Shown: positions 1 through 64,000 of the stretch, in pieces
How the letters are laid out: the number at the start of each line of letters is the position of its first letter
How positions within the stretch are numbered: the first letter of the stretch is position 1
Source: Fidelibacterota bacterium
GTDB lineage: Bacteria > Fidelibacterota > UBA8477 > JABMPR01
DNA length: 64,000 bases
Assembly (NCBI GenBank): GCA_018650445.1
Contig: JABIFX010000023.1
Location: forward strand, 1-64,000
Reading direction: 5' to 3'
The notes under the pieces: model-generated
Database searches by the model: none
What the model was told of the DNA's origin: nothing
What the model saw: the letters and a program-made list of their open reading frames with translations, nothing else
Position numbers and translations under genes: made by a program

Positions 1-1995
1 AAGTATTGTCTCAGCAATGGTTATCCAGGGGTTGTTGTGACAGAAAATACCGGCATTTTCTTTGTAACCAGGTGGATAGGTGGATATTTCACCCAGATTA
101 AGTTTGTAACTGGTGTATGCAGGTTGATTCAGGACAATCCCGTGATCACAGTCCAGATTCTGCTTCACTGAATCCAGGGTTTGTTGGGCCCGTCCATCGT
201 CCAGACCAATTCCAGCCATAACACACATGCCCTGCGGTTCGATGAAAATTTTTCCTTCATCATTCTCATGGCTGCCTACTTTTTCACCAAAATGATCATA
301 TGCTCTTAGAAACCACTCCCCGTCCCAGCCATGTTTTTTGACAGCCTGTTCCATCTTTTTGACTTCCTGCATGGCTCGAGAGGCTTCAGCAGCATTACCG
401 ATCTGCTTACATATATCTGCATATTCGCGACCATAGGCTACAAACATGCCAGCAATAAAGACTGATTCAGCCTGCCCACCTTCTTTATTTTCAGTCGTTT
501 GGAATGATTCTCCTGGCGTCTCTGAAAAACAATTCAGGTTGAGACAATCATTCCAGTCTGCCCGACCAATAAGGGGCAAGCCGTGCGGTCCAAGATTATT
601 GATGACATGGTCGAAGGATCGTTTGAGATGCTCTGACATAGGAGCTGCCAGGTCAGGGTCATTTTCAAAATCTACCACCTCATCCAGAATGGAGAAATCT
701 CCTGTTTCCTTGAGGTATTCGTTTGTAGAAAGGATGAGCCATAAAGGATCATCGTTAAAACCCGTGCCTACTTCATCATTCCCACGCTTGGTAAGAGGTT
801 GATATTGGTGATAGGCACCGCCATCTCTCAACTGAGTGGCAGCCAGATCAAGAATTCTCTCCCTGGCTCGTTCTGGAATTTGGTGAACGAAGCCGATGAG
901 ATCCTGATTGGAATCTCGAAACCCCATTCCCCTTCCAATCCCACTTTCAAAATAGGAGGCACTGCGTGAGAGATTGAAAGTGATCATACACTGGTAGGGA
1001 TTCCAGGTATTGACCATTCTTTCCAGTTTTGGATCCAATCCGTCGAGGTGATAGGTGTTAAGAAGACCTGACCAATACACTTTAAGCTCATCGAGAGCCT
1101 GGTTTACCTGTCTGTCATGCTTGAATTGATGGTGCATTGCCCTGGCAATATCCTTGTTGATAACCCCGGGTTTTTCCCATTTATCATCCTTGGGGTTTTC
1201 AACATAACCAAGGACAAATATAATGTCTCTCGACTCTCCAGGAAACAATTCTACTTTGATATTGTGGGAAGCAATTGGCGACCAACCCTGGGCCATGGAA
1301 TTTCCAGAAGTACCCTCTGAAACGACCTGAGGATTTCCCAATCCATTGTAGAGACCCAGAAAGGCTTCTCGATCTGTGTCAAAACCTGATAAGGGATCGC
1401 TACAGGCATAAAAAGCATAGTGATTTCTACGTTCTCGATATTCGGTTTTGTGATAAATAACCCTCTCTTCAACTTCAACCTCACCTGTATTCAAGTTTCG
1501 TTGAAAGTTGGTAGCGTCATCTTGAGCGTCCCATAGGGCCCATTCAACAAAGCTAAACAAATCCAGTTTCTTAGGTTCGCTCCCTGTGTTCTTCAAGGAA
1601 ATACGCTGTACTTCCCCCTTGAAGTTGAGAGGCACCAGGTGAGTTACTTCAGCCTGGACACCATTCCGCGTGCCTGAAATGATGGAATATCCCAGGCCAT
1701 GACGACAGGAGTAGTTTTCAAGCTTCGCCTGGACGGGTTGCCAACCTGGATTCCAGACATCATCACCATCTCTGATGTAAAAGTAGGTTCCGCTTTGATC
1801 CAGAGGCACATTGTTATATCGATACCGGGTTACACGTCGAAGTTTTGCATCCTGGTAGAATGCATATCCACCACCCGTATTAGATATGAGCCTGAAGTAG
1901 TCTTGCGTCCCGAGATAGTTGATCCAGGGCCAGGGTGTTTTTGGAGATGTGATTACATATTCACGGCGTTCATCATCAAAATATCCGTATTTCAA
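1..1995 (-). CDS. GH94 family glycoside phosphorylase (cellobiose/laminaribiose phosphorylase-like), C-terminus cut by window edge; TTG start
   Basis: Manual reverse translation from TTG at 1995: [66 protein letters not shown], a typical GH94 N-terminus; the same frame reads [15 protein letters not shown] at the window start. Absent from the ORF track because it runs off the edge. Confidence 0.9.
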
Positions 1996-2015
1996 GACCT
2001 ATCCTTTATGAATTT

Positions 2016-3806
2016 TTAATCGTTTGCCAATTCATCGAACCAACGTTTTTTGAGCCAGTAGCTGGTTGCCACTGCTAGAGCCACAGCAATTCCCATGGCA
2101 TACCATTCACGGATGATCAGGTAGACTGGAGCTACCACCAGGGATGTCTGCCAGATAATTCCTACAGCCACATTGCTCAGGTCGCGTACAGCCGATGCAC
2201 CCGTTTTAAAATCAGGATCGTCTACGTGTACAGCTTCTGCAACTGGACCCCAGAATCCCCAGGGTCGGACAGAGGTATAGAATGCCTTAAGGTCATCCAT
2301 CTCATCTGGAGCAGTCAATAAGCTACCCAGGACGCTACCTACAGCACCAAGACCCATGGTTACAGGGAAATAGTATAAATAATCAGAAGATGGAACGATC
2401 TGGGCCAAAACCATTGCAGTAACTATACCAGAGAGCATACCCCAGAAGTATCCGTACCCATTAAATCGCCACCAGTGCCATTTCAAGACGTTTGGAGCGG
2501 TGAAGCCACCCCATAGACCTGTAACTATCCAACCCATGGCAGAATGGATACTCTCGGCCTGAGTTCCCATGATGATACCAACTACCACGATGAGGATGCT
2601 GGCACCGTAACTCATCCAGATAACTTTCTTTTCGGTGGCATCAGGATCGATGTAGCGTTTATAAATATCGTTTACCAGGTAAGCCGCACCAGAATTCACG
2701 GTTGAATCAAAGGTGCTCATATAGGCCGCCAGTAAACCCGCAATTACCAATCCGGTTACGCCAACTGGAAAAAATTCTCGAATGACAAAAGGCATGAGCA
2801 TTTCAAAATCAGCCCCACCTTGCATGCTGCGCAGTTCACCACTGAAGAAGACCAGCCCCAGAACCGCTATTCCGCCAATCATTAGCCAACGAGGGACTAA
2901 AGCTGCTGAGACCATGCCACTCATCATGGCAGATTCCTTGGGACTACGGGTTGCCAGAACACGCTGCATATCATAGTTGGGAGCGGTTCCTGCCATGCTG
3001 GTGAGTATTCCCTTAAAGAGCATCATCATCCAGACGATGGTGAACATATTGTAGCCATCTGTTTTAATTTTCTCTGTCACCGAAGGAATCAGGCCAGACC
3101 AGTCCAGATCAAGTGTATATCCGAAAAACAGGGTTTTCCAACCATCAGGGATGACTGCATTCAGGGCATCAGGGGCAACATTGGTCATGGCTATGACAGC
3201 AATGAATATTGAGGCAATGGTAAGCATGATAAATTGAAAGACATCAGTAATGACCACACTGAACATACCACCGAGAATCACATAGAAAGTGGTAATACCC
3301 ATGAGGACCATGGCGTAAGTGTCAGGAGTCCAGTCCCAGGGTAAAAAGGCAGCGGCAAAACGTCCCACACCCTGATAGGCATAAATCAGGAAACTCACAA
3401 CTGAGATGAGGGCAAACACAACAATGGCAATACGGGAAAGTTCAGCTCCACGTCCCTTGCCAAAACGAGTACCAATCCACTCAGCTCCAGTTACCACACC
3501 ACTGCGTCTGATCCAGACAGCCAGGTAGATCATGAGAAAGATCTGATTAAAGGTGGGCCACAACCAGGGAAGCCAGGTACCTTTTAAACCGTAAACGAAA
3601 AGCATTGAGACCAGCCACATCGTACCAGCAATATCAAACATACTTGAAGCATTTGAGACGCCCAGGACATACCAGGGAATACTGCGACCACCAAGAAAGT
3701 AGGCGTCCATACCTTCACCAGCCCGGCTTCTAAGCCATAGTCCCATGAGAACAACTGCGACGAGATAAATAACAATAATAGAACTATCAACTATATGCAG
3801 GGTCAT
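2016..3806 (-). CDS. Sodium:solute symporter (SSS) family protein
   Basis: 596 aa, multiple TM helices, SSS-like N-terminus (AYFLGGRSIPWYVLGVSNASSMFDIAGT). Confidence 0.88.
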   Translation of the reverse strand: MTLHIVDSSIIVIYLVAVVLMGLWLRSRAGEGMDAYFLGGRSIPWYVLGVSNASSMFDIAGTMWLVSMLFVYGLKGTWLPWLWPTFNQIFLMIYLAVWIRRSGVVTGAEWIGTRFGKGRGAELSRIAIVVFALISVVSFLIYAYQGVGRFAAAFLPWDWTPDTYAMVLMGITTFYVILGGMFSVVITDVFQFIMLTIASIFIAVIAMTNVAPDALNAVIPDGWKTLFFGYTLDLDWSGLIPSVTEKIKTDGYNMFTIVWMMMLFKGILTSMAGTAPNYDMQRVLATRSPKESAMMSGMVSAALVPRWLMIGGIAVLGLVFFSGELRSMQGGADFEMLMPFVIREFFPVGVTGLVIAGLLAAYMSTFDSTVNSGAAYLVNDIYKRYIDPDATEKKVIWMSYGASILIVVVGIIMGTQAESIHSAMGWIVTGLWGGFTAPNVLKWHWWRFNGYGYFWGMLSGIVTAMVLAQIVPSSDYLYYFPVTMGLGAVGSVLGSLLTAPDEMDDLKAFYTSVRPWGFWGPVAEAVHVDDPDFKTGASAVRDLSNVAVGIIWQTSLVVAPVYLIIREWYAMGIAVALAVATSYWLKKRWFDELAND

Positions 3807-3871
3807 AATTTTACTGCTCCTTGTGACATGATTTCGTTTTCAATAATTGAACAACTATAATGCAGAATGAT

Positions 3872-5704
3872 TTACTCCCAGGTTGCTTTAACATCCTGGT
3901 AAAATTTCTGCATCACATAAAAAGCTTTTTTCTTATCACCAGTCTCCCCTATGAGACCTTTACGGTTCCAGCCATCCTGGATGCCAGGGAGAACGCGACG
4001 TGGAGAATGAAAATCAGATAATATCCAGGGTGATGTTCCCCTCAATTGAGGAAGTCGCTGAAACATCTCTATGGATTCAGCATAAATATTTTCCTGATAC
4101 TCCTCAGTCCATATTTCATTCTGAGCACCATGCAAGCCCTGCAGAGCGCCTGCTCCAAATTCTGAAACGATCACCGGTTTATTCTGATCGATTGCCCATT
4201 GGATCTTGTCACACTTATCAGGCAATCCATCATACCAGCCGATGTAGGCATTAAAACTCAAGATATCCACAAACTCAGCAAAAGGATCAGTGATCTTGCG
4301 TGTTAAACCACCTTCGCCTGAGCCCTGCATTTCCAAAGCAGCACTGATAAGACGAGTATCATCCTTACTGAGAGCAAAGTTTCTCAAGTTCTTCAGGAAT
4401 TCCATCCTGGCGTCACTCACTGGCGTTTCATTCGCCATGGACCAAATGATAACAGATGCTCTGTTCTTATCACGTGAGATAACTTCGCTAAGTTGCTGTT
4501 GTGCAGTGGAGTAGGTCTGTTTGTTCTCCCAGGATATGGTCCAGTATACTGGATTTTCTTCCCAGACCATGATGCCCATTTCATCAGCGAGGCGCAGCAT
4601 GTTTTCATTGTGGGGATAATGAGCGAGGCGAACATAATTGCAGCCCAATTCCTTAGCCCATCCCAGCAAGAGTCGGGAGTCTTCCATGCTGTAAGCGCGA
4701 CCCCCACGAATGGGGTTCTCTTCATGGATGCATATGCCCCTGAGGAAAATGGATTCACCATTTAATAGAATATCTGAATTTCTGGTGGCAAGGGTTCTAA
4801 ATCCAATTCGATCGCTGAGGACCTCAGTATCGAGCTGGATGTTAATATCATAGAGCATGGGATTATCAGGTGACCAAAATTTGATTTCTCTTGAGTTAAG
4901 CTCTAGCTCTGCACTTCCCTCAACATCTGTTGTCAAGGACTTCTTCAGCCTGAGGCCGGGTATATCCACTATGACCTTGCGATTCGCTTTGTCTTCACCA
5001 TCGAGCTGGATATAGCCCTTTATGTCCCTCTTTGATCCCTTTTCCAATTGAATGAAATAATCAGATACAAAGGTTGAACTGACCTCTATCAATGAAACAT
5101 CTCGTGTAAGTCCGCCAAAGTTCCACCAATCTGTATTTACAGTTGGCACTTCATCTTTCTTGCGGGTGTTGTCTACTTTGACAATGAGAAAATTATCTTT
5201 GGGTCTGACGATATCAGTGATTTCAAAATTGAAGGGTGTAAAGCCTCCCTTATGAACACCAAGCTTCTGACCATTCAGATAGACATCAGCCTTATAGTTG
5301 ATAGCCCCAAAATGGACAAAGACTCGATTATCATCTCGCGTCTTCTCATAGTCGAAGGACCTTTTATACCAGATCGTTCCTTCATAATAGTAGAGTTTTT
5401 CCTTTTGAGAGTTCCAGTCACCTGGGACGATGATAGCCTCTGATTTATCGAAATCGTATTCGATCCTATCCCATGGATTTACCGGTTTCTGGTTGGTGAA
5501 ATACCCCCCACTTTGGGAAGGATCACCATAATCGTCAAAGGGTGTGTACCGATAATTGTAAAATCCATTTTCGTAGGGATCAACAATATAGTTCCAAACG
5601 CCATTCAGTGTGGTTGTCTGGCGACCTGGGATGTTCTGGATGAGTAGTTCAGAGGCCTGCAGTGAAGCGAGGGCCAGGAGCAGCAACATGTATTTTTTCA
5701 CCAT
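3872..5704 (-). CDS. Glycoside hydrolase family 2 protein, secreted
   Basis: Signal peptide; GH2 sandwich/TIM-barrel motifs (NFGGLTRDVSLIEV, RLAHYPHNENMLRLADEMGIMVWEENPVYW, SMANETPVS acid/base, VSEFGAGA nucleophile). Confidence 0.88.
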   Translation of the reverse strand: MVKKYMLLLLALASLQASELLIQNIPGRQTTTLNGVWNYIVDPYENGFYNYRYTPFDDYGDPSQSGGYFTNQKPVNPWDRIEYDFDKSEAIIVPGDWNSQKEKLYYYEGTIWYKRSFDYEKTRDDNRVFVHFGAINYKADVYLNGQKLGVHKGGFTPFNFEITDIVRPKDNFLIVKVDNTRKKDEVPTVNTDWWNFGGLTRDVSLIEVSSTFVSDYFIQLEKGSKRDIKGYIQLDGEDKANRKVIVDIPGLRLKKSLTTDVEGSAELELNSREIKFWSPDNPMLYDINIQLDTEVLSDRIGFRTLATRNSDILLNGESIFLRGICIHEENPIRGGRAYSMEDSRLLLGWAKELGCNYVRLAHYPHNENMLRLADEMGIMVWEENPVYWTISWENKQTYSTAQQQLSEVISRDKNRASVIIWSMANETPVSDARMEFLKNLRNFALSKDDTRLISAALEMQGSGEGGLTRKITDPFAEFVDILSFNAYIGWYDGLPDKCDKIQWAIDQNKPVIVSEFGAGALQGLHGAQNEIWTEEYQENIYAESIEMFQRLPQLRGTSPWILSDFHSPRRVLPGIQDGWNRKGLIGETGDKKKAFYVMQKFYQDVKATWE

Positions 5705-5740
5705 AATATCATTCCTACGAGACTATTGAAGGTTTAACAG

Positions 5741-6424
5741 TTACTGCGAAAGGGATTCGTCCGAATATAAATTGATTCTATCCACCTCTGCCAATGCAGA
5801 GAGATCCTTGACAAACGCATTCCCTTTTGAGGCATCCCTAAGTGTTACGTAGTATGAAATCTCATACTGGGAACTACTGCCCAAAGACCTGACATTGATC
5901 ATGGTGAACGATTTACAGTGGGACTGAATGATGGCCATATAGGGCGGTTCTCCCCCATTATGGTCCCCACTATAGGCGAACTGTAACAAATTTTCATCGT
6001 TGCGGTGCGCACCATATCCAATTTTACTCATGACCAAAAGAACAGCACTGATACTCAAGGTTCCAATAATAGCGATTTGAGCCAATCCAACACCAGCGGC
6101 CAGACCAATTGTCAGGGAAAAGAATATGAAGACAATATCCATGGGGTCTTTTACCGCTGTTCGAAAGCGAATAATTGACATGGCACCTACTAGGCCGAAC
6201 GCCCTGGCCAAATTGTTACCAATGACAATAATGACTACTGTGGTGATCATTGCCAACACAACCAGAGAATTAGAGATGCTTTTTGAATACGATGCACCAC
6301 CAAAAGTCAATTTATAGGTCTGGGCAATGACCAGCCCGCACAATAACGCAACCAGCAGGTTGAGTAGCACATCACCTGTGCGTATATTCATGTCCATAAG
6401 CGACTGTAATTCAAATAATTGCAT
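5741..6424 (-). CDS. DUF4956 domain membrane protein
   Basis: 227 aa with GLVGAMSIIRFRTAVKDPMDIVFIFFSLTIGLAAGVG, characteristic of DUF4956. Confidence 0.85.
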   Translation of the reverse strand: MQLFELQSLMDMNIRTGDVLLNLLVALLCGLVIAQTYKLTFGGASYSKSISNSLVVLAMITTVVIIVIGNNLARAFGLVGAMSIIRFRTAVKDPMDIVFIFFSLTIGLAAGVGLAQIAIIGTLSISAVLLVMSKIGYGAHRNDENLLQFAYSGDHNGGEPPYMAIIQSHCKSFTMINVRSLGSSSQYEISYYVTLRDASKGNAFVKDLSALAEVDRINLYSDESLSQ

Positions 6425-6435
6425 ATCTTTTCTTT

Positions 6436-7203
6436 CTAGTAGTGAATCATGGCAACAATTTCATGTTTTGTACAATCTCCCACATGACGATAATGGGCAT
6501 CTATTCCTCGCACGTACTTGGAAAAAGCCTGTTTTCGAAGATTGTGTTTCCGGACAATTCGCTTGAACCATTCCGGCATGGGGTTCTCAGATTTATACTC
6601 TAACACGAACTCCTGATCCAGAAATGAGACCAGTCGACCTTCTTCATAGAGATCATCAAGACCTGGATACATCATTGACCGAATATTGCTATCAAACGTA
6701 ACGCGGTCAGAATGATTGAAGATGCCGATATAAGCTTCCCGAGTATAGGTCACCAGATTCATGGGGACACGGGTGCTACGCTTCAGGTAGAACATAAACT
6801 TATTGGCTTTCTCCAGAGAATTAGGAAAGTCTTTTCGGTATGGGAAGTATTTTTCCAGATCGCCACCTGATAGTAGATCGGCTAGATCGGTATATTTTAG
6901 TGGAGTTCGATCCTTGGAAATAAACGTGTTGTTCTTCCACTTGATCTCAAGAAAAACCTCACTGTTCTCGGTACAGGTGTTATACCCTCTTACCCTCAAT
7001 TTCTTGCGCATCTGCAAGCCAGCGTGCTTTTCGTAATAATCACGCAACCCAAAGGTGTCAAAATATATGGACCGGATTTCGTAAATATTGGATTTTTGTA
7101 AGGCACGATGGTTGTCAGGACGGACATATGGTGCAATATCACGACGAATAAGGTCCATGGAAGACAGGGGGATGACATACTTATCTTCTTGGCGCCCAGG
7201 CAT
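6436..7203 (-). CDS. VTC domain-containing protein (polyphosphate polymerase-like)
   Basis: 255 aa: EDKYVIP, EIRSIYFDTFGLRDYYEKHAGLQMRKKLRVRGYN, VFLEIKWKNN, the VTC/CYTH tunnel-fold basic and acidic motifs; adjacent to DUF4956. Confidence 0.85.
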   Translation of the reverse strand: MPGRQEDKYVIPLSSMDLIRRDIAPYVRPDNHRALQKSNIYEIRSIYFDTFGLRDYYEKHAGLQMRKKLRVRGYNTCTENSEVFLEIKWKNNTFISKDRTPLKYTDLADLLSGGDLEKYFPYRKDFPNSLEKANKFMFYLKRSTRVPMNLVTYTREAYIGIFNHSDRVTFDSNIRSMMYPGLDDLYEEGRLVSFLDQEFVLEYKSENPMPEWFKRIVRKHNLRKQAFSKYVRGIDAHYRHVGDCTKHEIVAMIHY

Positions 7204-7213
7204 TTCTAATGTC

Positions 7214-8260
7214 CTAAATCGATTCCATGAGCAAGTGGAATAAACTTTTTGATGTAAAATTTACAGAGGCATCCAACAACTGACCGGGGACCAATAGTCT
7301 ATCGTCATTGGGAATCCGAATACGAACCAAAATAAGCTGCTCGCCACCTACTCTGAGTATGTGATCATCCACTTGCATTGGCTCGTGGGAGATATTCATC
7401 TCAAAACCTGCACCGGACAAAGACACCTGGGAAGTCCAATCAATCCGACCAAGAGACCCACCCTGTATAGGTAGAGTGACGATCAGGGTGTCAACCTGTT
7501 CAATGGAGAGCAGCGTATCCTCAGATAATGGAAAGAATAACTGTCCAGAAACGGGACTGAACAAGGTCATTTGTGCCAGCACATCACGAGCCAGAGCCAA
7601 TTTCTTTTCTTCATCAGCTATCTGTGTACGATAAACATCCAGTTTTCTCGTCTGGGCACCACTGAGAGCAGATCCCAGATCGGCCTCGGCAATGGAGACT
7701 CGAATGGCATCCAGGCGTTCCCGACGGACCTCAATATCGTATTCCTGTTGGGGAATTATCTTACTGTCCAGCAAACTTTTGGAGCGTTCTAGAATTTTTC
7801 GTTGTTCTTCAAGTCTGGTCTCGGCGTAAGTCAGTCGGAGTCTGGCTGCCTTGATTTCTGTAGCCTTGTTTCCCGATCGCTCAAATTCCAGGGAGGCTTT
7901 CAAATTGTTAATATTTCCTTCAAGGCTGAGGATGCGGTCTGAGAGCGTTGAAGAGTATAGCCAACCCAGAGTATCACCTCGCATGACAGCGCCCTGAGAA
8001 ATGGCAGGGTTCGCCTTATATGAGACCAATCCACCACGATCAGGAACCAGGCTATTGGATTGAAGGGTCTGATTTGTCCATAGATCCTTCAGCTGTGTTG
8101 AATAGGACCCTGTCCCATTAGATATGACTTGATATTGAGTTGACGCTGTAACCACTGCCTTTAGGGAGGCACCTTGAGGGAAAGGAATAAATATCAGCAG
8201 GAGAACAAGAACCAATCCAAGAACCATGTTTGTTGTGATTTTATTGTGCTTTACATCCAT
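7214..8260 (-). CDS. HlyD-like membrane fusion/adaptor protein
   Basis: 348 aa, N-terminal TM, long coiled-coil region, beta-barrel-like C-terminus. Confidence 0.7.
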   Translation of the reverse strand: MDVKHNKITTNMVLGLVLVLLLIFIPFPQGASLKAVVTASTQYQVISNGTGSYSTQLKDLWTNQTLQSNSLVPDRGGLVSYKANPAISQGAVMRGDTLGWLYSSTLSDRILSLEGNINNLKASLEFERSGNKATEIKAARLRLTYAETRLEEQRKILERSKSLLDSKIIPQQEYDIEVRRERLDAIRVSIAEADLGSALSGAQTRKLDVYRTQIADEEKKLALARDVLAQMTLFSPVSGQLFFPLSEDTLLSIEQVDTLIVTLPIQGGSLGRIDWTSQVSLSGAGFEMNISHEPMQVDDHILRVGGEQLILVRIRIPNDDRLLVPGQLLDASVNFTSKSLFHLLMESI

Positions 8261-8387
8261 CCCAATACCAATTCTCTAAGTTCTACTTAATTCAGTTTAT
8301 AATACTTAAGACGCCATAAAATCTTTTTTTTCATTTGCCCAAAATCCAGAATACATCTCCAATGATTCGAACTCAGCCCATTCAAGA

Positions 8388-10352
8388 TCAGGGAAGATAG
8401 ATCATTTTTCTAACGAGTTGTTCGTCAGCCACAGATGCACGATAAAGATATACACCTGCTGGTACATACTGTCCATCAACATTTATACCATCCCACTTTA
8501 TATTGGGAGTGCTATGTTGATCAACTTCGAAAGTTTTAACCTGACGACCCAAAATATCCAGTATCTCCACTTCAAGTGGTCCTTCAGTCTGCGTTGATAC
8601 TGGAATGGTCGTGCCTGAGTTAAACGGATTGGGATAATTTTGATCCAAAGTAAAGGTGTTGGGTATCTCGGGAAAAGCATAGGCCGAATCAAGGGTGAAT
8701 ATCATTGATCTTAGATTGGGGCCGGACTGCAATATCTGTAGCATCAATTCATGCTCACCTATGGGAATATCAAGATCTTCAATGATCAATTCCTCGTATG
8801 TCGTCCAACTTCCAGTGATGGGCGTTGAATTGATGGTAGTGAGCACCACACCATCCAGAAAGAGTCTCAATTGTCCGGAGTATGATGTGCTGGCGCACTC
8901 CAGACTCAAGTCATAGATACCACCATACTCAGCAGTAAATGTGTATTTCATCCACTCCCCTGCAGTTGCCCAACCCACATTGGGAACACCTGAAGGCGAT
9001 ATTTCAATATCCACACCATCATTGCGATACTGGTGGCCATTGTTCCAGGCTGTATAATTATCCCAGTGAACTGTCTCATACACATCATCCTGGTAGGCAA
9101 CACTCTGAGCACCTATATCATAATCGGCTGCCAGAATCGTTCCTGGTATGGCGTGTTCCTTGAGGGGTAGATTTTGACTCGCGAATTCTGGACTAAACCA
9201 GGAAGCCACAACACCAGGGCTATAGTGGCAGTTCTCTGTTTTCAGATTGTCGGCAAATTCCATGAGGATTGCCTGGGCAGTTTGAGCAGCTGGTTGTGCT
9301 CCTGTCCCCTGCCAATAATTACGTAGCACATCCCAATTTGCTGGAAGAGGTGCTGAGTATGGTGAGGTAATTGTTTCAAATTTCTTCGTGGTCCACCAAC
9401 ACCATCCGATATTGTTGTCCTCAAACAATTGCACTGCATCGTGGAACCACATATTGGAGTTTTCACCTGTCTCACTCATCCAGAGAGGAACATTGTGTGC
9501 ACCGCGCATATTCAGATAGCTCTGAATAGAATTTCGGTCATTAACACTCCAGTATTTATGAAAGCTATAAGCCATATTGATATCAAAGGGTGGTGTCAAC
9601 CCGGTAAAATCCGTTGCGTACCAATTCCCTTCAATAAAGAGCATATGGTTGTTATCAACTGCTCTGATAACATTGCGGATACTCACATAAAGAGATCTAA
9701 ACTCCTGGGCAGTTACACCTTCGTGAAGAACAGGTTCGTTCAGCAGATCATAACCTCCCACCCAGGGTTCATTCACATACCGCTGTGCAATAGCTTCCCA
9801 AATTTCGATGGTGTGAGCTTTATTTGAGTCTGCCAACCATAGACGGGCAGTCCCATCACTGTCGCTTATGGGACCTGCATTCTGTCCACCAGGGGCACAG
9901 TGCATATCCAGGACAACATGCATACCGACATCAGAGCACCAAGCGATAAGAGAGTCAGTCACCTCAAAACCCCATTCACTCCAGACACCCCGGTAGGGTG
10001 AAAACATGTTATAGTGAAAGGGCATTCTTACATGATCAAAACCCCACTCAGCCAATTCAGCAATATCTTCCCGGGTCACATAATTTTCATGATATGCGGT
10101 ATAAAATTGTTCTGCACCGGCTTCCCCCACAACATCTACAATATCATTGCGAATGGTTGTAGGTGATTGAGATATGGTATGGAGCATATATCCTTCTGGT
10201 ACCAACCAACCGCCCAGTCCCATCCCTTTCATTAAGGCGAGATTTCCATCAGCATCTACCATGTTGTGACCTTCTGAGTGAACAAAGGCTTTCAGTGGTA
10301 CAACGAGCACTAGAAGTAGTAAGAGAATGTTAATTTTCTTCATTGAGCTCAT
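8388..10352 (-). CDS. GH5 family glucanase with CBM6-like module and C-terminal sorting domain
   Basis: GLGGWLVPEGYM, YDLLNEPVL, WMSETGENSN; CBM6-like NVGWATAGEWMKYTFTAEYGGIYDLSLECAS; tail NTFTLDQNYPNPFNSGTTIPVS...RKMIYLP. Confidence 0.88.
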   Translation of the reverse strand: MSSMKKINILLLLLVLVVPLKAFVHSEGHNMVDADGNLALMKGMGLGGWLVPEGYMLHTISQSPTTIRNDIVDVVGEAGAEQFYTAYHENYVTREDIAELAEWGFDHVRMPFHYNMFSPYRGVWSEWGFEVTDSLIAWCSDVGMHVVLDMHCAPGGQNAGPISDSDGTARLWLADSNKAHTIEIWEAIAQRYVNEPWVGGYDLLNEPVLHEGVTAQEFRSLYVSIRNVIRAVDNNHMLFIEGNWYATDFTGLTPPFDINMAYSFHKYWSVNDRNSIQSYLNMRGAHNVPLWMSETGENSNMWFHDAVQLFEDNNIGWCWWTTKKFETITSPYSAPLPANWDVLRNYWQGTGAQPAAQTAQAILMEFADNLKTENCHYSPGVVASWFSPEFASQNLPLKEHAIPGTILAADYDIGAQSVAYQDDVYETVHWDNYTAWNNGHQYRNDGVDIEISPSGVPNVGWATAGEWMKYTFTAEYGGIYDLSLECASTSYSGQLRLFLDGVVLTTINSTPITGSWTTYEELIIEDLDIPIGEHELMLQILQSGPNLRSMIFTLDSAYAFPEIPNTFTLDQNYPNPFNSGTTIPVSTQTEGPLEVEILDILGRQVKTFEVDQHSTPNIKWDGINVDGQYVPAGVYLYRASVADEQLVRKMIYLP

Positions 10353-11136
10353 AGAACCTTACATATTCAATATCATGATATTGGGGAAGGATTGTTGTCC
10401 CATCAGGACTACCCGGCCAAAATCCCCCAACAGCGGTATTCATGATCAGGTACATGGGCTCGTGGGGAATGCCATCAAGACTTTTGAATCGCACCACATC
10501 ATCAATGAGCCATCGCAAGCTATCAGGATACCACTCAAGCGTAAATAAATGGAAGTCCTGTGTGAAATCTGGACCGGTAAAATGAGCCGTAGCGGTTTGT
10601 CCAATTTCCCAGGGCTTTTGACCATTTTCCAGTGGACCCCAGTGGGCGGACATGTGAACGGTATTGGGCTCATGCCCCAGGAGTTCAAGAATATCTATTT
10701 CAGGCGGCCATCCTCCATTTGCGGACAGTAGCCACAATGCTGGCCACATCCCTTTGGTGCCAGGTAGACGTGCGCTGATATCTATGCGGCCATAACGTTG
10801 AAAATATTGGGAATGGATATGTCCAGAGGTAAATGATTGGTCATGATACTGACGATATCGGGAACGAAGACGCAGGTTGCCATCCTCAACATAGACCTCA
10901 TCAGGCGCGTAATATTGTTCTTCTCCATTGTGGGACCAGTGACCATCGGCAATGACCCACTTTTGAACATCCACGCTATCGCCATCAAATTCATCCTGCC
11001 ATGTCAGGGTCCAGCCTTCCAGCTCATAGGGATCGATAACCTTTTCTGTTGGAGGTGTCTCAGCTTCTTGGCATTGGATGATCAACACCAAACTGAATAG
11101 GAGAGCTGATGTTTGGAGGAGATGATGGATCTTCAT
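10330..11136 (-). CDS. GH16 family endo-beta-glucanase (laminarinase-like), lipoprotein
   Basis: Lipobox-like LVLIIQC; SGHIHSQYFQRYGRIDISARLPGTKGMWPALWLL; catalytic PEIDILELLG. Confidence 0.9.
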   Translation of the reverse strand: MKIHHLLQTSALLFSLVLIIQCQEAETPPTEKVIDPYELEGWTLTWQDEFDGDSVDVQKWVIADGHWSHNGEEQYYAPDEVYVEDGNLRLRSRYRQYHDQSFTSGHIHSQYFQRYGRIDISARLPGTKGMWPALWLLSANGGWPPEIDILELLGHEPNTVHMSAHWGPLENGQKPWEIGQTATAHFTGPDFTQDFHLFTLEWYPDSLRWLIDDVVRFKSLDGIPHEPMYLIMNTAVGGFWPGSPDGTTILPQYHDIEYVRFYELNEEN

Positions 11137-11143
11137 TGAGCAC

Positions 11144-12970
11144 TCATTTCAGCAACAATACTTTTCTATTTTGCTGGAAATCTTCAGCCATCAACCTCAC
11201 CACATAAACGCCACTGGATAGCTCTCCAGCATTGATCTCAAGCTGGTAAGTGCCTGGACTATATTGTTGTGATGTAATCGTCTTAACTTCGGCTCCACGC
11301 AAATCAAATAGCGAAATGGTCAGTACCGTTGTTTCTGGGACAGTAAATTCCATTTTTGCCGACTGGTTAAATGGATTGGGATAAATTTTTGACAACTTGT
11401 ATTCCTCTGGCGTCTGGTTTTCATCCAGACCAACCCAATAGCTCCCATCAATTTGAATGGCATTCAAGAGAGGACCTGCATAGGTATAGGACCATCCATA
11501 CATAAGGGCAGCTCCAACGATATCCAGAGTGCCATCTGTTATTTCCCAATCGTTGAGGGTGACAGTGTAGATCGCCGTGTTACCAGCTTGATCGAAAACA
11601 TCCAATTCTGCAACAACAAGAGAGTCCTCAACAAACAACTCAAAGACACGCTCCCCTGCAGCCCCATATGAGTGTTCGGCAAAATGAAGCTGTATATCAA
11701 AAACACCAGGGGCCAACCTGATATGATAACGCGAATATCTATTCAATGAAGTTGCCATCACAGAATCAAGTTCTGTTCCTGCAAGATCCGGATAATTTGC
11801 TGCAATCTGGTAATTTCCGCCAGAATGACCATACTCAACCTCGTGTGACCACCACTGATCTGGGAGAAAGCCTTGTGCTCCAGGTCCGGCACAGTCAATA
11901 TTGATAGGTAGCTCAAGAGGCCATGGCATATAAATAGGTACAAAATCGACTACAGTTGAATTCCCATTGATAGATTGATCCAGGAGGTTTTGAGCATAGA
12001 CAGTTGCTGAAGAAGTGATATCTAAACCCTCAACCTTCAAACCCACCGTCAGCATGTCTTCATACAGTGTCATTTCAGAAATAGGATGATTTGGTACTGT
12101 AAATATGGTGGTTTGATTGGTGTGGTCTATATCCAATTCTTTGTTGAACCTGATAACGACTGAATCAGCACTATGGGCCCTGGACCATAGGATTCCAGGA
12201 GGTGTGTTGTCGTTGAGCCCCTCAGCTCCAGGCGTTGTGAGACAGAGGATCATATATCCATCCTGGTAAACAATATTTTCAGCGACCAGTAGTGAATTGT
12301 TTCCATTCCAGGTGTGACCATCACTCATTTCCCAGCGTGTATCAACATGAGCATCAAAGTTATCAGTCCAGAGAGGTGTAAAATTTAGGTCAGTGCCAAC
12401 ACTACCGCTTCCAGGAGTATAGGTTGCTGTGGATACCCAGTCATAATAGGCATATCTAGGCATGGTTGATGTTTCAATAAAACCTACCCAATCTGTATAG
12501 GCAGGGGTCCAGATATTCATCATCAGTTTGGCGGTTTCAGAGAGATGGGCGATATGTCCCCCGGACTGTCTGTAAAATTCCTCCCCATCGATGAACCAGG
12601 CGACGTATTCCGGGGTCCATTCGAAGGCATAAGTATGAAAATCGATATGTGGATTGAAATCCAGAGGGTGTTGTCTTAGATGGGATCCATTTTCATCGAT
12701 GACATTTACATCAACATTGTCTGGCCAGCGACCCAGAATCTCAAAATCAATTTCACACCAGTCGGTGGAAGGGTATTGATCATTATAAGTAAAAAAGCTG
12801 GCTAAGAATCCTTCTCCCTGGGGAGACTTCAGCCTTACTTCAAATCTGCCATATTGAAAATATTCATGGGTTCTTAACTCGGCCCCTCTAAAATTTTGGG
12901 CATGGGTGCCATCCACTACCATTAATCCAAGCAGAATCAACAAACTGAATTTGGAAAAGCTCTTCACCAT
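11144..12970 (-). CDS. Circularly permuted GH16 beta-glucanase (Fibrobacter lichenase-like) with malectin-like module and sorting tail
   Basis: Mature protein begins FRGAELRTHEYFQYGRFEVRLKSPQGEG...WCEIDFEILG; the segment normally at the GH16 N-terminus (LWTDNFDAHVDTRWEMSDGHTWNGNNSLLVAENIVYQDGYMILCLTT) follows it; C-terminal KLSKIYPNPFNQS tail. Confidence 0.85.
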   Translation of the reverse strand: MVKSFSKFSLLILLGLMVVDGTHAQNFRGAELRTHEYFQYGRFEVRLKSPQGEGFLASFFTYNDQYPSTDWCEIDFEILGRWPDNVDVNVIDENGSHLRQHPLDFNPHIDFHTYAFEWTPEYVAWFIDGEEFYRQSGGHIAHLSETAKLMMNIWTPAYTDWVGFIETSTMPRYAYYDWVSTATYTPGSGSVGTDLNFTPLWTDNFDAHVDTRWEMSDGHTWNGNNSLLVAENIVYQDGYMILCLTTPGAEGLNDNTPPGILWSRAHSADSVVIRFNKELDIDHTNQTTIFTVPNHPISEMTLYEDMLTVGLKVEGLDITSSATVYAQNLLDQSINGNSTVVDFVPIYMPWPLELPINIDCAGPGAQGFLPDQWWSHEVEYGHSGGNYQIAANYPDLAGTELDSVMATSLNRYSRYHIRLAPGVFDIQLHFAEHSYGAAGERVFELFVEDSLVVAELDVFDQAGNTAIYTVTLNDWEITDGTLDIVGAALMYGWSYTYAGPLLNAIQIDGSYWVGLDENQTPEEYKLSKIYPNPFNQSAKMEFTVPETTVLTISLFDLRGAEVKTITSQQYSPGTYQLEINAGELSSGVYVVRLMAEDFQQNRKVLLLK

Positions 12971-12972
12971 GG

Positions 12973-14487
12973 CTATTGCTCCATTTTCTTGCCATAATCT
13001 AGTTTGTTATCTGTGGTTAAGCGTGGAAAAGCAGGGACTGCCAGGGGAAAGGGAACATTGCGATTGCTCACCATCATAGGAATTGTGCTTAATTCCAGTT
13101 TCTCAAACAAATCTGTGTTAATACTGATCACGTCTGAATACTTCTCCTGAAGTGAATCTACATAGGGATCCATATAGTCTTCAAGCATATCCATTTCGCT
13201 GAGCTTCAGGCTATCAGAAGAACTATCGATCACAGATCTGAGATGATCATTGCGACCTTGACGACTGACATAGTGATCTTGCCACATCTGTGTTGATTGG
13301 ACAACATTTGGAACCTTGTCATAACCCAATTTATAGGCTTCATCGGTGATATAGAAATCACGTATCAAGTCTGCGATTGCAAATTTAAGTTGCTCTGGAA
13401 ATTCTCTATGCGACATCTTTCTACTTCTGAAGACCAGGGGATGTTTTTTCAGATAAGATTCAAAGCGATCTATGCTCCAGGAGTCACCATTCACATCGAA
13501 GAGGACGGCATCACTGGGTATACCACCAGGTAAATCATTCAGGGATTGGGTAAATACTTGTTCCTCAGCATTCCAGACTGCCTGGTTAAGCATTCGTTCT
13601 TTTTCTTCAGAAGATCTTAAAAATAGTTCTGCACTGCGAACGGAGTAAGGTTTGAAAACCTCGCGGTTGAGCGTCAATGCTATGTCAGCCATGATGGAAC
13701 CCACATAGCGGGTATACACTCCATCAGCTTTAACTTCCAGGAGACGTGTATGGACATCATCCCACTGCTGCAATTTACTGGCTTCTGAAACGGCTGGTCT
13801 GTCTACCCACCCCTCAATTTTCATGATGATATTCTGGCCATTCTCCAGGAGTATGGGTTCAATCACCTCCCCTTTCTGGTGTTCAGAATCAAAAATTGCG
13901 CTCCAAATTGTTTGATCTTCACGGTCAAACCAACTGAAGGCTCTCTGGGGAATGGAATCCGAAACACTCAGGGTCTTGGCCAGGGTTTCAAAATCGTAGC
14001 CATCCCCTGTGGCCTGATTCCAGGACTTCAGGGCATTGGAGTCGGGAAGCGTGACATATTGAATATCATAGGTTCGACTGGCCAGACGATTCGCTCTTCT
14101 CATTTCTGTGGAATCAACTTCTACAACATCATAGGCTTGTTTCTTATACATCCACTGTCGCATCGTCTGTTCTTGGCGACCCTGGATATAAGCATTGAAG
14201 TCAGCATCTGCTTGAATGGCTGATTGCGGGTTTTCCAGTGCTAAAAGCTTCTCAGCGATAAGACTGTTTAAAATGATTTTCTTGTGGATGTAATTTGAGC
14301 CACTGCAATAGTCAGGTCGCATCGTGTACTCTGAGCGACGCATGAAATCTTCTTTGGTGATCACTCGATCACCCACTTGTGCCAGCACTTCTCCTGCAGG
14401 AGTAGGTACAGATTCACAGCTCAGTAAAAGCAACAAAGCCACCCCAAGAATTATCACAGGGGTGGCTTTTATTGTTGGAATATTCAT
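12973..14487 (-). CDS. SurA/PpiC-like peptidyl-prolyl isomerase lipoprotein
   Basis: Lipobox LLLLLSC; GEVLAQVGDRVITKEDF; LNSLIAEKLLALE typical of SurA-N/PpiC proteins. Confidence 0.65.
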   Translation of the reverse strand: MNIPTIKATPVIILGVALLLLLSCESVPTPAGEVLAQVGDRVITKEDFMRRSEYTMRPDYCSGSNYIHKKIILNSLIAEKLLALENPQSAIQADADFNAYIQGRQEQTMRQWMYKKQAYDVVEVDSTEMRRANRLASRTYDIQYVTLPDSNALKSWNQATGDGYDFETLAKTLSVSDSIPQRAFSWFDREDQTIWSAIFDSEHQKGEVIEPILLENGQNIIMKIEGWVDRPAVSEASKLQQWDDVHTRLLEVKADGVYTRYVGSIMADIALTLNREVFKPYSVRSAELFLRSSEEKERMLNQAVWNAEEQVFTQSLNDLPGGIPSDAVLFDVNGDSWSIDRFESYLKKHPLVFRSRKMSHREFPEQLKFAIADLIRDFYITDEAYKLGYDKVPNVVQSTQMWQDHYVSRQGRNDHLRSVIDSSSDSLKLSEMDMLEDYMDPYVDSLQEKYSDVISINTDLFEKLELSTIPMMVSNRNVPFPLAVPAFPRLTTDNKLDYGKKMEQ

Positions 14488-14490
14488 GAT

Positions 14491-15543
14491 TTAGAAGGTC
14501 AAGCCAATCGTATAGGCGTGAGTCCTCCCCAGAATACCTGCTTCCTTAAAAGCATAATCTACTTTCACCGAACGGTTGCCCCTAGCGAACAACTCGATAC
14601 CGCCACCTGCAGTGAGACCAAACTCTGTCTCATCCATGTAAAGGGCCTTGTAGCCCCCACGTACAAAGAACTTGCCTGCATTGGATATCTTCAAGGCGTA
14701 CTCAGCACCCACATTGATGGATTCTGAATTGTTGTTTGGGTGTAAGGCGTCAGCAGCAAGTGTGAGACTGCTAAAACTTGTCTGAATGGGCTTATAGGAG
14801 AGACCAATTCTAAACATCAAAGGAAGTTCCCAGGCTTGAGTCCGGTATTGTCCAATGACATCTCCGTAGTTTCCTGTCTCATCAATTGAAATATCAATGG
14901 GCTGAATCAGATCGATACCATCGTACTGCATGCGACTTCCATAGTTGGAGATACTCATACCGATATCAAGACCATTCCCCTTTTCTCCAGTTGGAGAAAA
15001 GAATTGCGTTTTCACAATTACTCCCAAGTCCACTGCAAACGCAGAGGCGCTCTCATGCCAGATCTGGGAATTGATCATTTTAGCCGTAGCACCAAAGGAG
15101 AACCAATTGGCTATTTTCCTGGCATAAGAGAGACCTACTGCGAAATCATTGGCTGTAAAGAATTCTCCGGTTCCATCCTGGTTAGCAAGTGTAGTAACCT
15201 GCATCTCACCATATCCCACCTGTGTCAACGAGACTACAAATGTCCCAACCCCAGGCATCACAACAGCACCACTGGCAAAGATCGTATTGATATCTACGAG
15301 CCAGGGCTGATACATGAGAGAGAAACTGCTCTTCTTCAAGTAAGCAACACTTGCTGGATTCCAATAGACTGAACTTAAGTCTCCAGTCACAGCGACATAT
15401 GCTTCACCCATTGCAGATGGTGCGCTACCCATTCCAATTTCAAGGAAACTGGCAGCTGTGGAACCATAACGATTTATTTGTTCGCCAAAACCTATAGATG
15501 CTGTCAGGAGGACGATGACGAGAAAGATTGCGATACGTTTCAT
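14491..15543 (-). CDS. PorV/PorQ family (UPF0164-like) outer-membrane protein
   Basis: GSTAASFLEIGMGSAPSAMGEAYVAVTGDLSSVYWNPASVAYLKKSSFSLMYQPWLVDI is a PorV-family signature; C-terminal beta-strand ending in TF. Confidence 0.85.
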   Translation of the reverse strand: MKRIAIFLVIVLLTASIGFGEQINRYGSTAASFLEIGMGSAPSAMGEAYVAVTGDLSSVYWNPASVAYLKKSSFSLMYQPWLVDINTIFASGAVVMPGVGTFVVSLTQVGYGEMQVTTLANQDGTGEFFTANDFAVGLSYARKIANWFSFGATAKMINSQIWHESASAFAVDLGVIVKTQFFSPTGEKGNGLDIGMSISNYGSRMQYDGIDLIQPIDISIDETGNYGDVIGQYRTQAWELPLMFRIGLSYKPIQTSFSSLTLAADALHPNNNSESINVGAEYALKISNAGKFFVRGGYKALYMDETEFGLTAGGGIELFARGNRSVKVDYAFKEAGILGRTHAYTIGLTF

Positions 15544-15554
15544 TTCACACCTCC

Positions 15555-18500
15555 TTATTTGATAACGGCAAATTTGCCGGTTTTGGTTTCAGGGGTATCT
15601 GTCCCCATTGCTTCAATGTGGTAGAGATACATGCCGGCTGCAATTTCCAGCCCCTCCCTGGTTAGCATATCCCAGTGAGCAATTCCGTTCTCTGGATCTG
15701 CATTGTCAACAACGATGCGATCAACAAGCGTCCCGCTCACTGTAAAGATGGTGATGACACACTCAGCAGGAATGTGAGTAAACATCAATTTTCGGCGCTG
15801 ATTGAGAAATGGATTCGCAACGGCAGTTTCCATCATGTTGGTGACAACATATGGATTGGGGACCACCTGAATACTATCCATCTTTGTTCGTAAACTCACA
15901 ATATCAAGCTCACCCGAACTCTGTACTGTGAACCTAAGCGAATCTGTCTCAAAGAAAGGTCTATTGAATCTTACTTCATAGACATCTTCTGCTTCAGGGA
16001 AAGTATTCTCCGTAACAAACTTGAAGTTAATCTCAAAGACTGTTGCCTTCCAGCGATCTCTGTCCTGGACACCAACCAGGATCTTATCATTAAACTTGTT
16101 GAACTCGCCATCGCCATCAAGGTCAATGGCAACCATGTCAAAAGTATCGTACATGTTGTTGGTATCAACAAAACTAGTATTGAGAACATAAAAACTAAAA
16201 GGTTCTTGCCAGAGGACGTCGAGACCACTCGAACCGTCCACATCTCTCACTGTACCACCTCTCGCTTTTCCAACATAGGCAGAATCATCATTGGTGAAAA
16301 TAATGTCATAATCCCAGGCCAGGAGACGTGACTCAAGCTCTGAGGGTACAATATTGATCAATCCACTACCTATCAACCAGTCAGAGCGTGCATAGCTATA
16401 CTCTGGAACAAGCACACCTGGATCGATCTCTATTTGCAATCCATCAAAGACGTCTGAACTCACACCATCAGGGTTGAGTGTGACAAAGTCTGAATAGCCC
16501 TGAGCTGTGAGTAATGAGTCTCCCTCAATACTTAGGATATTACTCCCGGTGAAGTGATCTACATTTTCACTATAAACCACCCGATTGCTATCTGATTCAT
16601 CCAGAATGGAAAAACCACTGGTGGAATAGAATAAACCATGTTCATAACTACTCAGTTCCTTGATGGTATCAGACTCAAAAGTAACGATATATGTATGATT
16701 CTCTTTGAGACCGGCATTTGAAAGTATCTGGGGTGTTACTGTACCTGTACCAAAGAGATTTTCAGGTTCTATGAGAGCCAACTCTGGCTGCTCATATCCA
16801 GCCGCTGATTGGCGAGGTGTCATAATGGCAACATTTTTACCGTAGGAACGAACTTCCTCACCCTCATCTAATTCAATAACGGCATTGTTCTCAGAAGGAG
16901 AAATGCCAGGACCGATATTGGGGGCGCCATAATCATAGGCCACCACTGCATAGTAATAGGTTCGACCATTCTGGACATTATTATCAATGTACCTGTGGGA
17001 CAATCCGGTCTCAGAACCAAGATAGTAAGCAGTTCCATTTAGCAGTCCAAAATCGGTGAAGCCTTGCTTCCCATTTTTGAGATCGCATTGAAAAATGGAT
17101 GTCTTAAAGGTTGGTTGGCCAAAGCCATCCGTGATGGTTTCTGGATCTGCCAGGAATTTATCTGTTGAACGATAGATCTTATATCCTTCGAAATCATTGA
17201 CATTCCCAACAAATGGATCTCTTGTGCGAGTGTCAGCAATATCATCCCAGGTCAGGATCACTTTGCCATCGCCAGGAGTTGCTGTGAGCGTTGGCATCTT
17301 AGGGGGTTGTGCAAAGCGATAATCTTTTTCGTAGATAACCTGAACGATCTTTTTGAGCTCATAGAGTGCAGGAGCCCTGTGATCATCATCGTTGAGACCA
17401 TCAAGATCATCATAGGAGTGGAGCTCACTCATTGAAATTCGTTCTGTCAAGCCTTGTGGCAATGCAAAAGGACCCGATGCAAAGACCTCGATCAGGTTTG
17501 ATGTATTGGTGGTGTACTCTTCCAGAGAATCAGCGGCAATCAATTCCCACATCGCCTGGTCATTCTTAAACCAGGTCGTAGTATTTGATATGGAGTGACT
17601 TGGAACAGGAAACATCTGAAAGGCAGTTAAACCTACCATATCAGATTCAGAAACATCAGTAAAGTTAAAGTTTGGTTCGCAACCTTGACCCTCCCTGAAT
17701 GATGGCATATGGTCACATTCACCTTCATCTGGACCGGTATAGTTCAATTCACCTGGTCCGACGCCATCTAGACCTACATCATCACCGAAATATTCTGCAG
17801 GTTGATAGATTCCATCACCGTTGGCGTCAAATCCATCTTCCCAATCCTGATCCTCATCTGCATCCCAGTGCGGACGGAGGTCTGACTCAGCCAGTTTATA
17901 GAAATCCAGGAACTTTTGAAGATCGGCAATATTATCGTGTGAGCCAACCATGGCGATTGGATCGTTATCCCGTTTTTCATTCAGGAGACCATCGTCATCA
18001 TTGTCAATAAAGTCATTGGGAACTCCAGGACTTTCCAAATAAGCGAATCCCATGGTTCCTGTTTTCACATTACCGACACCACGTCCAGAAACATCCCATG
18101 AATAGGACATATCCAGCTCATCATCGAAGTAACCTTTTTCGTCATCTCCATCTGATGCACCAACTGCGTTATGACCAATGGCATTGTCAACCCAATAGCC
18201 AAAAGCCACTTCTAAAAGATCATAATCTGAGGTATTTGCGATTGAGTACTCCCAGAATATTGCATCTCGAGCCTGGGGGTTATTCCACTGGAAACCGCGT
18301 TGTTCGACGCGCAATCCAAGACCACCCCATGGTGCGCCAGCTTGTTGAGTAGCATTGGCCTGGATGGATTTTCCCGGTCTGGGATAATATTTTACCAGAT
18401 CCTCCACACCGAGGTATTCCTGATCCTGAGCATCATTCACCACAAAATATGCTTCCATATCTGCGTAGGTGACACCACGACCAAAACGACCATTCCATTC

Positions 18501-19049
18501 ACCAGGCCATTTGAGAGCATAATCCACTGACGGCCAGCCTGCTGCAGGCCAGGAAGCTGGCAGGTGACTCATGGCAGGATATTCACTTATTAAATTTGAG
18601 TAGCCTTCCACAGGGTATAAACCCCATTCCACATCGCCAGTAAGATTGACATCCATCTCCTCACGATAACTGGTCTGGAGATAATACATGGTGTGATGGT
18701 CATTCATGAGAACTGAAGCCCAATCCGTAAGAGGTATGGTATCAACCTGTGTATTGGGATCATCTTTAATATATACTTTCGCACCAAGCAGCAGCCCCAT
18801 ACCATCAACCATTTTTGAGCCAGCTGAGTTGTTGGGCCAGCGCGAAACATTGGGTTTCCGCCAGGCTGAAAGTTCTGTAGTATTCTGAAAGTACATGAGG
18901 ACACGGTTACCGGTCATGTAGCCTTCACGTTCAAATTCCGGATCCCCAGCTGGATCAATGGGTCCCACAAAGGGTCTACCCTGTCCTAGAATACTTGATG
19001 TTCCTATGGCAAGGATTGCAATTAACAAAAGATATGGACGAATTCTCAT
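15555..19049 (-). CDS. Large secreted/surface protein with Fn3-like region and C-terminal sorting domain
   Basis: 1164 aa; signal peptide; TLTATPGDGKVILTWDDIADTRTRDP...FEGYKIYRSTD; C-terminal GMYLYHIEA...GKFAVIK. Confidence 0.65.
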   Translation of the reverse strand: MRIRPYLLLIAILAIGTSSILGQGRPFVGPIDPAGDPEFEREGYMTGNRVLMYFQNTTELSAWRKPNVSRWPNNSAGSKMVDGMGLLLGAKVYIKDDPNTQVDTIPLTDWASVLMNDHHTMYYLQTSYREEMDVNLTGDVEWGLYPVEGYSNLISEYPAMSHLPASWPAAGWPSVDYALKWPGEWNGRFGRGVTYADMEAYFVVNDAQDQEYLGVEDLVKYYPRPGKSIQANATQQAGAPWGGLGLRVEQRGFQWNNPQARDAIFWEYSIANTSDYDLLEVAFGYWVDNAIGHNAVGASDGDDEKGYFDDELDMSYSWDVSGRGVGNVKTGTMGFAYLESPGVPNDFIDNDDDGLLNEKRDNDPIAMVGSHDNIADLQKFLDFYKLAESDLRPHWDADEDQDWEDGFDANGDGIYQPAEYFGDDVGLDGVGPGELNYTGPDEGECDHMPSFREGQGCEPNFNFTDVSESDMVGLTAFQMFPVPSHSISNTTTWFKNDQAMWELIAADSLEEYTTNTSNLIEVFASGPFALPQGLTERISMSELHSYDDLDGLNDDDHRAPALYELKKIVQVIYEKDYRFAQPPKMPTLTATPGDGKVILTWDDIADTRTRDPFVGNVNDFEGYKIYRSTDKFLADPETITDGFGQPTFKTSIFQCDLKNGKQGFTDFGLLNGTAYYLGSETGLSHRYIDNNVQNGRTYYYAVVAYDYGAPNIGPGISPSENNAVIELDEGEEVRSYGKNVAIMTPRQSAAGYEQPELALIEPENLFGTGTVTPQILSNAGLKENHTYIVTFESDTIKELSSYEHGLFYSTSGFSILDESDSNRVVYSENVDHFTGSNILSIEGDSLLTAQGYSDFVTLNPDGVSSDVFDGLQIEIDPGVLVPEYSYARSDWLIGSGLINIVPSELESRLLAWDYDIIFTNDDSAYVGKARGGTVRDVDGSSGLDVLWQEPFSFYVLNTSFVDTNNMYDTFDMVAIDLDGDGEFNKFNDKILVGVQDRDRWKATVFEINFKFVTENTFPEAEDVYEVRFNRPFFETDSLRFTVQSSGELDIVSLRTKMDSIQVVPNPYVVTNMMETAVANPFLNQRRKLMFTHIPAECVITIFTVSGTLVDRIVVDNADPENGIAHWDMLTREGLEIAAGMYLYHIEAMGTDTPETKTGKFAVIK

Positions 19050-19058
19050 TGCATCCTC

Positions 19059-21767
19059 CTAGAATGACAGGCCAACGCCAAGTTTAACCTGGCGGGGAGC
19101 GCTAAATGCTGAGGGGTCTTGGTAAAGTTCACTATATGGGAAGAAATCTTCCTTGAAGTTTGAAAGATCAGCATCGGTGACAATGGCCGTATAGGCACGT
19201 CCAGTTTCACCATTAACCCAGTTTTCGTTTAGTCGATCAAACAGATTATATACTGACAGATCAAATTTAAGGTTCATCCCTTTTAACAATTTCATGTTGT
19301 AGTATGCCGTTAGATCAGCATGATAGCGAATTGGACGATAATCATTGTTTGGATAAAGATTTACGCGAGCAAGAATACTTTCACCCTGTGGAGAGAATGT
19401 ATAAGGGGCTCCTGAATTGAAGTATCCAGTAAGTGAAACTCCATAATTAGGTCCTATATATCCAAGGGTTCCATTTAAGGTGTGTCTCTGATCCCAACTC
19501 ATGGGAATAAATTTATTTACTGGATCTTGACTTGAACCGGCCCTGTCAAATGATTGTGTTGGTGAATCAGCATTTCCACGAGTGTATTGCAAAGTATAAT
19601 TCAACCAGACATTGATGGGATTCTTGAATACATCAAATTTAACTTCAAGACCACGGACGTTCCCGTAATCCTTATTGGTGTACATCCCATATTCAATTTG
19701 GTTGTAGGTACTGATAATTTTGGTACTCAACAAATTATAGATATCCTTGTAAAACAGAGATACTTCAACTCCCACACCCGAGGCGACCTCCTGCCAGAGT
19801 CCAATTTCATAGGCAACTGTTTTTTCAGCCTCCAGATTGGAATTACCCATGGTGGTGGAATAATCGCTTGGCGCTATGAGGAATGAGTGATTCTGGTACA
19901 TGGCATACATAGGTGGCAACTGGAAGAAATGTCCGTAGCTAAAGTGCAGAATTGCAGCACTACCCAATTGATAAGCCAGGCCGATCCTGGGGCTCACCTG
20001 AAAGGTCTTAGGGGTTTCAGGATAGGTTGATGTCCTTGAGCTATCATCTTCAAAGAACAACTGATTGGCAGGATTTCTCAGGTCACTGGGGTAACGGGTT
20101 GCAGGATCAAACCAATCATAGCGGATACCATAATTGATGACCATCTCGTCATATTCCATTTTATCCTGGATATATCCGGCAAAATCAGATGGAGTAACGG
20201 TATATACATCAGCATAAACTGAACTATCACCGTAAACCACTGGTTCATAGGTAAATACGGCGAGGGGTGTTCCCTCATACTTATTCCGAATATTGTGCCA
20301 TTGGTTGGTTAGATCGTGCTGTACATAGTTTAGACCGGCTTTGATATTGTGATGAGAATTGATCTGCCAGGTTAAGTCTAATTTGGCAGCGTTATCTATC
20401 ATCCAGCGTTCGCTGTGATCTTTATTTTGTCCACCTGTGCTGACTCCTACGCCATAACTATTGGAATAGATATCGTTAACATATTTTGAACTTAGCTTTT
20501 CCCTATATACATAGTTGCCATTGTAGGTGTCCATTGAGGAAAGTTTCAGTTCATAAAAAAGACTATTGGTAAGCAAGTGGTTAAGTTGAAAAACTGTGAA
20601 ATTTGATTCACGATAGCTGCTGGCCATCCCATGTGGGTTGTAACGCGACCCATGATCGTAGCCATCCCAACGATCATTATTTATGGAATGCATGAGCGAA
20701 AATTTTATGCCACCTGACATGTTGAACACCATCTTCCCCAGGAAGGAACGGTTTAAGGAACCATTCATGGGTACCAATACACTGTCACCCTCATTCTCGG
20801 TGATCCAACCCGCCGTAATTTCAGACGTATAGTCGCTAAAATCATCGACATTATAACGGGAAATACCATTGAGGTGGTTGCGATTATGCTGATAACGTGT
20901 ATTGACAAAAAATGTAATTTTGTCTCCAAGTACTGGACCACTTAATTGAAATTTATAGTCTTCATTTTGATTTACACTGAGGGTTTCAATACCCTTGAAT
21001 ATATCATCGTTTCCGGTGATATAATTGGCCATTCCTGTATAGAAAGAGCCATGAAATTCTTTACTGCCGTCTTTAGTAACCGCATTTACCACACCACTCA
21101 TGGCGCGGCCATACTCTGCATTAAATGTCCCCGTAATAACTTCGAGATCCTTGATAGATTCAGGTTCGATCTCTACTGAGGCAAATTGACCTCCAAAAGT
21201 CTCATCAACAGAAACACCATCGATGAGATAAGAAACTTCAGTTGATCTACCTCCCCTGAAGTGACCATCTACCACCCCTGCCTGCATGTTGACTACTGCA
21301 CCAAGGCTTTCTACAGGTAACATCTCCAACTGTTCTGATGAGATATTCTTGATCGTTCCAGTCTGATCTTTCTTGATAGCTGCCCGTTCGACCTCAACAA
21401 CAACGACTTCACCAGTAATTGTGGCCACTTTCATGCGCACATCAACGGGAACAGTCCTATTGATTGAAACAGGGATGGACTCGACAACGACGGGAGCGTA
21501 TCCAATCATATCAACACGCAAGTCATAATGTCCCGGGCGGATATTAAGGATAAAATACCTTCCTTCTATATCGGCCGCGGCACCCATCTGTGTTTCCAGC
21601 AAGATAACATTTGCTCCGGGAAGTGGCTCTCCGGTTACGTCATCAATGATTGTTCCGGCGATTTTCCCCGTTGTCTGTGCCTGAAGACTACCTGCAAGCA
21701 TAAGAGACAATCCTGTCACTGTTAAAAGTCTACGGCGGAGCTTTTCTAAATCAAATTTCATCATCAT
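19059..21767 (-). CDS. TonB-dependent receptor with N-terminal carboxypeptidase-regulatory-like domain
   Basis: GKIAGTIIDDVTGEPLPGANVILLETQMGAAADIEGRYFILNIRPG; plug motifs; beta-barrel ending in LGVGLSF. Confidence 0.9.
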   Translation of the reverse strand: MMMKFDLEKLRRRLLTVTGLSLMLAGSLQAQTTGKIAGTIIDDVTGEPLPGANVILLETQMGAAADIEGRYFILNIRPGHYDLRVDMIGYAPVVVESIPVSINRTVPVDVRMKVATITGEVVVVEVERAAIKKDQTGTIKNISSEQLEMLPVESLGAVVNMQAGVVDGHFRGGRSTEVSYLIDGVSVDETFGGQFASVEIEPESIKDLEVITGTFNAEYGRAMSGVVNAVTKDGSKEFHGSFYTGMANYITGNDDIFKGIETLSVNQNEDYKFQLSGPVLGDKITFFVNTRYQHNRNHLNGISRYNVDDFSDYTSEITAGWITENEGDSVLVPMNGSLNRSFLGKMVFNMSGGIKFSLMHSINNDRWDGYDHGSRYNPHGMASSYRESNFTVFQLNHLLTNSLFYELKLSSMDTYNGNYVYREKLSSKYVNDIYSNSYGVGVSTGGQNKDHSERWMIDNAAKLDLTWQINSHHNIKAGLNYVQHDLTNQWHNIRNKYEGTPLAVFTYEPVVYGDSSVYADVYTVTPSDFAGYIQDKMEYDEMVINYGIRYDWFDPATRYPSDLRNPANQLFFEDDSSRTSTYPETPKTFQVSPRIGLAYQLGSAAILHFSYGHFFQLPPMYAMYQNHSFLIAPSDYSTTMGNSNLEAEKTVAYEIGLWQEVASGVGVEVSLFYKDIYNLLSTKIISTYNQIEYGMYTNKDYGNVRGLEVKFDVFKNPINVWLNYTLQYTRGNADSPTQSFDRAGSSQDPVNKFIPMSWDQRHTLNGTLGYIGPNYGVSLTGYFNSGAPYTFSPQGESILARVNLYPNNDYRPIRYHADLTAYYNMKLLKGMNLKFDLSVYNLFDRLNENWVNGETGRAYTAIVTDADLSNFKEDFFPYSELYQDPSAFSAPRQVKLGVGLSF

Positions 21768-21788
21768 CTACCAGTTGGCTATGTGAAA

Positions 21789-21817
21789 GGGGGACGAACT
21801 TTAAGTGTCCATCCCCC
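21789..21817 (-). terminator. Intercistronic hairpin (11-bp stem, 7-nt loop) between the CBM-rich gene and the TonB receptor gene
   Basis: Minus-strand RNA GGGGGAUGGAC-ACUUAAA-GUUCGUCCCCC followed by UUUCAC; the two non-Watson-Crick positions are G-U wobbles only on the minus strand. Confidence 0.6.
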
Positions 21818-21850
21818 CGCACAGTTTATTTCTCTAAAACGTCAACAATC

Positions 21851-24379
21851 TTATTTCATCAAGATCATTTTTTGGGTACTGGTAAAGTTACCAGCTTCTA
21901 AGCGGTACATATAAACACCTGAAGCAAGTGTTCCAGCCTGGAATTGAATCTCATGAGTTCCAGCCTGCTGAACATTGTTCACCAGCGTCATTACTTCCTG
22001 ACCCAATACATTAAACACTGTCAATTTTACGTGCTCGGATTGACCGATTTCGTAATTGATGATTGTGCTTGGATTGAAGGGGTTAGGATAGTTGCTGCTC
22101 AGTGAATAGGTAGCAGGTGTCTCTACATCTTCAACACCAACAGTTCCTGAGATATAGGAATGTGACCATACAGCAGTTGTCTGCCAGGCATTGTCAGTAT
22201 TGTTTGGTGAGCTCTGGACGTTTCCTTCCCAGGCACCACCGCCATCATTATCATGAATAACGGGTTCCATGATAATACGCATACCATTTGCTGGATGAAA
22301 GCGGGCATCCGTAAATCCATTGGCTGTGGCCAATGAGTCGAGAGATACTTTGGCTTCAAATACGTAATCAGGGTTGAAACCTTCAAAATAGTAGTTTCCA
22401 TCACCTGATGTGGCCATCGTTAACTGACCATCGACATCACGAACCATGGTGTTCTCAGAGAAAACCAATTTGTAATCTGGTTTGTCACCACGGTACATGG
22501 CATTATGTCTTGGACCTGTCCAGTCGTATAGACCGAAGAACAGTTCAAAGGCATCCATTTCCCACCAGTTACCTTCGCCAGTAAAACCAGCATATACATT
22601 GTCTGTCACTTCACCAGCGATGTACATGAAATCATCATCCATGGCCATATACAGATTGGCTGAAGCATCATCATTGTCATCAACAGCTCCCCAGATACTG
22701 GAAATGCCCCATGAGTTTGGAGCTCCAATGAAGAAAGGAGTGACATCAGACCATTCATCAAAGAAACCATCAGCTACAAAATCAGCAGGAGCTTCCATTT
22801 TGATCGTTGGGATACCTAAAGCGGTATTCGTGTATGAGCTTGGTGACAAACCTGCAGCACCTGGATTTGCTGAAGCATCAGTACAGACTACGGCGTAGTA
22901 ATACTCAACCGAAGTATCATCATCAGGTGTATACAAGTAATGAACAACACTGGGTGCACCTTCAAGATGACCCGATGCTACCACATCAACGGCTAGATCA
23001 GTCACATCAGTGATAGGAGCCATACTTGCGTATACAGCATAGGTTTCACCCTCTTCACCAGGTACATCTTCCCAGGTAACCAGGTTGTAGTTGGTTCCAG
23101 GAAGTGCGCTGACATTTAATGGCGCTACAGTACCTGTTGTATCAACATTACCCATGTTCATGAAATATAGATCATCATATGCATAGTTTACATTTGATCC
23201 ATCCCAACGGGTTGCAACCAGCACTGCTGCTACCTGTACAGTACCCTCAGGCATAACCATGGAGGCTGTGTACATTTCATAATCAGTGGTTGTTTCAAAG
23301 AGAACATCACCTGTACTATGAAGCACGACTCCAGCAGCATCTTTTGCTTCAATCTTATATCCACCAAAAGCTCCCTCACCAGGAGTTTCAGAGATATTTT
23401 TGATATATCCACCTAATTCCCAGGTTTCACCCTGAGCAGCTGGAATAGAATCTTCAGTATAGAAAACAGCCCATGCTGCGCCATTTTCAACACCTAATTC
23501 ACCAAATTTTTCACCAGTGCGTGCTACAGCATTGTCAGCCACGATGCGTGCGTGTGCAGCACCATCACCAGCATGGGCAACACCCCAGCCAAAATCATCT
23601 TCTTGATCATCAGCAGATTCAAATCCACCATTGGTCAACTTATTTTTTGACCCAGTAAGCCTGAAATCATCAAAAATAACGGAACCAGTTACAACATCGC
23701 CAATACCGCTACCACTTACGGAAAACTCCATTGCGAAGCCTTTGATCTTGTCTTTGTCTAACTGAAGGTTTCCAGGAGTTCCTGACCAACCTGTGTGTGT
23801 CCAACCGGTGTTACCCCAGCTGTCATCACCCACGAGCGCCATATTAACTGTATTCCAGCCTGGTTCATCATCCAGGATATAGCTGAAGGAATACCAGAAT
23901 TCACCTAGATCACTATAACTGGAGTCTGTGATATCACCATAATCCAAGAGATTAAGTCTGAGGTGAACGCGACCCAATGAGTCCTGAGGAACCACATTAT
24001 AGTATGAAAAAGAAAGACTATCATACAGGGACCAATCGTATACACCTGTACTTAGTGTATCAGGATAACGATGCTGGATCTTGGTGTAACCACCCCAGCT
24101 CTCTGAATTGTGAATACTATAGTCAACCCGCATCGCTCCAGTACCTTCCAGTACGATGTCGTTAACATAGCTCATCTCGATCCATCCCAGGGATGAATCT
24201 GCGCCGGTACTGATGGCATAATGTGCAGCCAGATCTGCTGTACCGCCTTCAGTTACTGGCTCAAACCATTCCCAATAGGCTGTGTCTGCAGGGGCGGCAT
24301 CAAAATTATTGATGACCTGTGCATGACCCACAACCATTAGGAGAGTAAGAACCATGCTAAAACGTAACACTGTCTTCAT
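21851..24379 (-). CDS. Secreted multi-module carbohydrate-binding-like protein (CBM9-like DOMON) with C-terminal sorting domain
   Basis: ORF track gives 24433, but ATG at 24379 (MKTVLRFSMVL) follows AAGGAGG and begins a signal peptide. LTNGGFESADD CBM4-like; FVADGFFDEWSDV...MYIAGEVTDN CBM9-like; SSNYPNPFNPSTIINYEI tail. Confidence 0.75.
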   Translation of the reverse strand: MKTVLRFSMVLTLLMVVGHAQVINNFDAAPADTAYWEWFEPVTEGGTADLAAHYAISTGADSSLGWIEMSYVNDIVLEGTGAMRVDYSIHNSESWGGYTKIQHRYPDTLSTGVYDWSLYDSLSFSYYNVVPQDSLGRVHLRLNLLDYGDITDSSYSDLGEFWYSFSYILDDEPGWNTVNMALVGDDSWGNTGWTHTGWSGTPGNLQLDKDKIKGFAMEFSVSGSGIGDVVTGSVIFDDFRLTGSKNKLTNGGFESADDQEDDFGWGVAHAGDGAAHARIVADNAVARTGEKFGELGVENGAAWAVFYTEDSIPAAQGETWELGGYIKNISETPGEGAFGGYKIEAKDAAGVVLHSTGDVLFETTTDYEMYTASMVMPEGTVQVAAVLVATRWDGSNVNYAYDDLYFMNMGNVDTTGTVAPLNVSALPGTNYNLVTWEDVPGEEGETYAVYASMAPITDVTDLAVDVVASGHLEGAPSVVHYLYTPDDDTSVEYYYAVVCTDASANPGAAGLSPSSYTNTALGIPTIKMEAPADFVADGFFDEWSDVTPFFIGAPNSWGISSIWGAVDDNDDASANLYMAMDDDFMYIAGEVTDNVYAGFTGEGNWWEMDAFELFFGLYDWTGPRHNAMYRGDKPDYKLVFSENTMVRDVDGQLTMATSGDGNYYFEGFNPDYVFEAKVSLDSLATANGFTDARFHPANGMRIIMEPVIHDNDGGGAWEGNVQSSPNNTDNAWQTTAVWSHSYISGTVGVEDVETPATYSLSSNYPNPFNPSTIINYEIGQSEHVKLTVFNVLGQEVMTLVNNVQQAGTHEIQFQAGTLASGVYMYRLEAGNFTSTQKMILMK

Positions 24380-24414
24380 TGTGTAACCTCCTTGTGTTGT
24401 TGTATCTTCATAAT

Positions 24415-26022
24415 TTACGCAAATTTTATCCATAGCCCTATGATAGCTATTACCAACACTACCGATGCTATAATATTGTTTCTATTCCACTTGGCATCCT
24501 GCTCATCCATCCGACGACTGAGATCAGTCTGCAGCTCGGAGGCAGTTGCCATAGTGAGTCCAGAAATTCGATGTTTCAGTGGAGCTACTGTGATGAGACT
24601 GACTGTCACAAGCACGCCCACAGAGACCAGGAACAAGAAAACGGCAAAATGCAAAAAATTCATAGTGGCAAACCATTCAAAACCACCCAGTGAGGTCCCA
24701 GATTTAACAAGAATTTCCAGAACAAATCTTGATGCTCCCAGCACAGCCCCAACTCCCAAAGCAGAGATCGCTCCAGTGGCATTCGCCCGGCTCCAGAATA
24801 TTCCCAGGATGAATACGGCTGCAATGGGTGGACTGATATAGGCCTGCACGCTTTGCAGGTAAACAAACAGCTGACCACTCAACATGGTGATGAGTGGAAC
24901 TGTGAGTACACCGAGTACAACCATAACCGTGGTAGCAAGTCTTCCTACCAGGACCAACTCAGCTTCTGAGGAATCCGGTCTGAAATTTTTGTAGAAGTCG
25001 ATGGTAAAGAGTGTAGATGTACTGTTAAAAACACTGGCAAGTGATGACATCAGAGCGGCCAGAAGACTAGCAATCACAATTCCCTTGATTCCAGAGGGTA
25101 ATAAATAGCTCGTAACCAGAGTTGGGTAGGCCTCATCCCCTGTTGTTCCAAATAGGGCTGCTGCAATTAAACCAGGGAGTACGAGAATGAATACGGGTAA
25201 GATCTTTAGAAAACCAGCCAGGATTGCTCCTGACCGTGCGTGGTTGATATTTTTTGCGCTTAATACACGCTGGACGATGAACTGATCCGTACACCAATAC
25301 CAAACACCGAGAATGGGCGCTCCAAAAATGATTCCCGTCCAGGGAAAATCCGGGTGATCAAAAGCCTTGAACATCTGGAAATATTCCACAGGCAATTTGG
25401 CCTGAAGTCCAGTAAAGCCTCCTACTTCATTTAAACCAAGGAGTGTCAATGCGATGGCACCCCCAATGAGGATGAATGCCTGAACCAATTCAGTGTAGAT
25501 CACAGCGCTCAGTCCACCAGCTATGGTATAGATTCCAGTAACCACGATGAGAACGATGGCTGAGGTCATCATATCCCAGCCTAAAATTTTGTGAATCAGC
25601 AAGCCGCCAGCATAAAGGGTTACGGATATTTTTGTGATGACATATGCAATAATGGAGACTGAGGTTAAATACCTACGACTAGCTTTGCCATATCGTTTTT
25701 CCAGAAATTCAGGCATGGTAAAGACACCTGACTTCAAATAGAAGGGGACAAATATCCAACCCAAGAAGAGTACCATGAAAGCAGCCAACCATTCAAAATG
25801 GCCTACAGCCAAACCACTACTGGAACCAGTACCAGCTAGCCCGATAAAATGTTCACTTGAAATGTTTGAGGCAAAGAGGGAGGCACCAATGGCGATCCAC
25901 CCGACATTTCTGCCAGCCAGGAAGTATTCAGTGCTGTTCGTGTTGCGTCGTGAGAAGTAAATCCCGACTCCGATGACGAGAACGAAGTACAGGATGATGA
26001 CGACGAAATCTAGTCCGCTCAT
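24415..26022 (-). CDS. SSS family sodium/sugar cotransporter (SGLT-like)
   Basis: 535 aa; TEYFLAGRNVGWIAIGASLFASNISSEHFIGLAGTG; GLSAVIYTELVQ. Confidence 0.9.
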   Translation of the reverse strand: MSGLDFVVIILYFVLVIGVGIYFSRRNTNSTEYFLAGRNVGWIAIGASLFASNISSEHFIGLAGTGSSSGLAVGHFEWLAAFMVLFLGWIFVPFYLKSGVFTMPEFLEKRYGKASRRYLTSVSIIAYVITKISVTLYAGGLLIHKILGWDMMTSAIVLIVVTGIYTIAGGLSAVIYTELVQAFILIGGAIALTLLGLNEVGGFTGLQAKLPVEYFQMFKAFDHPDFPWTGIIFGAPILGVWYWCTDQFIVQRVLSAKNINHARSGAILAGFLKILPVFILVLPGLIAAALFGTTGDEAYPTLVTSYLLPSGIKGIVIASLLAALMSSLASVFNSTSTLFTIDFYKNFRPDSSEAELVLVGRLATTVMVVLGVLTVPLITMLSGQLFVYLQSVQAYISPPIAAVFILGIFWSRANATGAISALGVGAVLGASRFVLEILVKSGTSLGGFEWFATMNFLHFAVFLFLVSVGVLVTVSLITVAPLKHRISGLTMATASELQTDLSRRMDEQDAKWNRNNIIASVVLVIAIIGLWIKFA

Positions 26023-26345
26023 GCGTCATCCCTGATAGTCAGCTTATTTAGTTCGTAATTTCTCATTAACTATTCATCTATAGTCAAATACCAGACCAGT
26101 TATGCCATGATTAGATCGCTCCTGACTTTAAGCGTTTCAGTTTTGGCTTATACGGTCCATAATGTTTATGTTAAGTTGTTGAATAACAGGGGCATACAGG
26201 AATACAATCAGTTCTTAATAATAAATATATTAACTAGAATTGCTTGTTCGAATTGAATATTTTTTAACGAGTAAATGACCTGTTTGACTTATTATAGGAA
26301 TAATATTGTTATTATAATGATAATTCTATACGGGGAACCAAATAT

Positions 26346-27791
26346 CTACTTCAGTCCGAGTTCCTTGCACATCCGGTGAAAATTGGGAGGTGCCAGCCCC
26401 AGTTTTCCAGCAGCTTCTGTATCGGTTCGACTGTGTTGTCGGACAAACTCGAAATACTGCTTGCGAAAATTTTGCTCCACATCTTTTAGAGGGAGGATGT
26501 TCTCTTGTGAAAATACGGGGTGGGTCAGACCTGTGACCTTGTCTTGTGCCTGAATATCCATTGCCAATTCCACAGTTTCCTGTGTGATAGCATCATTGCT
26601 CAATATGACCAACCTTTGTGCTACATTCTTAAGTTGTCGAACATTTCCCGGCCAATGAAATTGCTCCAGGATATTCCAAGCATCGTCTGTGATGGCAGGA
26701 AGAACAATACTCAGGTCGCGACAGTGGTGTCCCACAAAATAATCAATCAGGGTACGAATATCCTCTTTGCGTTCTTTGAGGGCCGGAGCTTGGATATTGA
26801 GAATATTCAATCTGTAATAAAGGTCCTCGCGGAACAGATTCTTTTTCATCCGCTCCTTTAAATTTTTATTTGTAGCTGCAATGACCCTGACATCGACATG
26901 GTAGCTCTTTTTTCTACCAATTTTGTCCATCTCTCCTGTCTCTAGGACGCGGAGTAGTTTGGCCTGCGCCTGATAGGGCAATTCAGAAATCTCATCTAGA
27001 AAAATGGTTCCATGATTGGCCTGTTCGAAGAGGCCTGCCTTATCCTCTTTTGCACCTGTAAAAGCCCCCTTGAGAAAACCGAAAAGTTCACTCTCAATCA
27101 GTTCATCTGGAATGGCAGCACAGTTCACAGTAACAAAGTTTTCATAGCGCCTGTTGCTCAGGTAATGGATGTTTCTGGCGATGAGCTCCTTACCGGTTCC
27201 CGATTCACCTATAATCAGCACATTCGCATGGGTGGCGGCATACTTATCTATGCGCTCTCTAACCTTCAATATTTCCTCAGAATCACCCAGCATGGGTCTC
27301 TCCTGAAGGATGCGGTCAATTTTTTTATCCAATCGGCTCTGAGACTGGATTTTCTCTTGCTCAAGCTGTTTTTTCTCAGCCGCATTCATGATAGTCAAAA
27401 TGAAATCAGTGGGTTGATAAATAAATTCCTCGATATCCGAGGGATATTTTGTACCAAACCAGTAGGCTCCACTCTCAATCAACTGATTTGCGAAATGTAG
27501 ATCGGTCTGATTGATGGTCATTTTTGTAATGACAATGATCTGGATGCTGGGATCAACCTTCTTGAGTCGCTTAATGAGCCGCTCGCCGTATAATCCACCG
27601 GAAATCTGATAGTCCAGGATAGCTACATCATAAGGGCCCCTTTTCTCAAGTGTCTGAAGGGCATCCTCTCCTGTTGAAACAATATCTTTGATGGAAATTC
27701 TTTCACGGTATGGATTGATAGTATTTTTGATTCGGCGAACATCAAATTCTTCATCTTCAATAAGGAGTACTTTTATTTGGTCTTGTTCCAT
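26346..27791 (-). CDS. Sigma-54-dependent response regulator (NtrC family)
   Basis: REC domain (VAILDYQISG); Walker A GESGTGKE; ELFGFLKGAFTGAKED with GAFTGA; C-terminal Fis-like HTH. Confidence 0.93.
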   Translation of the reverse strand: MEQDQIKVLLIEDEEFDVRRIKNTINPYRERISIKDIVSTGEDALQTLEKRGPYDVAILDYQISGGLYGERLIKRLKKVDPSIQIIVITKMTINQTDLHFANQLIESGAYWFGTKYPSDIEEFIYQPTDFILTIMNAAEKKQLEQEKIQSQSRLDKKIDRILQERPMLGDSEEILKVRERIDKYAATHANVLIIGESGTGKELIARNIHYLSNRRYENFVTVNCAAIPDELIESELFGFLKGAFTGAKEDKAGLFEQANHGTIFLDEISELPYQAQAKLLRVLETGEMDKIGRKKSYHVDVRVIAATNKNLKERMKKNLFREDLYYRLNILNIQAPALKERKEDIRTLIDYFVGHHCRDLSIVLPAITDDAWNILEQFHWPGNVRQLKNVAQRLVILSNDAITQETVELAMDIQAQDKVTGLTHPVFSQENILPLKDVEQNFRKQYFEFVRQHSRTDTEAAGKLGLAPPNFHRMCKELGLK

Positions 27792-27794
27792 TCC

Positions 27795-29273
27795 CTATCC
27801 CATGGGGGCCTGCAATATAAAGCAGGCACCTCCTTCATCATTATTGTGGGCATCCAATACCCAATCACATCTTCGACTGATTTCCCAGGCGAGATAACAT
27901 CCGTAGCCTGAATTCTGACTACCCTCTTTGGTACTCACCGACTCCATAAACAGTAACTTGCGACCCTGCTTATCCACTTCCAGTAATTCATCAGGAAAAC
28001 CTTTTCCATTGTCACATATTTCAACCGTTAGCCGCCCCCCGGCCTTGTCATATCGAGTCCTGATCTCAAGCACGAGATTATGATCCACATTGTGCTCAAT
28101 CGAGTTCTGGATCAAGGGCTCAATAATTTCCCAGATCACATATTCATTGATATGAACAATGGGTAAATTCTCTGCAAGCTCAAGCTTCACCTGCACCGCA
28201 TTGCTCCTGCTGATGGTATAAACGCGCTGAAAAATGTTATCCACTACAAACTGGATGACTTCATTAATATTGGTCCGAAAAATCGGATTTCTAATAACGT
28301 GCAATGGTGGATCATAGGTTTTCATATCATAGATCACCCGAGAAACAAAATTGGCATATTTCGTCACCCTGTCGCGAGTCTCATTGAGGTTTGAATCCTC
28401 CAGGCTCCTCAGATCCTCCTTGATAAAGCCCATTACTTTTTCAGCCTTGTGGTGGGTATGATAGATTCGTTTCGTAAAAAGAGATTCCTTCTGGTGTTCC
28501 ACCTGCTCCCTGAGCTGTTTGGAGCGTTGATCGAACAACTGATGCTGCACTTCATCCCGCTCCTGAGCAGTATAGGAATAGATGAAAAACATAGCCAAAA
28601 AACCAACGAGAATGAGCCCAGTAAACAAAAGTCCACTCTGACTATAGGCGGACTCAATCAGTGATAGAAAACCTGCCACATCAGGAGTTACACGCATATA
28701 TGTTGCTCCCGCAATCTCCCCTCTATCATAAAATGGCACCAGGACATGGAAGGTATTGTTGCCTTCCAGAGAGCTGATGATCTGCTCTTCACCTACCAGA
28801 GATTGGTAATGATCATGATAGTATTGGAGTGCATTTTCAGCGGCTGGTTGATTCTCAATCTCCAGGACTGGATCCGGGTCCAGATAGAGATCATAGATCT
28901 CCTCTCCCTCCCTCAGCGCAAGTACATTCCCACCCTGCTTTACCAATAGATAGACCTCATCGATGTTTCTCTGAAGCATCTGCTGACTAAGGAGCTTGTC
29001 GAATGAACGAATTGTGCTTTCGCGGCGATTATCATCACTTGGAGCATCATTGCGACCATGCTCTATGAGTAGTTCCATGGCTGTTGTGGTAAGGTCAGCT
29101 ACTCGCTCAGCAGAGTCGCGACGGTAGTATCCCATAGCTTCTTGAAATATCTGGTGAGTCGACTGATTATTGATAAACGAGAGGGCTGTCTGAAACACAA
29201 CGACCACAATGAACAGTACGAGAATGTGCTGAATCTCGAAATGATAGCTTTCGAATTTCTGGGGAAGCTTCAA
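27795..29273 (-). CDS. Membrane sensor histidine kinase
   Basis: N-terminal TM, ~150-aa extracytoplasmic region, second TM, HATPase motifs (NSIEHN, DNGKGFP, GYGCYLAWEI). Confidence 0.88.
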   Translation of the reverse strand: MKLPQKFESYHFEIQHILVLFIVVVVFQTALSFINNQSTHQIFQEAMGYYRRDSAERVADLTTTAMELLIEHGRNDAPSDDNRRESTIRSFDKLLSQQMLQRNIDEVYLLVKQGGNVLALREGEEIYDLYLDPDPVLEIENQPAAENALQYYHDHYQSLVGEEQIISSLEGNNTFHVLVPFYDRGEIAGATYMRVTPDVAGFLSLIESAYSQSGLLFTGLILVGFLAMFFIYSYTAQERDEVQHQLFDQRSKQLREQVEHQKESLFTKRIYHTHHKAEKVMGFIKEDLRSLEDSNLNETRDRVTKYANFVSRVIYDMKTYDPPLHVIRNPIFRTNINEVIQFVVDNIFQRVYTISRSNAVQVKLELAENLPIVHINEYVIWEIIEPLIQNSIEHNVDHNLVLEIRTRYDKAGGRLTVEICDNGKGFPDELLEVDKQGRKLLFMESVSTKEGSQNSGYGCYLAWEISRRCDWVLDAHNNDEGGACFILQAPMG

Positions 29274-30643
29274 GGAGTATTTCCTCTGGCGATTACAGCA
29301 TCAATTTCTTCTTTTGCCAATCCTAAACCGCTTTCAACACTGAGTTCACCCGAAAGGATCTGATGCAGTCGTAGGGATAGAATATCAGACATGAGGGTAT
29401 ACTGATGCAACATGGGTCGATGGATACCCTTCATCATCAGACGTTGAATAAGCTGTACCCTCTCCTGATGGGGATCACTGCTGCGATTCTCATAAAATTC
29501 ACGCTGGATTGGAAGTAGTCCTTCATTGTCATAGAAAATGCTCTGTCCCTGCATGGAAGCTGCAAATTTCATAAATAAGATGGCAGCATCCTTAACTGGT
29601 GAATGCCTTGAGAGCATCATGTTCCAACCACCAAATACCGGTGTAGGTTCACTTCCAGCAAAATGAGGAACTGGTGCTATTTCTAACTTCTTAAACAACT
29701 CTGCATCAAAACGCCGATAGTTTTCATTATTTACGGTTGGCCATCCACGAACAAAGGGTATATCATTGGCTAGAGCGAAACGAATGCAATCATCCTCAAC
29801 CATATCAAGCGCTTCGCGTGGTGCAAAATTGGTTTGAATCATTTCCTTCATAAACCGTGTACGCTCAATAACCAGGGGATCTAATAGGTCTAACAGCTCT
29901 CCCGTCGAATCATCTTGAAGGGTCACACCTAGAATTTCATTAAAATTGCAGATCAAACCTTCATAAGCAACTGCTTGAGGGACAAACATGGGTTTCCCAG
30001 AAAAATATTTCTCCCTCAGTTCCAGTAATTCTTCCCATGTGATTGAATTCTTGATCCGTTCAACAATAGCCTCGCCATCAGGCAGCTCTAAAATCATATC
30101 CTTGCGGAAGTAGAGGGCACCAATATCAGTATACAATGGAATTGCATAGAGAATGTCATCGACATAGCAGGTCTCGAGAGGTTGAGGTACAAGTTTATTC
30201 AAGAATTGAGGTGCAAAATAAGGAGCTAGAGGTTCTGCCCATTTTGTAAATCGCGGCACCCAGATCAGGTCAACAGAAAAGACATCAATGCGACTACTGC
30301 GACTTCGTAAGTTCCTGGCTATCAAATCTTTGCGTTGATTGGTGTTGAATTTTGAAAAAGGGAGATCAATGGCAATAACTTCCACTTCACCGCTATAAAG
30401 TTCATTGAATTGTCTAATGATCTCAGCTTGTCCAACTCCAATGTTATCGGCAAAATATACCCGCTCAATTCCATCGGTATTCAGGGGATTTGTCCCCAGT
30501 GGAAAGGAAGAGATCAGAAATGAAATCAGAAATGAGATCAGAAATATCAAAGCCCCCAGGGAAAACAAAAAGGGTAGACTGGTTGAAAGGGATTTTATCC
30601 TCTCTGGAATTGGCTGAATTTCTTTTTCTTCATATGCATTCAT
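29270..30643 (-). CDS. Membrane-anchored extracellular solute-binding protein (family 1-like), candidate sensor component
   Basis: N-terminal TM instead of a cleavable signal; SBP_bac_1-like segments (PQPLETCYVDDILYAIPLYTDIGALYFRKDM; MKFAASMQGQSIFYDNEGLLPIQREFY). Overlaps the histidine kinase start by 4 bp. Confidence 0.8.
   Translation of the reverse strand: MNAYEEKEIQPIPERIKSLSTSLPFLFSLGALIFLISFLISFLISSFPLGTNPLNTDGIERVYFADNIGVGQAEIIRQFNELYSGEVEVIAIDLPFSKFNTNQRKDLIARNLRSRSSRIDVFSVDLIWVPRFTKWAEPLAPYFAPQFLNKLVPQPLETCYVDDILYAIPLYTDIGALYFRKDMILELPDGEAIVERIKNSITWEELLELREKYFSGKPMFVPQAVAYEGLICNFNEILGVTLQDDSTGELLDLLDPLVIERTRFMKEMIQTNFAPREALDMVEDDCIRFALANDIPFVRGWPTVNNENYRRFDAELFKKLEIAPVPHFAGSEPTPVFGGWNMMLSRHSPVKDAAILFMKFAASMQGQSIFYDNEGLLPIQREFYENRSSDPHQERVQLIQRLMMKGIHRPMLHQYTLMSDILSLRLHQILSGELSVESGLGLAKEEIDAVIARGNTP
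30512..30547 (-). repeat. 12-bp x3 in-frame tandem repeat encoding ISFLISFLIS in the TM anchor
   Basis: gatcagaaatga / aatcagaaatga / gatcagaaatat. Confidence 0.85.
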
Positions 30644-30947
30644 TTTATTGAAATGATAATAATTGCCATATCAAAACAATACAAGCCTTAACTATTGAGA
30701 ACTACGAATTCAATCATCTTGAACTGCTCAATAAATATTTTTGCATCTAATAAAATATCATTTCAATGCCAAAATGATAAGCTCCGCTCCTATTTTACCA
30801 TGTAATTATTTGATATTATCACCATATTTACATAGACTTACCTCTTTATTTTTCTTACCAATTATCCAGTCCAACTCCAGAAGGGAAATACGGATCGAGG
30901 AAAATTCGAAAAATTCGTCGGGGATCCTTCTAATCCATCCTGAGAAA

Positions 30948-30963
30948 TGGCACTTAAATTGAA
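30948..30963 (+). promoter_or_regulatory. Candidate sigma-54 -24/-12 promoter upstream of GH3
   Basis: TGGCACttaaaTTGAA against TGGCACG-N4-TTGCW with exact spacing; the C of the -12 GC is not conserved. 56 bp from -12 to the GH3 ATG. Confidence 0.4.
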
Positions 30964-31018
30964 TATATATAGAATTAGTAAACCCTATGATATCCATGTC
31001 CAATTCTAAGGAGCAATC

Positions 31019-32866
31019 ATGATCAAGCAAACCACCTTTCTAAAAATTCTTGTCCTTGTGGGAATCGTCCAACTATTAATAAGCTGCAATTCCACTGAAC
31101 CTGTTATCAAACATGTTTCAGTTCAGGGTAAAAGTGTTGATGCCATCGTAGAACTGATGACCCTTGAAGAGAAGGTCGGGCAAATGACCCAGGCTGAGAG
31201 ACGCTACCTTATTGATGAAAAAGATATTAAAGACTTACACCTCGGTTCACTCCTCAGTGGTGGAGGTTCTACTCCTGAGACTAACACCCCCAGCTCCTGG
31301 GCGGATATGCTAGATCGTTTTCAGGGACTGGCTGCTGAAAGCCGGTTGGGTATTCCCCTCATGTATGGCATTGATGCTGTCCATGGACACAACAATGTGG
31401 TGGGTGCTACCATATTTCCCCATAATGTGGCTCTTGGAGCAACAGGAAATCCTGATCTGGTTCAAGAAATTGCCCATATCACTGCCAAAGAAGTACGTGC
31501 AACCGGTATCAATTGGACCTTCGACCCCTGTGTTGCCAACTCCAGAGATGAGCGCTGGGGCCGTGCTTATGAATCCTATGGAGAAGACCCCACCCTCATC
31601 GCTGCTCTAGGTAGTGCTCAAGTAGCAGGATATCAGGGGGCTTCATTGAATTCCCAAGATGCCATCGCAGCATGTACCAAACATTACATTGGTGACGGTG
31701 CCCCAACATGGTCCACAGGAGAAAATGGCAAAATTGACCGTGGCGATGCGCGGATATCAGAAGCTGAACTACGTGCGCTTCATCTCCCTCCCTATCAGGC
31801 TGCTATCGAGGCTGGAACTGCAACCATTATGGCATCCTACAACAGCTGGAACGGTACGAAACTGCACGGGCATAAGTATCTTATGACCGACTTGCTCAAA
31901 GGAGAGTTAGGCTTTCAGGGATTCATCATATCTGATTGGGCTGGCATCGACGAAATTCCTGGCGATTATAAAAGTGATATAATCCAGTCCATCAATGCCG
32001 GCGTGGATATGGTCATGGTCCCCGGTGATACTAGCAAAGGCGGATCAACTTATAGAGAATTTATTTCCAAATTGATTCAAGCAGTAAACGAAGGCTCAAT
32101 AGAGATGTCACGTATTGACGATGCTGTTACCAGAATCTTAAACGTGAAAGAAAACATGGGTCTGTTGGATGCTCCCTATAGCAATGATCGTGCTCTATTA
32201 CCCACCGTTGGCTCTCCAGAACACCGAGCTGTTGCACGTCGGGCTGTTCGTGAATCCATTGTTATGCTAAAAAATGAAAACACTTTGCCCCTTTCTAAGG
32301 ATCTATCCACTGTTGTTGTCGCAGGACGTGGCGCAGACAATGTTGGAATGCAATGTGGTGGCTGGACTATTTCCTGGCAAGGTGGCATGGGTGATATCAC
32401 ATCCGGTACAACCATCCTTGATGGTGTTCAGGCTTCAGTATCTCCATCTACCCAGGTGATCCATTCCGCTGATGGCAGTCAGGCCTCCAGTGCGGATGCT
32501 GTCATTGTTGTTGTTGGTGAGGCTCCCTATGCTGAGATGCATGGAGACGATGAGGATCTGGCATTGTCACAGGAAGATATGGCAGTTCTTAACACGGTGA
32601 TCGAGACTGGAAAACCCATGGTGGTTGTGCTGCTTTCTGGTCGTCCCATGATTGTTACCGAATTACTCAAGGATACTGATGCATTCCTGGCTGCATGGTG
32701 GCTAGGGACCGAGGGAAATGGAATAGCCGATGTTATTTTTGGTGACTATGCTCCCACTGGCAAACTCTCAGTGACATGGCCCACCGATATGAGTCAAATC
32801 CCCATTAACGTTGGAGATGATGACTACTCACCTCTTTTCCCTGTAGGATACGGGTTAAGTTATTAG
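31019..32866 (+). CDS. GH3 family beta-glucosidase, lipoprotein
   Basis: Lipobox LLISC; LMTLEEKVGQMTQAER; GIDAVHGHNNVVGATIFPHN; GFIISDWAGI nucleophile region. Confidence 0.93.
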   Translation: MIKQTTFLKILVLVGIVQLLISCNSTEPVIKHVSVQGKSVDAIVELMTLEEKVGQMTQAERRYLIDEKDIKDLHLGSLLSGGGSTPETNTPSSWADMLDRFQGLAAESRLGIPLMYGIDAVHGHNNVVGATIFPHNVALGATGNPDLVQEIAHITAKEVRATGINWTFDPCVANSRDERWGRAYESYGEDPTLIAALGSAQVAGYQGASLNSQDAIAACTKHYIGDGAPTWSTGENGKIDRGDARISEAELRALHLPPYQAAIEAGTATIMASYNSWNGTKLHGHKYLMTDLLKGELGFQGFIISDWAGIDEIPGDYKSDIIQSINAGVDMVMVPGDTSKGGSTYREFISKLIQAVNEGSIEMSRIDDAVTRILNVKENMGLLDAPYSNDRALLPTVGSPEHRAVARRAVRESIVMLKNENTLPLSKDLSTVVVAGRGADNVGMQCGGWTISWQGGMGDITSGTTILDGVQASVSPSTQVIHSADGSQASSADAVIVVVGEAPYAEMHGDDEDLALSQEDMAVLNTVIETGKPMVVVLLSGRPMIVTELLKDTDAFLAAWWLGTEGNGIADVIFGDYAPTGKLSVTWPTDMSQIPINVGDDDYSPLFPVGYGLSY

Positions 32867-32905
32867 TCATTGTATCTAAATATCAAGGGGTTAAGCTTGT
32901 CTATT

Positions 32906-35900
32906 ATGAAACTTAGTTCTTTCAGAATGTCCTCAATGCTAGGCTTCATTTGTGCATTAATCCCTACCCTGTTGTTTAGTCAATCGCTTGTATTGAATGA
33001 GATTCTTGCTTCAAACCAGTCCGGTCTTCGTGATGAGGATGGTGATACACCTGATTGGATTGAAATCTATAATCCCACCCCCTCTGCCATTGATCTCAAT
33101 GGTTTCGCACTATCTGACGATATTGAAGATCCCAACAAGTGGCGTTTCGAGACAGGTCAGATCGCAGCAGGCGGTCACACCATCATTTTTGCCTCAGACA
33201 AAGACAGACAGGGTGAAAATATATTTTGGGATCTCATCATCTCCGAAGGTGAGGACTGGTCATATTTTGTAGGGAGTTCGAACCCGCCCACCAACTGGAA
33301 GTCCTCAGATTTTGACGCCAGTTCCTGGAGCATGGGACCCAGTGGCTTTGGCTACGGCGATGATGATGACAATACGGTCATCCCCGCAACACTATCAGTA
33401 TTTTTACGCAAGTCTGTTACGATTGAAAACTTTGCAGAAATTGAAGGATTGCTGTTCCACATTGACTATGATGATGGATATATCGCTTTCATTAACGGGA
33501 TTGAATTTTCCCGAGCTAATTTGGGCTTGCCTGGAACTCCGGCAAACAATACCACCACTGCTGATAACTATACCGAACCCGCTCTGGCTCAAGGCTTTGA
33601 TCTCCCCTTCCACCTCATCCCCCAGGATATATTGACTGAAGGTGAGAATATTCTCGCCATCCAAGTACATAACCATAGCACCACTTCATCAGATCTGACG
33701 GCAATTCCTTTTCTTAGTATAGGGCGCTCAGACCCCCCAACCACGGCTTTGCCTGACTATTTACTGGTACCAGAGTCAAGCCTATTGCATACCAACTTCA
33801 AAGTCAGCAGCTCTGGAGAGTTACTTACGCTGACCTCCCCAAACGGCATCCTTGTAGATTCATTGAGGACGCCGGAATTGCCATCGAACATAAGCTGGGG
33901 CAGACAACCTGATGCAGGAACGGACCTATTATACTTTACGCCCCCAACACCTGGAGCAATGAACACGGGGGGATCCACCACACTGCCTGAGCTTCCAGAG
34001 CTGACCCCTGCGCCAGGATTCTATAGTGGAGGGATCGTTTTGAATATGGGAACGGTACCACCAGGTCGAATTTACAAGTATACCCGGGATGGCGCGACAC
34101 CTGACCTGAGTTCGCCAGAATACACCTCCCCCTTTCCAATCACTGAAACAACTGTTGTCCGGGTCATGACCTCCAATCCTGACGGTTCAAATACGACACA
34201 ATCCTCGTACAGCTACTTCATCAATGAAGATCCATATCTTCCAGTTATGTCCCTGATTTTTGAACCTGGGGCATTCTTTGACAATGATTCAGGTTTGTAT
34301 GTCATGGGAGACAATGCATCTCAATCCTTTCCTCACTTTGGTGCCAATTTCTGGGAAGATTGGGAACGACAGGTTCATATTGAGTATTTTGAGGATGGAG
34401 ATGATCTCAGTTATGCTGGTAATGCTGGGGCCAAAATATTTGGTGGCTGGAGCCGCGGCAACCCCCAAAGATCCATCTCCCTCTTTGCCAGGGGTCGTTA
34501 TGGCACTGGTAAATTCCAATATCCCTTTTTCTCAGACCTTAATATTGATTCATTCGAGGCCATGGTCTTAAGAAATTCAGGCAATGATTGGAATATGTCG
34601 GGGTATCGTGATGGCTTCATGACAGGCCTGGTGGATGAAGTAGATTTGGAGAAACAGGCTTTCCAACCAGTAGAGGTCTATTTCAATGGCGAATATTGGG
34701 GGATTTACAATCTACGCGAAAAAGTGAATGAGCACTTTCTTGCCAGCCATCATGACATTGATTCAGATGATGTTGATTTGCTTGGTTTTGATGGCTCTGA
34801 AGTGATCAATGGAGAGAATACCCATTACCTTGATTTGTTGAATTATGTCAACAACAATGCTCTCAATTCTGAGGCTGATTTTGAGTATGTCCAGGACAGA
34901 GTGGATATAAGAAACTTCATAGACTATCAACTGTCCCAGATCTATTATGATAATCAGGATTGGCCTGGAAATAATATCAAGTTCTGGCGACCAAGACAAC
35001 CAGGCGGCAAATGGCGCTGGATACTATATGACACGGATTTCGGATTCAGCACCTGGAGTCAGAACAATTATATGAGAAACACCCTGGAGTTTGCCACAGA
35101 TCCTGCTGGTCCTGGATGGCCCAATCCACCCTGGTCCACCCTGCTGCTACGAAAATTTCTTACCAATCCACAATTCAAGCAGGATTTCATTCTCACGGCC
35201 TGTGACCTGCTCAACCAGCCATTTCGACCAGATGTGGTTGATGCGGCACTCAACGGGGTTCAACAGGGGTTAATGCTCTCCCTTCCCACTCATTTTCAGC
35301 GCTGGGGTCACAATGATTTTGTCCATTGGACCAGTGAGGGCTTGATCATGGATGATTTTGCACAGAATCGACCGGCGTATATGCGGAATCACTTTCGCAA
35401 TAAGTTCAACCTTGGCGCAGACAGTCAATTTGAAATAAGTATTTATCCCCCACATGCTGGCAAAGTAAAAGTCCATTCAATCATGCCTGATAGTTACCCC
35501 TGGACAGGCACATATTTCTCCGATGTACCTCTGGATATCAGAGCCATTGCCCTGTCTGGATTTCAGTTTTCTCATTGGGAAGGAATCGGTGGAGACGATC
35601 CTGATCTAAGCATTAGCCTGCTTAACTCAGTGAGCCTCACAGCCGTCTTTGAGCCTGTTTCTCCAGATGATGGTGCGCTCGTGATAAATGAGATCAACTA
35701 TCACTCAGATTCTGGCAATGACTGCGCAGACTGGATCGAGCTCTACAATGGAACACAGATGGAAATTGATCTGAGTAGCTGGTTTATCAGTGATGGTGCA
35801 GATGATAACCAGTTTGTGCTCCCCGAATTAATACTACCATCAGATGGATATCTCATTGCCAGTGTTGATTCGTTGGCATTTAGGGCTGTTCATGGAAATA

Positions 35901-36460
35901 ATATCCCCCTCATCGGGGATATCGATTTTAATTTTAGCAATGGTGGAGAACTTATCCGCTTATTCAATTCAGACAATATTCTGGTTGATAGTGTCCGATA
36001 TGATGATGGAAGTCCCTGGCCAACTGAACCAGATGGGGATGGACCCACATTGGAGCTCACTCACCCCTCCCTGGATAACGGCTTAAGTGAAAGCTGGGCA
36101 GCTTCAGATAACCTGGGTACACCAGGTGCCCGGAATAGTCGCTATGCTAATCCCGCAAGCATGAGCCAACACCATGTGCCACAGAGTTTTCATGTGGGAA
36201 TGGCCTTCCCCAATCCATTCAACGCAAGGGTGAGTATTCCTTTTACCGCTGCACCAAATCGTCCAATTCGGATCGACATATTTGATGTCCGGGGTAGAAC
36301 CGTAAAATCGGAAACGCTGGACCCCATGCTTAACGCATTGGCATTATATCAATGGGACGGAACAACATCTTCTGGAACTGACTGTGGCTCAGGCATGTAT
36401 ATTGTTCGAGTGAGTCAGGATAATGTATCTGCCTCAACCAAAATTGCTCTTCTCAGGTAA
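32906..36460 (+). CDS. CotH-like protein with lamin-tail-like domains and C-terminal sorting domain
   Basis: VEVYFNGEYWGIYNLREKVNEHFL and WRWILYDTDFGFS CotH motifs; two LVLNEI(L/N)...DWIE(I/L)YN LTD modules; tail AFPNPFNARVSIPF. ORF track starts at TTG 32870; ATG 32906 precedes a signal peptide. Confidence 0.85.
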   Translation: MKLSSFRMSSMLGFICALIPTLLFSQSLVLNEILASNQSGLRDEDGDTPDWIEIYNPTPSAIDLNGFALSDDIEDPNKWRFETGQIAAGGHTIIFASDKDRQGENIFWDLIISEGEDWSYFVGSSNPPTNWKSSDFDASSWSMGPSGFGYGDDDDNTVIPATLSVFLRKSVTIENFAEIEGLLFHIDYDDGYIAFINGIEFSRANLGLPGTPANNTTTADNYTEPALAQGFDLPFHLIPQDILTEGENILAIQVHNHSTTSSDLTAIPFLSIGRSDPPTTALPDYLLVPESSLLHTNFKVSSSGELLTLTSPNGILVDSLRTPELPSNISWGRQPDAGTDLLYFTPPTPGAMNTGGSTTLPELPELTPAPGFYSGGIVLNMGTVPPGRIYKYTRDGATPDLSSPEYTSPFPITETTVVRVMTSNPDGSNTTQSSYSYFINEDPYLPVMSLIFEPGAFFDNDSGLYVMGDNASQSFPHFGANFWEDWERQVHIEYFEDGDDLSYAGNAGAKIFGGWSRGNPQRSISLFARGRYGTGKFQYPFFSDLNIDSFEAMVLRNSGNDWNMSGYRDGFMTGLVDEVDLEKQAFQPVEVYFNGEYWGIYNLREKVNEHFLASHHDIDSDDVDLLGFDGSEVINGENTHYLDLLNYVNNNALNSEADFEYVQDRVDIRNFIDYQLSQIYYDNQDWPGNNIKFWRPRQPGGKWRWILYDTDFGFSTWSQNNYMRNTLEFATDPAGPGWPNPPWSTLLLRKFLTNPQFKQDFILTACDLLNQPFRPDVVDAALNGVQQGLMLSLPTHFQRWGHNDFVHWTSEGLIMDDFAQNRPAYMRNHFRNKFNLGADSQFEISIYPPHAGKVKVHSIMPDSYPWTGTYFSDVPLDIRAIALSGFQFSHWEGIGGDDPDLSISLLNSVSLTAVFEPVSPDDGALVINEINYHSDSGNDCADWIELYNGTQMEIDLSSWFISDGADDNQFVLPELILPSDGYLIASVDSLAFRAVHGNNIPLIGDIDFNFSNGGELIRLFNSDNILVDSVRYDDGSPWPTEPDGDGPTLELTHPSLDNGLSESWAASDNLGTPGARNSRYANPASMSQHHVPQSFHVGMAFPNPFNARVSIPFTAAPNRPIRIDIFDVRGRTVKSETLDPMLNALALYQWDGTTSSGTDCGSGMYIVRVSQDNVSASTKIALLR

Positions 36461-36468
36461 AAGAATTC

Positions 36469-37503
36469 ATGAAATACTTCACATTTATACTCTTCATCCC
36501 CCTCACGCTCCTGTTCACCTTCTGTAGTTGTGATGAGCCTGAAGCAAGCCCTGAAGTCCAACTCATGGAAACGGACCCATTTATCCAAAACCAGAAACTC
36601 ACCAGGTCCATCAATCTTGGAAATATCCTTGAAGCACCCAATGAAGGTGATTGGGGACTTACCCTGGAGGAAAGCTACTTCAGCACCATTGCGGAAGCAG
36701 GATTTACTGCAGTCAGGTTACCTGTGCGTTGGTCAGCCCATGCTGCTAACGAGGCTCCTTTCACCCTGGATTCTGAATTTGTCGCCCGAGTGGATTGGGC
36801 CATTGACCAAGCTCTTGAGAATAATTTGAGCGTGGTTGTCAATACGCATCATTTTACTGAAATGATGGAAGCTCCTGAAGAAAATCTGCCAAAGCTATTG
36901 GGAATATGGGGGCAACTGGCAAACCACTTTCAGTCCAGACCGGATGACGTGATCATCGAATTGTTCAATGAACCCAATGACCAATTCACTGCAGACTTGT
37001 GGAATGACTACCTTGTTCAGTTAATCGATACAGTAAGGGCTATAGATAGTGAGCGGACGCTCATGATTGGTACAGCCCCCTGGGGTGGTATTGATGGACT
37101 GGACAACCTGAGGCTCCCATCAGATTCAAACCTCATCGTAACGGTTCACTATTACAATCCATTTCAATTCACCCATCAGGGTGCGGAATGGTCAGAAGGG
37201 GCTGATGCCTGGCTGGGCACATCCTGGGGACAGACCAATAATGACTACACCAACCTCATGGCAGATTTTAATAGGGTCAAAACCTGGTCAGTTGAACATA
37301 ACAGACCTATCTATGTTGGTGAATTTGGTGCCTATCACAAGGCGGAGATTACCTATCGCATCTTATGGACCCAGGCAGTAGTCAGAGCCTGTGAAGATAG
37401 AGATTTAAGCTGGGGATATTGGGAATTTGCTTCCGGTTTTGGGGCTTTTGACCGATCTGCCGGTGAGTGGACGGCGCTACTCACTGCTCTCATCCAGAAT
37501 TAG
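36469..37503 (+). CDS. GH5 family glucanase
   Basis: VVVNTHHFTEMMEAP, IIELFNEPND, YVGEFGAY; signal peptide/lipobox FTFCSC. Confidence 0.9.
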   Translation: MKYFTFILFIPLTLLFTFCSCDEPEASPEVQLMETDPFIQNQKLTRSINLGNILEAPNEGDWGLTLEESYFSTIAEAGFTAVRLPVRWSAHAANEAPFTLDSEFVARVDWAIDQALENNLSVVVNTHHFTEMMEAPEENLPKLLGIWGQLANHFQSRPDDVIIELFNEPNDQFTADLWNDYLVQLIDTVRAIDSERTLMIGTAPWGGIDGLDNLRLPSDSNLIVTVHYYNPFQFTHQGAEWSEGADAWLGTSWGQTNNDYTNLMADFNRVKTWSVEHNRPIYVGEFGAYHKAEITYRILWTQAVVRACEDRDLSWGYWEFASGFGAFDRSAGEWTALLTALIQN

Positions 37504-37622
37504 TTCAGCTTTAACTTTCCACCATGTGGTGGGACCAATTCTACTTGCTGCTTTCTCACTCAATCCCCTCTCAAATGTTTCTCACCCATTCCGATCTTAA
37601 ATTCCTGATGGGTTCTCTTGAT

Positions 37623-37971
37623 TAGATGTGAAGTGGCCAAAATATGGGCAGCACAAAGACTGCTATTAGACCAAACAGAATGACCAGAGGCAATCCCACA
37701 CGGTATAATCAGTAAAACGATAGCCTCCAATGCCCATGACCAGCAAATTTACCGGATGACCGACTGGACTTAAAAAACTGGCCGAACTCCCCAGGGCTAC
37801 AACCATGGTCAGGGCATAGGGTGACAGTCCCATATTTGAGGCCGTTACAATGGCCATCGGCGCCATGAGAACTGCTATAGCAGCCGGGGGCATCACCTGG
37901 GCAAACAGATAACCTGATACCCCTTGTAGGACCTGTCTACACAACCGCAACATCCTTTTAGACATGTACAA
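37623..37971 (-). pseudogene. Truncated, frameshifted C-terminal fragment of an SLC13/divalent-anion-type permease
   Basis: QVMPPAAIAVLMAPMAIVTASNMGLSPYALTMVVALGSSASFLSPVGHPVNLLVMGIGGYRFTDY, then the homologous continuation GLPLVILFGLIAVFVLPIFWPLHI-stop only in another frame; no upstream remainder. Confidence 0.75.
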
Positions 37972-38009
37972 TTCGAACGATTTGAGCCCCCCTCATCAGT
38001 AACTAGTAA

Positions 38010-38072
38010 TACTTTGTTCTGTTGCCGTACAAAGTACTTGACATTCAGCCTCCTATTCGCATCTTTGTACGG
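38010..38072. repeat. Nested inverted repeats with mutually exclusive pairings
   Basis: TACTTTGT (38010-38017) pairs with ACAAAGTA (38029-38036); CCGTACAAAG (38025-38034) pairs with CTTTGTACGG (38063-38072). Confidence 0.6.
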
Positions 38073-38125
38073 TAAACGAACTAAGTAATTTTTGCTACAT
38101 CCATTTGAAATTTTCGTAATTCTTT

Positions 38126-38155
38126 TTGACAGGGTTATTCGACTCAAGATATAAT
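38126..38155 (+). promoter_or_regulatory. Consensus sigma-70 promoter
   Basis: TTGACA - 18 bp - TATAAT, 82 bp before the next ATG. Confidence 0.65.
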
Positions 38156-38237
38156 GATTCTTGTTGCACGGTAATGTCCTCTGCTTTCACTGGGGTGCGG
38201 CTCAAGAACAAAGCTTTTAATACATGAGGAGGTTCTA

Positions 38238-41200
38238 ATGATGGCAAAGCTTGGCAGACTCTCAATGCAGTCGCTCAGTTTTATGACAATTTTTATGGTA
38301 GGGATGATGTTCTTATCTACTGCAACCTATGCGGCGGATCATGTCCCCACCGTGTCTATCCAATCAGATGCTGCTGGTCAAAAGCTAATGGTTGATGGTG
38401 AGGATTTTATGATCAATGGTATGAACTGGGATTATTTCCCAATTGGTACCAATTACTCCTATTCCCTTTGGAACCAACCCGATCATATCATCGAGGCAGC
38501 TCTCAGCCGTGAGATGTCCCTTCTTAAAGGTATGGGTGTAAATACGATACGTATGTACACCGGTGTTCAGCCAAGATGGGTAAAATACATTTACGAAGAG
38601 TATGGTATTTATACAGTACTGAATCACTCCTTCGGCCGCTATGGATTTAATGTCAATGGCGTTTGGAAACCAAATGTCGATTATTCTGATCCAGACTTTC
38701 AGAAAGCGCTCATGGCTGAAGTTATGGGTGTTGTTAATGAATTTGAGGGCGTCCCTGGAGTCCTGATGTGGTTATTGGGCAATGAAAATAACTATGGTCT
38801 TTTCTGGGAGGGTGCAGAAACAGAGGATATTCCCGTTGGGGAAACTGTCCAAACGGTTAGAGCTCGCCATATGTACGCACTATTCAGTGATGCAATTGAT
38901 GCTATTCACAAAGTTGACAACAAACGTCCCGTGGCCATTTGTAATGGTGACCTTCTCTTTGTAGACATCATCGCTGAAGAAATTAAAAATTTGGATATCC
39001 TGGGTAGCAATGTGTATCGAGGTAGCTCATTTACAGATTTTTTCCAGGTGGTGAAGGAAAAACTCGACGTTCCTGTTTACTTCACTGAGTTTGGTGCTGA
39101 TGCTTTCAATGCCAAGGATATGCACGAAGACCAGGAAAATCAAACCAAATACCTCCTGAGCAATTGGCAGGAAATCTATGAACAGGCCTATGGTAAAGGC
39201 CTGATTGGTAACTCAATCGGTGGTCTGACCTTCCAGTTTAGTGACGGTTGGTGGAAATTTGGCCAAACCAGCAATCTTGATGTCCACGACATCAACGCTT
39301 CCTGGGCCAATGGTGGCTATCCCGCTGACCTTGAAGAGGGTCAGAATAATATGAATGAGGAATGGTTCGGGATCTGTGCCAAGGGTCCCACTGATATAGA
39401 AGGATTGTATCAGCTATATCCAAGGGCTGCATACTATGCACTCAAGGAAGCCCACGCTCTTGATGTGTATGCCGCCGATATGGGTCTAAACGGTATCAAG
39501 GATCATTTTCGCTCTATTCAGCCAATGAATGCCATCCTATTGGCTCGCGGTGACAAGGCTGCCCTGGCATCAGAAGCCGGAAGTCTCGGTCGTATCAAGG
39601 GTCTGAGAATCGAAATGGAAACATATAGCACTGGAGCAAAACATACCACAACTCCAGATGATCCTGTCCAGGGTAGCACTTCAATGCCCATTTCACAGGG
39701 TTTTGATCATATGCAATCTTACTACCTCTCGGTAGAAGCTACCCCTTCCCCAAATGTAACGGGTGAGGTCACATTCAATGTTTTGGGACACGTTGCCCAA
39801 ACCTTGATTGACGAAATTTATTACGAAAAACGCGGAAGACCCCAATCAGTCCTCACTGATGATGGATCTGTGACCCTTGATGGCGTTGATCGAGTTAGAA
39901 TCTACAATGCTTCCATCACCTGGGATGATGACTTCTTTCGGTTAGAAGGTTTCTTCCGAACCGGTCATTATCACTGGGGCTATGAAGGTGATTTCTTTGG
40001 CCTCTATCCAGAAGCCAACTATGGCCCAAACCTGGACACATATGATGGTAATGCTCCATTGGGCATAGAAATAGAAGGTAAAAGGAGACTAAGTGGTTTA
40101 AAATTAGCTTTCGGTCCTGAACTCTGGTGGGGAGCAAATCCAGCCTACCTGGTCAAATATACCAAATCCAAGGGTCCATTTACCCTGACAGGTGTTTTCC
40201 AGGAAGATCTGGATAGTCAAGCACCTGCTATCACCTCTTTTGCCGTGCCTGTTCCTCCCACCAAAAAAGCAACACTTCACTTAGAAACCACTCGCGGAAA
40301 TCTGGGTGTTGAGCTTGGTGGTATTTGGTCAGGAGCCACAAAGGTTGATGAAGTCTTTCAGATCGCTGAAGGTACTTCTGGTAATTATGAAATTTTACAG
40401 GATACCGTGAGAGCAGCTGATGCCTGGGGTGGTAAATTCAAGATCACCTATTCCAGGGGACGTCTGAATTGGTACCTGCAAGGTGCCTCCATGGGTATCG
40501 TAGCCAACGGTGGTCCCACGGCAACCCAAACCTTTGCTGGCTGGCATCTAAAGGATAGTGGTAGCGGTAACCAGAACAACATCATTACTGGTTTGACCAT
40601 TCAGGCCGGCAATTTACAGATAGCCCCGAATTTTTTATGGCAGAAACCACTGATTGGCCCTGTTCCCAGTGATGTCCAACAACCTGGCCGTCCAAGAAAT
40701 GTCATTTCTGATCCTTTTGCAGTTCGCGGAAATCGTGAAACCACTGCTTTTGAGATGCTGCTGACTTACGATCCAACACCTGAGACCTGGTTCTATGAAT
40801 GGAACAATGATCTTGCTGAAGATGCGCGCTTTGCTGCCAGTCTGGATTATGTCTACAGGAAGCATCCTACCACACAGGATGCAGCTATTGGTATCTTTGC
40901 AGATGGACGTACGACCTTTGCCTTTCCAGGGGCTCCTCCAGCCCAGGATATATGGGAATTGAATGGTAGAGTTATCTCTAAATTCAACTCAAAACTGGGA
41001 TTGATCTTAAACTTCTATCAGGGTCTTGGTGAAGCCAATGGAAACGATTCGCTTCTCATTGAACGCTTTGGTGGTGACCTCAGACTTGTAAGTGGTTCAA
41101 AGAAACTCATGGCCATAGCCAAATTTAATGACTGGGGTCCATACGATTATCATCGTGATTACAACCTCACCTACCCCATGCAGCTTGTACTTGATCTCTC

Positions 41201-41417
41201 AACCGTGGTTGGTAAAGCCGGCTGGTGGGATCTACCTCAGACACGTCTCGGTGTGAGCTACACATACCGTACCCTGGATTCAAATTCACCTCGATACTGC
41301 CCTGAGATGATGCTCAATGATCTCAATGAATTGGAATGCAATCCCGATGCACTTGGTGCAGAGGAAGGCAACGAGTGGCAGATCATGACATACATGCACC
41401 TGAACATAGGACTATAG
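38238..41417 (+). CDS. TIM-barrel glycosidase (clan GH-A/GH2-like) fused to a probable C-terminal outer-membrane beta-barrel
   Basis: Signal peptide; FMINGMNWDYFPIGTNY, MWLLGNENNYGLFWEG (NE acid/base), VPVYFTEFGADAF (E nucleophile); ~600-aa C-terminal region of alternating aromatic/polar strands with no second catalytic domain. Confidence 0.7.
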   Translation: MMAKLGRLSMQSLSFMTIFMVGMMFLSTATYAADHVPTVSIQSDAAGQKLMVDGEDFMINGMNWDYFPIGTNYSYSLWNQPDHIIEAALSREMSLLKGMGVNTIRMYTGVQPRWVKYIYEEYGIYTVLNHSFGRYGFNVNGVWKPNVDYSDPDFQKALMAEVMGVVNEFEGVPGVLMWLLGNENNYGLFWEGAETEDIPVGETVQTVRARHMYALFSDAIDAIHKVDNKRPVAICNGDLLFVDIIAEEIKNLDILGSNVYRGSSFTDFFQVVKEKLDVPVYFTEFGADAFNAKDMHEDQENQTKYLLSNWQEIYEQAYGKGLIGNSIGGLTFQFSDGWWKFGQTSNLDVHDINASWANGGYPADLEEGQNNMNEEWFGICAKGPTDIEGLYQLYPRAAYYALKEAHALDVYAADMGLNGIKDHFRSIQPMNAILLARGDKAALASEAGSLGRIKGLRIEMETYSTGAKHTTTPDDPVQGSTSMPISQGFDHMQSYYLSVEATPSPNVTGEVTFNVLGHVAQTLIDEIYYEKRGRPQSVLTDDGSVTLDGVDRVRIYNASITWDDDFFRLEGFFRTGHYHWGYEGDFFGLYPEANYGPNLDTYDGNAPLGIEIEGKRRLSGLKLAFGPELWWGANPAYLVKYTKSKGPFTLTGVFQEDLDSQAPAITSFAVPVPPTKKATLHLETTRGNLGVELGGIWSGATKVDEVFQIAEGTSGNYEILQDTVRAADAWGGKFKITYSRGRLNWYLQGASMGIVANGGPTATQTFAGWHLKDSGSGNQNNIITGLTIQAGNLQIAPNFLWQKPLIGPVPSDVQQPGRPRNVISDPFAVRGNRETTAFEMLLTYDPTPETWFYEWNNDLAEDARFAASLDYVYRKHPTTQDAAIGIFADGRTTFAFPGAPPAQDIWELNGRVISKFNSKLGLILNFYQGLGEANGNDSLLIERFGGDLRLVSGSKKLMAIAKFNDWGPYDYHRDYNLTYPMQLVLDLSTVVGKAGWWDLPQTRLGVSYTYRTLDSNSPRYCPEMMLNDLNELECNPDALGAEEGNEWQIMTYMHLNIGL

Positions 41418-41486
41418 ATCATGAGTATTCGAAACAATACCTCAGGGTCAAAAGAGTCAGTTCTCAAAGGAGCAGGAGAATTCAAA

Positions 41487-44400
41487 ATGATTTTAAAGAA
41501 TAAAACCAACAAATATGCCATCCTCACCTTGATGGTACTCGCAGGGTTGGTTTCCTGTGAAAGGGAGTTAGGTGTATTGGCACCAGCCCCCTTCCCAACC
41601 GATGCAGAAGTATTTATCGATGGGTTTGGCCCCAGCATTGAACCCAAGTCATTCTCTGGGACAAAACTAGATGCGCTGCAAACCGATGATACAGACACAT
41701 ATGATGGTAGTTCATCAATCGTTATCACCATCCCCGGCCCTGGAGATCCCTCTGGCTCAACATGGTCTGGTGGCGCGCTGGTTGCCGGTGCTGCCCGCGA
41801 CTTGAGTGGTTACAATGCATTGACCTTTTATGCCAAGGCCAACAAGGCACTCACACTGAATACTGTCGGATTTGGTAACGACAATGAAGCACCAAATCCA
41901 TATGTGGCTGAGATCGCCAATTTGCCTATCACGACGTCGTGGATGCAGTACACCATCCCTATTCCATTAGCTGAGAAGCTGGTTCAGGAACAGGGTATGT
42001 TTTATTACTCAGAAGGTCAGGAAGACGGAGAAGGTGCTACGATCTGGCTGGATGAAATCCAGTTTGAATCGTTGGGAACCATTGCCCACCCCAGCTTCAG
42101 TTTTGCTTCTGACGAATTAAGTGTCTATCAAAATGCCATTATCTCCATCCCCTCAATTACCGTTTCATTTGATGTGGGTGGTTCAAATGTGGATGTAAGC
42201 GCATCCTCTGAATACCTTACCTTTAGTTCATCAGACACCAGTATTATCGGTGTAGATACTGATGGAACCTTGACAGCAAAGAACCTTGGCGATGCAACAG
42301 TATACGCATACCTCGGGGAAAACTCAGTTTCGGATTCTCTGGTTATTAGCGTTGGGGAAGCACCACCGGAACCTGCCACAGCTGCACCGACTCCAACCGT
42401 TGCTGCTGATAGCGTGGTTTCCATCTATAGCAATGTCTACACAAGTGTCACTACACCAGACTTCTATACTTATTGGGAATTCTCAACAGCAGCTATACAG
42501 GAAGTAAGTCTTGATGGCAATGACGCCATGCAATTCCTGAATCTGAATTTTGCTGGAATAGATTTCTCATCAAGTGATCTGGTTGACGCGTCAGCCATGA
42601 CCACCTTCCATATGGATGTCTGGACCCCAGATCCAAGTGCAAGCCCAGCTGCATTTAAGATCCTCCTCGTTGATTTTGGACCTGATGGCGACTATGGTGG
42701 TTCAGATAACTCATCACATGAGTTGTCCATTACTGCTTCCTCCACACCTGCCCTGGTCAGCGATGAATGGATGTCCCTGGATATCCCGATTTCCTCTTTC
42801 ACAGGTCTAACCTCTCAGCATAATATCGCCCAGTTGGTCATTTCAGGAGACCCAAACACGGTCTATCTGGACAATATCTACTTCTGGGATAACGGCGACG
42901 TTCCTCCCCCACCTGTAGGTGGCGGTCCTTCTAGTGCAGCTCCAACTCCAACAGCCCATGCTGATAGTGTGATATCCCTTTACAGTGATGCTTACACAGA
43001 TGTAGCTGTTGATACCTGGGCGACTGGTTGGGAATTTTCCACTACCGTTTTTGAAGAGGTACAGGTTGAGAATGACGATGTGATTCTTTACACTGAGCTC
43101 AACTTCAATGGTATTGAATTCACAACTACACCAGTAGATGCCTCAGAGATGACCCGTTTCCATATGGATATCTGGACACCAGACCCTACTGCTTCTCCTG
43201 CTGATTTCAAGATCAAGTTGGTAGATTTTGGAGCCAATGGCGTCTACGATGGTGGAGACGATTCTGAGCACGAACTCACTTTCACCTCAAGCAGCACGCC
43301 TGCTCTTGCCACTGAGTCGTGGGTGTCCCTTGATGTAGCCATAGATGATTTCTCAGGTTTAACCTCCAAATCAAATCTGGCCCAGATGATCATCTCCGGA
43401 AGTGATGGACTGGATTCCATTTATGTAGATAATGTATACTTCTACATTGGTGCAGGAGGTGGTGGCACAGCCACAACAAGTGGTCCTGCAGCCCCTGCTA
43501 CTACACCCACAGTTGCTTCGGAAGATGTGATTTCCCTCTTTAGCAATGCCTATACAGATGTCACTGTGGACAATTGGGCGACTGGTTGGCAATGGTCAAC
43601 CGCTGTCCTTGAAGAGGTCCAGGTAGCCGGTGATGATATCAAACTTTACACTGCTCTCAATTTCAATGGCATTGAGTTTACCAGCGAGCAGTTGGATGTC
43701 TCAGAAATGACACATTTCCATATGGATATCTGGACACCAGATCCTACAGCCTCACCTGCAACTTATAGTGTCAAGCTCATTGATTTTGGTGCCAATGGCT
43801 CCTATGACGGTGGTGATGATTCTGAACATGAATTGATGTTCACATCAAACAGCAACCCGGCTATTGAGACAGGGGCATGGGTAAATATTGATGTTTCCAT
43901 GACTGCTTTTTCAGGTTTGACTGGTCGTGAGCATCTTGCTCAGATGGTCATCTCAGCCAGTGAGGGTCTGGATTCAGTTTATGTGGACAATGTCTATTTT
44001 TACAAAGAATCTGGTGGTAGCGGAACAGCTACTGAACCTGAAGCTCCTGCAACAGCACCCACAGTGGCAGCAGCAGATGTGATCTCCCTCTTCAGCAACG
44101 CCTATACAGATGTTACTGTGGACAACTGGGCAACAGGCTGGCAATGGTCAACCGCTGTCCTGGAAGATGTTCAGGTAGCCGGTGATGATGTCAAACTGTA
44201 CACTCTGCTTAATTTCAATGGTATTGAGTTTACGACTCAGACGATTGATGCTTCTGCAATGACCCACTTCCATGTGGATATCTGGACACCGGATCCAACA
44301 GGTGCTCCAGCTACTTTTAACGTAAAACTCATCGATTTCGGTGCCAATGGCTCATATGATGGAGGTGACGATTCTGAGCACGAACTGATCTTCACATCAA

Positions 44401-44561
44401 GCAGTTCTCCGGCTATTGCGACTGGGGAATGGGTTAGCATTGAGGTTCAACTTACTGATTTTAGCGGATTAACAGCACGCTCCCACATAGCCCAGATGGT
44501 CATCTCAGCCAGCGATGGTCTCAATACCGTGTATATGGACAATGTGTACTTCCACAAATGA
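41487..44561 (+). CDS. Surface lipoprotein with four tandem beta-sandwich-like (candidate glycan-binding) repeats and a Big2-like domain
   Basis: MILKNKTNKYAILTLMVLAGLVSCE lipobox start (ORF track starts at 41421); four ~150-aa repeats [V/A]IS(L/I)(F/Y)S(N/D)(A/V)YT(D/S)V...(M/V)D(I/V)WTPDP...DNVYF. Confidence 0.75.
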   Translation: MILKNKTNKYAILTLMVLAGLVSCERELGVLAPAPFPTDAEVFIDGFGPSIEPKSFSGTKLDALQTDDTDTYDGSSSIVITIPGPGDPSGSTWSGGALVAGAARDLSGYNALTFYAKANKALTLNTVGFGNDNEAPNPYVAEIANLPITTSWMQYTIPIPLAEKLVQEQGMFYYSEGQEDGEGATIWLDEIQFESLGTIAHPSFSFASDELSVYQNAIISIPSITVSFDVGGSNVDVSASSEYLTFSSSDTSIIGVDTDGTLTAKNLGDATVYAYLGENSVSDSLVISVGEAPPEPATAAPTPTVAADSVVSIYSNVYTSVTTPDFYTYWEFSTAAIQEVSLDGNDAMQFLNLNFAGIDFSSSDLVDASAMTTFHMDVWTPDPSASPAAFKILLVDFGPDGDYGGSDNSSHELSITASSTPALVSDEWMSLDIPISSFTGLTSQHNIAQLVISGDPNTVYLDNIYFWDNGDVPPPPVGGGPSSAAPTPTAHADSVISLYSDAYTDVAVDTWATGWEFSTTVFEEVQVENDDVILYTELNFNGIEFTTTPVDASEMTRFHMDIWTPDPTASPADFKIKLVDFGANGVYDGGDDSEHELTFTSSSTPALATESWVSLDVAIDDFSGLTSKSNLAQMIISGSDGLDSIYVDNVYFYIGAGGGGTATTSGPAAPATTPTVASEDVISLFSNAYTDVTVDNWATGWQWSTAVLEEVQVAGDDIKLYTALNFNGIEFTSEQLDVSEMTHFHMDIWTPDPTASPATYSVKLIDFGANGSYDGGDDSEHELMFTSNSNPAIETGAWVNIDVSMTAFSGLTGREHLAQMVISASEGLDSVYVDNVYFYKESGGSGTATEPEAPATAPTVAAADVISLFSNAYTDVTVDNWATGWQWSTAVLEDVQVAGDDVKLYTLLNFNGIEFTTQTIDASAMTHFHVDIWTPDPTGAPATFNVKLIDFGANGSYDGGDDSEHELIFTSSSSPAIATGEWVSIEVQLTDFSGLTARSHIAQMVISASDGLNTVYMDNVYFHK
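42379..44559 (+). repeat. Four ~555-bp tandem coding repeats
   Basis: Units begin near 42379, 42936, 43492 and 44043; units 3 and 4 are nearly identical over long stretches. Confidence 0.85.
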
Positions 44562-45835
44562 TAGACCCAAAAGACATAAGCAGACTTAGTTCCAACGCTG
44601 GTTACAGCCAGTCTGACTCCCTCGGTCGGCGTATTGTCGACCGCTGGGAATCCAAACCTCTGGCCGATTCTGTACTCCACCTCATCTGGCACAAGCATCA
44701 GATCTCCCGAGCTGAAATTGCCCGGGAATTGGGGCTGTCTAGATCAACTGTCACTGAAGTTGTGAAAGAACTACTCAATTCTGGTTTTGTAAAAGAGGTT
44801 GGTAGTGGGATCTCTAGTGGAGGTCGCAAGCCCATCGTTCTGGAATTCCAAAATGAAGCAAGAATCATCCTGGGCATAGACATTGGTGCGACCCATGTTG
44901 CAGCCACGCTCATTGACCTTAGCGGGGAAGTTCTCGCCTTCGTGAAACAAGACCACTTTGTCCGTACAGATCCCAAAGGAACTCGAAATTTGGTGTTCGA
45001 GATCTGTGATGCGATTCTGAGTGAGATCAAAAATGGATCTAAACGACTGCTGTGCATAGGCGTAGCCCTCCCCAGTCCCGTTGATCCCAATCATCCCGAG
45101 TGGTTATCTGAAGTTGTTATCCCTGCCTGGCGCGGTCATAGTGAGATCGATTTACTCCACCGCCATTTTAACGTACCCGTCTATGTGGACAATGATGCCA
45201 ATCTCGGTGCGCTGGCTGAACATCGCTGGGGCGCTGGTCGAGGTGTCAAAGATCTAACCTATGTAAAACTGGGCTATGGTGTTGGTGCTGGATTCATTCT
45301 CAATGGTGAGGTCTACCGCGGTGGCACTGGAATCGCCGGAGAAATGGGACACATCCCCATTAAGTCTGATGGCGAACTCTGTGAATGCGGACTCAAGGGA
45401 TGCCTGGTAACACTGGTAGGTGGCAAAGCAATGGAAACACGCGTTGAGGAGTTGCTCTCCAAATATCCAGATAGCATGCTTGCAGACAAGCTAGCGACGC
45501 TGAAAAATATCGAAATTGCAGCCGGTAAGCAGGATGCTCTCGCGCTTCAACTTTTCAAGGAAACAGCTGAGTATGTGAGTATTGCCATTACAGGCTGGAT
45601 CAATATGATGAATCCACGCCGCGTAATCCTTGGTGGCGATCGGAAAGAACTCCAACAGCAGATATTAAACCCCATTCAGGTAAAGATTCGAGATTGCTCT
45701 ATCGTGGGATCTGTTGACAGCACAGAAGTGAGAACTGGAGAACTGGGCGAAAAGGCCGAAAGTATGGGTGCTGCCACCCTTGCATTGGAAGAAGTTTTCT
45801 CTGAACCCGGTTTCTATATGCGAAAATCATTATAA
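44558..45835 (+). CDS. ROK family transcriptional regulator with N-terminal HTH
   Basis: RAEIARELGLSRSTVTEVVKELL HTH; ILGIDIGATHVAATLIDLSGE; CECGLKGCL zinc motif; overlaps the upstream stop (ATGA). Confidence 0.92.
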   Translation: MIDPKDISRLSSNAGYSQSDSLGRRIVDRWESKPLADSVLHLIWHKHQISRAEIARELGLSRSTVTEVVKELLNSGFVKEVGSGISSGGRKPIVLEFQNEARIILGIDIGATHVAATLIDLSGEVLAFVKQDHFVRTDPKGTRNLVFEICDAILSEIKNGSKRLLCIGVALPSPVDPNHPEWLSEVVIPAWRGHSEIDLLHRHFNVPVYVDNDANLGALAEHRWGAGRGVKDLTYVKLGYGVGAGFILNGEVYRGGTGIAGEMGHIPIKSDGELCECGLKGCLVTLVGGKAMETRVEELLSKYPDSMLADKLATLKNIEIAAGKQDALALQLFKETAEYVSIAITGWINMMNPRRVILGGDRKELQQQILNPIQVKIRDCSIVGSVDSTEVRTGELGEKAESMGAATLALEEVFSEPGFYMRKSL

Positions 45836-45849
45836 GGAAGAATCATTTT

Positions 45850-46677
45850 ATGTCACTAAAATCTAAAATCATTCTACTTCCGCTCCTGACCCTGTCCCTT
45901 ATTCCTTCTGTTCAGTGCAACAATAATGCTGAACCGGAAGAAAAGAAATGGGAGATCATCTGGCAGGACGAATTTGAAGGACCCCTTGGCCAATCACCAG
46001 ACTCTGTCAACTGGATGTATGACACCTGGGGCAATGAATCTGGCTGGGGCAACAATCAGTTGGAATATGATACAGACCGACCTGAAAACGTTTCCCTGGA
46101 TGGTGCTGGTAATCTCGCCATCGTAGCTCGTAAGGAATCTTACGCTGGTAAAGGCTATACCTCCGCCAGAATTACAACTCAGGGTCTCAGAGAATCGACA
46201 TACGGGCGTTTCGAAGCCCGCATCAAGCTACCCTGGGGACAGGGATTGTGGCCAGCCTTCTGGCTTCTGGGAAGTGATTTCAACACTGCTGGATGGCCCC
46301 ATTGTGGGGAGATCGATATCATGGAATATCGTGGGCAGGAACCCAGTATCATTCACGGAACGCTTCATGGACCGGGATACTCTGGTGGCCAGGGCGTGGG
46401 AACTTCCTACCTATTATCAAACGCACGCTTTGATACTGATTTCCATACTTTCGCAGTCGAGTGGGATCTGGAAGGTATCAGTTGGTTCGTTGATGATGTC
46501 CTCTACCAAACCCTTGACAGTAATGATGTTAATGGAGACTGGGTCTACGATCATCCCTTCTTCATCATTCTGAATCTCGCTGTAGGCGGTGGCTATGTCG
46601 GTTCCCCTGATGCTGACACAGTTTTCCCCCAAACTATGCTCATAGACTATGTCAGAGTCTACCAGGAAGTTGAATAA
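45850..46677 (+). CDS. GH16 laminarinase-like lipoprotein
   Basis: YTSARITTQGLRESTYGRFEARIKLPWGQGLWPAFWLLG; GEIDIMEYRG. Confidence 0.92.
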   Translation: MSLKSKIILLPLLTLSLIPSVQCNNNAEPEEKKWEIIWQDEFEGPLGQSPDSVNWMYDTWGNESGWGNNQLEYDTDRPENVSLDGAGNLAIVARKESYAGKGYTSARITTQGLRESTYGRFEARIKLPWGQGLWPAFWLLGSDFNTAGWPHCGEIDIMEYRGQEPSIIHGTLHGPGYSGGQGVGTSYLLSNARFDTDFHTFAVEWDLEGISWFVDDVLYQTLDSNDVNGDWVYDHPFFIILNLAVGGGYVGSPDADTVFPQTMLIDYVRVYQEVE

Positions 46678-46737
46678 TTTTTATTTGAAATCATTTATAG
46701 ATGTTTTTGATCAATTAGTGAAAAAGGAGCCACATCA

Positions 46738-48705
46738 ATGAGTGGAAAGAAGCATTTTCAAACTGCTGCTGAAGATCGAATTTCTTTGCAACAAAAAATG
46801 GCATACTCTGTAGGTATGCTGGTCAATAACCTCCAGGCGGCAGCCATGCCAGCCATGGTGGTTATTCTGAACCTTGGACTTGGAATGGATGTCCTCTGGG
46901 TTGGATTGATTGGTGCTATCCCCCGTATATTTGATGCCATCTCTGATCCCCTGGTTGGATACATTTCAGATAATTCCAGAACCAGATGGGGTCGACGACG
47001 ACCATTCATATTCGCTGGGGCAATCACTGCTGGACTCATCTTTGCCATCATGTGGCAGCTCCCTTCCGGCTATATTGATTTCCTTAAAAAAGCACCTGTC
47101 CAGGAACATCAGAGCATATCAATTGAGCAGTCCCCTGTGGTTTTGAATAATGCAGGTGGAGTTGATTTAACCTACGACGCTGGTATTCAATCTGAAGCAC
47201 AGTTTGTGTTCTATGGTCCAAAAATGCTGGCCATCGATGCTGATGCAGGCATCTCAACTGACCTGGATGGATTTCCTCAAATAGAACTAAACGTGATTCG
47301 TCCTGAAGGATCTGAGCTGAGTCTAATAATTTATGAGTCTGCGACTTCAGCATCTGAAAATTCTGCTGACGGTGAAACCTATGCAATCAATCTCAGCGAT
47401 GCACAACTAAAGGACGAAGGGGGCAACCTCTATAAATTTGACCTTGCTGACTTACAGATCATTGAATCAGAGATTGCTGTCACTGGGAATGGTACTCTAG
47501 ACCTCCAGGCTATTGATAAAATCGCAGTTGAATTCGCAGGTTTAACCGGCGCTGGCACTGCCACGATCCAGTCCATTAAATTCAAGAAGAGCGACAGCTT
47601 CTATGTCTATTGGTTCTGGCTCTTTCTCGGCATGTCCATCCTATTCTTCCTGGCCTATACCGTTTATGCTACCCCATTTGTAGCCTTTGGATACGAAATG
47701 ACAGCCGATTACCACGAACGCACACGACTGCATGCATTTGCCAATACAGTTGGACAGCTCGCCTGGTTGGGCGTGCCCTGGTTCTATGCCATCATGTCCA
47801 GTACCTTATTTAGAGATACCGTTCATGGTGCCCGCTCTCTGGCCCTGATTGTCGGTGGTGTTGTTGCACTTTTTGGTATTATCCCAGCCATTTTCCTCAA
47901 GGAAAGACCGACATTGACTCCGGTAGTCAATGCAGGCAAAGGTATGATGGCCAACATGAAAGAGTTTTTCGCTGGTATCAAAACAACTCTGAAATGCTCA
48001 CCTTTCGTTAAGATCTGTGGAACCACCTTCCTGGTATTCAACGGATTTCAACTGGGTATGTCCTTCTCCATTTATGTTATGATCTATTACCTCTTTGGAG
48101 GAAATGATGGGGATGCTGGTAAACTCATGGGCTGGTACGGTATGCTTACCTCCATATTTACACTGGCAGTCATTCCACTGACGGGACTCATTGCTACCCG
48201 AATTGGAAAACGCCAAACTTTTATGATCACCATATCCCTGTCCTTATTGGGATACGCACTCAAATGGGTCGGCTACAATCCCGACTATCCATACATGCTC
48301 CTCATAGCAACACCTTTTGTCGCCTTTGGTACTGGCTCCCTTTTCACACTCATGGGATCAATGATCTCCGATGTGTGTGATTATGATGAGTTAGAGACTC
48401 ACCAGCGCAGAGAAGGTGTCTTTGGCGCCATCTATTGGTGGATGGTGAAAGTTGGTATGGCACTGGCCGGTATCCTCACTGGAGTCCTGCTGAAAGTTGC
48501 TGGATTTGATGTGGCACTGGGAGCTGCCCAGTCTGTAAGTACCCTTTTCTGGATCCGCATCTTCGATGTGGGTGTACCCCTGGTTACCTCAGCAATTGCC
48601 CTCTTCATTATGATGAGTTATGAAATCACTGAAACCAAAGCCCACGAGATCAGATTTGAACTTGAAAAGAGACGTGGAAAAGTTGGTGAGACAGAAGGAG
48701 TTTAA
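46738..48705 (+). CDS. GPH/MFS sugar transporter with ~170-aa periplasmic domain inserted between TM3 and TM4
   Basis: ISDPLVGYISDNSRTRWGRRRPFIFAGA GPH signature; TM resumes at FYVYWFWLFLGMSILFFLAYTVYATPFVAFGYEMTADYHERTRL after the insert. Confidence 0.9.
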   Translation: MSGKKHFQTAAEDRISLQQKMAYSVGMLVNNLQAAAMPAMVVILNLGLGMDVLWVGLIGAIPRIFDAISDPLVGYISDNSRTRWGRRRPFIFAGAITAGLIFAIMWQLPSGYIDFLKKAPVQEHQSISIEQSPVVLNNAGGVDLTYDAGIQSEAQFVFYGPKMLAIDADAGISTDLDGFPQIELNVIRPEGSELSLIIYESATSASENSADGETYAINLSDAQLKDEGGNLYKFDLADLQIIESEIAVTGNGTLDLQAIDKIAVEFAGLTGAGTATIQSIKFKKSDSFYVYWFWLFLGMSILFFLAYTVYATPFVAFGYEMTADYHERTRLHAFANTVGQLAWLGVPWFYAIMSSTLFRDTVHGARSLALIVGGVVALFGIIPAIFLKERPTLTPVVNAGKGMMANMKEFFAGIKTTLKCSPFVKICGTTFLVFNGFQLGMSFSIYVMIYYLFGGNDGDAGKLMGWYGMLTSIFTLAVIPLTGLIATRIGKRQTFMITISLSLLGYALKWVGYNPDYPYMLLIATPFVAFGTGSLFTLMGSMISDVCDYDELETHQRREGVFGAIYWWMVKVGMALAGILTGVLLKVAGFDVALGAAQSVSTLFWIRIFDVGVPLVTSAIALFIMMSYEITETKAHEIRFELEKRRGKVGETEGV

Positions 48706-48706
48706 T

Positions 48707-50398
48707 ATGCAGAAAACAACACGACATATCATCTTCACGCTTGTTCTTGTCAGTTTGGTTCTCATGGGTTGCGCAATGCTGCCAACCTCTGAGCCACAAG
48801 CACCAGCTCTAAGTACATCTGAAATTATCCTCACCTCTGCAAATGGTGACCGCCAGGCATTGCAGGAAAATGTGGAATTTACCAATGGTCAGGCCACGGG
48901 CGTGGTTGTTCAGGTATTTCCAGACCAGATAAAACAAACCATTGACGGGATCGGAACCTCCTTCACTGAATCATCCGCCTATGTCCTTGCCCACCTTGAC
49001 CCAGCTGACCGCATGAAGGTTATGCAGAATATCTATGGCCAGGATGGTGCTAATTTTTCACTCACACGCACCCATGTCGGTGCCTGCGATTTTTCAGTAG
49101 AAGGAAAGTATTCCTATGCTGAGCAGGCTGGTGATACGGCTCTGACCTCTTTCACCATTAAAGAGGATACCGAGGGTTTTGCCCTTGCTGACCACCCTGG
49201 AGTAAAGGACACTACCTATGACCTCCTCCCCATGATCCAGGAGGCCCTCAAGATCAAACAATCACAGGAAGATTCAGAACTAAGGATCATTGCCTCTGCC
49301 TGGACAGCTCCTGCCTGGATGAAGGACATTGAGGACTACTATCAGCCTATGACTGCTGAGAATGGCTGGCAAGGTTCAGGGGGATCACTTAAGCCTGAGT
49401 ATGTAAGCACCTATGCTGACTATCTCATCAAGTATTTTCAGGCTTATGAGGATGCCGGTGTTGACATCTGGGGGCTTACTCCAGTCAATGAACCCCACGG
49501 CAACAATGGTCAGTGGGAAAGCATGAACTTTTCTCCCGAGAGTCAGAGTGAATTTGTTCAACATCATTTAGGTCCTGGTCTGCGAGATGCCGGATTGGGT
49601 GATGCCAAATTGTTGATCTTTGATCAGAATCGTGATGGTATGGAGGAATGGTCAAATGTCCTCTTTCCTGCCGATAAGGAAAATAAATTTATCTATGGCA
49701 TGGCTGTACACTGGTATGAAAGTACCATTGGAGTGTACGAAGACATTTTCGATATGGTCCATGCAAAATTCCCTGACTACACCATCATTCATACTGAAGG
49801 CTGTATTGATGACCTGGGCAAGCCTGCACCAGCTGACTGTTGGGATCCAGCAGGTCGCACCGAGACCAACTGGTTCAATAATGACGAATTCTGGTGGACC
49901 CCCAGCGCTTCGGATTGGGCTTATGCAGTCCCCTGGGTTGGTGATGGCGTTAAAGATCATCCACTCTACACACCTGTCCACAGATATGCTCGCAATATCA
50001 TTGTGAGTCTCGATCATTGGGCCACAGGCTGGGTGGATTGGAATATCGTCCTGGACCAACAAGGTGGACCCAACCATGTCGGCAATTTTTGTGGTGCTCC
50101 TATCATGATAGATACTGAATCACAGGATGTTTACTACACCCCCATTTTCGATGTCCTCTCTCAATTTAGTCGTTCTATCAGGCCTGGAGACCGGGCAGTG
50201 CAAACTGCGAAGCGTATTGCCTCATTGAATGACGATGATATCCACTTTTGCGCAACCATCAATGAGATGGGTATGCTGAGTGTCCAGGTATTGAATACTT
50301 CAGCAAGTCCAATTGATTACAAACTGGAAATTGGCGATCAATTCGCTGAGATCCATATTCCTGAAAATTCCGTCCAAACAGTACGTGTAGAGCTCTAG
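48707..50398 (+). CDS. GH30 family glucanase, lipoprotein
   Basis: MQKTTRHIIFTLVLVSLVLMGCA start after the preceding stop; TIDGIGTSFTESSAYVLAHL; WGLTPVNEPHG; IIHTEGCID. Confidence 0.92.
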   Translation: MQKTTRHIIFTLVLVSLVLMGCAMLPTSEPQAPALSTSEIILTSANGDRQALQENVEFTNGQATGVVVQVFPDQIKQTIDGIGTSFTESSAYVLAHLDPADRMKVMQNIYGQDGANFSLTRTHVGACDFSVEGKYSYAEQAGDTALTSFTIKEDTEGFALADHPGVKDTTYDLLPMIQEALKIKQSQEDSELRIIASAWTAPAWMKDIEDYYQPMTAENGWQGSGGSLKPEYVSTYADYLIKYFQAYEDAGVDIWGLTPVNEPHGNNGQWESMNFSPESQSEFVQHHLGPGLRDAGLGDAKLLIFDQNRDGMEEWSNVLFPADKENKFIYGMAVHWYESTIGVYEDIFDMVHAKFPDYTIIHTEGCIDDLGKPAPADCWDPAGRTETNWFNNDEFWWTPSASDWAYAVPWVGDGVKDHPLYTPVHRYARNIIVSLDHWATGWVDWNIVLDQQGGPNHVGNFCGAPIMIDTESQDVYYTPIFDVLSQFSRSIRPGDRAVQTAKRIASLNDDDIHFCATINEMGMLSVQVLNTSASPIDYKLEIGDQFAEIHIPENSVQTVRVEL

Positions 50399-50508
50399 AA
50401 GGACTATAACAACTATATGTATTTCATGAACAACAATAGATCAGAAGTAGCCAGGGGCTCATTGGGGAAACGAGTTCTGCAACAAAATAATAATTCCATG
50501 AAAGGGTT

Positions 50509-53500
50509 ATGACTTTGAAATCTTCCTCAAAACCAACATTTGAGTTGAATAAAAACGGTGAGTTTGTCATAGAGAACTACAACTCAACCAAACCATTCGC
50601 CAGCTTTTTCCCAGGAATTGCTGGCAAGATGGGAATTCCCATGTGGGTCTTTTATGTAAATAGAGGCCAGGGAATCTGCAGTATGGGTATTCAGGACAAG
50701 GAACATCCCATCATGGAGTTCCTCCCTGCGAACTGGGCTTATCAATTGGTATCGAGCCAGGGATTCAGAACATTTATTAAATTTCCAGCAGGCTCAGGTC
50801 TTGAATTCTATGAACCTTTTCAAGATCATTACCGGGACAGAGAAATTGTTCGAACCCAGAGCATGCGTATCTCCCCCTCCCACCTTATTCTGGTTGAAGA
50901 AAATGAAACTCTTGGTCTAAGATTTACAGTAGAATACTACTCAGTTCCTGAAGACAGCTATGCAGGTTTGATTCGCAAACTTCATATCACCAATCTGAAT
51001 AATATTGACATCTCATTTGAAGGTCTAGATGGTCTCCCACTGATCATTCCCTACGGTATCGACAATGCTGGACTCAAAACCATGCGTCGCCTTATGGAAG
51101 CCTTCGTTGAAGTCAAAAATTTCAAGGAAAAAGCACCCCTCTTCAAGGCGAAAGTGAAACCAACAGATCGCCCCGACGTGGAAATTCTAGAGCAGGGTAA
51201 CTTTTATGTAGGCTTTGAGCATGGCGCTGGAGGTGCACAGCTATTGGATGCCATTGTGGATCCTGAGCTTATCTTTGGAAACCAAAATGACTATAGCTTC
51301 CCCGAAAAGTTCCTGGAACAGTCTATTGGGGATATCCTAGATCACCAGGCTACTGAAAACCGTCTTCCCTCAGCAATGTCATTGTTCAACAAGACACTTG
51401 GAGCCGGGAAAACCTATACTGTCACCTCAATCATTGGACATGCCGACTCCCGGGAAGAATTGAACCGTCTCATCCCATCCATTACTAAACTTGATTATAT
51501 CAATACGAAAATTCAAGACAGCATTAGCATTATTGATGATCTTACTCAGAATAATCTGGTAGTGAGTAGCGACTCGACCTTCGATATGTATGTCAGACAG
51601 AATTTCCTGGACAATGTGCTGCGTGGTGGATTCCCTCACACCTTTAAGGGTGATGATTCAGAATCCGTTCTCCACCTTTATTCCCGAAAACATGGTGACC
51701 TGGAACGGGATTATAATGATTACCGTATCACCCCTTCCTATTATTCACAGGGGAATGGTAATTTTCGAGATATCAACCAGAATAGACGTTCCGATCTGTT
51801 TTTCAATCCTGATGTGCGATCTGGAAATCTTGAACACTTCGTTAATTTGATCCAACTTGATGGATTCAATCCTCTGGTCATAAAGGAAATTCGATACACC
51901 CTGGAAGATGTGATCAAGGGCAAGGCTGTCCTTGATAGCCATCTTTCAAAATCAGCCAGTGACAAGGCTCTGGCCTTCCTGGAAGACGAAGTCACTCCTG
52001 GTGAGTTCCTATCCTATCTGGAGACCCTGGAAGTCAATTTTCCCACCAATGCAGATAGACTGCTAGGGGAATTGTTACCTCACTGCAAAAAGATCCATGA
52101 TACGGACTTTGCAGAAGGTTACTGGTCAGATCACTGGACCTACAACATGGATCTGCTGGAAAATTATCTCAGTATCTATCCTGAAAATCTTAAGTACATC
52201 CTTCTGGACCACCAGAAGTTCACCTTTCATGATACCCCATACAAAGTCCTTCCCCGAGATGATAAGTATGTCATCTGGGATGATAAAAAGATGCAATTAA
52301 ACGCACTGGTACATGATGACGAGAAAGCAGCTCTCATCGCCTCTCGAGAAAACGATAAAAACCTGGTTCGCACTGAAAATGGCCGGGGTGTTGTTGTTGA
52401 GACTTCTCTGTTTATCAAGCTCATTTCAATCATCACCAACAAGATCGCTTCCCTTGATCCATCTGGGATTGGTGTTGAGATGGAAACGGACAAACCCAAC
52501 TGGTATGATGCCTTAAATGGGATTCCAGGACTTATGGGTTCCAGTCTAAGCGAAGCTCTGGAAATCAAGAGACACGCAGTTTTCCTGGTTGATTTTCTCC
52601 AGAATTCGACCTCTCTGGAAACGGATATTTCTGTATTTGAAGAAATAGCTGACTTTATGGAAACCGTAAAGATCCTGTTGCATAATGAGATGGGCCCCTT
52701 CGAATATTGGGATGCTGCCACCTCCCTCAAAGAAGCCTATCGTGAAAAGACGGTGTATGGACTTAGTGGCAAAACCAGAGCTATCAAGATATCCTGGCTA
52801 GTTGAATTTTTATCGGCCTGTTTGACCAAGATCGATGAAGGCGTGGATAAAGCCTGGAATGGTGATGGAACGATCCCATATACCTACTTCACTCATCGTC
52901 CAACGGATTACGAAGTTATCGAGGAGATCGATGAAAATGGCCGCTCCAGAACCAAAACGAATTCCAAAGGTTTTGCCTGTTTTCGCGTAAAGGCTTTTAA
53001 ACGTGAGACACTGCCTCTCTTCCTTGAAGGACCCGTACACTTTCTTCGGACTCAACCGGGATATGATGTTGCCAATAAGGTGACTCAACAGATCCGGAAG
53101 AGTGGTCTCTACGACCAGAGACTCAATATGTACAAGGTCAATGAATCCCTAGCTGATCAACCCATGGAGATTGGACGTGCACGGACATTTTCACCCGGTT
53201 GGTTTGAGAATGAATCGATCTGGTTGCATATGGAATACAAATACATGCTGGAGATGCTAAGGAATGGTCTTTATGAGACTTTCTATGAAGATTTTCGTCA
53301 TGTCTTCATCCCCTTTCTCAATCCAGAAGTATATGGACGAAGCATCCTTGAGAACTCTTCATTTCTAGTAAGTAGTGCCAATCCCAACCCAGGCTTACAT
53401 GGAACTGGATTTGTGGCTCGATTGAGTGGGGCGACTGCAGAATTCATCCAAATTCTAATGGAAATGACCGTTGGATCAGCACCTTTCTCCGTAGCGAGGA

Positions 53501-53835
53501 ATGGGGAGTTGACCTTTAGTGTCAAACCGGTTCTACCAGCCTGGTTATTTACCAAACAAACGCAAAATCTACATTTGACTGGAGAAGGCAAGACCCAATC
53601 CGTGACACTTCCTGAGCACAGTTTCAGTTTTATGCTTCTCGGAGATATCCTGGTTACCTATCTCAATCCAAAAATGAAAAATACTTATGGAACTGATGGG
53701 GTCTCACCCACGGAATGGAATCTTTACGATGATGCTGGCAATGTTCAACACGTCACTGGTACCAACCTGAATAGTGATGCAGCCCTGCTAATCCGTTCAA
53801 AGCAAATACACCGAATGGAAATAGTACTTAACTAA
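50509..53835 (+). CDS. GH149/GH161-like beta-1,3-glucan phosphorylase
   Basis: 1108 aa, no signal peptide; FASFFPGIAGKMGIPMWVFYVNRGQGICSMGIQDKEHPIMEFLPANWAYQLVSSQGFRTFIKF resembles the N-terminus of large beta-1,3-glucan phosphorylases. Confidence 0.8.
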   Translation: MTLKSSSKPTFELNKNGEFVIENYNSTKPFASFFPGIAGKMGIPMWVFYVNRGQGICSMGIQDKEHPIMEFLPANWAYQLVSSQGFRTFIKFPAGSGLEFYEPFQDHYRDREIVRTQSMRISPSHLILVEENETLGLRFTVEYYSVPEDSYAGLIRKLHITNLNNIDISFEGLDGLPLIIPYGIDNAGLKTMRRLMEAFVEVKNFKEKAPLFKAKVKPTDRPDVEILEQGNFYVGFEHGAGGAQLLDAIVDPELIFGNQNDYSFPEKFLEQSIGDILDHQATENRLPSAMSLFNKTLGAGKTYTVTSIIGHADSREELNRLIPSITKLDYINTKIQDSISIIDDLTQNNLVVSSDSTFDMYVRQNFLDNVLRGGFPHTFKGDDSESVLHLYSRKHGDLERDYNDYRITPSYYSQGNGNFRDINQNRRSDLFFNPDVRSGNLEHFVNLIQLDGFNPLVIKEIRYTLEDVIKGKAVLDSHLSKSASDKALAFLEDEVTPGEFLSYLETLEVNFPTNADRLLGELLPHCKKIHDTDFAEGYWSDHWTYNMDLLENYLSIYPENLKYILLDHQKFTFHDTPYKVLPRDDKYVIWDDKKMQLNALVHDDEKAALIASRENDKNLVRTENGRGVVVETSLFIKLISIITNKIASLDPSGIGVEMETDKPNWYDALNGIPGLMGSSLSEALEIKRHAVFLVDFLQNSTSLETDISVFEEIADFMETVKILLHNEMGPFEYWDAATSLKEAYREKTVYGLSGKTRAIKISWLVEFLSACLTKIDEGVDKAWNGDGTIPYTYFTHRPTDYEVIEEIDENGRSRTKTNSKGFACFRVKAFKRETLPLFLEGPVHFLRTQPGYDVANKVTQQIRKSGLYDQRLNMYKVNESLADQPMEIGRARTFSPGWFENESIWLHMEYKYMLEMLRNGLYETFYEDFRHVFIPFLNPEVYGRSILENSSFLVSSANPNPGLHGTGFVARLSGATAEFIQILMEMTVGSAPFSVARNGELTFSVKPVLPAWLFTKQTQNLHLTGEGKTQSVTLPEHSFSFMLLGDILVTYLNPKMKNTYGTDGVSPTEWNLYDDAGNVQHVTGTNLNSDAALLIRSKQIHRMEIVLN

Positions 53836-53870
53836 TTATTGAATAAAAATGTTGTTATGGGGATATCCTA

Positions 53871-55712
53871 ATGAGCAATTTTGAAAAACGAATTTCTGAG
53901 CTAATGGCAAAGATGAACCTGGACCAGATGGTGGGCCAGATGGTTCAGCCAGAGCGTCAGTTCATCACACCTGAACAAGTAAAAAAACACCATATCGGTT
54001 CTGTCCTCAGTGGTGGAGGATCTGTCCCCGGGGACAATAAGCCTGAGGATTGGATCGCCATGAATGATGAATATTGGGCCGCCTCCATGGAAGCAGATGA
54101 TGAACACCTCGCTATTCCTATTGTCTATGGTGTGGATGCCATACATGGGAACTCCAATGTGACTGGTGCAGTGGTTTTCCCTCATAACATTGGGCTTGGC
54201 GCTGCGAAGGATCCTGAAATGATGGAACGTATTGCCAGGACCACAGCACGAGAGATTGCAGTAACAGGTGTTGAATGGACATTCGCACCGACTTTGGCAG
54301 TCGCCAGAAACAGCCATTGGGGTCGTACCTATGAAAGCTATAGTGAAGATCCCCAAATCGTTACTGAGTATGCACCTCGCTTCGTCAGGGGCCTACAAAG
54401 CGACCTGGGTGAGGAAAGTGTGATCGGTTGTGTTAAACATTTTATTGGTGATGGTGCTACCGTTCACGGTATCGACCAAGGTGATGCCCAGATCGATGAA
54501 GAAGAATTGCGTCGTTTGCACCTGCCACCCTATCAAGCTGCCATTGATGCTGGCGTCCTCACTGTCATGGCCTCTTTAAACAGTTGGAACGGCCTCAAGT
54601 GCCATGAGCATCGCTATTTACTCACAGATATCCTTAAAGATGAGTTGGGATTCAGAGGTTTTATCGTCTCTGATTGGGATGGTATCGATTGCCTCGCAGA
54701 AGATTTTGGCAAAGCTGTTGAACTGGGTCTGAATTCGGGTATGGACATGTTCATGGTGACTGAAAAGTGGGAAGAATTTATTCAACACACCAAGACTCTG
54801 GTCAATTCGGGTCGCATTCCAAAAAAACGTATTGAGGATGCTGTTAGAAGAATCCTCAGAGTAAAATTTGAGTTCGGATTGTTTGACAAACCCAGACCCG
54901 CCGAGCGTAAACTCTCAAAACAGACTGAGATCTTTGGTTCTAAAGAACATCGTGATGTGGCTCTTGAGGCTGTGCGCAAATCTTTGGTTATGTTAAAGAA
55001 CGATGACGCCCTCCTTCCCCTGGAAAAAAGTACCCGCATCCTGGTAGCTGGTAAAAATGCCAACAACCGAGGCCATCAGTGTGGTGGATTCACAGTGAAC
55101 TGGCAGGGAGCGATATCAAACGAGGAAATCGTTGGCGGACAATCCATCTGGGAAGGCATCCAGACGCTGGCCCCCAGCGCCGTATTAAGTGACAATCTTG
55201 AAGGCAATGAAGCCAACCCGGATCAGCATGATGTGGCCATCGTTGTTATTGGAGAGACACCCTATGCAGAAATGCTCGGTGATATTCGCGTTCCTGGATT
55301 ACTACAGGAGTATTCGACCTTTCCCAATAGCACGCCAATCCCTCTAGATGATTCAGAGGTGGCCGAAGTATATGCCAGCAATCTGTATCTCCATGAGATG
55401 CATCCTGAAGATATTGCAACCATAAATAATATTACTTCTAGGGGAGTTCCTGTGGTGGCTGTCATGTTGGGTGGACGACCCCTCGTTGTTGAAAAAGAAC
55501 TGGAAGCTTCATCTGCATTTGTTATGGCCTGGTTGCCAGGATCTGAGGGTCATGGTGTTGCCGACGTGCTCTTTGGTGATTTTGATATTCAGGGAAAACT
55601 GAGTTTCTCCTGGCCAAAATATGACAATGAGAACTGGAATGTAGGCGACCCAAACTACAATCCTCGTTTCCCCTATGGCTTTGGTCTCACATACGATAAA
55701 ACAAATAATTAG
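53871..55712 (+). CDS. GH3 family beta-glucosidase without signal peptide (probably cytoplasmic)
   Basis: MNLDQMVGQMVQPERQF; VYGVDAIHGNSNVTGAVVFPHN; GFIVSDWDGI. Confidence 0.93.
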   Translation: MSNFEKRISELMAKMNLDQMVGQMVQPERQFITPEQVKKHHIGSVLSGGGSVPGDNKPEDWIAMNDEYWAASMEADDEHLAIPIVYGVDAIHGNSNVTGAVVFPHNIGLGAAKDPEMMERIARTTAREIAVTGVEWTFAPTLAVARNSHWGRTYESYSEDPQIVTEYAPRFVRGLQSDLGEESVIGCVKHFIGDGATVHGIDQGDAQIDEEELRRLHLPPYQAAIDAGVLTVMASLNSWNGLKCHEHRYLLTDILKDELGFRGFIVSDWDGIDCLAEDFGKAVELGLNSGMDMFMVTEKWEEFIQHTKTLVNSGRIPKKRIEDAVRRILRVKFEFGLFDKPRPAERKLSKQTEIFGSKEHRDVALEAVRKSLVMLKNDDALLPLEKSTRILVAGKNANNRGHQCGGFTVNWQGAISNEEIVGGQSIWEGIQTLAPSAVLSDNLEGNEANPDQHDVAIVVIGETPYAEMLGDIRVPGLLQEYSTFPNSTPIPLDDSEVAEVYASNLYLHEMHPEDIATINNITSRGVPVVAVMLGGRPLVVEKELEASSAFVMAWLPGSEGHGVADVLFGDFDIQGKLSFSWPKYDNENWNVGDPNYNPRFPYGFGLTYDKTNN

Positions 55713-55723
55713 GCCTTAGGACC

Positions 55724-56818
55724 ATGACAATAAAGCCCTATCATTTCCTTAGTCTACTGTTACTGGCAATAATGCTGGTAGCCTGTTATCATCAATCAGT
55801 TTTACCAGAGGCATCTCCTGCGATTTCAACTGAGCAGATGTCTACCGATAGCACATCCTCATCAAAAGAATCGCCCTTCGTGAAACGTACTTTCTCACCC
55901 TACCTCGGTGAGCAATGGATCGGGAAAGCAATCTCTTATGGCTGTTATCGTAAGGGTCAGGCTCCTGGCGTTAAGGATCCAAGTGAAGCTGAGATTCTTG
56001 AAGACCTCAACATCCTCAAAGAACACTGGAATCTCATTCGAGTTTATGGAGCTGATGATGCAGCGGAGCGTGTGTTGAAAGTGATACACGAGAATCAGCT
56101 GCCTATCAGGCTTATGCTAGGTATCTGGCTTGAGAATGAAACAAAACGTCCTGAGCGCAAAGCAGAGAACCTTGAACAGATCAACCGGGGCATTGCATTG
56201 GCCAACCAATATCCCGTTGAAGTGATCGCTATTAATGTAGGCAATGAGTCCCAAGTGGAGTGGTCCTGGCATCATATGGAAATGGATGTTTTGATTCAAT
56301 ATATCCGCATGGTCCGCCAGAATACCAAACAGCCCATCACCACATCAGACGATTATAATTTCTGGAACAAACCAAAGAGTCAAACCGTGTCTGATGAAAT
56401 TGATTTTATCGCGCTCCATGCCTATGCCCTCTGGAATGGTCAGCTATTGGATTATGCAATGACCTGGACTGATAGCGTATTTAAGGACATCAAATCCAGA
56501 CATCCCCATCAGGATATTGCCCTCACAGAGACAGGTTGGGCCACTACCTATAATCCAACCAAAATGGGACCTGGCGAGCAGGGCTCATTGATCAAAGGAA
56601 AAGTCGGCGTCGCCGAACAACAACAATTCATTACGGAATTTTGGGTCTGGGCTGAAGCCAACAAGGTCACAACCTTCCTCTTTGAGGCTTTTGATGAGCC
56701 CTGGAAAGGTGGCGGTGAGCAATCCGGCCCAGACGAAGTAGAAAAACATTGGGGCATCTTTTATGAAGATCGCAGCCCCAAACAATCTTTTATCAATTAT
56801 CTCGCTGAAGGCGAGTAA
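55724..56818 (+). CDS. GH17-like beta-1,3-glucan-active lipoprotein
   Basis: Lipobox LVAC; LIRVYGADDAAERVL; EVIAINVGNESQVEWSW; IALTETGWAT; TFLFEAFDEPWKG. Confidence 0.88.
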   Translation: MTIKPYHFLSLLLLAIMLVACYHQSVLPEASPAISTEQMSTDSTSSSKESPFVKRTFSPYLGEQWIGKAISYGCYRKGQAPGVKDPSEAEILEDLNILKEHWNLIRVYGADDAAERVLKVIHENQLPIRLMLGIWLENETKRPERKAENLEQINRGIALANQYPVEVIAINVGNESQVEWSWHHMEMDVLIQYIRMVRQNTKQPITTSDDYNFWNKPKSQTVSDEIDFIALHAYALWNGQLLDYAMTWTDSVFKDIKSRHPHQDIALTETGWATTYNPTKMGPGEQGSLIKGKVGVAEQQQFITEFWVWAEANKVTTFLFEAFDEPWKGGGEQSGPDEVEKHWGIFYEDRSPKQSFINYLAEGE

Positions 56819-56930
56819 AAATCAGAATATCCATTGCGAGGCAATGATCTACAATCTCCAGGAAGGGAGTGTAAGACACATTGGGTAACAAGCGATATTT
56901 AAGGTTAACAAACACAATAATGGAGAAAAC

Positions 56931-59900
56931 ATGAAACATGAAATGATCCAAAAAATCGTTTTAGCTTGCTTGATATCCATGGTCAGCGTGGGCTTTGCCC
57001 AGGTCGCTCCCATTGATTTTGAGACAGAAGGCAACGGTGCCGATTGGAGCTGGACTCCTTTTGAAAATGATTCTAACCCCCCTGTAGGCATTGTAGCGAA
57101 CCCAGATCAAACGGGAATCAATACTTCAGCCACTGTGGCTTCTTTTACGGCCCTGACCACAGGACAACCCTGGGCTGGCTTTGAATCCCTACATGGTGCA
57201 GGTATTGGACCCTTCAGTTTTGATGTGACCAATAGCACTGTTAAGGTCATGGTCTATAAATCCGTCATCAGTGATGTCGGTGTCAAATTTGCCGAGGCCA
57301 GTGGTGAAGCTCAACCTGAGGTGAAGGTTGCCAATACCGTTATCGACCAGTGGGAAGAACTGACCTTTGATCTTTCAGGTAGCATAGGTGCTGGAATTAC
57401 CGGTATCGTTGATCAGATCATCATTTTCCCTGACTTCGATCTCGCAGGTCGTACGACTGATAATACGGTCTACATTGATAATGTCACCTTTAGTGGTGAA
57501 GAACTCCCACCAGGACCAGCAGCACACGCTCCAGTACCTACAGCACCAGCAGATGATGTCATCTCTGTCTTTAGTGACAGCTATGAGAACATCGCTGGAA
57601 CCAACTTCTACCCAGGTTGGGGTCAGGCGACTGTTGCATCAGAAGTCTTGATTGAGGGCAATAATACATTGCTTTATTCTGGATTGAATTACCAGGGAAT
57701 CGAATTGGGCAGTGCCCAGGATCTGACTGGAATGGAAAACCTTCACGTTGATTTCTGGAGTGAAAATGCCACCGCTTTGCAGGTTTTCCTCATCAGCCAA
57801 TCCTCTGGAGAACAACCTTACACTTTTACCGTAACCAATGATGCCTGGGTAAGTGTAGATATTCCCCTCACCACATACTCAGACCTCGGTCTGGCACTCA
57901 CCGATATCCACCAACTGAAATTCGTGGGTGATGGCGATGTCTATCTGGACAATCTTTATTTTCTTGGTGAGGTAATAGTTGTCGAGGAAGGACCCAACGC
58001 CCCTATCGATTTTGAAGTTGATGGCTATGGTGCAGAGTGGACCTGGACAGCTTTTGAGAATGATTCCAATCCCCCATTGACTATTGTGGCTAATCCCAGC
58101 GCAACAGGATTGAATGTTTCAGATTCCGTCGCTTCCTTTACGACTCTGACAACAGGTCAACCCTGGGCCGGTGTTGAATCACAACATGGTGCAGATATTG
58201 GTACTTTCAACCTGGACGCCAGCAATAGCATGGTCAAGATCATGGTCTACAAGCCTGTGATCAGTGATGTTGGAATCAAATTTTCCAAACCTGATGGCTG
58301 GTCAATGGGCGAACTTAAAGTTGCCAATACCGTCATCAATGAGTGGGAAGAACTTACCTTCGACTTTTCAAGTCAAATGCAGGAAGGTTATGATCAGATC
58401 GTTGTATTTCCAGATTTTGACCTGGCTGGAAGAGCAGCAGACAATACCTGTTATTTCGATAACATCACATTTTCTGAGCAGGAACTCCTCCCAGGACCTA
58501 CAGCACCTGCTCCAGTACCAACTGCAGCTGCAGCTGATGTGAGCTCAATCTTCAGTGATACTTATACCAATATCGCCGGAACCAACTTCTATCCAGGCTG
58601 GGGTCAAGCAACGATTGTGACTGAAGTACTGATTGAAGGCAATAATACCCTTCTATATTCAGGTCTGGACTACCAGGGCATCGAATTGGGTGCTCCCCAG
58701 GATGTATCCGGCATGGAATCACTCCATCTTGATTTCTGGAGTGCTAACTCTACTGCTCTGGAAGTATTCCTGATTAGCCAGACCACAGGCGAACGTACCT
58801 ATGCTCTGACTGTGACCAATGATAGCTGGGTAAGTGTTGATATCCCCCTGAGTGCCTATACGGATCAAGGTCTAGCCACCACTGATGTCTTCCAGCTCAA
58901 GATTGTTGGTAATGGCGATGTTTATCTGGATAACCTGTACTTCGAAGGTGAAGTAATTGTCATTACTGAGCCAACTGTCGCTGCACCTACACCTGTCTTT
59001 GATGCTGCAGATGTGGTTTCCCTATTCAGTAATGCTTACACCGATGTGTTGGTGGATACCTGGTCAGCCGATTGGGATGTTGCTGATGTCGCTGATCTCC
59101 AGATTGCTGGAGATGATGTAAAACTCTATACTGGTCTGAGCTATGCTGGCATAGAAGCAGGATCACAACCTATAGATGCCTCTGCAATGAACCATTTCCA
59201 TATGGATATCTGGACCCCGGATCCAACTACTGATCCAGCTGCATTCCGAGTGAAATTAGTAGATTTTGGCCCTGATGGTGCATATGATGGTGGTGATGAC
59301 GCAGAACATGAACTGACCTTTGTGGCTCCACTGCTCATGACCGGCAGTTGGGTAGGTATTGATGTTCCCATGAGTGCGTTTGTCGGATTGACAACACAAT
59401 CCAATATTGCTCAAATTATCATCTCAGGTGATCCTAACACCATCTACATGGACAACATGTATTTCTACTCTGCTCCTATTATACCGACTGAACCTGAATC
59501 TGCAGCTCCAACACCTACAGCGGATGCAGTAAATGTCATCTCTCTATTCAGCAATGCCTATACTGATGTCACTGTAGACACCTGGTCAGCTGATTGGGAT
59601 GCAGCAGATGTGGCTGATATCCAAATTGTTGGGGATGATGTCAAACTGTATACCAATCTCAGCTTTGCCGGGATTGAGTTTACCTCCCAGACGGTCGATG
59701 CCACAAATATGACCCATTTTCATATGGATATCTGGACACCTGATCCAACTGTTGATCCAGCTGTCTTTAAGGTGAAGTTGGTTGACTTTGGTGCTGATGG
59801 TGCCTGGAGTGGTGGCGATGATGTTGAGCATGAATTAACATTCAATGCTGCAGCTACCCCAGCACTTGTAACAGGTAGCTGGATCAGTTTCGACATACCA

Positions 59901-60305
59901 CTTGCTGACTTCGCTGGAATGACGACAAGGGGCCATCTAGCCCAGATGATCATCTCTGGTGATCCCAATACAGTCTATGTTGACAATATCTATTTCTATT
60001 CAAATACAACTGGTGTAGAGGATAAGACAAATCTAACGCCCAGCACCTTTGTGCTTGAACAGAATTTCCCCAATCCTTTTAACCCTTCAACATCCATCCG
60101 TTTCAGTCTGATTGAATCCGCGCATGTAGTCCTGAGTATCTATAACATAAATGGACAGCAAGTCGCCACCGTGGTGAATGAAACAATGGGTTTGGGAAGC
60201 CATGTGGTATCATTTGATGCTAGTGGTTTAGCAACCGGTAGCTATTTCTATTCATTATCGGCAGGTAGTAATACTGCTGTCAAGAAGATGCTGCTGCTGA
60301 AATAG
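56931..60305 (+). CDS. Secreted candidate glycan-binding protein, (A-B)x2-(C)x2 modular repeats with C-terminal sorting domain
   Basis: Repeated APIDFE(T/V)(E/D)G..FENDSNPP modules, repeated ISLFSNAYTDV...MDIWTPDP...VDNIYFY modules shared with the 41.5-kb lipoprotein; tail EQNFPNPFNPSTSIRF. Confidence 0.78.
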   Translation: MKHEMIQKIVLACLISMVSVGFAQVAPIDFETEGNGADWSWTPFENDSNPPVGIVANPDQTGINTSATVASFTALTTGQPWAGFESLHGAGIGPFSFDVTNSTVKVMVYKSVISDVGVKFAEASGEAQPEVKVANTVIDQWEELTFDLSGSIGAGITGIVDQIIIFPDFDLAGRTTDNTVYIDNVTFSGEELPPGPAAHAPVPTAPADDVISVFSDSYENIAGTNFYPGWGQATVASEVLIEGNNTLLYSGLNYQGIELGSAQDLTGMENLHVDFWSENATALQVFLISQSSGEQPYTFTVTNDAWVSVDIPLTTYSDLGLALTDIHQLKFVGDGDVYLDNLYFLGEVIVVEEGPNAPIDFEVDGYGAEWTWTAFENDSNPPLTIVANPSATGLNVSDSVASFTTLTTGQPWAGVESQHGADIGTFNLDASNSMVKIMVYKPVISDVGIKFSKPDGWSMGELKVANTVINEWEELTFDFSSQMQEGYDQIVVFPDFDLAGRAADNTCYFDNITFSEQELLPGPTAPAPVPTAAAADVSSIFSDTYTNIAGTNFYPGWGQATIVTEVLIEGNNTLLYSGLDYQGIELGAPQDVSGMESLHLDFWSANSTALEVFLISQTTGERTYALTVTNDSWVSVDIPLSAYTDQGLATTDVFQLKIVGNGDVYLDNLYFEGEVIVITEPTVAAPTPVFDAADVVSLFSNAYTDVLVDTWSADWDVADVADLQIAGDDVKLYTGLSYAGIEAGSQPIDASAMNHFHMDIWTPDPTTDPAAFRVKLVDFGPDGAYDGGDDAEHELTFVAPLLMTGSWVGIDVPMSAFVGLTTQSNIAQIIISGDPNTIYMDNMYFYSAPIIPTEPESAAPTPTADAVNVISLFSNAYTDVTVDTWSADWDAADVADIQIVGDDVKLYTNLSFAGIEFTSQTVDATNMTHFHMDIWTPDPTVDPAVFKVKLVDFGADGAWSGGDDVEHELTFNAAATPALVTGSWISFDIPLADFAGMTTRGHLAQMIISGDPNTVYVDNIYFYSNTTGVEDKTNLTPSTFVLEQNFPNPFNPSTSIRFSLIESAHVVLSIYNINGQQVATVVNETMGLGSHVVSFDASGLATGSYFYSLSAGSNTAVKKMLLLK
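57003..60000 (+). repeat. ~985-bp A-B unit duplicated in tandem, then two ~525-bp C units
   Basis: Unit A begins near 57003 and 57998; unit B near 57528 and 58508; unit C near 58980 and 59504. Confidence 0.8.
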
Positions 60306-60323
60306 TAAGCTGTACATTAATTG

Positions 60324-60359
60324 TCTCATTGAAATAACTTTATTGTGATTTCAATGAGA
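60324..60359. repeat. Perfect 12-bp inverted repeat (12-nt loop), likely mRNA 3' hairpin
   Basis: TCTCATTGAAAT-aactttattgtg-ATTTCAATGAGA just after the stop at 60305. Confidence 0.7.
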
Positions 60360-60370
60360 TAAAGTGATTA

Positions 60371-60408
60371 AAGCCTCAAGTAATCGTCGCATTATTTGGG
60401 GCTTTTTT
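60371..60408 (+). terminator. Rho-independent terminator
   Basis: AAGCCTCAA...TTGGGGCTTTTTT stem (one G-U wobble) with terminal T-run. Confidence 0.7.
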
Positions 60409-60435
60409 CAGATTAAGTTAATACGGGAGTCAAAA

Positions 60436-63372
60436 TTGAAATGTAAACTGGCAATGATCTTATTCACAACCCTAAGCTTGAATGGGCTACAGGCTCAGGT
60501 TGGCGAACTCATCTGGGAAGAAAATTTTGATCATCTGGATAATTGGACTCCATCAATTGGAAATGGTGCCTGGGGTTGGGGAAATGGTGAGCTGGAATTT
60601 TATCAAAGTCAAAATGTCGAGGTTTCAGAAATACCTGATGAAGCTGGAAATATGGCCTTGCGCATTACTGCACGAGCAGAAAGTGGGTCTTGGATCGTCG
60701 ATCAATGGGGAAATCCCCTCAGCTACACATCAGGAAAGGTTACCAGTAAATCAAAGGTGGCAGTACAGTATGGTTTAATTGAAACACGTGTCAAATTACC
60801 CAACCTTAATTTGGGTGGATGGCCAGCAATCTGGTTATTGGGCGAGTCAAATTATGGCTGGCCTTATAATGGCGAAATGGACATCGTCGAGATGGGTTCT
60901 TCCCAGGGTTTTCGTGATCTGCATGATGGCCACAATGGGGGAAATGGTCTGAATAATTCCAATGTGAATCAGGTGACAGGAGCCAATGCTATTTTCCATG
61001 CAGAATATGCCATTAATCCTGATAATCCCTTAGGCGCAGCAAGTATATCATGGGATCCCGATGATGAGTACTGTCGACCCTATTACAATTATGATGATCC
61101 GCTGGTGGAAAGATTTGTCATCTATCGTTCCTACTGGGATCAGGACAGCCTTCGATTCACAGTAGTTGATGAAGGTATTGAATATGACTTATTTGCGTAC
61201 GCATTCCCCCTGGATAGCCTCTCCTCTGAATTTCAGCAACCCTTCTATTTTATTGCGAACCTGGCTATTGGTGGCGCTTATACAGATGCTTATAATCTAG
61301 GTGATCTAGGCAGTGGTCTACCCATTTCAATGCCCCTGCCTGCTGAGATGTACGTTGATTACATAAGGGTGTATGAATGGAACGGCCAGGGAGAGGTCAG
61401 ACTCGGTCCTCCCTTCCCTGAAAGTGGTTCCTTTGGAATATTCACTGATGAAACCGGAACCAATGGTGGCCTGGAACCTGGAGTGTCTTCAGAAATTTTT
61501 GTCTGGGAAAACACATTAAATGAAGTGTCCATCGCTCCTTATGAAGGCGAGAATGGACTATCCTGGCAAACCACGGGAGAAGGTTGGTTCGGTGCTGGCA
61601 TTATGTCTATCCAACCTTTGAACATGATTAATTTTGGAGAGGGTCATTTAAATTTCAGGATCCAGATTCCAGCCAATATTTCCTTTAAAATCGGAATTAT
61701 TGATGGCTGGGATAATCAAAATTATTTGGAGTTTCCTGCGAATACAACAAGCTACGGCCTCGTTCGAGACGGGCAATGGGGACAAGCATCCATTCCCATT
61801 AGCGAACTCAGAGGAAGTTTTATCGATTTACGGATGTTGAGTTATGCCTTTGTCATCCTCGAGGAAAGCGGTGGAGCCTGTGAATTTGCCCTGGATGATA
61901 TTTATTGGGATGGTGGTGGTATTCCTAACGCCCCCCTGGCCTATGCTGGCCTAAATCAAATAGTTGAAGATCTGGATGGGAATGGAAGCGAAGCAGTCAC
62001 TCTGGATGGCTCAGCCAGTTCAGATCCAGATGGTACCATTGATAGCTATCAATGGACCGTTGCTGACACCCTTCTGGCAAGTGGAGTCAGCCCTACTGTG
62101 AATCTTGAATTAGGTGAACATCACATCACCCTCACCGTGACTGACGATCTTGGGAATAGTGCTTCAGACATAGTTCAAATTACAGTTCTGGATAATTATC
62201 TGCCCCTAGCCCACGCTGGTTCAGATCAAACCCTGATTGATTCGAATAACGACGGACATGAGACCGTGGCGCTGGACGGGACTGCAAGTACGGATTCGGA
62301 TGGTAGTGTCGTCGCATACTCATGGTCTGAAAATGGTAATGTAATTGCCACAGGTGAGCAGGTTTCCCTAGAACTGGCCCTGGGTGTCCATGTCATCACG
62401 CTGACTGTGACTGACAACGACGGTGGTGTTGGAACGGATGCCTTAACCATTCGCGTGAATCCGAATTTTTCCGTATCAGCTCCTGCCATTTACTTCACTC
62501 ATTCTGCTCCCTCCATAGATGAAATAATTGAGCCGACCTGGCTTTATACACCAGGCATGGAGATCAACAATGTGACTGTTGGATCCCGGACTGCAGATTT
62601 TGATGCACAGTGGCGAGCACTGTATGACTTCACCAATCTGTATATTCTAGTTGAAGTGAATGATCACACACTCGTCAATGATTCAAACAATGAGTGGTAC
62701 AATGATGATTGTGTCGAAATATTTATTGATGGTGATAATAGTAGTGGCAGCATGTATGACGGAGTAAATGATTTTCAGTTTGGTTTTCGATGGGCAGATG
62801 AAGAGATAAAAATTGGCAACAATTCAGCCAATAACATGACTGGAATGAACGTCATTCATTACGCTACTGATGTTGGACACAATTTAGAGCTCAGCATCCC
62901 CTGGAATACCATCGGTGTCACACCCAGCGAAGGATACGTAATCGGTTTTGATGTTGCGGTTGATGATGATGACAATGGCGGGACCAGGGAGTGCGCCATC
63001 GCTTCAATTTTCACTGCTGACAATGCCTGGCATAATCCAGGCGTCTTTGGCAACGTGGCACTGATTCAACCCACTGGAATATCCAATGATGGTTCTCACT
63101 TAGTGCCGCCATACTTTCAGTTGTCGCAGAATTTTCCAAACCCCTTTAATCCTCAAACTAGTATTCGTTTCAGTCTGGTAGAAACTGAACGTGTTGACCT
63201 CAGCATTTATAACATTCGAGGGCAAGTTGTTGCCAATTTGGTCGATTGTGTAATGCATGCAGGCGAACACACGATTGCCTTTGATGGCTCTGATTTAGCC
63301 TCAGGGAGCTATTTCTACTCTATCTCTACAGGCTCTCGAACGGCTGTGAGGAAGATGTTGTTAATTAAATAG
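60436..63372 (+). CDS. GH16 laminarinase-like enzyme with two PKD domains, CBM9-like module and C-terminal sorting domain; probable TTG start
   Basis: LIWEENFDHLDNW, GGWPAIWLLG, GEMDIVEMG; two PKD repeats (AGLNQIVEDLDGNGSEAVTLDGSASSDPDG; AGSDQTLIDSNNDGHETVALDGTASTDSDG); QNFPNPFNPQTSIRF tail. ORF-track GTG at 60364 lies upstream of a terminator; TTG at 60436 follows cgggag and starts a signal peptide. Confidence 0.87.
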   Translation: MKCKLAMILFTTLSLNGLQAQVGELIWEENFDHLDNWTPSIGNGAWGWGNGELEFYQSQNVEVSEIPDEAGNMALRITARAESGSWIVDQWGNPLSYTSGKVTSKSKVAVQYGLIETRVKLPNLNLGGWPAIWLLGESNYGWPYNGEMDIVEMGSSQGFRDLHDGHNGGNGLNNSNVNQVTGANAIFHAEYAINPDNPLGAASISWDPDDEYCRPYYNYDDPLVERFVIYRSYWDQDSLRFTVVDEGIEYDLFAYAFPLDSLSSEFQQPFYFIANLAIGGAYTDAYNLGDLGSGLPISMPLPAEMYVDYIRVYEWNGQGEVRLGPPFPESGSFGIFTDETGTNGGLEPGVSSEIFVWENTLNEVSIAPYEGENGLSWQTTGEGWFGAGIMSIQPLNMINFGEGHLNFRIQIPANISFKIGIIDGWDNQNYLEFPANTTSYGLVRDGQWGQASIPISELRGSFIDLRMLSYAFVILEESGGACEFALDDIYWDGGGIPNAPLAYAGLNQIVEDLDGNGSEAVTLDGSASSDPDGTIDSYQWTVADTLLASGVSPTVNLELGEHHITLTVTDDLGNSASDIVQITVLDNYLPLAHAGSDQTLIDSNNDGHETVALDGTASTDSDGSVVAYSWSENGNVIATGEQVSLELALGVHVITLTVTDNDGGVGTDALTIRVNPNFSVSAPAIYFTHSAPSIDEIIEPTWLYTPGMEINNVTVGSRTADFDAQWRALYDFTNLYILVEVNDHTLVNDSNNEWYNDDCVEIFIDGDNSSGSMYDGVNDFQFGFRWADEEIKIGNNSANNMTGMNVIHYATDVGHNLELSIPWNTIGVTPSEGYVIGFDVAVDDDDNGGTRECAIASIFTADNAWHNPGVFGNVALIQPTGISNDGSHLVPPYFQLSQNFPNPFNPQTSIRFSLVETERVDLSIYNIRGQVVANLVDCVMHAGEHTIAFDGSDLASGSYFYSISTGSRTAVRKMLLIK

Positions 63373-63420
63373 TTGTGGTTCCTACTCCCTGAAGTGGAAC
63401 CTATAGTATCCTATAAAAAG

Positions 63421-63446
63421 CAAAAGCCCTCATATGAGGGCTTTTG
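63421..63446. terminator. Bidirectional Rho-independent terminator between convergent genes
   Basis: 26-bp perfect palindrome CAAAAGCCCTCATATGAGGGCTTTTG with A/T tracts on both sides. Confidence 0.9.
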
Positions 63447-63495
63447 TTATTTATGTCAGGCTGTGCTGTTCTTTTTGCAGCTACTCAGCTAAACC

Positions 63496-64000
63496 CTACC
63501 AGAAGACTGCATATAAGGCTACCAGAATCACACCAATAATCATGGCACTGATGTTAAACACGGGTTCTGTTTGGAAGTATTTTCTGGAAACTGGAATACC
63601 CTTGGGATCGCTGGCACCTTTACCTTCAATCTGGCTAACGATGGCAATGATAATCATGGTGGCAATCCAGACGATCATCATCTGATGCATCCAGGGCATT
63701 GAGGTACCCAGTTTGAGAAGCAAAGCAAGGGGGATAGAAGAAACCGCGCCCCAGATGGCAGCATTGTTTGTGGATTTCTTATAAAATAGCCCCATCATGA
63801 ATACACCCAGAATTCCAGGACTCACCAGACCTGTGTATTCCTGTATGTATTGAAACATTTCCTTTACGGAACCAAGAGTTGGTGCCACCAGTACTGCGAT
63901 AACCAATGCAGCCAGAACCGTTAAGCGTCCAACTTTCACTGTGGTTTTGTCATCAGCATCCTTATTGATGTAGGCACGATAAATATCCATTGTGAAAATA
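63496..64000 (-). CDS. SSS family sodium/sugar symporter, C-terminal part (5' end outside window)
   Basis: MDIYRAYINKDADDKTTVKVGRL and following TM helices typical of the SGLT-like C-terminus; frame runs off the edge. Confidence 0.85.
   Translation of the reverse strand, partial: IFTMDIYRAYINKDADDKTTVKVGRLTVLAALVIAVLVAPTLGSVKEMFQYIQEYTGLVSPGILGVFMMGLFYKKSTNNAAIWGAVSSIPLALLLKLGTSMPWMHQMMIVWIATMIIIAIVSQIEGKGASDPKGIPVSRKYFQTEPVFNISAMIIGVILVALYAVFW

Follow-up and report, generated by a model that had tools for sequence, protein, structure and literature searches.

The 64,000 nucleotides of Fidelibacterota DNA analysed here (the window) contain a sugar transporter gene that is interrupted by a stretch encoding a soluble domain, which raises the question of what such a domain is doing inside a membrane permease. 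Where bacteria take up sugars with high affinity, the systems usually held responsible are SusCD and ABC importers that work with binding proteins. The gene in question, an intact open reading frame at 46738-48705 (+) in Ca. Neomarinimicrobiota/Fidelibacterota (relatives of the organism are named Candidatus Neomarinimicrobiota in GTDB matches), encodes a GPH/MelB-type MFS symporter of 655 aa with an insert between TM3 and TM4.

The identity of the transporter is supported by sequence and by fold. Over the whole reading frame Pfam reports MFS_2 and MFS_1 only, the MFS_2 match (4.6e-55, 187 bits against a cut-off of 27) being split into two stretches. The GPH model TIGR00792 also matches in two stretches (3.9e-49), and its 167.5 bits fall under the curated cut-off of 231, the insert splitting the match. 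A full-protein AlphaFold2 model, built from an alignment of the window protein with its GTDB relatives (pLDDT 80.9, pTM 0.83), has TM3 at aa 88-105, TM4 at aa 286-320 and strands between them; in Foldseek it matches MFSD2A and MelB, the latter with a TMt of 0.73-0.81. Two aspartates in TM2, D66 and D70 (46933-46947, +), are invariant in the transporter alignment A1 and align with the Asp pair of the MelB cation site, since a phmmer comparison of an insert-less homologue (L057) with MelB pairs the transporter motif RIFDAxSDP with RIWDAINDP. This makes it likely that the transporter is cation-coupled.

The window protein thus shares its fold, its TM2 Asp pair and a basic cytoplasmic TM2-TM3 loop with the MelB/GPH:cation symporter family (MFS_2, TIGR00792), but the TM3-TM4 loop, which is short in the GPH structures known, is filled here by a beta-domain of 175 aa. 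The basic loop, SRTRWGRRRP (46975-47004, +), has five K/R within SRTRWGRRR. When the insert is left out of the count, 27 K/R lie on the side of the N-terminus (the N-terminus itself, loops 2-3, 4-5, 6-7, 8-9 and 10-11, and the C-terminus) against one in the opposite loops. From this charge topology and the homology with MelB we infer that the insert is periplasmic, as the sequence-only reading had proposed from the basic loop; a cytoplasmic location is ruled out by the counts.

That reading had set the insert at 47085-47600 between TM3 and TM4, and it is found there, at 47074-47598 (+), aa ~113-287, where some 175 soluble residues stand in place of the short loop. Insert-less homologues from the same phylum align to residues 2-112 and 290-648 of the query with just two codons between, which indicates a clean insertion, and in other insert-less homologues the motif MWQLPxGHSxxFYFWxFL spans the insertion site. 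Hydrophobicity inside the insert reaches a maximum KD19 of 1.07, against about 1.9-1.96 for TM3 and TM4, and no segment has transmembrane strength. The insert is not in any curated Pfam or NCBIfam family, and Pfam is empty over its 173-residue segment.

A model of the insert alone, made with AlphaFold2, is all-beta with 10 strands (pLDDT 78.8, pTM 0.79), and together with the full-protein model it excludes a disordered or helical insert. The top PDB matches of the insert-only model in Foldseek are CBM11 structures, namely 1v0a (2.4e-5), the CBM11 of Clostridium thermocellum, and 6r31 (3.0e-5), a complex with a beta-1,3-1,4 tetrasaccharide, both with a probability of 1.00. These are followed by CBM28, GH50 agarases, the CIA30-type protein NDUFAF1 (7zkq, 1.1e-3; 7zkp, 2.3e-3) and CBM30. 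The earlier guess of a beta-sandwich of the CBM/CIA30 type, for which an AlphaFold model and a Foldseek search had been proposed as checks, is supported by both. The TM-scores against 1v0a (0.57/0.59) are moderate, and support a fold class and not membership of the CBM11 family. A Foldseek search against viral proteins was uninformative, since most of its matches were phage tail fibres and proteins like them.

The neighbours found by Foldseek also differ from the insert. CBM11 (from C. thermocellum Lic26A-Cel5E), CBM28 and CBM30 share with it the predicted fold and a beta-glucan context, whereas the insert has no sequence match to CBM11 and its kin, lies inside a membrane transporter and has no Trp. 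The CBM-like domains of GH50 agarases are parts of enzymes, and NDUFAF1, a weaker match, is an assembly factor. At the sequence level, Pfam CBM11 does not match any of 17 inserts at E 1, searches against PDB and Pfam place no CBM family above cut-off (the PDB sequence search is without a hit to CBM11), and CIA30 appears below threshold in two of the 17.

The transporter gene lies in a carbohydrate cluster, in which all genes named here are on the forward strand. Upstream of the transporter are an exported GH-A-type enzyme of 1059 aa (38238-41417; Pfam Glyco_hydro_2_C, 1.7e-8), a lipoprotein-like protein with four tandem CBM-like repeats of ~167 aa and no Pfam family above cut-off (41421-44561), a ROK-family regulator (44558-45835; Pfam ROK, 1.6e-54) and a GH16 beta-1,3-glucanase (45850-46677; Pfam GH16, 2.9e-25; PDB 2hyk beta-1,3-glucanase, 1.5e-81). 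Downstream follow a GH30 enzyme whose start was placed at MQKTTRH (48707-50398; Pfam GH30, 1.6e-55), a GH161-type beta-1,3-glucan phosphorylase (50509-53835; PDB 9qqk GH161 phosphorylase, 1.3e-217), a GH3 beta-glucosidase (53871-55712; Pfam GH3, 1.4e-77), a GH17-like enzyme (55724-56818; Pfam GH17, 1.8e-6) and a secreted protein that combines CBM-like repeats with a type IX sorting tail (56931-60305; Por_Secre_tail, 1.1e-9). Signals were judged by eye. Lipobox-like, lipoprotein-type starts are seen in GH16, GH30 and GH17, while GH161 and GH3 have no recognisable signal peptide. The GH-A enzyme makes up the N-terminal part of the 1059-aa protein; to the eye, the C-terminal ~500 residues look like an outer-membrane beta-barrel, so that this enzyme is possibly fused to a porin.

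The presence of GH16 and GH161 points to a beta-1,3-glucan cluster, in line with the laminarin context suggested from the sequence alone. GH161 enzymes act on beta-1,3-gluco-oligosaccharides, with a DP of 3 or more for phosphorolysis (PMC6484121). Because the GH161 of the cluster has no visible signal peptide, the import of intact oligosaccharides is predicted, and the GPH protein is the sole transporter recognised inside the cluster. The tandem repeats encoded at 41421-44561 and 56931-60305 are ~145-168 aa long, CBM-like and end in VYxDNxYF. They are widespread in beta-glucan clusters of several phyla. No Pfam family scores above its cut-off on them, and a sequence search of PDB gives no match. 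A common origin of these repeats and the insert was rejected, as a profile comparison of the two was empty (probability below 1%), and the repeat profile has no match among 17 inserts of the window's type.

The insert is neither an accident of assembly nor confined to one organism. It is carried by 15 of the 245 genomes in a search of Fidelibacterota, all from one genus, where each of the 13 other full-length orthologues has it (42-75% identity over the insert). These counts are drawn largely from metagenome-assembled genomes. Comparison of sequence pairs gives a dN/dS of 0.07-0.13 for the insert and of 0.004-0.07 for the transmembrane core, rough values with many dS near saturation; the insert is under purifying selection at a dN/dS of roughly 0.1, and evolves faster than the core. 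The orthologues and the dN/dS values exclude an assembly or frameshift artefact. A search of Cloacimonadota recovered the same insert from 7 of 125 genomes, and it is also present in 'bacterium Bsp_15' (L048), the sole carrier among 80 genomes of its phylum. It is rare in Planctomycetota, with two cases (L052 and L174). The GPH protein of L174, a frame of 904 residues at L174:340-3021 (-), has two insert modules in tandem, and the planctomycete insert at L052:9873-10517 contains an extra segment of ~43 residues, probably helical. The homologue search proposed in the sequence-only reading thus shows that the insert is not unique to this genome: it is fixed in the orthologues of the genus and shared with Cloacimonadota and a few Planctomycetota. 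In Ignavibacteriota, Calditrichota and some of the Gemmatimonadota, comparable clusters are served by GPH proteins that lack the insert, and the module is thus dispensable for that substrate.

In Fidelibacterota the module is found only in the transporter, but elsewhere it is also attached to enzymes. A search of 393 Planctomycetota genomes with the insert profile recovered it in reading frames of ~670-710 residues (E 1e-17 to 1e-22), in which it forms the C-terminus of GH50-like proteins that look like exported proteins and whose catalytic part is related to GH50 agarases (4bq2, 1e-36). A search of Kiritimatiellota added four more reading frames with a GH50-like part and a C-terminal module, at weaker scores (1e-8 to 1e-16). 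The insert is homologous, at the level of sequence, to this C-terminal module. Like CBMs in general, the module is found attached to carbohydrate-active enzymes, here GH50-like ones from the Planctomycetota and Kiritimatiellota searches. In four planctomycete loci (L060, L064, L065 and L066) the GH50-like gene is the divergent neighbour of an insert-less GPH gene, the ends of the two reading frames lying ~140-170 bp apart, and a GH161 gene is present in each locus; in L064 the GH50-like gene is followed by genes for a LacI-type regulator and a GH161-like protein. One lineage thus has the module beside the transporter, and another has it within the transporter.

Several positions are conserved across transporter and enzyme modules. 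Gly160-Pro161 (47215-47220, +), Glu200 (47335-47337, +), Glu213 (47374-47376, +) and Asp255 (47500-47502, +) are invariant in both kinds of module (alignment A7), as is G250, while Glu183 (47284-47286, +) is kept in 12 of 13. For the GH50-like module, the sharing of E200, E213, D255 and G160-P161 refers to the planctomycetal set; there the module is joined to an enzyme, in the window to a symporter. The 175 residues of the insert are acidic (28 D/E against 10 K/R) and include 5 Tyr and 0 Trp. Conservation is highest at carboxylates, Gly and Pro, residues that may have a structural or ion-binding role. With no Trp and with acidic residues conserved, glycan binding by the insert stays putative, as it does for the GH50-linked module and the tandem repeats.

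The same loop has been used more than once. In L074 (Gemmatimonadales) the TM3-TM4 loop holds another kind of insert (L074:10313-10960), unrelated by sequence to the first type. Compared with the profile of the window's tandem repeats (A6), it matches positions 105-166 first and 1-86 after, that is, in circular permutation. All 16 insert-bearing Gemmatimonadota GPH proteins found in a search of the phylum are permuted, with profile positions 86-166 first and then 1-86; a strict flag that requires non-overlapping profile ranges gives 4 of 16, because ranges meeting at 86 are scored as overlap. Tandem arrays of the CBM-like repeat lie upstream in the same locus of L074, and the permuted order suggests that the insert was cut from such an array across the border of two neighbouring repeats, taking half of each, a possible route by fusion from genes of the same cluster. 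An extra stretch of ~20-30 aa is seen inside the first half of the Gemmatimonadota inserts (L074; loci L136-L152).

In a tree of the transporter core, built with the insert excised, the Gemmatimonadota type forms one clade (SH-aLRT 100) amid insert-less Gemmatimonadota proteins. The first type is placed well away from it, in the company of insert-less Planctomycetota and Kiritimatiellota. Uniting both types in one clade, as a single origin would require, is rejected (AU p 8e-7), and a second CBM-like domain has been gained independently at the same loop in Gemmatimonadota. The L174 transporter groups with the main first-type clade, while that of L052 falls outside it. Grouping L052 with the other carriers of the first type is also rejected (p 9e-5), which implies that this type has been transferred between lineages, acquired repeatedly or lost in places.

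Taken together, the best reading of the insert, to which we give an even chance, is a tethered glucan-capture module on an oligosaccharide importer that is probably cation-coupled. A GPH symporter for beta-1,3-gluco-oligosaccharides would have gained a CBM11-like module in its periplasmic TM3-TM4 loop. The lipoprotein glucanases GH16, GH17 and GH30 would cut laminarin-type glucan, the module would bind the glucan chains at the mouth of the transporter, raising their local concentration, and would hand them to the outward-open cavity for import, after which cytosolic GH161 and GH3 would finish the imported chains. The all-beta model with CBM11 as first match, the homology with the enzyme module, the Gemmatimonadota case, purifying selection and the glucan locus all argue for capture. 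Against it are the moderate TM-scores, the lack of Trp, the conservation of carboxylates, Gly and Pro, the missing sequence link to CBM11, Pfam CBMs and the locus repeats, and the insert-less GPH proteins of similar clusters. It can be argued that convergence on the same loop makes the position functional. A broader version, which we advance tentatively and with something short of even confidence, is that at least two GPH lineages each took a different CBM-like domain into this loop and became receptor-transporters for beta-glucan oligosaccharides, a class of self-contained proton or sodium symporters with a tethered glycan receptor doing SBP-like work.

The main rival takes its analogy from PepT1 and PepT2 of the POT family, MFS importers that also have beta-sandwich domains inserted in their extracytoplasmic part. 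Those domains are an Ig-like pair in peptide transporters, with trypsin as the proposed ligand; they bind trypsin, and transport is not appreciably reduced when they are deleted (PMC4597091). The window protein is of the GPH and not the POT family, its insert lies in the TM3-TM4 loop, and CBM11 comes first in Foldseek. By analogy, the module might bind a periplasmic or lipoprotein glucanase (GH16, GH17 or GH30) rather than sugar, and so cluster hydrolysis at the importer. The acidity of the insert and the lipoprotein-like signals of several locus enzymes would fit such docking, but we consider it unlikely: the module is homologous to a domain joined to an enzyme in cis, two unrelated domains would hardly both serve to dock one enzyme, and L048 carries the insert, yet no GH30 or GH161 was found in the ~20 kb of its locus covered. 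Structural roles and tolerated passengers are less likely than either capture or docking. It is improbable that the domain has no ligand and instead stabilises the outward-facing state of the transporter, brings about oligomerisation or acts as a gate to the cavity; such a role would suit the mainly acidic, Gly and Pro conservation across families, the absence of Trp from the window's insert and the existence of closely related insert-less transporters, but it explains neither the homology with an enzyme-appended module nor the independent recruitment of a second CBM-like domain. Very improbable is a near-neutral mobile module without a function in transport. The loop does tolerate a single domain, a tandem pair and a permuted domain, and by dN/dS the insert evolves faster than the core, but such a passenger would not be expected to persist under purifying selection in every full-length orthologue of the genus and across several phyla.

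In the open papers searched, neither a GPH protein nor any other sugar transporter is described as having a CBM-like domain inserted in it. If the capture reading is true, bacteria that feed on laminarin-type glucans would have, beside ABC importers and SusCD, a third route of uptake: a cation symporter equipped with a capture domain of its own. The further suggestion of the sequence-only reading, that the domain might take the role of an SBP or SusD, has to be set beside the TonB-dependent receptor and the SBP gene found elsewhere in the window. The receptor belongs to a second carbohydrate cluster at 8388-24433 (-), which also encodes GH5-CBM6, GH16-malectin, PorV-like and CBM9 proteins and includes type IX sorting tails. 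An SBP_bac_1 binding protein is encoded near this cluster (29270-30643, -), and an ABC sugar system may also exist. Finally, a protein with a CotH kinase and a lamin-tail domain and a type IX sorting tail is encoded at 32870-36460, beside GH3 and GH5 genes.
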